From NCBI GenBank assembly GCA_001972305.1, contig BDDD01000018.1:806001-870000 (forward strand): 64,000 nt of DNA, given 5' to 3'. The translations under genes were made by a program, and so were the position numbers. This document shows positions 1-64,000 of this stretch, one piece after another; the first letter of the stretch is position 1; each line of letters starts with the position of its first letter. This stretch comes from Cephalotus follicularis (Eukaryota > Streptophyta > Magnoliopsida > Oxalidales > Cephalotaceae). Below the pieces are notes generated by a model. That model saw only the letters and a program-made list of their open reading frames with translations. It was not told the DNA's origin and made no database searches.

Positions 1-490
1 ATTGCGTATGCATCATGAATGAATTCATTTCATGACATCTGTTATCGTTGTCCCCTAGGTACTTTTATGTTTTCTCTAATTAGCCAGTGAATTCAACTAA
101 CCCTATCAATTTCAGATTGATGCAGTGGACTTGATGTCGTTCAAGCAGGAGGGAGGGGGGGCGTTGCAAAGATGGTCTTGTACTTCTTTTGATAAAAGAA
201 TTGTTGCAATAACGAGATTACTGTATTGGAAATTATGTATTAATGATTGTTGTGCTGGATATTGATCATGCTCCGTTCGTAGGCAATTAACATGTTGATG
301 TTGTATTACCGTTAAATATTGGTATCACGTAGTATGGCAATCATGATACGTGATTAAATTTGGCTTATTGATAAATGCTTCCACACTGATTACATGTTTA
401 GAAAGTTTTGAATTTTCTGTATTTTCACCTAAGCTAAATATTGTATTAATTGCCTTGACCTATGTGTCGTTTTGGGAATGGGGTGTGACA
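1..490 (+). repeat. 3' part of the 5' LTR of Ty3/gypsy element A
   Basis: This stretch ends in GGGTGTGACA, four bases before a perfect tRNA-Met primer-binding site, so it is the downstream end of a 5' LTR whose start lies outside the window. It resembles the terminal part of the LTR ending at 63789: both contain the 'caatttcagattgatgcag' block, a 'gctccgtt' block and a '...cgtagtatgg...' type block. No gene is seen in it. Confidence 0.85.
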
Positions 491-494
491 ACAA

Positions 495-506
495 TGGTAT
501 CAGAGC
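495..506 (+). other. Primer-binding site of element A (tRNA-iMet)
   Basis: The 12-mer TGGTATCAGAGC starts four bases after the LTR end. It is complementary to the 3' end of plant initiator-Met tRNA, which primes minus-strand DNA synthesis in many plant LTR retrotransposons. It fixes the orientation of element A as plus. Confidence 0.93.
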
Positions 507-601
507 ATATATGATATTTTACGCTTAGCTTGGATAATTTTATTGGAAATTAATAACTGTTCCTTGAGATGACTAATTACATCTTCCTTATAGGGAATGA
601 A

Positions 602-1426
602 ATGGACGGGAGGACACGTGGAAGGCGTAGAGCTGTTAATGAAGATGCTCCTCAAGAGGCAAACGTCGGGGGAGAGCCGATGGGTAATGTTCCCCAGGAA
701 GGAAATGTTGGAAGAGATCCGATGGATCGTATGGCAGACTACTTCCAACAGCAGATAGCAGCTAATGTAGATAACTTGGAGGAGATGAGGTGGTTGTACG
801 CCCAAGCACAGCCTCAGCGCGCGGCTCCGGGCCGTGGTGCGTGTGATGATGGTAACCAGTTTGGTAGAGATCTTGAAAGGTTTATGTGGCAGAATCCTCC
901 CAGTTTCAAAAGAGAGTTAGATGCTACTATTGCAGAGAGATGGCTGCAAGACTTAGAAAAGATCTTCGACGTCATGGATTGTACGGATGACCAAAAATTA
1001 AAGTTTTTCGTGTACCGGTTACGGGCTGAGGCCACTCGTTGGTGGGAGACGGTCAAAGAAAAGTGGGAGTCTAACAGACTTGCTAGTTCCTGGGAGAGGT
1101 TTCATGAGGAGTTTGTTGAGGCTTATGTGCCACGGATTGAGCGTGAGCGTAGAGAGACGGAGCTCTTGGAGCTACGTCAAGGAGAGATGACAGTGGCCCA
1201 ATATCAGGTCAGGTTTATGGAGTTGGCCAGACACTTAACTTATCTGGTGGCAGATGAAGAGAAAAAGATTCGGAGGTTCATGAAGGGCCTGCGGTCGGAT
1301 CTTCGGGCGAGGGTTAGAGCCATGGAGTTGGGAACCTTCGTGCAGGTCACCCAAAAGGCGAGGTTGTGGAGAGCATTCAAAATGAGGACTGTGCTAAGAG
1401 GGTCCGTATGAAGCAACCAAAACAGG
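602..1426 (+). pseudogene. gag of element A, N-terminal part (interrupted)
   Basis: Gag would form the retrotransposon's virus-like particle. The likely start is the ATG at 602, whose product begins MDGRTRGRRRAVNED and matches the starts of gag in B (23160) and F (33352); an in-frame ATG at 569 lies in leader sequence. The protein has an acidic N-terminal arm, then a Retrotrans_gag-like domain with the landmarks 'NPPSFKRELDATIAERWLQD', 'ATRWWE' and 'LRQGEMTVAQY'. Near 1365 the frame slips: compared with F one base is missing, so the plain reading frame stops at 1411. The shifted frame continues to 1426, where LTR element K is inserted, and resumes at 7911. Not functional. Confidence 0.88.
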
Positions 1427-3897
1427 TGTGACGACCCGTCCCTCAGGATAACCACCTCGGACGAATCGCCCGGTAGGAAGGAGGAATTTCCCATCTCCTC
1501 TGAGCCAAAACAATGCTACAACTCATGGCGGGGAAGAAACAAAAACAGGAAATGGCATAACTGTAAATAACCCTTACATAAAAACCATTCCAAAACTCAC
1601 CGTTTAACTAAAGGGGACACACAACAACCACTGCCCAAACGCACCGTTCCACTAAAGGAACATGCCAGGGGAGGGAGTCGGTGCAGCGAACGTAACACTA
1701 CGTCTTGCCTGGGGTCCCGGTCAGGGGATGCCAATACCACCCAACACAACATGACGTATCACAAGCCAGGCCTGCACCTCCATCCTAAGACATGCCTTCC
1801 CCGGACTAGCCATCCTCAGGCATGCCCTCACTGGACGACTAACATTGGACGACTAACATTGGACATGTCCTCCCCGAGCATGACCTCGCCGAGCATGACC
1901 TCCTCAGGCATGACCTCCCCGGGCATGACATCCCCGGGCATGTCCTCCCCGAAAAACACGTTCTCCTAGGACGTCTCCTCGGACAACATGTTCTCCTCGG
2001 ACAGAGCCCGACGACAAGTGCCAGACCACGACATAAACCATCCCAGCACTAACAACCTGAGATCAGGACACGTGCCCCACAGGTTGACCCCCCGCCCCAA
2101 GGAGATCCCCCGACCTACCCGACCTCGGGTTACCTTCTCGGTAAACAAGCAGAAGATCGTAACACAACATTTCCAGTAAAAACACGAAATCTCTTCATTA
2201 AACACAATAAATCATCTCAAGAACAAATTATATTATCATTAAAAAATAATATATATCTTGTTCACAAAATATCGTCCCCTGCTCAAAAGCCGAGGACCCA
2301 TACAAAAGAATATCATTTCCTCCTCAGGCCGAGGACCATACAACAAAGGAATACAACCCATATGCCCCCATGAATGCATGCAAGGAGGAGCCCATGAAGC
2401 CGGCAGCTCTGCTCATCCCCCGTAGACTACCTTGTCAACCCAAAAGACAGCCCTGGAAACCACAGCAGCTTCCTCTGCAAAACAACTGGGAGGGGATTAG
2501 TCCAAATGACTAGTGAGCAAGAACAAGCATTCTCCAGAGCATCCACAACCACTAGACGCACAAGGAAACATATATTAGGTCATACCCAACTGGGAGAAAC
2601 AAGAATATATCAGGGGACAATAAAAGAATGTACAACTCAACCACATGACAACATCCAGCTCCTCGGAGCCTGTCAAGAGAGTCGAATATCAACAAGCATA
2701 AGAATCCAATGGAAGATTATATCATCATCAACAAATAATAACTGTGTCGGGGACAAAAAATAAGGAAGAGGAAGACAAACACACATCACCACATCCCGTG
2801 GTCTGCCGTCATACACCATGACACCACACACACACACATCTATCCAGGCCTCGCCTGCTAGAATCTATCCGGACCTCGTCCGCTAGTATCTATCTGAGCC
2901 TCAGCTCGGTATCCACCACAGTATCCGTGGTCTACCGCCATACCAGGCAAAACACTCACCTATTCAGGCCTTGCCTGCTATGTCTATCCGGACCTCGTCC
3001 GCTAGTATATATCCGGACCTCGTCCGCTAGTATCTATCTGAGCCTCAGCTCGCTATCCACCACAGTATCCGTCCAACCAGGGGAACACCAAGAAAACAAG
3101 CCTTAAAATTTTGTGCACTCCTCATAACAGAGGAAAACCAAGGTATAAGGAGAGAATCATCAACAAAGATAACAACACATCTGAGGAAAAAATACACAAT
3201 CCTGAGGACCAACCGAGCTCTCAAGCTCACCCTAGATCAAGAACACAAATATACAAGATAACCGGGATTCAAATCCCCAGGGAAAACATTCAACCAGAGG
3301 ACTATAACATGCACACGTAAATATCAAATAAAGGAAAGAGGAGAATGTCCCACTCACAGAAACACCCCACAAGCTATCGCTTACCAACCCCGAGGTGCTC
3401 CGTCTCAGCAACGGGACCGTCGTCTGCAAAACTAACATGAATCAACCCAGGAAGAAACACAAACACACACATAAACATAACATAACCAGCCAAACCAGGC
3501 CATCATCCTCTTCCTCGGCCCGAGCACAACGTAACCCCATGCCCTTACCGAAACCAGTGAAGATAGGAGCTCACCTCCAAAGCTCAAAACCAAGACAAAG
3601 ATTCCAACGCTCGGTGAAGAAAGAAGAAGAAGACAAGAGCTCTCCCTTTCTTTCTCTCTCTCTCCAAAAACCGAACTCACTTACAAAGAAGAACTACCAA
3701 CTCCAATCAACTTCTTATCCCAACACAACCTTGGGAACAACAAGCTTCCTCAAGAAGATAACTATAAAATCAATATAATAACCTAAACCATTCGTGTCCA
3801 CATGTTTTAAATAACCCACCAATCCCACTTAATCCTTCCCATGAGCCAAACAAGGCCTTAAAATATAATCCTCTAAAAACAGGTATGGGGTATTAAA
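1427..3897 (-). repeat. 3' LTR of element K
   Basis: Left copy of the K LTR. Its sequence is closely repeated at 5502-7910 throughout, for example the 'ccgtccctca.gataaccacctc' block at the start and the 'gtccacatgttttaaat' block near the end. The terminal dinucleotide on the minus strand has decayed (TTTAATACCCC here, TGTAATACCCC in the other copy). Inside it are two small tandem arrays, at about 1850-1990 and 2850-3060. Confidence 0.88.
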
Positions 3898-3905
3898 TCC
3901 TCCCC
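3898..3905 (-). other. Polypurine tract of element K
   Basis: On the minus strand GGGGAGGA lies directly before the 3' LTR. This is where the plus-strand primer site of an LTR retrotransposon should be, and it supports the minus orientation of K. Confidence 0.75.
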
Positions 3906-3959
3906 AGCTTAGGAATTTTGTCCCCAAAATTTAAAACACAGGTGGAACACTTATAACCA

Positions 3960-5342
3960 AAACATGATCCAAGGAAACAACATACCTTCAGCCTTAACAT
4001 GAGTGGTAAGGCATGTGCTCATCTTCAAATTGTACACCCATGCGGTAGCCATAGGTCTTCCAGGTGGTCTACTCCTACCAGCTCCCGAACCAGAGGCTTG
4101 CCGAGCAGCCGCTCCACTTCCTGGTGCACCCGACTGATTGGTCCTCTGCGCTGGTTCCCTGGCCGTCTACTGTACATCCGAGGATACAAATCCTGGTGTT
4201 CCCGTTGCACTCTGCAACCCCAATGGACATTGATTCCGTAAACGCACAGTCTCGCCACATCGATAACATGAACGATTTCCCGCTCCACATTCACCAAAAT
4301 GGTGTCGACCACATAGCTGACAACGTGAGGGTGACGAAAAAGTCACTGCACTCTCCATCTTAGGAGTTCCATGAGAAAAACTAGGGACCGGAGCCTGAGT
4401 CGGCTGCTACGGTGATCCTCCCCAACTGCCCTTACCAACTGGTCCACTGGCAGACGAGGGTCCCATCGTCCTCTGATTCTTGGAGGAACTCTCGTCCACT
4501 TCAAGATTCGAAGCAAACCGTTTCTGTCCTCGGTCCTGTCTGCTCCTCTCCTCATTTATGCTTAGCTCGACCCTCATGGCCGACTCCACCAGATTACCAA
4601 AAACATTCCAATCAATGGTTGCCACTGTATGCCGTATCTCCGGCCTTAAGCCATCCAAAAACCTTTGGCATCTCTCCTCTTGATCAACCACCAATGCAGT
4701 AGTAAAATGAGACAACTCCAAAAACTTATGCTCGTATTGTGCCACCGACATTGAACCCTTATACAAACGCAAGAATTCCCTCCTCCGCTCCTGGACATAG
4801 GTATGAGGAAGAAAATGCTGGCGGAACTCTTTCTTAAACACAGACCAAGTGATCTCCAGAGGATCCTCAAACCTAGCACTCAAAGCTTCCCACCAACGCA
4901 AGGCTCCTTGCTCCATCAAAAAGGATGCATTGCCTACCCGCTGGTCCACGGATATATCAATCCTTTCAAATATCCGCTCCATACGGTTTAACCAAGTCTC
5001 TGCATCAACGGGGTTCCCAGATCCTTCAAAAACAACAGTCCCAAGGCACTGCATAGGTTCAAGTGGCAAGGGTTGAGGTATGGCTGCCCCAACGGTTTGA
5101 GCCCAAACAGTAAAAGTCTGTAACAGCTCAGACTAACTTCCCGCAACAACCGAATGAGGTACTTGAGCAGTAGACTGCCCAGCATGATTCTCGACCTCTG
5201 TCGGCCTCCCTTCTCTGGCCTCAACTCCAGGATTTGCCTTCACGTCCGGCAAAACATTCTGTGGTTCCCGATCCCCAACTAGCCTGGAGGTTGCCCTGCC
5301 CCCAATCCGGCCACGACCTATGGTGCCACTACGATGCATCAT
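3960..5342 (-). pseudogene. gag-like gene of element K
   Basis: One minus-strand frame runs from ATG at 5342 to about 3960, nearly the whole internal region, broken only by a few stops (near 5135, near 4408, near 4168). It opens with MMHRSGTIGRGRIGG. The gag domain shows 'NPVDAETWLNRMERIF', 'GALRWWEAL' and 'SMSVAQYEHKFLEL'. It is followed by two zinc-knuckle-like units near 4300: CQLCGRHHFGEC (CX2CX3HX4C, unusual spacing) and CYRCG...NQC with Arg where His is expected. With about 460 codons it is a full-length gag, but no pol follows. Stops and the damaged knuckle indicate decay. Confidence 0.85.
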
Positions 5343-5483
5343 CCTTCACACACAAGGCAAAAACCTACCATAACAACAAGTTCCATATGTATGCCATGCA
5401 TGAAATGTAAAACCCAACATATAAAACCCCAGAAAGCATCAACACGCAACAAGAAGGAAAAACATGCACTAGAACCACAAACC

Positions 5484-5500
5484 GGTCTCTTTGATACCAA
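5484..5500 (-). other. Degenerate primer-binding site of element K
   Basis: The minus strand reads TTGGTATCAAAGAGACC beside the inner end of the 5' LTR. This is close to the tRNA-Met type site (TGGTATCAGAGC) with substitutions. Confidence 0.7.
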
Positions 5501-5501
5501 C

Positions 5502-7910
5502 TTTGATGACCCGTCCCTCATGATAACCACCTCAGACGAATCGCCCGGCAGGAAGGAGGAATTTCCCATCTCCTCCGAGCCAAAACAATGCTACAACTCA
5601 TGGAAGGGAAGAAACAAAAACAAGAAATGGCATAACTGTAAATAACCCTTACATAAAACCCACTCCAAAACTCACCGTATAACTAAAGGGCACACACAAC
5701 AACCACTGCCCAAACGCACCATTCCACTAAAGGAACATGCAAGCGGAGGGAGCCAAGGCAGAGAACGTAACACTACGTCTTGCCTGGGGTCCCATGCAGG
5801 GGATGCCAACACCACCCAACACAACACGACGTATCACAAACCAGGCCTGCACCTCCATCCTAAGACATGCCTTCCTCGGACGAGCCATCCTCGGGCATGT
5901 CCTCACTGGACGACTAACCTCGGACATGTCATCCCGGGCATGTGCTCCCCGAGCATGTCCTCCCCGGGCATGACCTCCTCGGGCATGACCTCCTCGGGCA
6001 TGTCCTCCTCTGACGTCTCCTCGGACAACATGTTCTCCTCGGACAGAGCCTGACAACAAGTGCCAGACCACGACATGAACCATCCCAACACTAAAAACCC
6101 TAAGGTCAGGACACGTGCCCCACAAGTTGACCCCCCACCCCGGGGAGATCCCCAAACCTGCCCGACCTCAGGTAACGTTACCGGTAAACAAGCAGAAGAT
6201 CGTAAAACAGCATTTCAAGTAAAAACACGAAATCTCTTCTTTAAACACAATAAATCACCTCAAGAACACGTTATATTATCATTCCAAAATAATATATATC
6301 TTGTTCACAAAATATCGTCCCTTGCTCAAAAGCCGAGGACCCATACAAAAGAATATCATTTCCTCCTCGGCCCGAGGACCATACAACAAAGGAATAAAAC
6401 CCATATGCCCCCATGAACGCATGCGAGAATGAGCCCGTGAAGCCGGCAGCTCTGCTCATCCCCCACAGACTACCTTGTCAACCCAAAAGACTGCCCTGGC
6501 AACCACAGCAGCTTCCTCTGCAAAACAACTGGGAGGGGATTAGTCCAAATGACTAGTGAGCAACAACAAGCATTCTCCAGAGTATCCACAACCACTGGAC
6601 GCAAACGGAAACATATATCAGGTCATACCCAACTGGGAGAAACAAGAATATATCAGGGGACAATAAAAGAATGTACAACTCAACCACATGACAACATCTA
6701 GCTCCTCGGAGCCTATCAAGAGAGTCAAATATCAACAAGTATAAGAATCCAATGGAAGATTATATCATCATCAATAAATAATAACCGTGTCGGGGACAAC
6801 AAATAAGGAAGAGGAAGACAAACACATATCACCACATCCCGTGGTCTGCCGTCATACACCATGACACCACACACACACACACATCTATCCAAGCCTCGCC
6901 TGCTAGAATCTATCCGGACCTCATCCGCTAGTATGTATACGAGCCTCAGCTCGCTATCCACCACAGTATCCGTGGTCTACCGCCATACCAGGCAAAACAC
7001 ACACCTATCCAGGCCTTGCCTGCTATGTCTATCTGGACCTCATCCGCTAGTATCTGTCCGAGCCTGAGCTCGCTCACCACAGTATCCGTACAACCATGGG
7101 AAAACCAAGAAACCAAGTCGTAAAATTCCGTGCACCCCTCATAACAGAGGAAAACCAAGGTATAAGGAGGGAATAATCAACAAATATAACAACACATCCA
7201 AGGAAAAAATACACAATCTTGAGGACCAACCGAGCTCTCAAGCTCACCCAGATCAAGAACACAAATATACAAGATAACCCGGATCCAAATCCCCAAGGAA
7301 AATATTCAACGAGAGGACAATAATAGGCACACGTAAATATCAAATAAAGGAAAGGGGAGAATGACCCACTCACAGAAACACCCCACAAGCTTTCGCCGAC
7401 CAACCCCGAGGTGCTCCGTCTCAGCAACGGGACCATTGTCTGCAAAACTAACACGAATCCACCCAGGAAGAAACACAAACACATACATAACCATAACATA
7501 ACTAGCCAAACCAGGCCATCATCCTCTTCCTCAGCCCGAGCATAATGTACCCCCATGCCCTTACCGAAACCAGAGAACGTAGGAGCTCACCTTCAAAGCT
7601 CAAAAGCAAGACAAAGATTCCAACGCTCGGCAAAGAAAGAAGAAGAAGGCAATAGCTCTCCCTTTCTTTCTCTGTCTCCAAAAGCTGAACTCACTTACCA
7701 AAAAGAACTACCAACTCCAATCAACTTCTTATCCCAACACAACTTTGGGAACAAGAAGCTTCCCCAAGAAGCTAACTATAAAATCAATATAATAACCTAA
7801 ACCATTCTTCTCCACATGTTTTAAATAAGCCACCATCCCACTTAATCCTTCCCATGAGCCAAACAAGGCCTTAAAATATAATCCTCTAAAAACAGGTACG
7901 GGGTATTACA
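5502..7910 (-). repeat. 5' LTR of element K
   Basis: Right copy of the K LTR, about 2.4 kb. Its minus-strand start is TGTAATACCCC, intact. It repeats the arrays of the left copy: 'cgggcatg(a/t)cctcc' units at about 5890-6030 and 'tccggacctc.tccgctag' units at about 6880-7060. Open frames in it arise from these repeats and are not genes. Confidence 0.88.
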
Positions 7911-8220
7911 ACAGGCCCCCACACAGTCCAGACCAGCTTCATCGAAACGGCAAGGTAGTGGTTCTCCGACCAAGTCTTCAAAGAACAGAGCTCAAAAGTT
8001 TACCACACAGGGCACTCCCAGCCAGGGAAGCAATGCAAGATCTGGAAGTTATTTTCATTATGGCTGTTCTGACCATCAGCAAAAGGATTTTTGGGTAAAG
8101 AATGGGTGGTGCGTGAGGTGTGGAACGTCTGCTCACACGACTGCGAATTGTCCGAGGAGTCAAGCGACGGTGCCTACTGGACTTGGGGATGGCAATGGTA
8201 CTACGGCTAGACCTTCATAG
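7911..8220 (+). pseudogene. gag of element A, C-terminal part (nucleocapsid)
   Basis: Reading resumes right after element K, beginning with the duplicated target ACAGG. The protein is a basic Ser/Thr-rich linker ('SRPASSKRQGSGSPTKSSKN') followed by two zinc-knuckle positions. The first is degraded (Y-F-H-Y-G-C...; F and B have CYHCG..GH...C here). The second is intact as CVRCGTSAHTTANC. The frame ends at TAG 8218-8220. It joins 602-1426 when K and one copy of the duplication are ignored, so K inserted into an existing gag. Confidence 0.88.
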
Positions 8221-11200
8221 AGGAGGGATACTCGCAAGAGTATCATGAAAGGTAAAGTTTTTACCCTTACTCAGACAAAGGTTCTGTAGTCTACTTCCGT
8301 TATAGGAGGTACATTGTACATTCATGGCTTCTCTGCTAGAGTATTCATCGATCCTGGAGCATCACATTCCTTTATTGCTTCATGACTTTTATCGTGTTTA
8401 GATGTGGCACCTGATTGCATGCCATATATGATTGATATGAGTACACTTGCTGGGGATTCCATGTGTACGGATTCTATATATTGAAGTTGTGAGATTTCTG
8501 TGGCAGGTGTTCCTTTATATGCAGATTTGAGAGTGTTGCCCATTCATGATTTTGACATCATCTTTGGTATGGATTTGTTGTCAACTCATCATTCTTGGAT
8601 GGACTGCTACAGCAAGACCGTGGATTTTTGTCTGTCTGATGGTACCACATTTCAGTTTACGGGAGACAAAGGATTTTCGACGCCGATTATTTCCTTCATT
8701 CGTGCATCGAGGAATCTTGAGAAGGGGTGCGAAGAATATCTTACTTATGTGATTGATAGGAGGAATGGGAAGGATTAAGCTTAGAGGAGACTCCTGAGGT
8801 AAGTGAATTTCCTGATGTGTTTCCTACAGACTTGGAGTCATTGCCGCCGAAAAGGAGTATGGAGTTCGTTATTGATCTCATGCCTGGTACAACTCCTATT
8901 TCTAAGGCACCTTACTCAATGGCTCCTATAGAGCCGAGGGAACTGAAATTACAGTTGCAAGATTTGATTGACAAGGGCATCGTTTGACCTAGTGTTTCCC
9001 CGTGGGATGCACCGGTGTTATTTGTGAAGAATAAGGATGGATCGATGAGACTTTTTATCGATTACAGGATGTTGAATAAGGCCACGATTAAGAACAATTA
9101 CCCTCTCCCACACATCAAGGAATTATTTGATCAGTTGCAAGGGTCGAGGGTGTTTTCTAAACTCGATTTGAGGTTGGGTTATCATCAGCTAAGGGTAAGG
9201 GAAGGAGATACCGAAAAGACTACTTTTTGAACGTCGTATGGTCACTATGAATTTTTGGTGATGCCGTTTGGTGTTACCAATGCACCTGCAGCATTTATGT
9301 CGTTGATGAACGATGTGTTTCGACCCTATCTAGACCAGCTTGTGATGATATTCATTGATGACATTTTGATATACTCGTGGAGTGAGGAGGAACATGTACG
9401 TCATCTGAGGATAGTTTTGTAAGTCCTCAAAGAATAGTAGTTATATGCAAAATTTGGTAAGTGTGAATTTTGGCTTCACAATGTGGTCTTTCTAGTTCAT
9501 ATAGTATCCGAAGAAGGTTTGGCAGTGCATCCGTCCAAGATAGAGGTTGTGTGGGATTGGCCACAACCAAGGAATGTAATTGAGGTACGTAGTTTCCTTG
9601 GATTGGCGGGTTATTATCGGAGGTTCATCCATAATTTTTCGACGATAGCGATGCCATTGACACAGTTGACCCAGACGAAGACTCTGTTTGTTTGGGATGA
9701 GAGTTGTGAAGGGAGTTTTCTGGAGTTGAAGGACCGGTTGATTTTCACTCATATCTTTGCATTACCTTAGGGTAATGAGGATTTTTCAATATACAGTGAT
9801 GCTTCGAGTAGAGGGTTGGGTTGCGTGTTGATGCAACGTGGTAAGGTGATCGCTTATGCTTTGAGGAAACTGAAGCTATATGAGGAGAATTACCCAACAC
9901 ATGATCTTGAACCGACCGCTATTGTGTTTGCTCTTCAAAAAATGAGACACTATCTATAGGGAGCGTAGTTTGAGATATTTACTGACCATAAAAGCCTAAA
10001 GTACTTGTTTTGCCAGGATGAGTTGAACATGAGGCATTGAAGATGGGTGGAGTTCTTTAATGATTACGATTGTAGCATCCAGTACCACCTTGGTAAGGCG
10101 AACATTGTTGCCGATGCATTGAGTCATAAAGCTATGATAGCTAGTGCGATGGTGTCTCAGTGGAGGATGCTGGAGAATTTCTAGAAATAGACTCTGTTTA
10201 CACTATCATCAAGAGTCTTTGTTGCTAGCATTCGGGCACAGCCAGCGTTGCTCGACAAAATGAAGAATGCTCAGATGTATGATCATGAGTTGCATGAGAT
10301 TCGAGAGAATCTGGGACAGGAGTCTGACTTCCAGTTACATGCTGATGGTATATTGAGATTTCGGGGACGATTGTGTCTTCCGGATGATGATGGGTCGAAG
10401 GGTGAGTTACTTTATGCAGCTTACAAATCTCAGTATAGTATCCATCTTGGTAGCACCAGAATGTATCAGGATATGAAGAGGAATTACTGGTGGTCTAGCA
10501 TGAAGCGGGAAATTACGTAGTATGTTGCTAAGTGCTTGAGTTGCTAGAAGGTCAAGGCCGAACACCAGAGGCCGACAAGTTTTTTGCAACCGGTGCCAGT
10601 GGCGGAGTGGAAATGGGAACACGTGACTATGGATTTTGTTTCCAGTTTTCCATTGGCAAGGAATCTTCACAATGCAGTGTGGGTCATTGTTGACAGATAT
10701 GAAATCTGCTCACTTTCTGCCTACGTATGTTCTTGATTCAGCGAGCAAGTTGGCTCGACTGTATATTAAGGAGATTGTGAGACTACATGGTGTTCCTATT
10801 AATATCATATGTGATCGGGATTCGATCTTTACTTCCAACTTCTGGAAGAGATTTCAGATAGCTTTTGGGACGAAGCTGAACTTTAGAACAGCTTTCCATC
10901 CTCAGACGGATGGGCAGTCCGAGCGTACTATCTAGACTTTGGAGGACATGCTCCGTGCCTGTGTTTTCTATTTTACAGGTACTTGGGAGGATCGTATTCC
11001 CTTGAATGAATTCTCGTATAATAATAGTTATCACTCGAGCATTGGCATGGCTCCGTACGAGGCTCGATATGAACGTAAGTGCAGGTCACCTATTTTTTGG
11101 GATGAGGTCGAGGAGCGACTGATACTTGGACCTGATCTGGTTGAGGAGACTACAGAGAAGGTCAAGGTGATTGAAGAGAGACTGCTTGTAGCTCAGAGTC

Positions 11201-11667
11201 GATAGAAGAGTTATGTCGACAGTGTTAAAAGGAGACCTTTAACTTTTGATGTCGGAGATCACGCATTCTTGAAGGTGTCTCCTTGGAAGGGTGTTCACAG
11301 ATTTGGGAAAAAGGGCAAGTTAGCTCCACACTATATCGGTCCTTTTCAGATTCTTGAGAGGGTTGGGGAGGTATCATATCAACTTTCATTGCCTCCCGCA
11401 TTATCCAGAGTACATGATGTTTTCTATGTTTCTATGCTACGAGGTTACGTCCGAGATCCATCACACATCTTGGATTATGACTCGATAGTGGTGCGAGATG
11501 ACCTTTCTTGTGTGGAGTTGCCTGTGAGGATTCTGGATTGGAAGACTCAAGTGTTGAGGAGCTGCGCCATTCCTATGGTAAAGGTTCAGTGGCAGTTCCA
11601 TCACCCTGATGAAGGGACATGCGACTGTGAAGACGAGATGAGGGAATGTTACCCCCATTTGTTTTAG
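8221..11667 (+). pseudogene. pol of element A (protease, RT, RNase H, integrase, C-terminal chromodomain-like region)
   Basis: A full-length but heavily decayed Ty3/gypsy pol. The protease region is near 8340 (DPGASHSF, where many families have DSG or DTG). Reverse transcriptase spans about 8950-9450 with '[13 protein letters not shown]', 'FSKLDL', '[12 protein letters not shown]' and the catalytic FIDDI near 9350. RNase H is at about 9770-10110 (YSDASS..., TDHKSL). Integrase runs from about 10400, with HLGSTRMYQDMKRNYWW, a broken zinc site and '[12 protein letters not shown]'. The C-terminus ends in a chromodomain-like tail near 11560-11667. More than ten in-frame stops, several CAG to TAG or CGA to TGA relative to F, plus frameshifts rule out function. 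Overall it resembles Tekay/Del-type chromoviruses. Confidence 0.9.
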
Positions 11668-11696
11668 AGATGTTATAAATTCGAGGGCGAATTTCC

Positions 11697-11712
11697 TTGA
11701 AGGAGGGGTGAA
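11697..11712 (+). other. Polypurine tract of element A
   Basis: TTGAAGGAGGGGTGAA lies directly before the LTR start TGTAACGC. The same tract precedes the 3' LTR of F (37309-37328). Confidence 0.8.
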
Positions 11713-12134
11713 TGTAACGCTTGGAATTTTCATTTAATGTATTAATGTAAATTGCTTTGTAATTCCGTGATGAATTAATGAGAATTATGGATTTCCAACT
11801 AGTTGTAATTAATTTTCGATAAATGGGTGTTAAAGAAATGTTGTCGAGTTGGAAAAATAAGGGAAAAGAGATGCTTGCACGTCAACGCCAAGAGGTAGCG
11901 TCGATGCCAAGGGACAATGAGGCACTTAAGGGACCTTGCCTTAAGGCTTCGATGCCATCGATAGGAAGAATAAGAAGGTAGGCGTTAACGCGATTCGTGG
12001 AGCCTGTTAGTGCAAAGGGAAAGAGTCAACGCATCAACACGTGTCTTATATGTTGACGCCAAAGTCTGTTGGTGGAGCAAGATAAGACACTGACACAAGA
12101 CCCGTGAAGGACATGGGAAAGACACTTTAACTCT
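11713..12134 (+). repeat. 5' fragment of the 3' LTR of element A
   Basis: The LTR begins TGTAACGC after the polypurine tract and is cut after 422 bases by the CACTA terminus. Bases 11880-12065 carry a loose array of 'GTCGATGCC/GTCAACGC/GTTGACGCC' units, the same kind of motif as in the other LTRs of this window. The rest of this LTR is not found beyond the CACTA element. Confidence 0.85.
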
Positions 12135-12770
12135 CACTACTAGAAAAAGGACATTTGCCGACCGCCAATGCGGTCGGGAAAACAATAAAGGCAGTCGGCG
12201 AAAGGTTTCCCCGACCGCGTAGCTGACCGCAATAGCGGCCGCTTATAAATGGGTCGCCGATTATAGCCCGACCGTTTCCGCGACCGCCTTCATCATTTTG
12301 CCGACCACATATGCGGTCAGGAAGGGAAGCAGTTGCTGTTGATCGGTGTCAGAAAATAAATTTTATGAGGGTTTACTGACCGCTCCGGCGGTCGGCCAAT
12401 GTTGTAAGCGGTCGGGAAATAAAATAAATTTGTCAAATTAAATTGCTTTTGTAATGGTTCACCGACCGCAATTAACGATCGGCGAATCTTGAAGCGGTCG
12501 GAGAATCAAACATAAATTGTGAAATTAAATTAGTTTTGTAATGGTTCCCCGACCGATATGGCGGTCGGTGAATTTTTAAGCGGTCGGTAATTAACGATAA
12601 TTTTTAAATTAAATTAATTTTATAAGGATTTGCCGACCGCTATAGCGGTCGGCAAATATTTAAGTGGTCAGGAATTTTCAAAATTTTTGAAATGGAATAC
12701 AATTTTACGAGGGTTCCTGACCGCCGTGAGCAGTCGGGAAAGATTGAAGCGGTCGGTAAATTAGAGTAAG
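12135..12770 (+). repeat. CACTA terminus and subterminal repeat array
   Basis: CACTACTAGAAAAAGG at 12135-12150 is the terminal inverted-repeat end. It is followed to about 12770 by roughly a dozen units of CCGACCGC and its complement GCGGTCGG, often paired as small hairpins with 4-12 bases between the arms and separated by A/T-rich spacers. In En/Spm-like elements such subterminal motifs bind the transposase. The pairing and density here fit that role. No coding sequence is seen. Confidence 0.85.
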
Positions 12771-13164
12771 AGAATTATATAAATTTTGCTACAATGGTTG
12801 TTGTGATCAGTCACTTTAGATCTATTATAAGTTAGATTGTTTGGTGGACAAGCAACCACTACGATGATTTGCAATTAACATTTTCTTTGATTTCTATGTG
12901 CTGATCCAAAGATTGCAAGTACGTGAGCAACCGTGTAAAAGAAAAATTGCCAATTCATTAGACAAAAAATTGACAGGAGTGAGTCTTTTTAACAAGCTTA
13001 TACCACTTGTTATACAATTTTTTGATATAATTATAAGAAATATGATCCACTCAAAATTTTCATCCTAAAATCTACAATATGTCAACAGATTTATAGCAAT
13101 TTGTGTACAATTAGGCTGCAATATATACATGACACTAGCAATTGCAATCTAGACAGTAATTAAC

Positions 13165-13276
13165 CTCCTTTTGTTCAAGTCTCTTATCCAGATCTTTGAG
13201 TTCCATATCCAATGTTTCTTGAAGAGAAGAATGTTCTAGCTCCCTTTTCTCATCTTCAATATCATCTACATATAAA
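13165..13276 (-). pseudogene. Captured exon of a KIN-4 (FRA1-type) kinesin
   Basis: On the minus strand a 112-bp exon is bounded by an acceptor (TTTTTCAG) and a donor (GTTAAT, weak). It encodes 37 residues including ELEHSSLQETLDMELKDLDK and RLEQKE. This heptad-rich sequence matches the coiled-coil stalk of plant KIN-4 kinesins (FRA1 family), as I recall it from family knowledge, where 'LDKRLEQKE' is characteristic. The motor domain is absent. It lies about 400 bp inside the subterminal array and is the fragment nearest the CACTA end. Orientation is the same as the other captured exons. Alternative: another coiled-coil protein. Confidence 0.68.
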
Positions 13277-13462
13277 CTGAAAAAATTAAACATGCATACA
13301 TTTACATATCTAGCTCAGAAAACACAAATAGATTCCAAGATCTTTAGCAAACAGAAAGATCATGCATGATGTATAAACATTTAGCTCGGTATAAGTCATA
13401 CTCCAAGAAGTGTTACAAATATAAACATTTAAATCAAAGTCAAGCAAGCAGAAAGTTCAACT

Positions 13463-14729
13463 GAAATAAATTCTAACTCTTAAATTCTCCCAAAAATCGG
13501 GCATGATGTATTCGTTTATCGGACTATGCCCCCTGTAATGAAAAACACAGTTGGTATATTTGGGCTCAGCCCTCAGCAAACCACACCTAAATCTAAATCA
13601 TATCGTTCTAATCTCAATTAATGATGGATTGATGAAAATCATATTTATGAGAAAACAGATATTGCTCAGCCCTCATATTTATGAGAAACTCATATTTTTT
13701 TTCTACATCTTGAGCGCATCCTATCACTGAAAGATGTGTTCTTACTGATGGGACATCTAACTTACCATCTCCTCCAATTGTAAAACATCCATAAAAAAAA
13801 AGCCAACACTGCAGCAAGAATACCAGTTGTTATGGTGCTCTTAACTGGAACTTGGGTGCATTTACTGATGTCTGAAAAGAACGAAGGCAGCAATCCATCT
13901 CTAGCCATCGACATTAAGATTCGCGGCTGAAGAAAAAAAGAGATACGTACAAAAATAGTGTATCTGTGCACTATTTCCACCATTGGTATACAAACAAGTA
14001 CAAATTATCTCACATGCAATGTAAGCAAGAATCTTCAAATGAAGCAATTATTTTATTTTAGAGAAGTTCACTCTAGCCAAAATCTACTTCAATACTGTGC
14101 CATAGTCAATTGAAAATAAAAGTAGGAGCTTTTTGCATACCTGAGCAAGAATCGAACCCATCAAACTTGCACAGAATGTTGTAACAGCTCCAGTCGTCAA
14201 TATATACCTGCAATCAAATGGAGTTAAAAATGGTCTTAAAGCATACAAATTCAAATAAAGGCCTTCATATTTCGAGGAGTAAGGTACCCGAACAAACTAC
14301 AAGCAAAATAATGTACTTACACTGGCCATTGCATCCCACAGGTAGGGAACGCAATAGAGATAGGGGTGTCCGGATCCAGGGCATAATACGTTACTAAGCC
14401 AACAATAACGGCGGATACAAGCATATACAAAACACAACATATGGACAAAGCTATCCCTATACCCAAGGGCAAATCTCGATGAGGATTCTTTACCTGTACT
14501 TATGAGTGAGAAAATTGGTCAATGGTAAGGTTCAAAACTTCTTAAGAGAAGCCAAGATTTCCCGAAATAAATTCTAACTCTTAAATTCTCCCAAAACTCC
14601 GGCATGATGTATTCGTTTATCGGACTATGCCCCCTGTAAAGAAAAACACAGTTGATATATATGGGCTCAGCCCTCAGCAGACCACACCTAAATCTAAATC
14701 ATATCATTCTAATCTCAATTAATGATGAA
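13463..14729 (+). repeat. Direct repeats of about 165 bp flanking the CAT fragment
   Basis: Bases 13463-13627 and 14564-14729 are nearly identical (by eye over 90%). Both run from 'gaaataaattctaactctt' to 'ctcaattaatgatg' and share 'gtattcgtttatcggactatgcc'. They sit on either side of the amino acid transporter exons. I do not recognise the repeated sequence. The arrangement suggests duplication around a capture or insertion event. Confidence 0.85.
13766..14493 (-). pseudogene. Captured fragment of a cationic amino acid transporter (CAT family), three exons
   Basis: Three minus-strand exons with GT-AG introns: 14321-14493, 14141-14207 and 13766-13926. They encode consecutive parts of a plant CAT-type transporter: 'VKNPHRDLPLGIGIALSICC', then 'YILTTGAVTTFCASLMGSIL', then 'PRILMSMARDGLLPSFFSDI'. 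The exon phases fit each other (the split Val codon at the first junction is restored). The family moves basic amino acids across membranes with about 14 transmembrane helices; only about 130 residues covering some three helices are present. In the last exon a run of nine T's shifts the frame by two before a segment reading MDVLQLEEM, which corresponds to the family's MDVSQLAGM. Not functional as a transporter. Confidence 0.9.
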
Positions 14730-14829
14730 TTCTGATTGTCCAATGAAGTTGCGTTATGAGACGTTTGTGTCAATTTTAAGAACATATTTGTTATATAGGT
14801 AAAATACTGATTCTCAATACATTCCCTAC

Positions 14830-15301
14830 CTGCATTCCAGGTCTCAGAATAAGAACAGTCCTACCATGTCGGTCATGAAAACCCGCTCTGTATACTTTTC
14901 CAGTCTCACCTTCAACAGCGACTTGACGCTGAAAAAATATATCATTTCAATGGTCAATGAAAGTCATATTCACCAAGATCAACAAGAAAATAGATCACCA
15001 ATCTGACAGATTGAGAAGGGCCTGTCATTGAACTAACTCCTGAAGGAAGGACTATTTAGAGCATCATTTTATTAGAAATTTGCTGTTGTAAGTAAACATG
15101 CAAGAATATAAAAATTTAACTTACCCAATGAATTTCGTCAGGCTTATAGGTGGATCTCCATTTAAGTGTCTCTTCCAACATTTTCTTTGATTTGTCAACA
15201 TTCCAACTTCGAGCTTCCAAATATCTCCTCAAACATGCATCAGTGCAGTACTGTGCACTTCGTCCAGATAGTTGACCGATTACAGCCTTAAGCTCCTTCA
15301 C
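14830..15301 (-). pseudogene. Captured fragment of a Sec14-like (CRAL-TRIO) protein, two exons
   Basis: The exons are 15125-15301 (59 codons) and 14830-14928 (33 codons) on the minus strand, both with clean AG and GT borders and both a whole number of codons. The first encodes the CRAL-TRIO N-terminal helix region: 'VKELKAVIGQLSGRSAQYCT', 'CLRRYLEARSWNVDKSKKML', 'KWRSTYKPDEIHW'. The second continues into the lipid-binding fold: 'EGETGKVYRAGFHDRHGRTV' and 'LILRPGMQ'. Plant Sec14-like proteins bind and exchange phosphoinositides. The start, the rest of the lipid pocket and the end are absent. Both exons are open without stops, which suggests recent capture or low decay. Confidence 0.86.
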
Positions 15302-15900
15302 CTGCTTCCAAATTAAGGACAAGTCTTATCCAGTAAGATGATCGTTTTTTTCTTCTATTGTAAAATTATAAAGTACCCAACATTGCCAATGTATAGTAAT
15401 ATAATTGAATGGAGATTTAAATAAGTATTTGATTATGCAGTAAGATCATCTTATTGTAGGATCTCATAACCAACTCCTAAATCATCCACTATAGATGTTG
15501 TATCCACACAAGCAGAATTTCCTACAAAAGGAGGTACAGAACCAAAAAATCAAGCCAATTCGATAGTAAACTATACAATATTGATGCAAATAGAAAATAA
15601 ACCTTGAAATGTAGATAGTAAAATCAATTTAAAGACGTACAACAGATGGGAAACAGGAAAATAAAAGGAGAAGCAGAAGAAGAATGAAGGAATGCACAAT
15701 TTGACATAGCCATCTTTACTTCTCACATGATCATTCTTAATTTGAATAGAAAATATTCAAAATGCAATCATTCTCACGCAAATATTTAGTCTTGCAAACC
15801 AGTCCCCACATTCAAATGCTAGCCATGTGGGCCTTCAAATAAAATGGTATTTCCTTTTTAATGGTGACAAAGACAAAATTTAAGGGTGAAATGAACTCAC

Positions 15901-16026
15901 TTTTCGCATCCATGAAGAAGGAAGAGGTCATCCCTATTTGCCCATCCAACTGAGATTCTGATGCAGCAGTATCATCTGCATCTGCTGATTCGGATCTTAC
16001 TTGCTCCCCAGTTGGGGTAGCCTTGT
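15901..16026 (-). pseudogene. Probable captured exon, gene not identified (I)
   Basis: A 126-bp minus-strand stretch is bounded by an acceptor (TTCTCTTAG) and a donor (GTGAGT). It is open in one frame, giving KATPTGEQVRSESADADDTA, then ASESQLDGQIGMTSSFFMDA. The acidic, Ser-rich composition and strong splice signals look like a genuine exon. I do not recognise the protein. It lies between the Sec14 and AGO10 fragments and has the same orientation, so it probably belongs to a further captured gene. Confidence 0.55.
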
Positions 16027-16279
16027 CTAAGAGAAGTTAAGAACTACAATAGGATCAACCATTGATCAAATATGATTAGCCTGTAATTAAAACAAAACAA
16101 AAATATCTTTGATGAATTTTGATTATAAGAACAGATGCCAAAGCTATTTCTCTCCATTCTAGGTATGAAACAGGACTAAGAATAAAGAAACCATTTACTC
16201 TTCCAAGGAAAATAATGGGAAGTAGAACAAATAGAAATTGAAGTCTTATAACAAGGAGAAAAAAAGGATACTAGCATAC

Positions 16280-16375
16280 GTAGTTAGTGACTTTTTCCTT
16301 TCTTTCCTTGGAGGTTTCCAATGCTCCATACCACCATCATGCTCCAATATAGTTCCTTTTGTAGAACTGAATAAC
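16280..16375 (-). pseudogene. Probable captured exon, gene not identified (II)
   Basis: A 96-bp minus-strand stretch between an acceptor (ACTTTGTAG) and a donor (GTATGC) is open in a frame reading LFSSTKGTILEHDGGMEHWK, then PPRKERKKSL. Its phase does not join directly to the exon at 15901-16026, so the two may come from different genes or an intervening exon is missing. The basic cluster near the end is the only feature I can name. Confidence 0.42.
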
Positions 16376-18511
16376 CTACAAAGTTATGAAAAATCAGAAA
16401 AGAAAAAGAAACCAGTTCAGTGAAGCAACGACACCAACACAGTTGATAAGCTATATTTAGAGGTCCATCTTTCAAGACTTGGTCACAAATTGGCTAAAAC
16501 CACATATAGCTAGCAAAGGGTCCTGAATTACATATGGAATAACAGGTCAAGTGCGTAACTTTTCGCATACAACGTACCCAACATAGGAAATAGACAACCA
16601 AAAATATGGATAGATTAGGCTTTGCAATTGAGATTCAGGTGATATTTATTTCAATTACTTAAGGATGGATTGTTTAGACACACATGGTAGGCGCCACTAA
16701 TTGAAAATTTTGTTTGCATTAAAACAGAAAAACTAGTATTATCTTTTGATGAGTAAGATGCATTCAGTGGCCACCAAAAACTAAGGGATGCTACCTCAGC
16801 ATATCATGCGTATACAATAGAAGCAGTAAAAATAAAGTAGAAGACAAAATAGCTTGCCCCAAATATTTTGCACAAAAGTGATAACACAACCTTATCCAAC
16901 CTAAAATGAGGTTACTCCATAAGTTGAGGGTAATATCATCATTTACACAACTTATATTTTCAACCTCCATGATTCTTTTTATGCATCACCATTTGGTAAT
17001 GCACATTTAGGCCTTAAAAGTTATGGTGAGGAACAGTGTTAAAAATGTAAGTGTTCTGTGATCGATACAAAATAAACTATTCGTTAAAAACGTCGAAAGA
17101 AAATAATGTTCAGATTGATGCTAGCCAAGTTATTTATAATCCTTCGGGTTTAGCAATAATATAACTTTGATACCATGATAAAACTTAAAGTCCATCTCAA
17201 CAACATTTTTGTAAGGAGGAGGACTCTCTCAAATATTTAAAGTAGACAGATATTTAATATCCAGCAAATGTGAGATAGATAGTCATTTCAACAGAAAAAA
17301 TGCAGAGGAATGTGATTCTTATATGACTTAAATATTTCTATGAAACATGAGAATGTTGTTCAATTCAAAATTGGGGGCATCCTAATATTAAAAAATGAGA
17401 TATCGAAAAATATGTTTTCATTTCACTCAAAATGATAGCTTGAACAAAACACACCTTAAAAGGATATACTTTTAATGTTTATTGTGTAATCACTTGTCAA
17501 ATTTGACAGATGTTTGGAATAGTTTCTTGTTACTTAAAAAGAAAGATGAATATTATTCTACTGCATCTTTTTAACTCCATCACTAGAAAGGGTGTAAATT
17601 TGAGCAATAAATCGGTAGATTGATGGCTTAATAGTGGAGAGAGTTGTAATTGTGGATGAAGACTAGGAATGAAGCACGAACACACTCCACAAATCTTGAA
17701 AAATTAGGCAGGATAAGAAGGAGACACATTAATAAATAAATGAATAAATACTCATTCATTTTATAAATGTATATCAAATTGGTCAATATTTGACTTGCTC
17801 CTTTATAATACAATGTGGATCCATGTGATAGCCGAAACATGTCCCAAGGAATATCTGTGTCCAAGAATACAGGGGCTTGGGGTGTCACTGTCTCTTAGGT
17901 AACCCCAAGTTAGAGTTCATCATGTAATTCAGCCTTAAACTATTACAAAACACCCTTTTACAACTTTGACACTACTTTAGGTATATCTTTGTTATCAAAT
18001 ACTTTATTCATTTAAATAAGTATAAATACTAATAATAATTATAATGTCCAGATTAATTATTAGAATGTGATAAATCACCAAACAAACAGTAAAATATATT
18101 ACTTGTTAATGTTATGGATATGAACCGCAAAACAAAATTGGTATAGCACCATTATTAAACACTTAAAAGGATATCTACTTTTAAATTCATGTCAATTTCT
18201 GTCATTTTACACAACACTTTCTTGTACATGATTACCAAACACATATATTTGGTCACTCATGACACTTCTGATTACCAAACAAATTACTATATTTGGTCAC
18301 TCACGACACTTCTGATATTATTTTACCACACATTTTCAACTATAGCACAACAAAACAGTTTCCGCACTACATTACCAAACACTCTCTCTCTTCCACACTA
18401 CTATGGAGGTGTACATTGTTGATATAAGATGAAATAAATGAACTTAGATAGAGATAGAGAGTACAAGAACATGTTCGCATAAGAAGATTAGAAGAACAAG
18501 TAACAACTTAC
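16376..18511. other. A/T-rich stretch inside the CACTA element, no gene recognised
   Basis: About 2.1 kb of A/T-rich sequence between the captured exons, with no convincing long reading frame. A local duplication at about 18226-18316 contains two copies of a unit of about 48 bp ('gattaccaaaca...atatttggtcactca.gacacttct'). The bases 17800-17900 read on the minus strand as 'TPQAPVFLDTDIPWDMFRLS'; I cannot link this to a family and treat it as unassigned. Much of the stretch may be intron or flanking sequence captured with the exons. Confidence 0.5.
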
Positions 18512-18720
18512 TTGGGACCATTGACTCCATTCTCTTCATTGTGGAGCTTAACGGTGAACTCCTTCCAAGCAAAGGAAAGCTCACCCGCTGTGTACAGACT
18601 CTTCTTGCCATCATAGCCAGGCGGTCTCCTTCCCAGGTCAAGATTCTTTATGTAGCTCACTAACTCTGTCATAATATTTTTGTTTACTGTTGTTGATGTC
18701 ACCTCAGGAGTTATCGTAAC
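18512..18720 (-). pseudogene. Captured exon of an ARGONAUTE gene (AGO10/ZWILLE-like)
   Basis: A 209-bp minus-strand exon with a strong acceptor (CTTCTTGCAG) and donor (GTAAGT), open throughout. It encodes 'ITPEVTSTTVNKNIMTELVS', 'LGRRPPGYDGKKSLYTAGEL' and 'FAWKEFTVKLHNEENG', ending NGPK. This is the N-terminal domain of plant Argonautes (PEVTS, YDG.KSLYTAG). 'LGRR', 'GELPF.WKEFTVKL' and 'NGPK' point to the AGO10 type rather than AGO1. AGO10 sequesters miR165/166 in meristems. PAZ, MID and PIWI are all absent, so no Argonaute activity is possible. An RNA from this fragment would share sequence with the host gene. It lies just 3' of the transposase gene, in the same direction. Confidence 0.87.
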
Positions 18721-18931
18721 CTGCAAGAAGCAGAAGAAAACATAGCAAAAAGGCAACCAAACAATAAGAACAAATATGAAATTCAAATATCAAAATTCAT
18801 AAATGTTGTCACAAGAAAAGGACAGCATGAAAACAGTATCTTATTCAATTTCCCCTGCAATTTAACAACAAAAAAGCTTTGACGAATGTTCTCATCTAAT
18901 CATCAGCACAATAGCGCGCATCATCTCGATC

Positions 18932-21050
18932 CTAATCATCATCATCCTCATTATCATCATCATCATCATCATCATCATGCTGTGACCGATACATATCAAC
19001 ATCTGGGTACGGAGAAGGCGGGTCATGATAAGCACGCTGCCGAGAAGGGGTAGGCTGACCAAATTGCGCTGGAGGAGCTGTTGGGTGAGTAATCCGGTGT
19101 GGAGGACCAAACTGAGGATCGTATGAAGTCTGCTATGATGACGAAACAACAGGAAAAGCAGCCGAGTGAGGACCAACACCAGGATCAAAGTGTGTAGTCG
19201 CATTTGGGGTACTGTGCGACACTCCAGGATATGACCCTCTAATATGCGTTGCAAACATGTCCTGAATAGTTGCAATCTGCGCGCTCATGGCTGCCATAAG
19301 TTCCTCACGCAGTCCTCCAATATGTCGTTGAACCACCTCCTCCACGCTCGCATCAGGCACACTAGGAGTATGATTAGGACCACCATGAACAGAAGCTCCG
19401 CTTTCTACACGATGATCATTACATGATGATGAGCTCAATTGATACTTCTTCTTTGCCTTTTTAGCATTGATAAAATTTCCAAGGCCACGAATTAACCCCT
19501 TCTTCGGCTTTCCCACTGTCTCCAACCACCTGTCCAAGTCAACCACCTTCGCAGGTGGTTGTGATGATGCCCCCGCCCCCACCCCCCCTTCTCCTCCTCC
19601 TCTCATTGCAGCATCCGCCTTCGGCTTTTTGTACGTATTCTGCAAAGAAACAATAAAAAAAATTATGTATGTTATCCCTCAAGATTTGCATCACAAATAA
19701 AATCATATTCACTTGATACTAAATTCACTGTAAGTATAACTTACAAAGCAAGCAGCAACTTCTTCACGAGGCTTAGTAGCACCTTTGGGAGTGTGAAATT
19801 TATTAAAAAGATCTGGCAAGTCTTCATTATTTTTCTCCTAAATACAAAAATAAAAAAACAATACAAGTTAATGGATAACAAGTAAGAAATAAATGGTTAA
19901 TAAATATTAAGTTCTCAGTTATGTACCGCCTCCTTGAGCCGTTGGCTCATACTGCGATTTCCTCCAGTGTAGGGAAGATGACTTGCACTAGACCTATTGT
20001 TCTTATGCCTTGAAGAGGTAACCTACCAGCGGGGATCCAACCATATATCCATCAGTTGCTCCCAAGCTGGTGGGGGAACGATTCTTGGAGGGAACTGCCT
20101 GCAGGCCTCTGTGAGGTCATTTACTTTTGCAAGCATCTTCGACTCATTCCTCAAATCGCACATTCACTTTTTGTAATTAATTTTGTAGTACTGGTCAAAC
20201 ATTGCCCGAGCTTTGCCTGGCGAATCAAAATAAAAAAAAAACTCCTACAAATACAAAATATTTTAAAGTTGTTAGCAAACTATGAATGCGGGACAGACAA
20301 CTGAATAATACATGTATACAACGTGACAAAATGAAATGTTAATCAATTGACTTACACATAACTTCTCCCACAGCTGATCACGCTCTTCCTGAGGCCATAA
20401 ACTGTGTTTGTGCCAGGGTTATAGCAACCTACTTCTAAACAACGCGCCGATCTTGGATTTAACTTCAGGGACTGGAAAGCCACTGCAAAATCAAATCAAA
20501 AAATTACGGTGATTATATACACATGAGATTCATCGTCATTAGAATAATTTTTAATCCATATGTATATCTACCTCTCTCCAACGATCCATACATACACCCG
20601 ATCCTCCGGCGGCTATGCCGGAAGATCAATACCTACGGTGGGTCCTCTAGTACGGGACTGAGAACCTACAAGATATTGTGAACCAAGTGAAGTGATTGAA
20701 AATATTTATATATCCATTATATTCATAAGTTTAACAAGTTTTCCTTTTATATTGAAGGAAAATAACATACCACTGGCAGTGGATGTGGAGGGATGGTCCT
20801 TGTCACTAACTCTGCCTGAACTGGATGCATGAGTGGAGGACCCCGCCACCTGGGTCAGAACACCATCTGGCTCAAGACCTATATAACATCATAAAGCATG
20901 TGGATTATCAAAGAATACGAACATAATTCATATATGTAAACTTATAAATCTAAGTCATTAATTTTGTATTAAAGAATTGAATTCAACAACATATGTACCA
21001 CTGGTGGTGCCTGTGAATCCATGCTCCCCATCATCAGCATCAGAAGACAT
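18932..21050 (-). pseudogene. CACTA transposase-type gene (Ptta/En/Spm family, Transposase_24-like)
   Basis: Multi-exon minus-strand gene from ATG at 21050 ([18 protein letters not shown]) to TAG at 18932. Recognisable pieces: 'SRTRGPTVGIDLPA', then 'LWPQEERDQLWEKLC' (about 20350-20480), then 'AWEQLMDIWLDPRW' and 'HKNNRSSASHLPYTGGNRSM' (about 19930-20080). The last is the signature of the plant Ptta/En/Spm transposase family. After 'EKNNEDLPDLFNKFHTPKG' comes a low-complexity C-terminus with 'KGLIRGLGNF', ending in an acidic tail of D repeats encoded by an ATC/GAT microsatellite at about 18935-18977. At least five in-frame stops. The family is found beside the TNP2-type transposase in CACTA elements; no TNP2 is seen here. 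Confidence 0.82.
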
Positions 21051-22030
21051 AAGGCAGTCTTCTCAATATCTCCTTCCCTCACCCTCAACTGGTGATATCC
21101 TGTTCTCAGATCAAGCTTTGAGAACACTCTCGCTCCTTGCAACTGGTCGAACAAATCCTCGATGTGGGGTAAAGGATACTTGTTCTTGATAGTTGCCTTG
21201 TTCAGCATTCTGTAATCGATGCAGAGCCTCATCGACCCATCCTTTTTCTTGACAAACAGTACAGGTGCTCCCCACGGTGAAACACTGGGTCGTATGAAAC
21301 CCTTATCGATCAGGTCCTGTAACTGCAATTTCAGCTCTCTTAATTCTGCAGGAGCCATTCTGTACGGTGCTTTCGAAATAGGAGATGTACCTGGTGTAAG
21401 ATCGATAACAAACTCCATATTTCTTCTCGGTGGCAAAGATCCCAAGTCATCCGGAAATACATTTGGAAATTCACACACCACTGGGATCTCCTCCAGGCTC
21501 AAGCCTTTTTCTTTTCTCCGATCAATCACATGAGCAAGATATCTTTCACATCCTTTCTCGAGATACCTCAACGCACGGACGAAGGATATGATCGGTGTAG
21601 AAAACCCCTTGTCTCCCTTAAACTGGAAAGTAGTACCATCGGGCAGACGAAAATCAACCGTCTTGCTGTAGAAGTCCATGTAGGCATGATGTGCTGACAG
21701 CCAATCCATCCCCAAAATCACATCGAAGTCACGGATAGGTAATACTATCAAGTCCGCGTACAAGGATATGCCTGCCATAGACATCTCACAACCCCTATAT
21801 ACAGTGTCTGTATACATGGAAACTCCGACAGGTGTGCTCACATCTAAAGTATACGACATACTGTCAGGTGTTACATCTAAACATGATGCAAAATGTGATG
21901 AAATAAAGGAATGTGATGCTCCAGGGTCCATCAATACTCTAGCAGCAAAACCATAAATATACAGTGTACCTCCAACTACCGTGGTAGACTCCAGAACCTC
22001 TGTCTGTGAAAGGGTAAAAACTCTACCTTT
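21051..22030 (-). pseudogene. pol of element B (protease and partial reverse transcriptase)
   Basis: Minus strand. Protease: [13 protein letters not shown] near 21920. The linker carries '[20 protein letters not shown]'. Reverse transcriptase starts near 21350 with '[20 protein letters not shown]', '[15 protein letters not shown]', '[15 protein letters not shown]' and 'REGDIEKTA'. After that the RT match ends, before the catalytic FxDD box, so the enzyme could not work. The frame is otherwise open from about 21934 down, the best-preserved RT start in this family here. Codons after the junction belong to the CACTA gene. Confidence 0.9.
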
Positions 22031-23160
22031 CGCAATGCCCTTGCCGGTGTCCCCTTCGCTGTGAAGGCCCCGCTGCTGCTAGCTGGTCCGGTAGGTGCTG
22101 TATCCTGACTCTTCGGGCAATCTTTCATTGAATGGCCAGATGCCCCACACCTCAAACATAGCCCGTTCATCCTCCAACAATCCTTCTGCAAGTGGCCCTT
22201 CTGACCACAGTGATAACAAGCTCCGGTTCCCGCATTACTCCCCTGACTAAGAGTCCCCAGTGTGGCAGTCTGTCCAAATCTGTTCTTCGAGGATTTAGTC
22301 AGAGAACCACTTCCTTGCCATTTCGAAGAAGCTGGTCTTGTCGGGTTCTGTTTAATTTGTTGTGCCCGGGCCCTCTCTGCTCAGTCCTCACTGGATATGC
22401 TCTCCAGCAATCTCGCCTTTTGAGCGACCTCAGAAAAAGTACCCAGCTCCATAGCCCTAATCCTCGACCGAAGGTCCGGTCGCAAACCCTTCAAAAATCT
22501 CCGTATCTTTTTCACATCATCAGTTACTAGATATGGTGAATGTCTGGATAGCTCCATAAACCTGGCTTGGTACTCAGCCACAGTCATCTCTCCTTGCCGT
22601 AACTCAAGAAGCTTTGTCTCTCTCCGTTCTTGCTCCATCCGAGGTACATAAGAATCGAGGAACTCTGTCTGGAATCTCTCCCATGTAGCATCAAGTCCCA
22701 CTGACTCCCACTTCGCTTTGACCATCTCCCACCAGTGAGTGGCCTCTCCCCATAGACGGTACACGACAAATTTCAGTTTCTGAGTATCGGTACAGTCCAT
22801 CTCTGCAAAAATCTTCTCCAAGTCTTGAAGCCATCTTTCAGCAATCGTGGCATCAAGTTCTCCCCGGAAGCTAGGTGGATTCTGTCTCATAAACCTTTCG
22901 ATATCCCTCCCAAACTGACTACCATCCTCTCCCGGGCAGTGATCGGGAGCTCTATGTTGCGGTCGAGCTTGCGCGTAATACTGGCGCATCTCCTCCGCAT
23001 TGGCCCTATTAAAGGCCATCTGTTGCTGGAAGTAGTCCGCAATTCGGGTCATCGGGTCCCTATAGTCTTGGGGGACAGTCACTCCTGGCGGCATGTTTGC
23101 TGCCTCAGGGGCATTGGCTCCAACAGCTCTAGCCCTTCCACGAGTTCTCCTTCGGTCCAT
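22031..23160 (-). pseudogene. gag of element B
   Basis: Starts at ATG 23160 (MDRRRTRGRARAVGANAPEA). The gag domain is open for 259 residues, with 'NPPSFRGELDATIAERWLQD', 'ATHWWEMVKAKWE' and 'LRQGEMTVAEYQARFMELSR', and is the best-preserved gag in the window. It stops at 22381 (GAG GAC TGA). The frame continues beyond into a Ser/Thr-rich linker and two intact CX2CX4HX4C zinc knuckles near 22110-22220: CYHCGQKGHLQKDC and CLRCGASGHSMKDC. A frameshift separates it from the protease. Confidence 0.9.
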
Positions 23161-23256
23161 TTGTTCCTCTAAGAAGGACGATGGTTAGTCACGACTTTAG
23201 GAAAACAATTTATTCATTGCCAAGGAAAGTATCCTAGCTAAGCATATATGGAATAT

Positions 23257-23268
23257 GCTCTGATACCA
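23257..23268 (-). other. Primer-binding site of element B
   Basis: The plus strand reads GCTCTGATACCA, the reverse complement of the tRNA-iMet site, three bases inside the LTR end at 23272. Confidence 0.93.
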
Positions 23269-23271
23269 CAT

Positions 23272-26121
23272 TGTCACGCCCCCGTTTCAACAACATAGAC
23301 AACATATAGGTGGTAAGGCAATCAACATAAAAAATAATCCGGCTCATGCAAAATTACCAATAAATAAAAACCATCGATAGCGGAAGCAACAACATAAATG
23401 AGCCGAATTTAAATATGCATCACGCATCCCATACTACGTGATGCCCAACAAGTTTATAAATAAACCCAATCATAACTGTCGATCGCCCAAAACGGAGCAT
23501 GAATAATACAGTACGAGATAACAAAATATCCTTTGTTATAAAAACCGAATAACATGATCAATGTTCAATAACCCAAATACATAAATAAGAGAGATAACAA
23601 ATCTTCTCTTTAAGTCTCCATGCATGCTCCACATCATGTCCACTCCGTCAATCTGTTACAGTAGGGGTTAGCCTTTGTCCTCACTCGGCTAAGTGAATAA
23701 ACCCATAAATACAGTTTGAGTCATAGGATAATGAGTATCATGAATGAATGCATAATGATGAGCCATGACATGTAATTTTCACAGTAAGTATACCTCCGTA
23801 TGTATATATAAAAATATATGCATGCTCACAGTACAAGTATAACTCATAAGTTATATCAACACAAGCAGTAAATATGTTCCCAAAAAGGAACCAGACAAAC
23901 CAATCGTCATGACCGTCGCCACCTCCTGGCCCCAACGTCATGCACTCTTACTCCATCCCCGTTTACGAACGGTTTTGGAGCAAGTCCTCCGTAAGTTGTT
24001 TATCACGGCGGCTAAACCAACAGCAAGTTACTAGCTCAGTGGCTAAGTAATCAACAAGTTATTAGCACGGTGGCTAATAATCAACAAGTTATTAGCACGG
24101 CGGCTAATAATCAACAGGGACAAGCATTGCACAGTACAAGTCAAGCAATAAAATATAATTACTTGATCAAATATATTTGTTTAAACTATATTATTCCGTT
24201 CACAAGTTGTGATAAGTTATAAAACTTAAAACAATACATTTCTCCGTCGTTGGAAATACTTCGCCAATCATTTCAAAATATATACATTCATATGTTGACA
24301 AAAATACATTTTCGCACAATACACTTGATTTTTTAATCAGTCCTTTAAAATATTTCTCCGTCTTTGGAAAATACTTTCCCAGCTAGCTCAAAAATATATA
24401 AAATCATACGTTGACAAATATACATTTTCATACACAAACGATCATAATAATCATGCAAGCTTTTCAAAATGGTTAACATTTTTAGGAAGCAACCATAATG
24501 CAAATCACAGTAAAAATGCAACATATGTTCAGAATGCATCTAGGTTCATTCCTAGAGTCGTTTCGGGTCTAGCGGGTCCCATTCGAGTGAAATTCTACTG
24601 ATCAGGGGAAAAGGCATCGATGTCTATCCTTAAGGCGTCGACGTATTTACACTAAGGCGTCGGTCCCATGTACAAATATTCCCAGGCGTTCTTGGACCAA
24701 AGACGTCGATGTCTTTACAAAGACGTTGATGTATTTATGATACCAGAGAGTATCAGTTCGCGAGTCTTGATTCTGGAGGGTAGAATCCGGCCTTTTAATC
24801 CTTCACGTAAACGAATCTCGCTCTCTCAACGTGTAAGGCATGCCACTGGTTAACAGGAATATAACCAGAACATCAATTCGAAACCAACAGGTGATTCCAA
24901 GTGGCTAAATGGCCATCTGAAATGAACATTACAGTTCTACAATTACCCAAAAAAGGCGTCGATGTCTTTACAAAAGTATCTATGTCTTTCACGTTTTCAC
25001 ACGAAGGCATCGACGTCTTCACATAGACGTCGATGTCTTTACCACCCAGAACGTCTTTTCCACAGTTTTAACACACCAAGCCATTATCAAATCCATCCTT
25101 TACACAAAAAAATTCACGTATTCATGTAATCGTACATGCATGATTAACTCCGTGTATCACAGTAACACCACAACAAGTCCAAAATCATAATTCAACCATT
25201 AACATGAAATTCATCATGTTATTCATTAACTTAAAACCCAAAATGCATGTATAAATCTATCACTTTTCCCTACCTTATTGTTCCAAGTTAGGAACTGGAA
25301 GTTCCACCTCTTTGAGTTCCCAAGTTCTGGCCACCAGCAGCTCCAAGGTTCCCTCAGCAACTGCTACCCACGAGCTCCAATCTCTAGCTCCAAGCAAACT
25401 CAACAATGGTGGCTCTCACACTCACTATTTTCCTTCCTCTCTTTCCTTTGGTGTTTTAAAACGCGAGAGAGAAGTGGGGAGGGTCGTTCCTATGCAGGTG
25501 GCTTCCCCCCAACATCCTTCTCCTTACATTTAATGGGCACTCTCGTGCTCTCTCCCTCTTTCCAGATTCTGCACTTTTCTTTTTGTTTTCTTTCCTTCTT
25601 TCTTTTGCAGGTTGCATGTGAGGATGGTATATTCCTTTGCATGTTCCATGTGAGGGGCATGTTTGGAGCATGCCAGGCAACACACCATCATGATCCATTC
25701 ATCACAATGCACTTGTAAAGGTGTCTGGTAAGGCCCCCAAAGATCCCATTGCATGTTACTCTGTCAGTGAAAAACGTGACAGACGTTCTTTACAAAGGCG
25801 TCGATGTCTTTCATTAGACGTCGATGTCTTTTTCCTTTTTTGTAAGAAGGTGTTGATGCCTTTTGTCAATGTCGATGTGCATGCCCCTGCATTTACGTGT
25901 ACCTCGGATCCCATAGGCGTCGATGTCTTTCCAAAGACGTCGATGTCTTTACCCCAAAACAGCGCAATTTTAAGATTTGACATACACATTTCCTTCCTTA
26001 ATCAATATTTAGGGTTTAGAGACCTCTTTTGAGTTTGAAACTTCAACATTCTCATTAATTCAAGTTTAAGATTACATCATAAATCGAAATATTACATTCA
26101 GGAAAAATACCGGGCGTTACA
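23272..26121 (-). repeat. 5' LTR of element B
   Basis: 2850 bp. On the minus strand it starts TGTAACGCCCGG and ends GGGGGCGTGACA, next to the primer-binding site. It is homologous to the F LTRs: the shared block 'cttagccgagtgaggacaaaggctaa' (complement at about 23670-23700) is also at 29675 and 39638. Motif arrays of the AAGACGTCGATGTCTT type lie at about 24615-24740, 24955-25045 and 25785-25955. The open plus-strand frame at 25278-25718 is antisense to LTR leader sequence and is not a gene. Confidence 0.9.
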
Positions 26122-26445
26122 GAGGTTCTGGAGAGGGTTGGCGCAGTTGCGTATCAGTTAGCTTTGCCTCCATTGTTAGCACATATTCATAATGTGTTCC
26201 ATGTGTCCTTGTTGAGGGGTTATCAGTATCATCCCCTACACGTGGTCCACTATCCTCTGGACAGCATTCGGGAGGATCTATCTTATGATGAGGAGGCATA
26301 GGCTATTCTGGATTGACAGGAACGGGTTACGCGTAGCAAGACCATTCCATTTGTGAAGGTGTTATGGAGGAACCATCCCGAGCGTGAGGCTACTTGGGAG
26401 ATGGAGGAGCACATTCGGGAACAATACCCTCGTCTATTCGTTTAA
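26122..26445 (+). pseudogene. 3' end of pol of element C (integrase C-terminus and chromodomain-like tail)
   Basis: The plus strand reads 'EVLERVGAVAYQLALPPLLA', 'HNVFHVSLLRGYQYHPLHVV' and 'TIPFVKVLWRNHPEREATWE', ending in YPRLFV and TAA 26443-26445. This is the typical end of a Ty3/gypsy integrase with the chromodomain-like tail of chromoviruses. Two in-frame stops occur near 26300-26320. Everything upstream is lost at the boundary with element B's LTR. Confidence 0.88.
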
Positions 26446-26484
26446 GGTATGTGTATGTTAAGATTTCGGGACGAAATCTTCTTT

Positions 26485-26498
26485 TTAGGGGGGGTGGA
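26485..26498 (+). other. Polypurine tract of element C
   Basis: A run ending AGGGGGGGTGGA stands immediately before the LTR start TGTAATACCC. Confidence 0.75.
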
Positions 26499-29277
26499 TG
26501 TAATACCCTGATTACCTGTACGTGTTTTTCTTACGGATTTTATCTGTTTCGTTTAAGTAATTGTATGTTTACGTTGGGTTTATGTTTTTGGGCTGACTGA
26601 TACTAGCCTTAGTTTTGGGCATATTAGTATGGACATTGTTGTTGGGTAAATTTAATCAAATTATTACTACTGCAAATCAATTTATAAATACTTAATTATC
26701 ATCTTATAATTGATTTTATTAAATTGTATTTTCAAAATTTGTTTTTTAAAAACAAAATCCTTTATCTTAATTACTTTCCTTCTCCCTCTCAAACTCTCTC
26801 TCCCGTATCTCTATCTCTCCAATCTCCCTCTCCCGCACAACTCTATCTCTTTCCTTCTTGTCACCCTGAAAATCAGCCTATATTCCTTATCCAGCAGATT
26901 GGTTTTTCCCTTTTTGCTATCCTCTCCCATTTGGTCTCTTTTTGCTATATATGTGTGACAATGCCATGAAACCAGCCACCTCTTTCTGTGTGTTGCTACT
27001 GCCGAATTTGCTGAGCAATTGGGGCTGTGATTTTTGTGTTTACATACTCCATTGATAAGGTTAGTTTCATCAAGGTTCAATTCGGTAATTGTTTCATTGG
27101 TATTGCATGGCACTGTCAAAACTTTGAGTGTGTATTTCTCTCTTTTGATTCTGTCGAACAACTGTGTTCTTCTTCAAATTGTGTCACCATTGAAGGTTAG
27201 TTTGTTTCCCTACTGTGATGGTTATGTGTTAGTGTTATCAAGGAATTGTTTTGCCATGTATAGGTTGCTAGAGAAGGAGTAGTTTTGAATTCTACCTTCC
27301 TGTTTTTCTGTAAAAAATAAATCATGTGTTTGTGGCAATCTGTAGACACCTAGGGAGTGTTATATATTCTGGTTTTGATGTATGTGATCATCATAAACGG
27401 ACAGAATTGGAGCTATGCAATTGTATGTCATGGTTTAAGTTTTTCTGTCACATTAAATAATTTCTGTCAATAGGTCTCTGTTGAATTCAGTGTTATAACA
27501 TGGTTTTACATGCCATACAAAGTTGTTTTTAATGTTTGTAATCTTCCGGTATTGAAAAATCCGAGTATTGGCAACTAGATTGCACAAAACTGCATTAAAC
27601 TACTGTTCTGTCGCTAAGAACAGACGACTGCCCATATGAACAGTCGGCTGTCTATTTTAAGTAGTCGACTGTCTTATGCAAACAGTCGACTGTCTTGGGT
27701 TGAGTAGTCGGCTGGACCACTGATTCAGTCCACTGCTTGCATGTCCAAGTTGAGTAGTCGACTGGCCCTGTTGTGTAGTCGACTGCCACCCCTTGATTAG
27801 TCGACTGGATTCTTGAAACAGTCGGCTGGTTTGTCCTGTAAACTTTTGTTTTCATCCATTTGTTCTTCCGATGAATCCGGGTCTATTGTAAACATCATTA
27901 TGATTCTGTTTTATGCCTAAAATGAATTTTAGACCCTTATTTGAACATTGTTATGTTGTATAGATTATTGTGCTACGTGAGGCAAATTAAGTTTACCGGA
28001 TATTCGTAAGCTAGTCTGTGATCGCACAAGGTACGGATCTTCGTTTCTTGAAACACTCTTACTGATTCAGTTCTGTTTTGAGAATAAATACAGATTCTTT
28101 GTTTTGGTTTTATCTGAATTGAAGCTGTTTTGTTTTAATGAGATGTATGTATATTTCTTTTTGGACATCTGGTTTATTTGAAATAAATTCAGTTTTATGA
28201 ATATGCCCTTTCAGATTATGAACTCCGTTATGTTTGGGTTTTGAAATAAAGTCAGTTGATATTTTATTGAAATGAATATTTTTCTGGCTTAATGAATTCA
28301 GCTATGTCGTGGAAATGTCTCTTTATTGTGAAATGAAAGAGTTGCGTTTTGATTATGAAAGTATACGTGAAACTATATCGTTTGAGAACGATTTATGATC
28401 ATGTTTTGGGAAACCTTTCTATGAATTTTAAATTGATTTGATGAAATCAAAGTTTTTGAAATGGTGAAATACTGAGCTTTTATAACCACCTATGGGGGTA
28501 CCATAGGCATGCTGTGGGCCTGGCACGGGGGCATGACACTTTCCGTAATGGTGTAATTAGTTTACGGCGTCTCTCTGGGATATCCTTGGATAGGATTTGT
28601 GATAGAGGCGTATGGATCGATCCTAGTTATATGTTTTTGGGATATGTTATGATATGGGAATTGTATGTGTAGTGTCGTACACTGCAATTCTTTTGGCAAT
28701 GTGGGTGTCGCAAACCCCTTGCTACTATGTGTTTCTGATATGTTATGGGTTTTGGTGCTCAGTTATGGAACCTATGTTTTGGAAAGGTATGCTTTATGGT
28801 TTCAAGTTATGAACTTGGTTTATATGTTTCACCGTGGGCATTTAGAAAGTATGTTTAAACTATTTTATTGCTTAAGATTTCTGTTTTAAAGTTCCTTTGA
28901 AATCTTCCTGCTTTAAAATGTCGTTTACTGTTTTATATTCTATATTCGTACTGAGGTTTGCTCAGCCGCGTTTTTGTTTCCATGCGGCAGGTTATCAGGA
29001 GCGACGGGGCAATGTGTGATGAGAGTGACTCCCTTATGTCTGAGGATCGTCTAGGAGCCGATCCCTTTATGTTTATGTGGTCATAGTGGACCCGTTTAAT
29101 AAACAATATGTTATTTCAGTTTATGACTTTTGGTATTATGAATAAGTTTCAGTATGTTATTGGTTATGCTTTAAACCATCACGTTTTTAATAAAGATGAG
29201 CTTTTCTAGTATGTTATGTTATGTTAAGTTTCTGTAATAGGCACCTGTAGCGACTCCCACAGCTCAGGGGTGTTACA
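26499..29277 (+). repeat. 3' LTR of element C
   Basis: 2779 bp, TGTAATACCCTG to GGGGTGTTACA, following pol and a polypurine tract. It does not look like the A/B/F/G LTR families apart from the general TGTAA...TTACA ends. At 27600-27840 it carries about ten copies of AGTCG(A/G)CTG, a palindromic 9-mer when A is in the centre. The next base starts an internal piece of the F LTR, so C is embedded in or recombined with F's 5' LTR. Confidence 0.88.
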
Positions 29278-29772
29278 AAGTCATTATACTTACTGGTTGA
29301 CTTGTATTGTACGGTGTTTGTGCTTGTTGATTATTGGCCGTTGTGCTAATAACCTGTTGATTGTTTAGCCTTCGTGCTAAGCAACCTGTACAGAGGACTT
29401 GCTTCAAACCGTTCGCAAACGGGGATTGGAGTAAGAGTGCATGACGTTGGGGTCAGGAGGTGGAGACGGTCATGACGACTTGTTTGTCTGGTTCCTTTTT
29501 GGGACATACTTACTACTTGTGTTGATGTAGCCTTATGAGGTTATACCAGTACTATGGACATGCATATACTTTATACTTGTATATACTATGATATATATAC
29601 TGTACTGCATCATAATGCATTTATTCATGTTGCTCATTATCATATACCTCAAGGTGCATTTATGAGTTTATTCACTTAGCCGAGTGAGGACAAAGGCTAA
29701 CGCCTACTGTAACGGATTGATGGAGTGGGATTTCATATGGAGCAACGCAAGGAGACTTAAGGAGAAGACTGA
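29278..29772 (+). repeat. 5' LTR of F, first piece
   Basis: Matches 39250-39735 of the 3' LTR, including 'tacggtgtttgtgcttgttg' and 'gccgagtgaggacaaaggct'. The LTR start is missing. Its last five bases, ACTGA (29768-29772), are the target duplication of element E. Confidence 0.9.
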
Positions 29773-32700
29773 TGTTTAACATAAAATTGTGTTGTTTTTA
29801 ATGTTCTATTTGTGATGTTTTTATGCTTGGAATAGACTACTTTGGTTGTGTTTTAATGACTTTCAGGTACAAGTGTTAAATCACCAAAGTGCAAGAATAC
29901 TACCAAAAAGTGTGCAAAATTGGAGTTAAAAGAGTAAAGATTGAAGAAATGCCAAAATCTGCAGAAAACAGGGCAAACGCGTCGATGCCTTTACTTAAAA
30001 GTCGACGTATTTTCTGGGTACAATAAAAGAAGTCGACTCCTTTCATTCAAGTCGATGTATTTTCTGGGTTGGACAAATTGCGTCGACGTCTTTCAGGAAG
30101 AAGTTGATGTCTTTTCTGGAAATGCAACAATCTTCAAAGGAGCTATGAAAAAGAAGTTGACGTCTTTTGACAAAGAAGTCGACGCCTTTAATGAAGATCG
30201 GCGTCTTTCACACAACACATCGATGTCTTTCAACAAAATTGTCCTATAACTTTTGGAGCAAAAGAAGTCGACGTCTTTCACAAAGAAGACGACGCCTTTC
30301 ACTCGCATCTCAGCAATGTCGCGATTTTTACACAAAGAAGTCGACGCCTTTCTAAAATAAGTCGACGTCTTCCTCTGCAGCAGAAATAGAAAGTTCAGAT
30401 TTTTTCCATATTTTGTAACTAGGGTTACTTTTATTCCGTTTTTGATCAGTTTTGTAGTATATAAACAATGCTATGGCCGGCAGAAACAGGTGTGTAGAGT
30501 AGTAACCCTAATTTATCTTTCATTTTTATTTTACAATGTTTAGTAGCTAAACCTCTCAAGGTTTTAGGGAAGAACAAGCCTAGATTGTTATTGTTTCAAG
30601 TCAGGAAGAGGAGGTTATAGACCTACTCAGAGAAAACAAAGAGACAATTGGTTGGACGATGGCTGACATCAAAGGAATTAGCCCTTCGATTTGCGAGCAT
30701 CGCATAAATCTCATAGAAGGATCCAAACCTTCTAGAGAACCTCAGCGAAGAGCAAATCCCTTGATGAAAGAAGCCATCCAAAAAGAAATCTTGAAGTGGC
30801 TGGACAATGGGATCATTTATCCCATTTCGGATAGTCAATGGGTTAGTCCAGTCCACGTTGTTCCAAAGAAATCCGGAGTAACGGTAGTGCAATCCTCCAC
30901 CGACGATTTAATTCCTATGAAAATCCAAACCGGATGGAGGGTATGCATTGACTACCGCAAGTTAAATACAGCAACCTGGAAGGACCATTTTCCACATCCG
31001 TTTATAGATCAAATGCTTGATAGGTTGGCTGGTCATGAGTATTATTGTTTTCTCGATGGGTACTCCGGATACAATCAAATTCCCATCGCACCGCAAGATC
31101 AAGAGAAAACCACATTCACACGCCCTTTTGGAACATTTGCTTACCGACGCATGCCGTTTGGTCTTTGCAATGCTCTCGCTACCTTCCAAAGGTGCATGAT
31201 GAGTATTTTCTCCGACATGGTGGAAGATTTTCTTGAAGTGTTTATGGATGACTTTTCTGTGCATGGTTCCTCTTTTTCTCAATGCCTTCATCATCTAAAA
31301 TTAGTACTCGAAAGAAGTCGAGAGAAGAATTTAGTGCTTAATTGGGAAAAGTGCAATTTCATGGTGAAGAAGGGGATAGTTCTTGGACATGTAGTGTCAA
31401 AAGAAGGAATTCAAGTAGATAAAGCAAAAATTGAAGTCATCAAGCATTTGCCTCCACCACGTAATGTGAAAGATATCCGAGCATTCCTTGGACATGCTGG
31501 TTTTTATCGAAGGTTCATCAAGGATTTTAGCAAGGTCGCACGCCCCTTGACTTTGCTCCTTGCGAAGGATCAAGATTTTGTTTTCTCTGATGAGTACCTT
31601 GTAGCATTTGATCGCTTAAAGATGGAGCTCACTTTCGCTCCTATCATTCAGGCACCCATTTGGACTGAGCCTTTTGAAATCATGTGCGACGCTTCCGATA
31701 GTGTCATTGGAGCTGTTCTCGGACAAAGAATGAATAAACTGCCTCACGTCATTTATTATTCTAGTAGGACCCTTTCTGATGCGCAATTGAATTACACGAC
31801 GACTGAGAAGGAATTTTTAGCTGTGGTCTTTGCTCTTGAGAAATTTCGTTCATATCTTTTATGATCACATGTCATCGTGTATACCGATCATGCTGCGATT
31901 CGGTATCTCATGAGTAAAAATGATGCAAAAGCACGTCTTATCCGGTGGGTTCTACTTCTTCAAGAGTTTGACGTTAAGATTCGAGACAAGAAAGGAACTG
32001 AGAATTTAGTAGCCGACCATTTATCCCGACTTCCCAACCCACCTAAAGTCCATGGTCTGATTAATGAGAGTTTTCCGGATGACCACATTCTGTGCGTTGA
32101 GAGGGAACCATGGTATGCGGACATAGTGAATTATCTTGTTACGGGAAGTGTACCCTCGGAATGATCTGCTCAAGTAAGGCATAGGTTTCTGTCGCAAGTT
32201 AAACATTTTTATTGGGATGATCCTTATCTTTTTAAGGCATGTCCCGATTTGATTTTGCGACGATGTGTTCCTGATCATGAGCATCGCTCGATTTTATCTT
32301 TTTGTCATGATCAAGCATGTGGTGGACATTTCTGCCCTACCAAGACAGCGGCTAAGGTTTTACAATGTGGTTTTTATTGGCCGACGGTTTTTAAAGATGC
32401 ATTTCAGTACTGCAAGGCTTGTGCTTCGTGTCAAGCTTTAGGCCGTGTGACGAAACGAAATATGATGCCTTTGACACCGATTTTGACGGTCGAGATCTTT
32501 GATGTGTGGGGTATTGATTTTATGGGTCCATTTCCCAATTCGTTTGAGAACTTATATATCTTTCTAGCTGTTGATTATATTTCAAAGTGGATTGAGGCGA
32601 TTCCTTGTCGAACAAATGACAACTCCGTAGTTGTTAAATTTCTCAAAGGACATATTTTTTCTCGTTTTGGCACCCCACGTGCCATTATTAGTGATCGAGG

Positions 32701-32919
32701 TACTCATTTTTGCAATCGTTCATTTGAAGCACTGATGAAAAGATATGGGATCACTCACAAGCTCGCCACACCGTATCATCCCCAAATATCTCAAATTTGG
32801 TATACTTCGCCTAGGTTGGATAAATTACAACTAGTTTACGTTTCCCTGCGTTCGACCCGTTACTGCATGATCCGTGCACTTGTGGCTATAAATTTTAAAA
32901 CATTCTTTTTACGTGAACA
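29773..32919 (+). mobile_element. Athila/Tat-type Ty3 element E, internally deleted, with intact target duplication
   Basis: It starts TGTTTAACATAA and ends ACGTGAACA, and is flanked by ACTGA on both sides (29768-29772 and 32920-32924). It contains the first part of one LTR (29773 to about 30590), then directly pol, then the last part of an LTR or leader (about 32790-32919, with 'gttcgacccgttactgcatg' and 'gatccgtgcacttgtggcta', typical near the Athila/Tat LTR end). Primer-binding site, gag and protease are missing at one junction, and the integrase C-terminus at the other. The first LTR part has an array of GTCGACGTCTTT-like motifs at 29985-30370. Confidence 0.85.
30599..32790 (+). pseudogene. 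pol of element E (reverse transcriptase, RNase H, partial integrase)
   Basis: One plus-strand frame from about 30599 with only two stops (TGA 31862-31864, TGA 32162-32164). Reverse transcriptase: 'WVSPVHVVPKKSGVTVV', 'VCIDYRKLNTATWKDHFPHP', 'YRRMPFGLCNALATFQRCM' and the catalytic box FMDDF near 31245. RNase H: 'IMCDASDSVIGAVLGQRMN', 'YTTTEKEFLAVVFALEKFRS' and, after the stop, [10 protein letters not shown]. Integrase: HDQACGGH...C..C near 32310-32430, 'FDVWGIDFMGPFPNSFENLY' and ISDRGTHFCN; it ends at YHPQ near 32787, losing the rest. These signatures place it in the Athila/Tat (OTA) lineage. No start codon of its own is needed: the front is a deletion junction. Confidence 0.9.
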
Positions 32920-33240
32920 ACTGAGTTGTTCTCTTATTTTATGTACTGGTTTACTGCACAATGATTATGGTAACTGGATTACTGTAACGTGGTTTATTTC
33001 TTTTGTACTGTATTATCACGCTCCGTTTATGGGTGATCGACAATGTTGTTGGGTTTTATATAAACTCTGTGGGTATCACGTAGTATGGGATGCGTGATAC
33101 ATATTTTATTTCAGCTTACTTCATGTTATTGCTTCTGCTACTGAAGGGTTTTGTTTTTACGTAATATCGCATAAGCTGAATTATGTTGTGTTGATTGCCT
33201 TACCTTTTATGTTGCCTTTTGGAAAACGGGGGGTGTGACA
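32920..33240 (+). repeat. 5' LTR of F, second piece
   Basis: It continues the LTR after E and ends GGGGGGTGTGACA at 33240, four bases before the primer-binding site. It matches 39730-40049. Confidence 0.9.
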
Positions 33241-33243
33241 ACA

Positions 33244-33255
33244 TGGTATCAGAGC
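33244..33255 (+). other. Primer-binding site of element F
   Basis: Perfect TGGTATCAGAGC, four bases after the LTR end. Confidence 0.93.
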
Positions 33256-33351
33256 ACATTCCATATATGCTTAGCTAGGATACTTTCCTTGGCAATCAAT
33301 AAATTGTTTTCCTAAAGTCGTGACTAACCGTCATCCTTCTTATAGGAACAA

Positions 33352-34490
33352 ATGGACCGAAGGAGAACGCGAGCTAGGGCTAGATCTGTTGGAGCCAATG
33401 CCCCTGAGGAGGCGAATATGTCGCAAGGGATGAATGTTCCCTTGGATGAGAGAGATCTGATGGTTCGTATCGCATATTACTTTCAACAGCAGATGGCCTT
33501 TGATATGGCTAATGCGGAGGAATTACGCCATAATTATGCGCAAGCACAACCACGACACAGGGCTCCTGACCAGTGCCCAGGGGAGGATGGTAATCAGTTT
33601 GGGAGGAACATTGAGAGATTCATGCATCAGAATCCTCCCAACTTCTGGGGAGAGCTAGATGCTACCATCGCTTAGAGGTGGCTACAAGACTTGGAGAAAA
33701 TCTTTGAAGTAATGGACTGTACAGAGGAACAGAAATTGAAGTTTGCTGTATACCGCCTATGGGGTGAGGCCACTCATTGGTGGGAGATGGTCAATGCGAA
33801 ATGGGAATCTCAGAGGATTAACAGTACTTGGGGAAGATTCCAGGCAGAATTCTTGGAGACATATGTTCCTCGGTTGGAACAAGAGCGCCGGGAGACAGAG
33901 CTCTTGGAGCTGCGATAAGGGGAAATGACGGTGACCGAGTACCAAGCAAGGTTCATGGAGCTAGCCAGACACTCACCTTATCTGGTAGCTGATGAAGTGA
34001 AGAAGATATGGAGATTTCTGAGGGGTCTGCGACCGGATCTTTGGTCAAGGATTAGAGCTATGGAGTTGGGAACTTTTGTGGAGGTTGCTCAGAAGGCGAG
34101 ATTGCTGGAGAGCATATCCAATGAAGAGCGAGCAGAGAGGGCCCGAGCACAACAAAATAAACAGAGCCCGATGAGACCAGCTTCTTCGAAATGGCAAGAC
34201 AGTGGTTCTCTGACAAAATCATCGAAGAACAGATCTGGACAGAGTGCCACACAGGGTACTCCTAGCTAAGGGAGTAATGCCGGAACTGGAGCTTGCTATC
34301 ACTGTGGTCGTAAAGGCCACTTACAGAAAAATTGCTGGAGGATGAACGGATTGTGTTTGAGGTGTGGGGCATCTGGACATTCCGTGAGAGATTGCCCGAA
34401 GAGTCAGGCTACAGCACCTACTGGACCAGCTAGTAGCAGCAGGGCCTTCACAACGAAGGGACACCGGCAAGGGCATTGCGAAAGGTAGAG
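33352..34490 (+). pseudogene. gag of element F
   Basis: Starts at ATG 33352 (MDRRRTRARARSVGANAPEE). The gag domain has 'NPPNFWGELDATIA', 'ATHWWEMVNAKWESQ' and 'MTVTEYQARFMELARHSPYL'. It is broken by TAG at 33673-33675 and TAA near 33916, both single-base changes against B. After a Ser/Thr-rich linker, two zinc knuckles (CYHCGRKGHLQKNC and CLRCGASGHSVRDC) lie near 34295-34395. Length and layout match gag of B. Confidence 0.9.
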
Positions 34491-37283
34491 TTTTTACCCT
34501 TTCACAGACAGAGGTTCCGGAGTCTACCTCGGTCGTCGGAGGTACACTGTATATTTATGGTTTTCCTGCTAGAGTGTTGATGGACCCTAGAGCATCACAT
34601 TCTTTTATTTCTTCACAATTTGCATCATGATTAGATGTAACACAAGATTGCATGCCATACACCTTTGATGTGAGCACACCGGCTGGAGTTTCCATGTATA
34701 CCGATACCGTATATAGGAGTTGTGAGATGCCTATGGCAGGCATTTCCTTGTATGCAGATTTGATAGTATTGCCCATTTGCAACATCGATGTTATTTTGGG
34801 GATGGATTGGCTGTCAGCACATCATGCTTACATGGACTGCTACAGCAAGACGGTTGATTTTTGTCTATCCGATGGTACTGTTTTCCAGTTTAAGGGAGAC
34901 AAGGGGTCCTCTACACCGATTAAATCCTTCATTCGCGCGTCGAGGTATCTCGAGAAGGGATGCGAAGGATATCTCGCTTACGTAATTGACCGGAGGAAAG
35001 AGAAGGGTTTGATCCTGGAGGAGATCCCAGTGGTGTGTGAATTTCCAGATGTATTTCTTGATGACTTGGAATCTTTGCCACCGAAGAGGAATATGGAGTT
35101 TGTTATCGATCTTATACCAGGTACAACTCCTATTTCTAAAGCACCATATAGAATGGCTCCTGCAGAATTGAGGGAACTGAAACTGCAGTTACAAGATCTG
35201 ATCGATAAGGGTTTTATTCTACCCAGTGTTTCTCTATGGGGTGCGCCTGTATTGTTTGTCAAGAAAAAGGATGGGTCGATGAGGCTCTACATCGACTACA
35301 GAATGTTGAACAAGGCAACTATCAAGAACAAGTATCCTTGACTTCACATCGAGGATTTGTTTGACCAGTTGCAAGGAGCAAGAGTATTCTCGAAACTTGA
35401 CTTGAGGTCAGGCTATCACCAGTTTAGGGTGAGGGAAGGAGATATTGAGAAGACTGCTTTCCGAACAAGGTATGGTCACTACGAGTTCCTCGTGATGCCT
35501 TTTGGAGTTACCAATGCACCGGCTGCGTTCATGTCATTGATGAACGATGTGTTTTGACCGTACCTGGACCAGTTTGTCGTCGTGTTCATTGACGACGTGC
35601 TAGTATGCTCAAGGAGTGAAGAGGAGCATGCTTGCCATCTGAGGTTGGTTTTGCAGATTCTCCGAGAGCAGCAGCTGTATGCCAAATTCAGTAAGTGTGA
35701 GTTTTGGCTTGACCGTGTGATCTTCCTTGGTCACATTGTATCTTGAGAGGGTTTGGCGGTGGATCCGTCGAAGACAGAGGTGGTACGAGATTGGCCACAG
35801 CCGAAGAACGTAACGGAGGTACGTAGTTTTCTTGGCTTGGCGGGGTATTACAGGAGGTTTATCCAGAACTTTTCAAGGATAGCCGAGCCCTTGACTAGAC
35901 TGACCCGGAAGAAGACCTTGTTTGTCTGGGAAGAGGATTGTGAAGCTAGCTTCCATGAACTAAAGGATCGGTTGGTTTCCGCTCCTATCTTGGCATTACC
36001 TGAGGGTAATGAGGGCTTCGCAGTCTATAGTGATGCATCAGGTAAGGGATTGGGCTGCGTGCTGATGCAGCGAGGAAAGGTAATCGCTTATGCTTCTAGG
36101 AAGCTGAAGCCGTATGAAGAAAACAACCTGACTCATATGTCGTGAAGTGTTTGACTTGCCAGCAAGTCAAGGCAGAACACCAGAGACTGGCAGGACTGTT
36201 GCAGTCATTACCTGTGGCAGAGTGGAAATGGGAACACATCACGATGGACTTTGTTTCTGGATTTCCACTGACTAGGCATCGTCATAATGCCATGTGGGTT
36301 ATTGTTGATAGACTCACCAAATCAGCACACTTTTTGCCTACACATGTCACTGATTCAGCGAGCAAGTTGGCTCGATTATATGTGAAGGAGATTGTGAGAC
36401 TACACGGTGTTCCGGTGAGCATCGTTTGTGATAGGGATTCGATCTTCACTTCCAACTTCTAGAAGAGATTTCAGACAGCATTCGGAACGAGATTGAATCT
36501 CAGTACTGCTTTTCACCCTCAGACCGATGGGCAGTCTGAGCGTACCATCCAGACCTTCGAGGATATGCTACGGGCTTGCATTATTGATTTTGCTGGTACT
36601 TGGGAGGATCACATTCCCTTGATAGAATTCTCTTATAATAACAGCTATCATTCCAGTATCGGCATGGCACCGTTTGAAGCGCTGTATGGGAGGAAGTGCA
36701 GATCTCCTGTGTGTTGGGACGAAGTGGGTGAACGACCATTGCTTGGGTCAGATTTGGTGGAGGAGACTTCGGAGAAAGTCAAGTTCATCAAAGAGAAGTT
36801 GCTAGCAGCACAGAGTCGGCAGAAGAGCTATGCCGACAGTGTAAAGTGAAGCCTTTAACCTTGAATGTTGGAGATTACGTGTTTTTGAAGGTATCTCCGT
36901 GGAAAGGGGTGCAAAGGTTCGGAAAGAAGGGCAAGTTAGCGCCACGCTATATTGGTCCGTTTGAGATTCTAGAGAGAGTTGGGGAGGTAGCTTATCAGCT
37001 AGCCTTGCCTCATACTTTGTCGGACGTACATGATGTCTTCCATGTATCGATGCTACGAGGTTATATCCGAGATCCATCACATGTCCTGGATTATGACTCG
37101 GTTACGGTGAGGGATGACCTTTCCTGCGAGGAGTCACCCGTGAGAACCTTGGATTGGAAGACACAAGTATTGAGGAACCGGACCATTCTGATGGTGAAGG
37201 TTCAGTGGCAATTTCATCGGCTGGATTAAGCGACTTGGGAACGTGAGGATGATATCCGAGAACGTTATCCGCATTTCTTTTAG
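34491..37283 (+). pseudogene. pol of element F with RNase H-integrase deletion
   Basis: Protease near 34580 (DPRASHSFIS, the Gly of DPG changed to Arg). Reverse transcriptase about 35200-35700 with '[17 protein letters not shown]', '[17 protein letters not shown]' and catalytic FIDDV near 35590. RNase H starts ('[19 protein letters not shown]') but at about 36135 jumps out of frame into the integrase zinc-site end ([14 protein letters not shown]). Compared with A, roughly 400 bp covering the rest of RNase H and the start of integrase are missing. The integrase core is then good ('[10 protein letters not shown]', '[20 protein letters not shown]'), and a chromodomain-like tail ends at TAG 37281-37283. 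Several stops. Confidence 0.9.
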
Positions 37284-37308
37284 TATTGTGTTAATTTCGA
37301 GGGTGAAA

Positions 37309-37328
37309 TTTCTTGAAGGAGGGGTGGA
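37309..37328 (+). other. Polypurine tract of element F
   Basis: TTCTTGAAGGAGGGGTGGA precedes the LTR start TGTAACGCCCGG. Confidence 0.8.
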
Positions 37329-40049
37329 TGTAACGCCCGGTATTTTCGTTCTGTAATATTTCATTCTAAGATGTAATCGTATGCAGGAATTAATAAAAAG
37401 TTGGAGTTTTCACCTCAATAATGTTTTCCAAACCCTAAATATTACTTTGGGAGAAAGGAATGTGTATGTTAAGCCAAAACGGTACAGTTTTGGGACAAAC
37501 GCGTCGATGTCTTTGGAAAGACGTCGACGCCTATGGGAGCAAAGGCGTACGTGAATGCATGTACATGCACGTCGATGTAGACAAAGACATCGACCCCCGT
37601 CGTGTGAAGAGGGGAAAAGACATCGACGTCTATGGCAGACGTCGACGTCTTTGAAAGGAATATCAGTCACGTTATGAACTGACAGAATAACATGCAATGG
37701 GGCAACTTTTGAGGCATCATCTTGGCATCTTTCCATGCACAATGCGACGTGGTGATCATGCCAGTGTGTTTCCAGGCATGCTCCAAAACGTGTTCATCCC
37801 CTGGTGCATGCGAGGGCTGTGCCATCTCTTCACCTGCAGCCTCCAGAAGAGAAAAGGAAGAGAGTCAAAAACAGAGAAGAGAGAAGAGGACACGGGTGTG
37901 GATGCATGTGAAACTAGAGGAAAGGGAAGGATCTTTGGCAACATAAAACACCTCCTCCTTCCCCTCCTCAGTTAAACACTGTGAGAGAAAGAACAAAGAA
38001 AGAAAAGGAGAAGATAGAACCACCATTGTCAAACTTGGTTGGAGCTTGGAACTTGGAGCTGGTGGCTTGCAGCAACGGGAATGACCTAGAGGCTGTTGTA
38101 ACCAGTTTGGAACTTAAAGGGGTGGACTTTCCAGTTCCTAATGTGGAACAACAAGGTAGGGGAAAGTGATGATTCCTATACATGCATTTTGAGTTTTAAG
38201 ATAATGAATGCCATTGATGAATTGCATGTTAATGGGTGAATTGTAATCTATGGACTTCTTGTGATGACTACTGTGATGTACGGAGTAACCATGCATGTAT
38301 GATTTACATGAATATTTGAACTGGTTGTGTAAAGGACGGATTTGATAATGGCTTGGTGTGTTAAAACTGTGGAGAAAATGTTCTTGGTTGGATAGACATC
38401 AACGCCTACATAAAGACGTCGATGCCTTCATGTGTAAATGTGAAAGACATCGATGCTTGAGTAAAGACATCGATGCCTTTTCTGGGCATTGTAGAACAGT
38501 AATGTTTTGCCTTCTTGTGTGAATGCGAAAGACATCGATGTCTTTGGGAAGACATTGATGCCTTTTCTGGGTATTGCAGAACCGTAGTGTATACTGTTGA
38601 TGGTGGGATACCCTTGAGGTTGCATGCATGATTTGACGTTATGGTTACATATCCTGTTAACCAGTAGCATGCCTTACACTTTGAGAGGGCGAGATTTGTT
38701 TATACGAAGGTTTAAAGGGCCGGATTCTACCCTGCAGGATCAAGATTCGCGAACTGATACCTTATGGTATCATAAGGACATCGACGTCTTTGGGAAAGCA
38801 TCGATGTCTTTGGTCCAAAAACGCTTGGGAATAACTGTATGAATCGTTGGCGCCTTAGGGTAAAGACGTCGACGCCTTTGGGATAAGCATCGACGCCTAC
38901 CCCCCTATTTGAAGAAATTCCGCTCGAATGGGACCCGCTAGACCCGAAACGACTCTAGAAACGATCCTAGATGCATTCTGAGCATATGTTTGCATTATTA
39001 CTGTGAATTGCATTATGGTTGATTTCAAAAAAGTGTTAACCATTTTGAAAAGCTTGTATGATTATTATAATCATTATTGTACGAAAATGTATATTTGTCA
39101 ACATATGAACATATATATTTTCGAAATGACTGGGGAAAGTATTATCCAAAGACGGAGAAATGTTTTAAAGGATTGGTTACACAATTCAAAATGTATTGTT
39201 TTAAGTTTTATAACTTATCACAACCTGAGAACGGAGTAATATATTTTAAACATATATAGTTTGATCAAGTACGGTGTTTGTGCTTGTTGATTATTGGCCG
39301 TTGTGCTAATAACCGGTTGATTGTTTAGCCGTCGTGCTAAGCAACCTGTACGGAGGACTTGCTTCAAACCGTTCGCAAACGAGGATTGGAGTAAGAGTGC
39401 ATGACGTTGGGGCCAGGAGGTGGCAACGGTCATGACGACTTGTTTGTCTGGTTCCTTTTTGGGACATACTTACTGCTTGTGTTCATGTAGCCTTATGAGG
39501 TTACACCTGTACTGTGGACATGGATATACTTTATACATGTATATACTGCGATATATATATACTGTACTGCATCATAATGCATTCATTCATGTTGCTCATT
39601 ATCATATACCTCGAACTGCATTTATGAGTTTATTCACTTAGCCGAGTGAGGACAAAGGCTAACCCCTACTGTAACAGATTGATGGACTGGGATTTGATAT
39701 GGAGCAACGCAAGGAAACTTAAGGAGAAGACTGAGTTGTTCTCTTATTTTATGTACTGGTTTACTGAACAATGATTATGATAACTGGATTATTGTAACGT
39801 GGTTTATTTCTTTTGTACTGTATTATCAGGCTCCGTTTATGGGCGATCGACAATATTGTTGGGTTTTATATAAACTCCGTGGGTATCACGTAGTATGGGA
39901 TGCGTGATACATATTTTATTTCATCTTACTTCATGTTATTGCTTCCGCTACTGAAGGTTTTGTTTTTACGTAATATCGCATAAGCTGAATTATTTTATGT
40001 TGATTGCCTTACCTTTTATGTTGCCTTTTGGAAAACGAGGGGCGTGACA
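37329..40049 (+). repeat. 3' LTR of element F (complete)
   Basis: 2721 bp, TGTAACGCCCGG to GGGGCGTGACA. Motif arrays of the AAGACATCGATGTCTT type are at 37500-37660, 38395-38580 and 38775-38900, and contain both arms of the palindrome. No gene. Open frames such as 37460-37654 and 38399-38629 are made by these repeats. Confidence 0.92.
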
Positions 40050-40777
40050 TGCCAATAGAGCCTGTTTTGCATTTTGAGCATATGTTTGCATTGCATATTG
40101 CTATAGACTGGATTTTGGAATGAATGTATATGATTTCTAAAGTGTTTTAAAATTTTAGATAACTGTATTTATGGTTATTAAAGCCAATATTTTGTACGAA
40201 ATATTATATTCCAAGGATTGAAATGAGGTTTCAAAAGATGCTAACATAGGTTGAATAAATATGTTTTGGCAAGTATTTTATTGTGCATAAATCACTTGCT
40301 GGTGATTTTGGAAAGGATTATTTTGTATACATCAACATGTATATGTATGATTTCAAGCGTTTATGAAAATATAGACTACTTGAAACATAATTGACTGATT
40401 TTGGAAAGGATTTATGTTGTATACATCTACATGTGTATGTATGATTTCAAGCGTTTATGAATATATAGACTACTTGAAACATAATTGACTGATTTGGAAA
40501 GGATTTTTTTATATATATCTGAATGTATGCATGATTTCAAGTGTTTATGAATATATAGACTACTTGGAACATGATTGATTGATGATTGAGATTTCTCAGC
40601 CTACGTGCCAGTTAGCCAGCGAGCTTTCCTAGCCTTGGACAGTTAGCATCGACATGGGGCAAGCCTTCCCCGCCTGTGGCCTGATAGGCTCGAGCATTTC
40701 CTCACCCAGGACGGTTAGCATCACTTCGTAGGGGTTGGTCCTTTGTACGTGATTGATGGATTATGTGGTTGATTCTC
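40050..40777 (+). repeat. Internal fragment of an older Ty3 LTR (related to G), first piece
   Basis: Resembles the G LTR at about 62315-62700: 'tttgcattttgagcatatgtttgcattgcat' and 'tttcaagcgtttatgaa.atatagactacttgaaacataattga' occur in both. Here the latter block, about 95 bp, is repeated three times (40307-40585). It is cut on the left by F and on the right by copia H. Confidence 0.8.
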
Positions 40778-41993
40778 TGTTTTTATAGTGGTTCGGCTAA
40801 CTCTTGCCTACGTCCACTTTTCCCAAGGGAGCTCCTTGAGTTTCCACTAGCTCGAATTGATTAAGGAAGCAATTCGTTACACCTCATAGTTTTTGTGATT
40901 GACCTCAATCACTTGATCTTGACCTCAAGACCTTTTGAGGATTCACTCTCCTCTTTTACAAGTTTGTAATGTGTTTACAATGTACCCTCTCAGTAGGTTT
41001 GGCTTACAGTAAAGAAAAAGAGAGAATTACAAAGAAACTCAGAAAGTAAAGCTATGAGGCTTTTTGGAGAAGCTTAAGAGCACTTTGGTATTGTAGAATG
41101 TATCTTGCTTGATTACTTTTTTTCTTGATCTATTCTGAAGCCTTGGACCCTCCTTTATATAGCCAAACAATCCATGTATCCGTTACTTAAATTATGGAGA
41201 TTTTGAAATGAAAAACTGATGACAATCTGTAAACTCTTTTATGTAGCCGTTGGAGTAAAAACGTCGATGTCTTTTTATAAGCGTCGATGTCTTCATCATT
41301 TAACTAGCCGTTGCTAGCATTCAGGGCGTAATTTTGTGTGAAGACGTCGATGTCTATAAATGACGTCGATGTCTTTTCTGGAGTTGTGGCCAGCCTTTGA
41401 AGATATGAGCAACACATCGATGTCTTCAAACTGCGTCGATGTCTTTTCTGGAAAAATAGAAGTTATGAAAAACACATCGATGTCTTTGAAAAGGGATCGA
41501 TGTCTTTTACTTTGGAGTCGATGTCTTTGTAGGAAATACTCGATGACTTTGTTCAAAAACAACCTGTAACTTTGATGCATTAAAAACATTAATGTCTTTG
41601 TGAAGGATCGATGTCTTTAATGAAAACCGTCGATGTCTTCACTGAAAAAGATCGATACATTTGAATGAAAATAGCCTGTAACTTTCTGGGATAAAGACGT
41701 CGATGTCTTCTCTGAAAGGGATCGATGTCTTTGTTGAAAATCGACCTGTAACTTTTGAGGCTGAAGGCGTCGATGTCTTTTTAGAATGAGATCAATGTCT
41801 TTCATGAATAACTACCTGTAACTGCTGGTGCTTTAAATGCATCGATGTCTTCCTTCAATGACATCGATGTCTTTCATGTGAAACTCTCTTTTTGCATTTT
41901 TGTGAGTTTTTTTAAGTATCTTGCACATAAAGTAAAATTGTTAAAAGCAAATATGTTATCATCAAAACTAGGATTGAGACTAAAACGTCAACA
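40778..41993 (-). repeat. 3' LTR of element H
   Basis: It matches 49614-50839, about 95% by eye. At 41262-41875 it carries about 25 copies of a motif with core TCGATGTCTT, spaced 20-40 bp, some joined head-to-head as AAGACGTCGATGTCTT. Confidence 0.9.
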
Positions 41994-42200
41994 ATCTCCC
42001 CCTTTTTGATGATGACAAAAAATTGCGCATAAAGGCATAAAAAATGATATATGTATTGAAAATAGGAGAAAACTACAACCAAACAAAAAACTAACTTATA
42101 ACTTACTAAATTATAAAGCTATCTCCCCCTTTTTTGGATAGCATCAAAAAGACATGTACTATCATATAACATAAACATATAATGCTCCCCCTTAAGAAGT
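41994..42200 (-). other. Multiple polypurine tracts of element H
   Basis: CTCCCCCTTTTT beside the LTR at 41995, CTCCCCCTTTTTTG at about 42122 and CTCCCCCTTAAG at about 42185 give polypurine tracts on the minus strand. Another (CTCCCCCTCAAG) lies at about 42905. Repeated tracts are a known trait of Sireviruses. Confidence 0.7.
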
Positions 42201-42359
42201 CAAGATTTGAACAAAAACATATTAAAAAATATCATAACAAAATATCTTATATAACAGCAATAACATTTAAAAAGCCAAAAAAAATATCATTCACATCATA
42301 CACACTTGTTCACATTTCAACCATTTGTTCATAGTTACACAACCAAAATAAAAATACAA

Positions 42360-44607
42360 TCAAGAATCAGAAACAGGAGGATCATCATGAGCGGATTCAT
42401 CTCCAGAGGTCTCCTCGCATTTGTCAATAGATATTGATTCAGCAAGCTTCCATTCTAGACGTTTGAGACGTCTCTTGGTGACATGTAGATCATAGTAGAT
42501 TGTGTCTTCGACAGTATCAAAATCTGTACGGATTGTCTTGTGATCCTTCTCCAAGTGATCAAGTCGAGAATTGAGAGACTTGAACTTATCGTCGATAGAT
42601 GCTTCCATAGAATCAAACCGGACATTCAGTGCATCGAATCGAGAACTCATAAACTCGACAAGATGATCATACTCCAAGGTAGAGGTGGAACCATGAGTAT
42701 GAGAGCGAGGACGAGAAGGAGCAACTTCTTGACCAGTTTCTTGAGCTTCCCATGGAGGTAAATCTTCTTGTTCCTCTCGATTGATTCGCTGTGTTTGATC
42801 GCTTTTTGGACAATAAGTCCAAATCCCTTCTTGCTTTTTCCAACCCATCTGATTTAGCGTACTTTTGTTGTAGGTGTCTTCCTTTTTTAATTTTGCTCCA
42901 GTCTCCCCCTCAAGATGAACTTCATGGTAACGGAAGATTTTGGTTAAAATGCAACCAAAAGGAAGAACCGATTTCTTTTGGGTGAAGGCATGGACCATAG
43001 TATGGAGCATAAGCAATGGATAGCAAAATTTGATTTTGGAGATGATGCACCACATTAAAAATGCTTCCATCCGAGTAAGTTTTGCAGACCCACCACCGGT
43101 AGGGAGGAGCTAATGGACAATAAGATGATGAAGGATACGATGATCAACATATAGCTTATTTGTGCAAAGGGCCATGTTAGGGTGAATATTTGGATCATTG
43201 GGATACAGAATTGACAAAATGTCATTTGGATGAAATCCCTCAACTTTCGGCCACTTCTTGTATTCGAAAATATACAAGCCAGTGTGAGGAATGTGAAGAA
43301 TTGAAGCAAGAATCCTAGAATCTAGGAAGATTCTTTGGCCTTTAACAATAGAAGACAGGGCAAATTCCTCATTTGGACTAGAGACAATTCACAAATTCAT
43401 ATAAAATTCTTTAACTAGCTTGAAATAACTACAATTACAATTCTCTCTTGGGTTTACTCCCCAAATTCACTAGGGTTCACTCCCCTATTACAATCAAGTA
43501 TAAAGAGTTTGTGTTTGTAACTAAACCTCTCACAAGGTTGGATTTTACAAGATAGGATTGCTCAAAACAGTGAGAACAAGAATTGGCTTAAAATGCAAAA
43601 ATAAGACTTTTGATTGAGCTCTTTGATTTGAATGCCTTGAGTGTGATTTCCTTGAATTATGTTTGTATGTATGATTTTCTTGTGTTGTTCTCTCTTAATC
43701 TCTTCAAACATTCGTCATTTTATATCCTCTTGCCTCATAGATCCGTTGGGATTAGTTTAGGATTAATTCCTTAATGGAATGTCCACTGAAATCTGTCAGA
43801 AATTGTTGCAGTCGATCAAAGCGTCGACGGACCGCTACAAAGCGTCGACGGTCATGTGACCGTTGGGGCTCCCAAATTTGAATTCTCGGCTTGAGGCGCA
43901 GGCGTTCAATTGCTGGTGTCGACCGCCGGATAAAGCGCTGACGCTTAGTCTGTGGGCGTCGACGCTTAGGCACATTTTAATTGCCATTTCTTCTCTGCCT
44001 GAGACGGCAGGCGCTTTGCACTAAGCGCATCCGCTTTGAGCCTCAAAGCGCAGACGCTTGAATGTGAGCATCGACGCTTGGAGTGTTATTCCCAATTCTC
44101 CAAGTGCTTCACCGGTAGACGCTTTGTTCTTGTCTCGACAGTCAGTCAAAGCGCAGACGCTTTAACTCTAGGCGTCGACGGTCTGGGCAGTTTTCTGCAT
44201 AATTCTTGCTGGTTTGTTTATCTTTTATCTTTCTTGCACATCAAGAAACTTTGTCAAATACAAATATGTTATCATCAAAACTTAGGATTGAGACATAAAT
44301 GTCAACATAGCTTAACATAGAACATGTCTTGAATTTGCACCAGAGGATGAAGGTGCAAATTCTCAAGCCATGAGACAAAAGCAAACTCATTTGAACAAAA
44401 CGACAAGTCAATATTTCTTCCACCCATTACTCTTTTGTCAATAAAGGCAACATTCCGGAGTGGAATGATTTCCTCGGATTCGGAATCCGATTCAAAAGCG
44501 GGATCAGGAGATGGTTCCCGAATATTGAGTTTTCGTTTAGAAGCAAGTTTTGGTTACTTGGAGGGACCAGCAGCCCTCTTTTTACCAGCTCGTTTTGTAT
44601 GTGTCAT
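42360..44607 (-). pseudogene. Third ORF of element H (plant-transposon-protein domain, coiled coil), split by solo LTR J
   Basis: The minus-strand start is ATG 44607 (MTHTKRAGKKRAAGPSK); the first part runs to about 44312 with one stop. It resumes at about 43346 and ends at 42360 with one further stop near 43112. The middle contains 'DSRILASILHIPHTGLYIFE' and 'WPKVEGFHPNDILSILYPND', resembling the 'putative plant transposon protein' domain found in retroelement-linked ORFs. The last 120 residues are a heptad-rich coiled coil ('SRFDALNVRFDSMEASIDDK'). No signal peptide or membrane segment is evident, so I do not call it an envelope. The insertion leaves TTAAC on both sides. Function unknown. 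Confidence 0.72.
43347..44311 (-). repeat. Solo copia LTR J inside the third ORF of H
   Basis: About 965 bp. Its right end, 'ggattgagacataaatgtcaaca', closely resembles the LTR end of H (complement of TGTTGACAT...), so J is a related copia LTR on the minus strand. A 5-bp repeat TTAAC (43342-43346, 44312-44316) flanks it. The outermost bases do not form perfect TG...CA. Inside are motifs GCGTCGACGG, GCGCAGACGCTT and GCGTCGACGCTT (43800-44190). Confidence 0.75.
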
Positions 44608-44639
44608 TTTATCAAACAGTTTGAGTGCACAACACAAAG

Positions 44640-45227
44640 TGTAAAAAGAGGAAGGAAAAAGAGAGATTGATGGAAGACACTAAACCTTGATCACGACAAA
44701 GGATGGAGTAGATGATGCTTTGATGACTAGAAAAAAAATTTAGAGAGAAAAAAAAATTTTAGACAAAAAGTCCAAAGAGATAAAGTGAGAATATAAAACA
44801 GTCGATGTGTTTTTATGTAGAACTCGATGACTGAGATAAAGACGTCGACGTGATTTTAAACGCATCGATGTGTTCTTAAAAAAACTTAGTTAAAAATATC
44901 GATGTGAAATAAAACGTTGCGTTTTGAAAAGCATCGACATGTTTTTAAAGAGATCGACGTGTTTTATAAAGACTTAAAGAACATCGACATTTTATAAAGA
45001 GATCGACGTTTTCACAAAACTACATCAATGTTTTTTAAAAAGAAGTCGACGTGTTTCGCCAAAAACAGAACAATAACAGAAAAACAGTAAAAAAAATCAA
45101 CTTCAAAAAAACATCCAATCAATCAAATCATTCAAACAAATAAACATTCATTCAAACTCACATAAACCTAGTTCTCTTCTAAACTTTGAAAAAGTATTTT
45201 CATCTAAAGGTTTGGTAAAGATATCAG
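44640..45227. other. Spacer between pol and third ORF of H, with motif array
   Basis: A/T-rich non-coding stretch. From 44800 to 45060 it holds about ten units like CATCGATGTGTTTT and GATCGACGTGTTTT, a variant of the LTR motif placed outside the LTR. Otherwise nothing is recognised. Confidence 0.7.
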
Positions 45228-48167
45228 CTATTTTTTTTCGGTGGAAACATATTCTAAATCAATATCTACATTTTCAACATGTTCTCTCAAAAATTGATAC
45301 CTAATGGCAATGTGTTTTGTCTTTGAGTGATGAACAGGGTTTTTAGCAAGACAAATACTACTAGTGCTATCACATTTTATAGGTACATGTTTCACAAAAA
45401 CACCATAATCTACCAACTGTTGTTTTTGCCATAAAATCTATGCACAAAAGCTACCTACAGCAATATATTCTGCTTCGGTGGTGGAAAGAGCAACATAATT
45501 TTGCTTTTTACTAAACCACGATACAAGCATACTTCCTAGGTATTGGCATGAGCCACTAGTGCTTTTGCGATCAACCTTATAACCACCAAAGTCAGCATCT
45601 GAGTATGCATGTAAATCAAAACTAGAATCTCATGAATACCATAGACCTAAAGTATGTGTATAAGCAAGATATTTCAGAATACGTTTAACCGCAAACAAGT
45701 GTGATTCTTTAGGGTTTGATTGAAAACGTGCACACAAACAAACACTAAACAAAATATCAGGTCTACTACCAGTTAAATATGATGCTTCTATAAAGCTTTT
45801 GATCAACATTTTTACCTTGTTCATCCTTGTCAAGCTTTGTAGAAGTGCTTATAGGAGTCTTACTTGTCTTTGAGTTCTCCATTCCAAACTTCTTAAGTAT
45901 TTCCTTTACTTATTTAGCTTGGTTGATGAAGATTCCCTCTTTCGTTTGCTTAACTGGAAGTGCAAGGAAGAAGATGAGCTCCCCCATCATGCTCATTTCA
46001 AACTCTGACTTCATAATGTTAGAAAATTCCTTGCACAAAGATTCGTTAGTTGATCCGAAAATAATATCATCAACATAAATTTGTACTACTAGCAAATCAT
46101 TCTCTTTTGTCTTTGTAAAAAGTGTTATATCAACATTTCCACGTTTAAAATCATTTTCAATTAAAAATTTTGCTAACCTTTCATACCAAGCTCGAGGAGC
46201 TTGTTTAAGACCATACAAAGCTTTATTTGGTTTAAAGACATGGTTTGGAAATAATGGATCCTCAAAACCTTGAGGTTGTTCCACATATACTTGTTCTTTT
46301 ATAAAACCATTAAAAAGGCGCTTTTTACATCCATTTGATATAATTTAAAATCTTTAAAACAAGCAAAAGCAAGTAACAAACGAATTGATTCTAACCCAGC
46401 AACAGGTGGATACGTTTCATTATAATCTATACCTTCTTCTTGTGAATAACCTTGAGCTACAAGTCTAGCTTTATTCCTAACTATTACTCCTTGATTATCC
46501 ATTTTATTTCTAAACATCCATTTAGTCCCTATTACCGAATGATCTTTAGGTCTAGGTACTAAAAACCAAACTTTGTTACGTTCAAACTGGTTCAACTCTT
46601 CTTGCATAGCTATTATCCTGTTTTCATCCTTTTCAGCTTCTATAAAGTTCTTAGGCTCAAAATGAGAAAGAAAAGCAACATAATTACAAGTATTAGCATT
46701 AGACCTAGTCATAACACCATGTTGAATATTACCAATTATAGATTCATGTGGGTGATCTTTAACTACTTTATAGGTCTTATCTACAAGATCTTGTTGGTAG
46801 CTATTCTTAGATTCTACATCTATGTTCTCAGAAGGTTCATGAAATTCTATGCTATATTGCATACATGTACTTACATCAAATGACTCATCAAAGACAATAT
46901 GCATAGACTCTTCGACTAGCAAAGTACGTTTATTAAAACATCTATAAGCTCTACTAGTAAGAGAGTATCCAAGAAATATACCTTCATCCGCTTTTGAGTC
47001 GAACTTACCAAGTTGATCCTTTCCGTTATTGTGAATGAAGCACTTGCATCCGAAGATACGGAAGTGACTTATGTTAGGCTTTCTCTCTCTCCATAACTCG
47101 TATGGAGTCTTTTTGAGAATTGGCCTAATTTATGTTCTATTTAAAATATAACATGCAGCGTTTGTGGCTTCGGCCCAAAAATATTTTGGAAGATTATTTT
47201 CACAAAGTATAGTTCGTGTCATTTCTTCTAAAGTCCTATTTCTCCTTTCAACAACACCATTTTGTTGAGCAGTTCTAGGAGTTGAAAATTCATGTTTAAA
47301 ACCATTTTCGATGCAAAAATTATTAAAAGATTGATTTTCGAACTCTTTACCATGATCACTTCTTATTTTCAAAATAGAAAATCCTTTTTCTTTTTGAACT
47401 TGTTTACAAAAATTTGTAAAGAAGGAAAAGACTTCACTTTTATGTGCTAGAAAGAAAACCCATGTGTACCTAGTGTAGTCATCAACAATAACATATGCAT
47501 AAGACTTACCACCTAAGCTTCTTATGTTTATAGGTCCAAAAAGATCCATATGAAGTAGTTCGAGTGGCCTAGTAGTTGAAACAATGTTAATAGATTTAAA
47601 ACTTGTTCTAGTTTGTTTTCCTTGTTGACAAGCGTCACAGATCTTATCTTTTTGAAAATTTAATTTTGGAAGACCTTTAACTAAGTGATGTTTTAAAATC
47701 TTTGAAATTGTTCTCATACTAACATGTCCAAGTCTTCTATGCCACATCCAACTATCTCCGTTTAAAGAAACGAGGAATTTAACATTTTGGTTTTGAAGAT
47801 CATCTATGTCTATTACATAAACATTGCCTTCTCTTCGTCCTATAAACTTAGTGGTATTATTATTATTGTTAGTGACTCTACATGATAGATTTTCAAAAAT
47901 AACTCTGCAATTCTTGTCACATAATTGACTTATGCTCAAGAGATTGTGTTTGAGTCCTTTAACATGCAATACATTAGTAATAGAAATATATTTGTTACCT
48001 ATTGAACCAGTTCTGATGATTTGTCCTTTTGCGTTATCTCCAAATGTTACGTTTCCTCCGTCTTTAGGTTCCCAAGTAACAAACAGACTTTTGTTCCCCG
48101 TCATGTGTTGGGAGCATCCGCTATCAAGATACCAACGGTTCCCTTTTGATGATGTCTTTGGGCACAT
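45228..48167 (-). pseudogene. pol of copia element H
   Basis: Minus strand in copia order. Protease: WYLDSGCSQHMTG near 48125. Integrase: zinc site HRRLGH...CDACQQGK, then the D,D,E core with 'LLHMDLFGPINIRSLGGKSY', 'DDYTRYTWVFFL', 'IRSDHGKEFENQSFNNFC' and 'PRTAQQNGVVERRNRTLEEM'. Reverse transcriptase: 'WMFRNKMDNQGVIVRNKARL', 'YQMDVKSAFL', 'ALYGLKQAPRAWYERLAKFL' and catalytic YVDDI near 46070. RNase H: 'CDSTSSICLAKNPVHHSKTK' near the end, stop at 45228. Stops or frameshifts near 47130, 46295, 45905 and 45450 break it. Otherwise conserved, suggesting moderate age. Confidence 0.92.
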
Positions 48168-48199
48168 CTACAAAACAAATGAATTTAGGTTGAAGATTT

Positions 48200-49613
48200 T
48201 GGTACCCAAGTTTCTTTGGGTCCAGGGGGGTTAGTGATAAAAGTTCCTTTTGGAACCCATATTGTTCTTATTTTAAACATTTGATTTCTATAAAACATGT
48301 TTTGTTTAAACTTATTTCTTTTATACATGTAATTTTTCTTGTGATAGCAATTATGTGTAGTGTGACCATTTATATTGCAATAGTTACATGATATGCTAGA
48401 TGAGGTCTTTTTGATATCTTTATTCTCAAGATATTTTTGAAATGCTTAACATTGTTCATCTCATCATAACCTAGGCCAGCTTTATTAAAAACACATATTT
48501 GAATACCTAGTAGGTTGTCAAGTTTTTCACTACTGTTTGAAAACTTTGAAAAGGTTTTCTTAAGAGCAACTACTTCTAATTTAAGTGTTTCATTTTCTTT
48601 TTCGAGAGATATAACCTTATCATCTAAAGACTTATTTGATAAACATTCTATCTCATGTTTTAGACTAACATTTTCTTTATTGACTGCTTTTATTGTCTTT
48701 TTGAGTGATGCATTTTCTAGACTGAATTGTTCAAGCAGTTTTCGTTTACCTCATTTTCATCTTCGTCTTCATCGAGATCATCGATTTCCATCAATGCTAA
48801 TTGAGCTACTTCTTGGTTCTCCTCTTCTTCGGAGCTGGATTCATCACTGTCCGACCATGTAGCTAACATTGCTCTCTTCTTTTTGATTGTTTCCTCTGCT
48901 TTCTTCAACCTCGGACATTCACTTTTGTAGTGTCCGGGTTTGTTGCATTCGAAGCATGTGATCTCTTCTTTTTTTTTTCTCAGTTTTTGAAGGAGTTGAC
49001 TTCTTGAGATTTTGCTGCCAAACTTCTTCTTTGCTAAGTACTTTTTGAATCTCCTTGTTATTAAGGCCATCTCATCATCACTATCTTCTTCGCTTGAATC
49101 CGCTGTAGAAGATTTGAATGCTATGAATTTCTTTTTCTTCTTATCTTGTTCTTCATCATCTTCATGATTTTTAATTGTAATTTCGTGTGTCATAAGTGAT
49201 CCAAGAAGCTCTACAAGTGGCAATGTGTTCAGGTCCTTTTCTTCCTCTATGGCAGTGAATTTAGGCATCCAACTTTTAGGTAGACACCTGGGTATCTTTC
49301 TTACCATCTCACTGTTAGTGTAGCACTTATTTAAAGATTGCAGTGAGTTAATAATATTGGTAAAGAGAACAAACATACTAGAAATATTTTCATTTTCTTT
49401 CATTGAGAACATTTCATATTCTCTAACTAGCATATTTATTTTACCATCTTTTACTTGATTGGTTCCCTCATAGGTCACCTCAAGTCTATCCCACATCTCC
49501 TTTGCGGTAGCGCATGAGGAAACTCTATTAAATTCATTTGAATTCAGGGCACATATTATTACATGTTTAGCTTTAGCATTAAGTTGAAAGAGAGTAGGGA
49601 TAGAAAGATTCTC
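48200..49613 (-). pseudogene. gag of copia element H (5'-truncated)
   Basis: The gag frame is open from the LTR edge (49613) through 'AKHVIICALNSNEFNRVSSC', 'KEMWDRLEVTYEGTNQVKDG' and a zinc knuckle CFECNKPGHYKSEC near 48950, to an acidic stretch and a stop at 48717. In a shifted frame it continues with a long heptad-rich coiled coil ('CLSNKSLDDKVISLEKENET') and a second zinc knuckle CNYCNINGHTTHNC near 48350. Two knuckles and a coiled coil are usual for Sirevirus gag. The N-terminus, leader and primer-binding site are missing: the LTR is joined directly to mid-gag. Confidence 0.85.
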
Positions 49614-50839
49614 AGTTTTTAGAGAGGTTCGGCTAACTCTTGCCTACGTCCACTTTTCCCAAGGGAGCTCCTTGAGTTTCCACTAGCTCGAATTGATTAA
49701 GGAAGCAATTTGTTACACCTCACATTTTTTGTGATTGACCTCAATCACTTGATCTTGACCTCAAGACCTTTTCAGGATTCACTCTCCTCTTTTACAAGTT
49801 TGTAATGTATTTACAATGTACCCTCTCAGTAGGTTGTGCTTATAATAGAGAACAAGAGAGAATTACAAAGAAACTCAGAAAGTAAAGCTATGAGGCTTTT
49901 GGAGAAGCTTAAGAGCACTTTGGTATTGTAGAATGTAGCTTGCTTGATTACTTTATTACTTTGTTTCTTGATCTATTCTCAAGCCTTTTGGACCCTCCTT
50001 TATATAGCCAAACAATCCATGTATCCGTTGCTTAAATTATGAAGATTTTGAAATGAAAAACTGATAACAATCTGTAAACTCTGTTATGTAGCCGTTGGAG
50101 TAAAGACGTCGATGTCTTTTGATAAGCGTCGATGTCTTCATCAGTTAACTAGCCGTTGCTAGCATTCAGGGCATAAATTTGTGTGAAGATGTCGATGTCT
50201 ATAAATGACGTCGATGCCTTTTTTGGAGTTGTGGCCAGGCTTTGAAGATATGAGAACACATCGATGTCTTCAAACTACGTCGATGTCTTTTCTGGAAAAA
50301 TAGAGGTTATGAAAAACACATCGATGTCTTTGAAAAGGGATCGATGTCTTTTAGTTTGGAGTCGATGTCTTTGTAGGAAATACTCGATGTCTTGGTTAAA
50401 AAACAACTTGTAACTTTGATGCATTAAAAACATCGATGTCTTTGTTAAGGGATCGATGTCTTTAATGAAAACCGTCGATGTCTTCACTGAAAAAGATCGA
50501 TGCCTTTTGAATGAAAATAGCCTGTAACTTTCTGGGATAAAGACGTCGATGTCTTCTCTGAAAGGGATCGATGTCTTTGCTGAAAATCGACCTGTAACTT
50601 TTGAGGCTGAAGACGTCGATGTCTTTTTAAAATGAGATCGATGCCTTTCATGAATAACTACCTGTAACTGCTGGTGCTTTAAAGGCATCGATGTCTTCCT
50701 TCAATGACATCGATGTCTTTCATGTGAAACTGTCTTTTTGCATTTTTGTGAGTTTTATTAAGTATCTTGCACATAAAGTAAAATTGTTAAAAGGAAATAT
50801 GTTATCATCAAAACTAGGATTGAGACTAAAACTTCAACA
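49614..50839 (-). repeat. 5' LTR of element H
   Basis: It matches 40778-41993, including 'ggttcggctaactcttgcct' and the TCGATGTCTT array (50105-50720). The plus-strand right end TCAACA is followed by old Ty3 LTR sequence. Confidence 0.88.
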
Positions 50840-51232
50840 CGGCTAACCCTATCAATTTCAAATTGATGCAGCGGATCTACATCTGTGAACATGGGGAAAG
50901 TGAAGTGAAGGTTTTAAGTTGCATTTTCCTTTGAGAATAATGTTTCAATGGATTTATGTATTGATGGATATTGGATTAATGTACTGATTGATTTAGTTCA
51001 TGCTTCATTTTGTGGGAAATTAACGATATTATAATTGTCATTAAATAATTGGTAAAATGTAGTATGGGATGGATGTTACATACTTTATTCAGCTTATGAT
51101 TATATGCTTCCGCAATAAAATGACACGATTAGAAAGTTTTAATTTTCCCATATTTTTGTATAAGATGAATATATGTTGATTGCCACGACCTCCGGGTCGA
51201 CATATGTATGTTGTTGGGAATGGGGTGTCACA
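50840..51232 (+). repeat. 3' end of an older Ty3 LTR (related to G and A), second piece
   Basis: It starts 'cggctaaccctatcaatttcaaattgatgcagcgga' and ends GGGGTGTCACA at 51232, matching 63415-63789 and 90-490. No primer-binding site follows, so it is a solo LTR or lost its body. Confidence 0.82.
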
Positions 51233-52200
51233 CAATGAGAGAGAATTAATTATGCTAATGTGATTAATACAAATGTATTAAGCTTATTAGATAAGATGAC
51301 GTGATTAATAAGATTAATTACATGTTACATTTAGCTAAGTTATCTACCTTTGACTTGGTCTAGTCGAAAATAGTAAGTGATTTAATGACTTAGCATATAT
51401 ACTCAGAGTTAGTAAATAAATGGTTAAGGCTTTCATTTTGACAATAGCATTCTAGAGACTAGCATCTCCTAAGCATGCTTCTTCTTTGCTCTTGGGCAAA
51501 ATTTTTGGTCGCTCTCAATACACTTTCTTCAACCTCTCTTGGTGTGGATATCTTGGAGATGACATACTCTTTGTCACTCAACAAGTACCTTGAAGTTGAT
51601 AGTGTTTTGAAAACTTTGAAGGAGTAAAGAACTTTAAAAGTAAGTGTTACATGTTCATCGCATTGCTACTGCATTCCTTTTCCTAGCCATTCTGTATAAC
51701 TGCCTCCCAAGGGAAGTCGCTAAATGTTTGCGTGTGTTTTTAGAGAGAACCAGGATGATAAATGTAGGCAATTAAGCACATAACTGACAAAAAAAAAGGA
51801 TGCTTATTGATAAAGGCTAGGGAGAAAAGAGAAGTTTTTTCTTAGGAATTTTTAGAACTTGAATAGTAATAACTTGATGGCATCTCTACGATCTAACTCG
51901 GATTATGGTTTTTCTTCTTTGTTCTTGTTTCGTCTCTCTTCCTTGTAACATAGAGGACTTTATTCATAGAGTGCTATCCTCATTGTTGCGATTTGAGGAA
52001 AGTTATCTAAAACAAAGACGATAAACCTCGTCAAAATCAGATAATAAGGGGGTTTTATCCTGATCATCCTGAAATGTTTATCCACTTTTATGAGTAAGCT
52101 TTATCCTTAGAAAATAGGTCCATGCTATTCATTCCTTACTACGGGTGCGCTTCAAAGCCAACTTACTCTTTTAGCCACCAAAACACTATTGAAAACATTC
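51233..52200. other. Unassigned sequence
   Basis: About 1 kb of A/T-rich sequence on both strands. I see no reading frame, repeat or RNA gene that I can support. Confidence 0.5.
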
Positions 52201-52289
52201 AGTTTGCGCTCGAGAATAAGTATTCCCGAAAATAGCTACCCTCGCATTTTCGCTGAGTAAATCCCATGACGGGAAAGAAAGTCTGAGGG

Positions 52290-52580
52290 TACATGTGCAC
52301 TCTCATAAAAAGTTAATTATTTGCGAGAGCAATTTCCTCTTGTAAATAAAAGTGCTCTCAGGAATACTCAAACTTTTTACGAGAGCTAAATATCATTTGT
52401 GAGAGCAGAGCTCTAACTAATTATTTTAGTCAATTTAATGACCATCGCTTTTTGGGAGAGCTGATTTTTTATTTGAGAGAGAGTTGCGCTCACAATTGCT
52501 TTGGTCAATTACATAAGTTGACTTTTATTTACTAGAGAGAGAACTAGTATTTTCCATGCATATGCTCTCGCAAATACTTT
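52290..52580. repeat. GAGAGC / GCTCTC short-repeat array (possible CACTA subterminal region)
   Basis: Eight or more copies of (T/C)G(C/T)GAGAGC or its complement in about 290 bp of A/T-rich sequence ('ttgcgagagcaat', 'gtgctctcagg', 'acgagagctaaat', 'atgctctcgcaaat'). Density and alternating orientation resemble the CACTA subterminal array at 12135-12770, and it lies 3' of a similar transposase C-terminus. No clear CACTA end was found. Confidence 0.5.
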
Positions 52581-52820
52581 TACATACGGTTTGATTCCAA
52601 GGATTATACAGCCAGTCCCCTAAAATGAAAAACCCCTAAACAGAAAAATGCAACATAATGTGGTGGCAACCACATATAAATTTTGTCCAATACAATATGA
52701 AAATTTATAGTATAATATGCAAGTTTATAACACAATATCATCACCATCATCAAAATACACAATAATACAGTATCCAATATTCAAGTTTATAATATAAAGG
52801 TACTAGACAAGCTGGGAAGG

Positions 52821-53210
52821 CTACAAAAGATCATCATCAGCATCACCCTCATTATCTCTATTGACGTCGATTGATGGCTGAGTGGAAGACTGCATAGGTT
52901 GAAATGGCTGGAGTATGCCATTTCGTATCATTTCTTGCACCATGCCCATAATAGCATCTAGAAAGCGAGGGTCATTGATACCAAACATGGCTCTACTCTC
53001 CGCCTCTACATGTCCTTGGCTAGTCACCATCGTAGCATGAGATGAAACACCAAGCAATTTGCGTGCAGGCACAAAATTCTCGAGCCCAAAGATCTTACCC
53101 TTTCGGGTACCTCCAGAAGCCTCCGCCAAGATGGCCGAATCAAAGTATGAGCTGTGTGAGGAAGAGGGAACTACAGAGGGAGAAGAGTGTTGGGACACCT
53201 TCCAGGGTTC
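52821..53210 (-). pseudogene. C-terminal fragment of a second CACTA-type (Ptta/En/Spm-like) protein
   Basis: A minus-strand frame of about 125 residues, open, ending DNEGDADDDLL. It contains 'SGGTRKGKIFGLENFVPARK', comparable to 'GKPKKGLIRGLGNF' of the gene at 18932-21050. Both are followed by a helix-rich segment (RFLDAIMGMVQEMIRNGILQ here, a comparable EELMAAMSAQIATIQDMF segment there) and an acidic tail. No conserved core is present. The link rests on this shared layout and short motif. Alternatively an unrelated low-complexity protein. Confidence 0.45.
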
Positions 53211-54135
53211 CCGTTGATTTTGGGCGTAGGATGCTATTCGGAATAATTTTAATTTTCAAAACTACCAAGACTTTAAGTCAAGGTTTAACTGGCATCCAAT
53301 ATCCAAAATCAATGTCCTAGGATCTCCGTTTAGTATTCAATCAAACCAATTCAATTGGTGAAGCATGCAAAACCAAACCGAATGCAATTTAGCATAAATA
53401 TAATAATTGGAATCATACCATCGTTTGGAGGCTCCATCATCTTTGTCGTTACAAGTTCAAAGCAGCCTCCTTATGACGGTAGAAATTGTGAGCTACTGGA
53501 GCTCCGTCTAGGCAATAGTAGGCCTCTAAGTCTTCTTATCTATGGGCTGGTACTGGAGACTAGCCGTGACTCACCATAGAACGCGCAGTCACAACCAGTA
53601 GTAAGTCTAACTCACTATTTGACTCACCCAGCAACCGCAACTCCGGCAACACCATCACAGGGCCATAAAATCTCTCATATGCTCGAGACTCGACATGACT
53701 CGTCACTGAGTCACCTCGTCGGAGCTCCGGCCATGCCACCGCTGGCCATCAAATCATCCGATCTACTCATTGCTACCATGGACCCACTGTGACTCACCCC
53801 ACAATGCCTAGTCTTAGCCTTCACCGCACCAAATCTACTATGTTGACTCAGTTTTGTAAATCCAGAAAAAGAAACATCGATCCAAATCGACAACGCCTAA
53901 ACTAACATCGATATAGGTAGAGTTAAAGGTTAGCTCCACCTACAAAGACTACCGGTGAAAAGAGAAGTCAGCAGTGACGGCTCAGCTCCAAACTTTGCCG
54001 TCGGGGAGAAAAGAAGAGAAAGAGAAGGAGGAAGAGGAAGAGAAGGAGAAAGAGGGGATGGAGAAGACATACCGTCTGTGGTGAACCGCTCGGCATCTCA
54101 GTCCCCGTCTATCGGCGCCTCCAAGCCTCTAGCGC

Positions 54136-54166
<31 letters not shown>

Positions 54167-54270
54167 TCTCTCTCTCACTATTAATTTTCAGAAGCCATGC
54201 ACCATAGCCCTTAACACATGGGTTCTATATATTTTCTTTTTCATTTTGTGTGTTATATTATGCGCCAAAC
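53211..54270. other. Non-coding stretch with GA/CT-rich tract, possibly an LTR leader
   Basis: It holds a purine-rich segment (54005-54060), a (CT)n microsatellite (54137-54178), and text of the type 'cgtcggagctccggccatgccaccgctgg...gactca' that on the minus strand resembles the leader style of the G LTR around 61150-61450 (cggcgag, gactcagtgag). No LTR ends found. Open frames such as 53955-54278 are low-complexity. Confidence 0.35.
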
Positions 54271-54318
54271 CACTATAAAAAACGCACCACGCATTTTCTT
54301 GTTAATGAAAATGCGTTG
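54271..54318 (+). repeat. CACTA-like terminus with a hairpin
   Basis: CACTATAAAAAACGC followed by a stem-loop: ACGCATTTTC (54289-54298), an 8-base loop, and GAAAATGCGT (54307-54316), extended by GCACC/GGTGC with one bulged T. Many CACTA elements begin CACTA(C/T)AA.AAA with paired subterminal motifs. No partner end seen downstream. Confidence 0.45.
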
Positions 54319-56765
54319 GTGCACCCGCAATTATATCTTCCCATATTTAACTTCTCTTTATATATTAATCAGGCATCTAGTAAGATAAGATGCAAGTAAC
54401 CACATCCCTGTGGTGTCAAGTGTCCAACTAATGTCCAATTAACATATACTAGTTAACCAACTAGATTTATCACCAAGTGACATGGGTCCAACACATATCA
54501 CTTTCCGATAATCATGTGGGTCCCAAAAGTCTGGATCAAAATCGGTAATGTCAAAAAATTAATACAGCACTCATACGCTCAGGTAGAATTACCGTAAATA
54601 GTCCTTGATTGTTTTAACAACCCTAAAATCATGTTCAACATATTTCAGGTGTGGAAATTAATCCCAAATTAATTTTCCACATCATACGTCCATTTCTGAT
54701 TCACCCGGTACTTTTTCCTATCCACGGTTACCGTGTCTTATAATCCCTCGTCATCTCGGCTCCACCCGCACCCTAGGGTAAGGGTACGTGTTAACCCTAA
54801 TTTTTTCCAGTGTTTATACATCCGTAAACTATTTATGAACACAGTTTTCAGTCCCTGTAACCTGCGTAGGTATTTTCAAGTCCGTAATGCATACAGATAA
54901 CATAGAGCCTATCACCCTCGTTACGAGTGCGACGATTCCATCTTGCATACTCACCTACATTCATGCATATTCGGTTAGGCCCAAAGACCACCTGTTTGCT
55001 AGCCCCGTGAAAGAACTGGGTAGGGCGAAGATCAAAGACAAACTTCCTCTACATAATATAGAGCAGCAACTCAGGTATAAGGATCAAACATGTGCTCTCA
55101 GGTCCTGCTAGGTGCTTGGCACCTATACACTACCGCCACATATAGGAATTACTACTGGCACAGGATTAGCGACCACCCAAGTAGCATTCCTATGGTGGGT
55201 CATGTTCAGTGAACATGTGTTTGAATTGGGAAAGCAGCGCAAGGAAAACATTTGTAGACATTAGGGTGTAGGGTGACTAATTTTAAATTTTTTGTTCCGG
55301 TGAAGGAACCACCCATAACCAATGTCCACAAATATCCCAATTGTATCCTAGTATCTCTAATTGGACAATTAAATGAACCTATGGCAGGTCCCAAGCAGCC
55401 TAGGGTTCAGGTGGAGCAAGGGTACTCTTACCCAAGGATTGGCCACATACCAAAATTCAATAAAGGTGCACACTAACCCTAACCAAATCACCACCATACA
55501 CAAACCCTAAAAACCCTAACCCTAAGGGTTTAGACATATCAAAACCTACACAAAACATCTAGAAAAAATGTGCTAGGGTTTAGAAAAACCCTAGTACCCA
55601 ACACACACACCACGTCACATAAAACATAAAAAAGTTGAAGGAAAAATTACCAAAATTTCTTTACTCCTTCACTCCAAAAATGTGATGCTCCAACGTTGCC
55701 TTCCAAGCAAACATCCTTCACCAAAAACACTCCCAAAGGTACGGAAATGAACACTAAGGAAGTGGTTTTAAGTGAATGTAAAAACCTAGAATCTATCTCA
55801 AAGTAGGAAGAGTTCAAATGAAAAACTCCACCTAATAAGAGTTATGGAGGGTGAGTAGGAGAGTATTTTTTCTTCACTCTTCTTGGGCTTTGGAGATCTT
55901 GAACTCCATTAATGGAGAAGCTTAAACTTTGGTGGTGAAGACAAGAAGAGAGAAAGAGAGAGACGAAAAAAGCGTGTTGGAGAAAATACAAGTGTTGAAA
56001 GTGAGATACCTTAATTCACTTTAGTGTTTAAAATGTGTGATGTCCTGTGCTTTTGAATTGGGAAACATGATATTCCATTTCAATTAACATTTCCACCAAT
56101 GAAATGCAAGCAACACACACACACACACACTAATAACCACACATATTCCCGGCCCAAAGGAGAAGGATTTTGAGCCAAGTAAATGACTTTAAGCTACTAA
56201 CTAAGTTGACTAGTCAACAATATCAAGCAAGTTACAATCCAGCCTCCAAGTGACTAATTAAGTTACTTTAACATGATGAATGGCTCCATTTGGGCTAGCC
56301 CACATACAAGCCTCCCTAGGCAAGGGTTTGGCCCAGATGTTCTCTCTCTCCATGAATTACGTAATAATTCATAAATGACGAAAATTCCCCTTAGCCCGAA
56401 ACATACTATTTATGGTGCAGCTTGAACTTACACTTTAAGAAAAGATAAAGTCCAGCAAAATAACTGTTCCTAGGCCAAGTAAAATCCCCTTGATGCGATC
56501 CTCTAACTAAATTACATGTGCCCTTCACACGTAAACTGATTCCAAAACCAGGCGGGACCCGAAAGCCAGGTTGGATTCCGATACAATGATATATTTCGCA
56601 GAACATCCCAAATTTCTAGTACAACCATCCCAATAGTCTTTCGACTATCTAAATGGCACCAGTGTGATATCCAATCACCACCCTGGATCGATGGACCATT
56701 GTACCACGTCTATCATACGTTATCCAGATAACCTGTACTTTCCACAGTCGTCAGTGTATTGGATA
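54319..56765. other. Unassigned sequence
   Basis: About 2.4 kb without a recognisable gene. It contains a short cluster of plant-telomere-like units (AAACCCTAA, about 55500-55530), a (CA)n run near 56113-56130, and scattered ACCCTA words typical of A/C-rich DNA. Nothing else is supported. Confidence 0.5.
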
Positions 56766-58305
56766 TGTTGACTTGTGTTAGATGTGTGTCATTTGGTGAG
56801 AGGATAACGTCTTAGAGAATGTAACTTTGTAAGAGAAATTTGATTTGATAATTTTATGGCATCACCATGATCAAAATGTTCTAGTCAAAGGTTGAGTGTA
56901 TTACAGGTTATCACATTGTGTGACAGAAGAGAGATTGGGGCAACACATACATGCATAGTATGTGCATGGGCCGAATTTGATGTGCATGGCTTACACATTC
57001 GGCCAAGGCATTAGATGCTCTCCCTAGCCACCCCATGTATGTCGTATAATGAGGATTTAATTCACATGGACCTTGAGTGCAAGACACTCAAAGTCACATG
57101 CCTAAGTATGGCATGAGAAAGAGGGCATGTGAGTGTGCTTTATGCACATTGATGGCCGAATTTTGAATGTGCTTTAGAAACACATTCGGCCATCACTTCC
57201 CCTCCCCTTCTTAGCCACCTTAGACTTGTCTTTTAGTGACAAAGTCAAGTCTTGAGTGTTAGACACTCAAGACAAGGCATGGGTTACAAGTATGGGACAC
57301 CTTACATAAAGTATGGGTATTATGACAAGGGTATATGGGCAAAGGGATGGCTTCCTTTTCCCTTATCCCTAAGGGGCCAGACAAAATGAGTCATGAGCCT
57401 AATAATGTGTGAGACAACACTTGACTTACCACTCTCCAAGTGACAAGGGTGAAGCTCTCTCTCCATTCTCTCTTCCCCCTTTCTTCCATAAGTTTTAGAA
57501 GCAATTGAAGCTTGAAACTTAGAGCTTCAAGTTGAAGAAAGAAAACCACTCCTCTCCTCTCATCCCCTCTAATCTCTATAGGTGGAGTAATATTGTTCCT
57601 TGCAATATTGCTTTATCTATTTTGATTGTTAGAATAGGATATAACTCCATACAACTTAGGTACCAAAGGGGAACATCATCACCCCTGTAGTACCTTACAT
57701 GGTATGTGTAGTAGGTTTTATTTTGAGTGTTGAGTGTCTTGATATTTCGGCTGCCTTGGATATTCTCCCTGTGCCCATGACTTATAGGAGCTTTTGGAGA
57801 AATTTGGAGAAGCTTGGATAGTAAGGAAGAACCTGAAAGAGTTTAGGGGGCTTCTAGATGAAGGAGTCTACGTTAGTGGTAATTAGACTTTGACCTTTAA
57901 CTCTTTTCTTCTTATCTTTTCTATTTCAGCCAAGCTAGGGTTTCCTTTTGGAACCCTAGAATTTTATATGTTGACATCTTAGAGGTTCTATGGCCGAATT
58001 TTTTATGGTTACTTGTCATAGAAGTCACAACCTCATTAGGGATTGCAAGGCAAACCCTAGTTCCAATTTTAATGGAGTTGAATTTGTATGCATGCTTGGA
58101 TCTGTGACCTCTATGCCAAGATTTTCTGTTTTGGTTCAATTAGTATGTCAATTAGTGATCCTAGGGGTGTTGTGGTTGTTTACAGACATAGATGAATTAG
58201 GATGTTCCGTTGCTCGGAGTACTTTGATTGTAAAAATCAAAGATGGACATACATAGCACATATGACCTAAAACAACCTACATCATTTTTTTTTTGCTTCC
58301 CAAAA
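56766..58305 (+). repeat. Probable 5' LTR of copia element I
   Basis: The right edge is set by the primer-binding site at 58307. The left edge is a guess from the TGTTGACTTG at 56766. The sequence has a plant-LTR look with a pyrimidine-rich leader (57440-57480). Two diverged copies of a unit of about 190 bp (56955-57330) each contain a hairpin of the form CTTGAGTG...CACTCAAG. Confidence 0.45.
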
Positions 58306-58306
58306 G

Positions 58307-58318
58307 TGGTATCAGAGC
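58307..58318 (+). other. Primer-binding site of copia element I
   Basis: Perfect TGGTATCAGAGC after 'gcttcccaaaag'. Confidence 0.85.
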
Positions 58319-59997
58319 ATCTAATTGGCACTAATTGAACCTGATTTTTAATATTTTGTGGCTTAATTTCATGTTGGTTGTTTGGCCGAGACTAGTAGCA
58401 CCCAATCCCTAAGTGAATTTTAATATTGGAATCAATTAGATTGGATTAGAATTCAATTAGTTTGACTAATTAGATGAACTTGTGCATTTGGAAATTTATA
58501 CGATTGTTTGGAGATCCAAAGATTAGTACATAGGATGTTTAAGATGCATGGGAGCATTCAAATATGGTTAGGTACAATTTCAGATCACAAACTAGGCCTT
58601 AAAAAGTCAAGAAACAATGAAGTTCACTTACTCAATGCAATTAATTTTTAGAGAATATTATTAATAGTTTAGTTACTATTAATTGAATTGCTTTTTAATT
58701 TAAATGGTTAGACCATAAAATTAAATAGTTTAGAACTTTAGAAAGGGATACTAGAATTTAGATTATTTAGTGGGAGCTACATTTTAATTTTGGCCTCAAC
58801 CTAAATTTTTTTTGCAAGCCATGGAATATTGAAATTAAATGTGTGTTTATTGAAATATAATATATTAGATAGATTTAAGTTTGAATGTCTTATGCATGAT
58901 GGTATGCTTGGGACTTAGACATAGTTTTTGGTTTCTTCTGTGGATGAATTTAATTACCTTATTATCTTGGAATTTATTTGGTCTGTAATAAGGTTGCTTG
59001 CATGCACCATGACTCCCAACCTCTCAATTTAATTCTCTAGGTTAGAATTCACTTCTCACTCCAATTGTATTATTTTCTTTTAAATACGTTAGATGTAATC
59101 AAAATCAAGATACAAAGGAGCTACAAGACCATATGAAGGCCGTGTATGCATGGTTTGTATTGTAATAAGGTAGTTTAAATAGTTAACCTAGGAGACCCAA
59201 TGGTCACACTTGGCTCGTGTGATCACTTGTAGCTTTAGTCCCAAGTATGCCACTTTTATTTTATGTTGGACATAGGATGCATAAGATGGATGGTTTGCAA
59301 ACACGTCTAAGCATGCTCAGCCGTAATCAATTGGATTGGAAGATAAAATTGGATTTTAATAAACGGATTCATTAAAATAAAAGTTGTGAGACATAAAATT
59401 CTACCAAATTTTGAAATAATAAGTCCATAAGTGGTAGGTTCATGATTCTTGCAGAATGGAGTGGGTATACTGATGATGTCATGTCGTCGCTAAGGTATAC
59501 ACTATGCCCATACCTATTCAGCTCAAATACAAGGTGTTGGAAGCAAATTGCTATGTTTTGGCACTTGGACCTGAACACGTGTGGGTGTTTCCAAATAGGA
59601 AAATTTCTTTGAGAGTTGTGGGTTTGTCTTATACTGGCTCTAATGGATCATCATAACCATCGGTGAAACCATACTGAGTCGGGAGGCCGAATGTATGATC
59701 GGATCTTGCATGGCAGGGTTAGATCCCGAATGTAAATTTGCATGTTCTGCCTACCTATCTTAGGTATTATGGTGGTCATACCGTGGATGAGGCCATGATA
59801 TTCCAAGGTAGATTCCGATCCTCACTAGGAGACTTAGAGTCTCCCGAATTTCACATGGGGGTGTGGGATACGGTTAGAATAGTGTGATGGGCCATATACA
59901 CTAAAGACCAAGTGATATGGTTGTGACATTAAAATTTTGAATAACCTCCTTATATTTCCTCTTTTGTTTCCTTATAGGTTGCTTGTTGAATATAACC
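58319..59997. other. Leader of copia element I
   Basis: About 1.7 kb between the primer-binding site and the gag start, A/T-rich, with stops in all frames. No gene seen. The length is large for a copia leader, so part of it may be later insertion. Confidence 0.45.
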
Positions 59998-60062
59998 ATG
60001 TCTATTAGCACTGCGATAGCCCGTGCCTTAAAGACAAACAAGCTAGAGGGTCAAAACTTTTA
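59998..60062 (+). pseudogene. First codons of gag of copia element I
   Basis: ATG at 59998 begins MSISTAIARALKTNKLEGQN, then stops. 'L.TNKLEGQNF' is the usual start of Ty1/copia gag (a 'NKL.G.N(F/Y)..W' motif follows in intact members). The similarity ends at about 60062, where unrelated sequence runs to the next LTR. Only the extreme N-terminus remains. Confidence 0.7.
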
Positions 60063-60553
60063 GGTTAGTGGTGTCTCTGTATGCCACGATATGGCTTGTT
60101 GTTTGTATATATACACTTTTGATTTATACAACTCTGAATTCCATTCATGTTTTATGTGCATATTTATTCTATTAGCATGGCTATATGACTCATCCCAACC
60201 AACCAAAAGGAACAGAATAATTAATTATAATTAACTGTATGCCATATGGTGCTCTATCACTCAATAGGGTTGGATCTCGTACCTGGGTAGGGTTATAAGA
60301 ATGAGATCCTTACTCCTTGTGACAAAACGTTCCAAGTCATAGGTTCATTTTCTTAGGGCAATTGATAAACCAAACATACTTATCACATCATTCTTGCTCC
60401 CAAGGAGGGAGGATGGATCATCTCATTACCATTTGGGTTTACCCTAAAGCTGATGTGAGGTGCATGCTGTGAGGATGACACTGAACTGACCCACCAATAG
60501 GAAACCTATTTGGATAGTCAATACCCAATGTCAATAGGATTCCTATGGTCTCG
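60063..60553. other. Unassigned sequence before element G
   Basis: About 490 bp with no gene or repeat that I can name. It ends with TCTCG at 60549-60553, which would be the left copy of G's target duplication if G inserted here. Confidence 0.4.
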
Positions 60554-63500
60554 TGTAACGCCCCGAATTTCATAAATAATTATTATGAAATTGGTGCGTG
60601 TACAGTTGTGATAAAAATCGATAGAGCCTGGAGTAATAAAAAGGCATTACGCATTAAGTCGTAATCGTGTTAGCTATGACAGCTAATAAAACCTATTTTT
60701 AATGCGCGACAATAAAGCCCAAAAGTTTGAAATATTATTGCGATTATTTTTGTGGCTGTTCGGATAAATTATGTCGCGATTCGCGAAAAAATCGGGACCC
60801 AGACCTTAGTATTTTGCCAGAAAATACTAAGGGAGAAGCAAAATGATAAAAGGAGAGGGGGAGAGACAAGGGCGCATCACGCGCCCGTACAAAAGAAGGA
60901 GAGCATGAGAACCAGGCACCCGCGCCAGAGAGAGAGAGAGAGCGATTGGGAGAGAGATCGGAGCAGAGGGAGAGAGAGATTGCCAGAGCCAGCCACCGAA
61001 CCGGGAGAGGACGCCGGTCAACCCAGGCACGCTAACGGACGGTAACTCCTCCTTCCCCCTTCTCTTTTCTCTTCTTTTTCTTCTCCTCTCCCCGCCACTG
61101 TCGCGCCTCCTCCCGGCATTTCCTGGCTCCGTTAGCATCGCGGGTGGCATGGGTTATGGTGTAGAAGGTCCGCTCCACCCATTTCCACCACCGGTGAGGC
61201 GTGATTTGGCTGGAATCGGCCGGAATGGCTTGACTAAGTCAACTCACCGTCGCCTAAGACGGCGCATTTGGCGCCGAGTCTTGGCGAGTCACGGGCAGTG
61301 ACGTGTAGGACTGGTGAATGTGTGGCATTTTTGGGTGGTGATCGGACCTGTGGAGGTCCGGCGAGTTAACTCAGTGAGTCACAACTCACTGCCGGCCGTG
61401 GTGCGGCGTTCGGCACCGATTCCTAGTGAGTTTTGAGCGGTTCTGTGTAGACCGTTCAATGTGGAACCCGTTGATGGGTGTTTCACCGCCTGGTTGTGTC
61501 GGTTAGAATCCGGCTGGCGTTTCGGCGACGGAAATGTTGTGTGTCAAACATGACGGAAATGTGTTGTATGTGCAGTGTGTGAGTGGCAATTGGTTTTGGC
61601 ATTGAGGGACTTGATCAATCGACAAGAACCGGCTTCGGTTCAAGGGTTATCGAAAAGGTTCGACAATTGAACGTGCAGCTCAACTGTACGATTGTTACTG
61701 CTGTAACAGGTAGGGGAAGCTATACATGCAAGTTTGAGTTCAATAATATTGTATTGCCATTGATGAAATGCATGGTTTACGGATTGTGAATTGTGTGACT
61801 GTGTTAGGGTTACTGTGAGTAGTGAACCTGTTATGCATATCGTGTCGTAGAATGATTGTGGACTGTGGATTATGGATTGTGTGACTGCGTTAGGGTTACT
61901 ATGAATAGTGAACCTATCATGCATATTGTGTTTTACAATGATCGGATTGCATGTGTTGTATGCTTGAACTCTATTGGTTTTGAGACGTGTTGAAGGAACC
62001 GTGTTTTGGTTCGCTTAACCGTTGACGCTTAGGGAAGAAGCGTCGACGCTATGGATTGTTATACGGAGAATGAGTCATGATTCGCGATAAATGTCGACGC
62101 TTACAGGAAACGTCGACGCCATGATTCGTTGTGTGTGAGAATGGACACGTGTGCTGTTGACGCCTGAGGTTCCTACCTCAGAGCATCGACGCCAAAGGGA
62201 TGAGATGTTGACGCGTAAAGTTTCTGGTTGGAAGTGTTGACACTAAGAGTTAAGCGGCGACGATTAAGTGACTGGGTTGAACATTAATGCCTATATGGTA
62301 CATGTTGACGCGAATGGAGCTTGTTTGCATTTTGAGCATATGTTTGCATTGCATAGTATTATGGATTGAAATGTCTATAATTGCTAAAGTGTTTATCATT
62401 TTAAACAATGAGATTATGGTTTTGTTATAACCAATATTTTGTATGAAATGTTATATTTCAAATATTGAAATGAGATTTCAAAGGATTGATACATATTTTG
62501 AGTAAATATGTTTTGGGCAAGTACTTTATTTTATATAAACTACTTGATGACTATTTTGGAAAGGACTTTTGTATACATCTATATGTATGGATATGATTTC
62601 AAGCGTTTATGAAAATATAGACTACTTGAAACATAATTGACAGGATTGTTTAATTGTTGTGCTTTCCTAGCTCAGGGCCGGTTAGCATTACTGATCGATT
62701 GACTATGATGGGAATTCCATATTAGTTACTAAACACGGAGTGTAAGTAACTAGGAGTTCATATGTGTTAGCTACTAAACACAGAGTGGAACTAGCTAGGG
62801 TTTCCCATATTGTGGTTACTAAACGCAGAGCGGAAGTAACCGGGCTACTAAACATGGAATGGAAGTAGCTAGGGACTCCCACCTTCGGCAGTTACTAAAC
62901 GCAGAGCGGAAGTAACTGGGTTACTAAACACAGAGTGGAAGTAACCGGGTGCTAATCACAGAGTGGAAGCATCTCTGGAGTGACTGATTGATTGTTGTGG
63001 CAGTTACTAAACGCAGAGCGGAAGTAACCGAGTTGCTAAACACAGAGTGGAAGTGACCGGGTGCTAAACACAGAGTGGAAGCATCCTCGCATAGAGTGTT
63101 GTCCGTGGTGACATGATTGATTGACCGTATTGGTTTGTTTGTCCGTTGTGACATGTTTTACTGGATTGTTGGCCCGTTGAGGCATAACTGATGGATTGTC
63201 TGGTCCTTTGAGGACATGATTGTGATTGGTCCGCTGAGGACATGACCGTGATTGTGTTGATGTAGCCCTACGGGTTGCACCTGTACTGTGAATATGCATA
63301 TATAGATACATATGTGTATATACTGTTATATATACCGTACTGCATCACTGTGCATTCATACATGACATGCATTATCATTGAAACCGAACTGTATTTATAC
63401 TTAGCCGAGTGAGGACAAAGGCTAACCCCCTACAATTTCAGATTGATTTCAAGTTGATGCAGCGGATTGTTACCGTTGAGCTCCATGGAGCGAATGGAGT

Positions 63501-63789
63501 TTTATGTTGTTTTTACTTTTGAGAAATGTTAATGGATCATTGTAATAAATGAATCGATGTATTGATGTATATTGTTCACGCTCCGTTTGTGGGCAGTTAA
63601 CTTTGATGATGTTATTGTTGTAGCATGTAGTATGGGATGCATGTTACGTTATAATTCGGCTTATATTTAAATGCTTCCGCAAGTTCTTAATGGATATGGA
63701 AAGTTTTAAATTTATGGTAAATTGCATAAGCCGGATTTATATGTTGATTGCCACCACTTTTATTGTTGTTTGTAAAACGGGGTGTGACA
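60554..63789 (+). repeat. 5' LTR of Ty3/gypsy element G
   Basis: 3236 bp, TGTAACGCCCCG to GGGGTGTGACA, ending five bases before the primer-binding site. It contains a GA-rich tract (60930-60980), a loose array of GTCGACGC/GTTGACGC motifs (62015-62320), and a minisatellite (62700-63090) with unit 'gttactaaacgcagagcggaagtaaccggg'. No gene. The frame at 60752-61045 is low-complexity. Confidence 0.92.
62700..63090 (+). repeat. Minisatellite in the LTR of G
   Basis: About ten imperfect copies of a unit of about 30-55 bp built on '(g)(c/t)tactaaac.cagag.ggaagtaac', with shortened variants such as 'gctaatcacagagtggaagcatc'. Open minus-strand frames here are made by the repeat. Confidence 0.85.
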
Positions 63790-63793
63790 ACAG

Positions 63794-63805
63794 TGGTATC
63801 AGAGC
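63794..63805 (+). other. Primer-binding site of element G
   Basis: Perfect TGGTATCAGAGC, four bases after the LTR end. Confidence 0.93.
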
Positions 63806-63955
63806 TTATATTCCTTTTATAAACTATCGCTAGGATACTATCCTCGGCAAGTAAATAATAGGATGAAGGAACTTGTCTAGGCTAATAGGTTCCTTGGCAA
63901 TTGATGAATTGTTTCCTGAAGATGACTGCTATCATCTTTCCTTAAAGGAAACAAA

Positions 63956-64000
63956 ATGGATGGAAGTAGAAAATGTGGAAGGCTTTGAGCCGTTAATGAA
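63956..64000 (+). pseudogene. Start of gag of element G (cut by the window end)
   Basis: ATG at 63956, product MDGSRKCGRL then TGA, then AVNE. It parallels the gag start of A (MDGRTRGRRRAVNED), and the TGA stands where A has a CGT-type Arg codon. G is therefore an A-related family member whose gag is already broken at codon 11. Confidence 0.8.

Follow-up and report, generated by a model that had tools for sequence, protein, structure and literature searches.

The region from position 12135 to 21050 of the analyzed window (the whole 64,000-nucleotide stretch of Cephalotus follicularis contig BDDD01000018.1) is best read from its sequence, with a probability of about 0.83, as the 3' portion of a CACTA element that is old, decayed, and no longer mobile and that holds captured pieces of host genes. 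This confirms the CACTA element with host gene fragments reported in the preliminary description, whose CACTA terminus and Ptta/En/Spm-type gene do flank the exons: the terminus, its subterminal repeats, and a decayed TNP1 gene were all detected. That CACTA transposons can capture many gene pieces is already known; what deserves a closer look is the one-way layout of the pieces together with a repeat-flanked junction, and nothing else. With this locus, the exon-shuffling CACTA elements probably gain a representative in a carnivorous species of the order Oxalidales.

On the element's 3' side relative to TNP1, the CACTA terminal repeat occupies 12135 to 12152 on the minus strand (CACTACTAGAAAAAGGAC), and the exact occurrence of the short pattern CACTACTAGAAA at 12135 identifies it as a CACTA-starting terminal repeat, present at one end only. 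The degenerate CACTACTAGAAA pattern is not significant by itself (5 matches versus 3.0 expected). The repeat search, through self-matches, delimited a subterminal repeat region at 12153 to 12762, with GCCGACCGC and GCGGTCGG units at a spacing of about 85 bases. In particular, 12 of the 14 GCGGTCGG words in the window fall in 12158 to 12756, the whole-window expectation being 0.27, and the remaining two are isolated, at 1291 and 9912.

The TNP1 (Ptta/En/Spm-type) gene extends on the minus strand from 18932 to 21050, with seven model exons and five premature stops, and ends ahead of the captured fragments. Model exons 5 and 6, once joined, match PF03004 (Transposase_24) with an E value of 8.7e-6 and a score of 26.4 bits, slightly under the Pfam cut-off of 28.7, and exon 7 matches the Cephalotus protein P0121 (E 8.5e-94). 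P0121 was the single protein retrieved with TNP1 and aligned to exon 7 alone, exons 2 to 6 having no match to it; exons 1 to 4, taken individually, showed no family match and are modeled from splice sites and frame. Furthermore, the P0121 reading frame continues through the sequence that precedes the exon 7 acceptor, in the form carried by the TNP1 copy described here. We take P0121 to be a TNP2-type protein; a tblastn search with its N-terminal Transpos_assoc part only gave no convincing match in the window, and the stretch expected to hold TNP2 (PF02992) is lost. Beyond the junction at 21050/21051 lies a truncated Ty3/gypsy element on the minus strand (21051 to 23592), recognized by self-match, RVP_2, and a partial RVT_1, which runs from gag to the middle of the reverse transcriptase and whose long terminal repeat sequence begins at about 23272. 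The gypsy long terminal repeat interrupted at about 11713 to 12134 was followed as a lead to the other flank, and no second copy of it was found in the window.

Of the features that define CACTA (En/Spm) elements, the locus has the CACTA-starting terminal repeat, the end-proximal subterminal repeats, and the TNP1/Ptta gene, the last in decayed form. The 3-bp target site duplication of this superfamily is read from both ends, of which one is present. Since the element is cut at 21050/21051, ahead of its expected other end, we file it as a truncated member of this class. Host fragments are there, as in Pack-CACTA elements, but one CACTA end only is accompanied by a TNP1 remnant, and for this reason the locus is not classed as Pack-CACTA. 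A search of the whole window for the 18-base CACTACTAGAAAAAGGAC terminus, allowing up to three mismatches, returned 12135 as the sole match. The single terminus counts against one end-to-end element, and also against TNP1 and the 12135 terminus belonging together; that the gene pieces lie between the two ends of one element is an inference. The pieces and TNP1 could instead be unrelated debris of separate events, with the terminus at 12135 coming from a different CACTA element, and the heavy nesting in the surrounding region fits such an origin as well as the lone terminus does. We consider it quite improbable, given that the run from TNP1 to the terminus is ordered and all on one strand and that no convincing ends of other transposons were found between the two.

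Within this run, the preliminary description had named exons from at least four unrelated genes. Three of them, an Argonaute, a Sec14-like protein, and a CAT4-type transporter, are now firmly named, while the kinesin is only probable. The CAT4-type transporter is represented by three consecutive minus-strand exons, a (14321 to 14493), b (14141 to 14207), and c (13766 to 13926), the last with a frameshift at a T run; they were delimited by PDB and tblastn matches and by splice sites, and a query bridging the frameshift of the third exon matches residues 232 to 365 of CAT4 (PDB 9hjk) with an E value of 4.3e-62. In a tree of 26 of 120 listed proteins (23 other plant CATs plus the Cephalotus proteins P0002, P0003, and P0012) and the copy described here, the latter forms one clade with the three Cephalotus proteins (FastTree support, 0.994). 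Moreover, all four Cephalotus CAT copies share two derived residues, H (position 5) and S (position 86), that are present in 0 of the 23 other plant CATs. P0002, P0003, and P0012 carry the annotation "partial", and P0002 and P0012 extend into intron sequence also present in the CAT copy at this locus; judged from these proteins, three partial CAT copies are encoded elsewhere in Cephalotus.

The Sec14-like fragment, also on the minus strand, includes a CRAL_TRIO_N exon (15125 to 15304; PF03765, E 5.2e-8; 58/60 residues shared with the Cephalotus protein P0122) and a CRAL-TRIO exon (14830 to 14928; 33/33 identical), so that 91 of 93 residues (98%) equal those of P0122; its best PDB match has an E value of 7.1e-4. 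A probable third exon at 14732 to 14755, cut at the start of a repeat, shares seven of eight residues with P0122 positions 94 to 101, and a longer tblastn match (8/13) is weak, with an E value of 8.7; the AG acceptor is missing at this cut exon. The P0122 gene is a likely parent of the fragment. Other genomic copies of the exons, an issue raised in the preliminary description, were found through proteins for two of the pieces, namely, the Sec14 gene and the three partial CAT proteins.

The Argonaute (AGO10-like) exon, at 18512 to 18720 on the minus strand, covers part of the N domain and matches Argonaute 10 (PDB 7sva) with an E value of 7.4e-23 and PF16486 with an E value of 1.2e-8. The minus-strand exon at 13165 to 13265, with a TGTAG acceptor and a GTTAAT donor, is probably a kinesin-4 (KIN-4) coiled-coil exon according to its match to Pfam KIF21A_4th (E 4.5e-4; 20.4 bits, below the cut-off of 33.1), and a PDB search with it gave no match; the KIN-4 name partly reflects our own presumption. 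The two exons that had been left unnamed still have no family, since nothing usable was retrieved from Pfam, NCBIfam, or PDB for X1 (15901 to 16026; GC content of 48% versus 34% regionally) or X2 (16280 to 16375), both defined by splice sites and an open frame on the minus strand. A composite protein search including X1 and X2 returned Sec14-type proteins, and a Populus protein, P0001, seemed to join the two exons to Sec14; this was wrong, as P0001 consists of two tandem Sec14 copies. Among 241 fetched proteins, no strong match was found for X1, X2, the 168-bp repeat described below, or the kinesin and Argonaute pieces, under length limits of the composite searches that would exclude full-length Argonaute and kinesin parents. 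The exons are separated by introns, and the listed splice sites of the named ones are mostly canonical, which agrees with the earlier proposal that genomic DNA was captured.

The CAT piece is flanked on both sides by a 168-bp direct repeat found by self-match, with one copy to its left (13463 to 13630) and the other at the boundary between CAT and Sec14 (14564 to 14731), the two being 95% identical. Searches of Pfam, NCBIfam, and PDB with the portion of the repeat that looks like an exon yielded no usable name, and a weak match to cytochrome bc1 subunit 8 (E 1.4) was set aside. Beside the junction of the repeat with CAT, a filler (13639 to 13688) contains the 16-bp TCATATTTATGAGAAA twice, at 13639 and 13673, and the 12-bp GCTCAGCCCTCA, which occurs also in both copies of the 168-bp repeat. 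Six nonoverlapping 14-mers have a second copy within 60 bases; three of these lie at the filler, and any such repeat appeared in 2 of 300 shuffles. The longest exact repeat in 100 shuffles averaged 12.3 bases and reached 20 in the most extreme one, and thus the filler could be due to chance, or else to a later event. With a fragment that has the repeat on either side, a likely parent gene, and several further partial copies within one genome, it would be possible to read the junctions base by base.

Proposals for how CACTA elements capture DNA involve more than one mechanism. At this locus, genomic DNA of several unrelated host genes may have been taken up by the element downstream of TNP1, probably successively, one capture after another, and a possible route would be faulty repair of the gaps left by excision, with other loci serving as the template. 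The element would have decayed after capture, and a deletion or rearrangement would then have fused TNP1 to the broken gypsy element. Stepwise capture of several gene fragments is described also for maize Helitrons (PMC3288121), where no orientation bias is mentioned as far as the available text of that report goes, and the gene pieces might have arrived in a Helitron or Pack-MULE nested within the CACTA element. Such nesting appears very remote to us, as 12135 to 18930 contains neither a Helitron-like 3' end (a GC-rich hairpin followed by CTRR) nor any exact inverted 14-mer pair at a distance above 300 bases, even if decayed ends may escape these searches. A relaxed-stem search for Helitrons gave one weak match, at 18491 (0.17 expected from shuffles), and of two matches resembling target site duplications with terminal inverted repeats, one splits the CAT fragment and the other pairs the filler word with its counterpart in the 168-bp repeat.

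Every named piece, as well as X1 and X2, lies on the minus strand like the transposase gene, as previously observed. It is possible to hypothesize that selection or the capture mechanism maintains this layout, with the transposase promoter giving a read-through transcript into which sense pieces are spliced, and with antisense pieces being lost because they end transcripts or trigger silencing. A homology-blind scan with settings picked after the exons were known, the donor list included, counted six to nine exon-like stretches for the minus strand, whereas the plus strand had none at any of the seven settings; the means in shuffles (40 each) were 0.45 to 3.8 per strand. The same scan missed the Sec14 exon at 15125 to 15304. 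The retained splice sites and the chimeric mRNAs into which the exons of soybean Tgm-Express1 are spliced (PMC1947982) point in the same direction, as does a plus strand richer in A than in T in 17 of 18 bins, which is expected with minus-strand introns. With Pfam and PDB searched up to an E value of 0.1, the three plus-strand frames of 12760 to 18890 matched nothing, a weak null because Pfam, applied in the same way to all three minus-strand frames, detected only Argonaute and CRAL-TRIO and missed CAT and kinesin. Against such maintenance, the independent units are only four to five, and the chance that all face like TNP1 is 1/16 for four and 1/32 for five, so that the common orientation, judged after the fact, is statistically weak. 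Moreover, the five TNP1 stops, the CAT frameshift, and the exon joins that are out of frame (three of eight) argue against a chimeric protein, and the cut Sec14 exon has no AG acceptor. The earlier suggestion of selection or a mechanism favoring one read-through chimeric transcript is not borne out, as sequence analysis of the locus gave no sign of either selection or a chimeric protein, and we regard maintenance of the layout as unlikely. Most likely, the captured fragments have no present coding function. It is similarly doubtful that the Cephalotus CACTA family captures only transposase-sense pieces through transcription-coupled or transcription-filtered template-switching repair, with the repeat and the filler as its footprints; one-strand capture in many copies, if true, would require an explanation beyond chance.

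Multigene capture is known for the CACTA elements Tgm-Express1, maize Pack-CACTA, and Tpn1, the capture of gene pieces by CACTA elements being noted in the preliminary description as well, and the splicing of captured exons into chimeras has likewise been published (PMC1947982, PMC8903248, PMC5105172). Tgm-Express1 resembles the Cephalotus locus in that it holds parts of five unrelated host genes, exons and introns alike, with their splice sites kept, but it is a 5.7-kb element inside an F3H intron with proven chimeric transcripts (PMC1947982), whereas the Cephalotus locus, known from its sequence alone, keeps a decayed TNP1 and has one end only. The Pack-CACTA elements of Arabidopsis, rice, and maize likewise combine CACTA ends with host coding DNA, and in maize no other Pack type has as many distinct loci per element; they are nonautonomous and identified by both ends, different from a locus with a TNP1 remnant and one end, and the same orientation is stated for neighboring insertions (PMC8903248). 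The Tpn1 family of Ipomoea nil, set beside the locus by description, also captures genic regions and can form chimeric transcripts, but its cataloged copies were recognized from both ends and carry a replaced interior (PMC5105172). Jozin of Chenopodium carries transposase genes plus captured gene fragments, located 5' of ORF1 rather than 3' of TNP1 as in Cephalotus (PMC8978399). The term CACTACTAGAAAA was not found in the literature searched. As for noncoding RNAs, the Rfam scan found nothing, and the tRNA scan identified one tRNA-Thr.

The region from 12135 to 21050 holds a CACTA-superfamily element, decayed and truncated, that has captured pieces of several genes. One side is defined by the CACTA terminus CACTACTAGAAAAAGGAC at 12135; the subterminal repeats behind it span some 600 bases and hold 12 of the 14 GCGGTCGG words of the whole window (whole-window expectation 0.27); the degenerate short CACTA pattern is by itself non-significant. 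On the other side we modelled a TNP1-type gene with seven exons on the minus strand, from 21050 down to 18932, exons 1 to 4 being modelled from splice sites and reading frame only. Exons 5 and 6, when joined, matched the Pfam family Transposase_24 (Ptta/En/Spm) with an E value of 8.7e-6, just below the Pfam cut-off. The sole protein recovered in the TNP1 protein search was P0121 of Cephalotus follicularis, which matches exon 7 (E 8.5e-94, 71% identity) and extends upstream past the modelled acceptor of this exon; comparison of exons 2 to 6 with the same protein gave no match. In their native phases, exons 3, 4, and 7 of TNP1 each contain one premature stop and exon 5 contains two, which makes five.

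Between TNP1 and the terminus, all on the minus strand, lie the captured pieces. In particular, we could recognize an exon of the Argonaute N domain (Argonaute 10 in the PDB, 7.4e-23), two Sec14-like exons identified by sequence matches, three exons in a row from a vacuolar cationic amino acid transporter of the CAT4 type (CAT; residues 232 to 365 of 9hjk, with one frameshift bridged within the query), and a coiled-coil exon that is probably from a kinesin-4 (below the cut-off of Pfam KIF21A_4th, E 4.5e-4). The Argonaute piece may be AGO10-like or may belong to another plant Argonaute, since the remaining Argonautes in the PDB match list are all of the numbered 1 to 4 type, which we take to be animal proteins. 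A third Sec14 exon, cut, is probably present: 7 of 8 residues match up to the start of a repeat, while the longer match is weak (E 8.7). All named exons have GT donors and AG acceptors, except for the cut Sec14 exon, which is without an AG acceptor. Family and structure searches gave no usable name for two further exons, X1 (15901 to 16026) and X2 (16280 to 16375). The preliminary description of intron-containing gene pieces on the minus strand of a CACTA element is correct; of its four gene names, Argonaute, Sec14, and CAT were matched, and kinesin-4 is probable. Multi-gene capture by CACTA elements is an already known phenomenon, with examples in Tgm-Express1 (PMC1947982), maize Pack-CACTA, the Pack type that carries the most loci (PMC8903248), and Tpn1 (PMC5105172), and is covered in a review (PMC13317346).

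The one-strand layout was examined by several approaches. Pfam searches of the three plus-strand frames of 12760 to 18890 gave no match, a weak null because the minus-strand frames of the same stretch returned only the Argonaute and CRAL-TRIO domains and missed CAT and kinesin; a PDB search of the plus-strand frames, the only ones searched whole, gave no match either. Blind to homology, we also scanned for AG-open frame-GT stretches whose acceptor is rich in pyrimidines, using seven settings (these and the donor list being picked once the exons were already known). In 7/7 settings, the minus strand had 6 to 9 merged stretches and the plus strand had 0; among shuffled sequences (40 for each setting), the mean per strand ranged from 0.45 to 3.8 and the maximum from 2 to 7. 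Since both were found in every setting, X1 and X2 probably represent real exons. The kinesin exon was found in looser settings, CAT exon a was picked up from an internal acceptor, one Sec14 exon was overlooked, and an extra unassigned minus-strand stretch (17662 to 17576) appeared in three settings. The scan fires elsewhere in the window too, with 6 plus and 7 minus hits in 52000 to 62000, 0 and 2 in 43000 to 49000, and none in 26500 to 29300. In agreement with the scan, the plus strand contains more A than T in 17 of the 18 bins covering 12001 to 21000. The chance of all pieces facing as TNP1 is 1/16 for the four named fragments and 1/32 with X1/X2 as a fifth unit.

It had been proposed that selection or a one-way mechanism favored a read-through chimeric transcript. 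This is possible but not supported: TNP1 is broken and its own stop precedes the captured fragments, CAT exon c has a frameshift within a T run, and 3 of 8 joins of successive fragment exons are out of frame. With native frames assigned by hand, 2 of the 5 joins that link different pieces, X1 and X2 being treated as two, are in frame, the chance expectation being 1.7. Skipping the repeat together with the cut Sec14 exon would join the Sec14 and CAT exons in frame, which could be due to chance. At the level of sequence, stops, frameshift, and exon joins gave no support for selection on a chimeric protein.

The junctions of the CAT piece are marked by a 168-bp direct repeat (13463 to 13630 and 14564 to 14731, 95% identical), whose copy 2 starts at the cut point of the third Sec14 exon. 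Next to copy 1, TCATATTTATGAGAAA occurs in two copies, separated by GCTCAGCCCTCA, a word of the 168-bp repeat. Exact repeats of at least 12 bases number 20 in 12800 to 18890, many from the 168-bp or other named repeats (shuffle mean 3.2, n = 100); the longest exact repeat in 100 shuffles averaged 12.3 bases, with a maximum of 20. Six non-overlapping 14-mers recur at most 60 bases apart, three beside copy 1 and three at 18244/18288, and any such recurrence was found in 2 of 300 shuffles. We interpret this filler and the nearby repeats as probable traces of template switching during repair synthesis. Capture is reportedly, according to Rubin and Levy, a matter of abortive gap repair. A passage of PMC8978399 refers to these authors for the mechanism, and parts of the Pack-CACTA literature propose tandem insertion and re-mobilization (PMC8903248, PMC13317346); the present data favor neither. 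Also within the captured region, ATTACCAAACA words recur in 18229 to 18400 alongside a near-perfect duplication of 29 bp, resembling a miniature transposon fragment.

Related copies occur in Cephalotus. The Sec14 exons share 91 of 93 residues with P0122, a CRAL-TRIO protein on a 655-kb contig, marked partial and apparently whole except for its start; the next proteins reach 85% at most. Among the best 120 of 1874 matches, where a Sec14 protein ranks first, the Cephalotus proteins P0002 and P0003 follow at ranks 2 and 3 as the best CAT matches, and P0012 occupies rank 12; each of the three carries a partial annotation and ends at or just past the same exon. The window copy is identical to them at 120, 120, and 115 of 134 positions, respectively, and to 23 other aligned proteins at 100 to 107. 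The tree, built from 26 of the 120 proteins listed, groups the four Cephalotus copies in a single clade (0.994) with derived residues in common, and places P0050, the only long CAT protein of Cephalotus among the matches listed, elsewhere. Judged by these protein matches, the host is most likely Cephalotus follicularis. A full-length parent may exist beyond these, since the best 120 of 1874 were listed, some without species. The copies would fit an amplified fragment; its amplification by CACTA is not proven.

The terminus at 12135 is preceded by about 420 bases of the apparent 3' long terminal repeat (LTR) of a plus-strand gypsy element (pol end 11667), an LTR that we infer from its TGTAACG start. 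At 21050-21051, the first ATG of TNP1 is joined directly to a minus-strand gypsy element whose reverse transcriptase open frame is cut midway. A deletion may have created this junction, or the assembly may have joined the two; either would account for TNP2 and the second CACTA end not being found.

Elsewhere in the window, ARAGORN (bacterial code) predicted a tRNA-Thr (AGT) at 61393 to 61481, with no Rfam match above the gathering score, and short AGTCGACTG / AGTCGGCTG words form, by eye, a tandem-like run at 27620 to 27840. Minus-strand gypsy pieces at 23272 to 26121, apparently truncated on the outer sides, begin with a 3' internal part, continue with an LTR, and end with a 5' internal part, as expected from LTR-LTR recombination or one-LTR circle insertion. 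Direct repeats of about 2.4 kb (1429 to 3895 and 5504 to 7908, 90% identical) split a gypsy gag-pol (321 to 1406 and 7930 onwards), probably as a long-LTR retrotransposon nested inside another. Finally, 29309 to 29772, 32920 to 33240, and 39269 to 40049 form a probable gypsy LTR pair, 94 to 96% identical, with the 5' LTR split by a 3.1-kb insertion.
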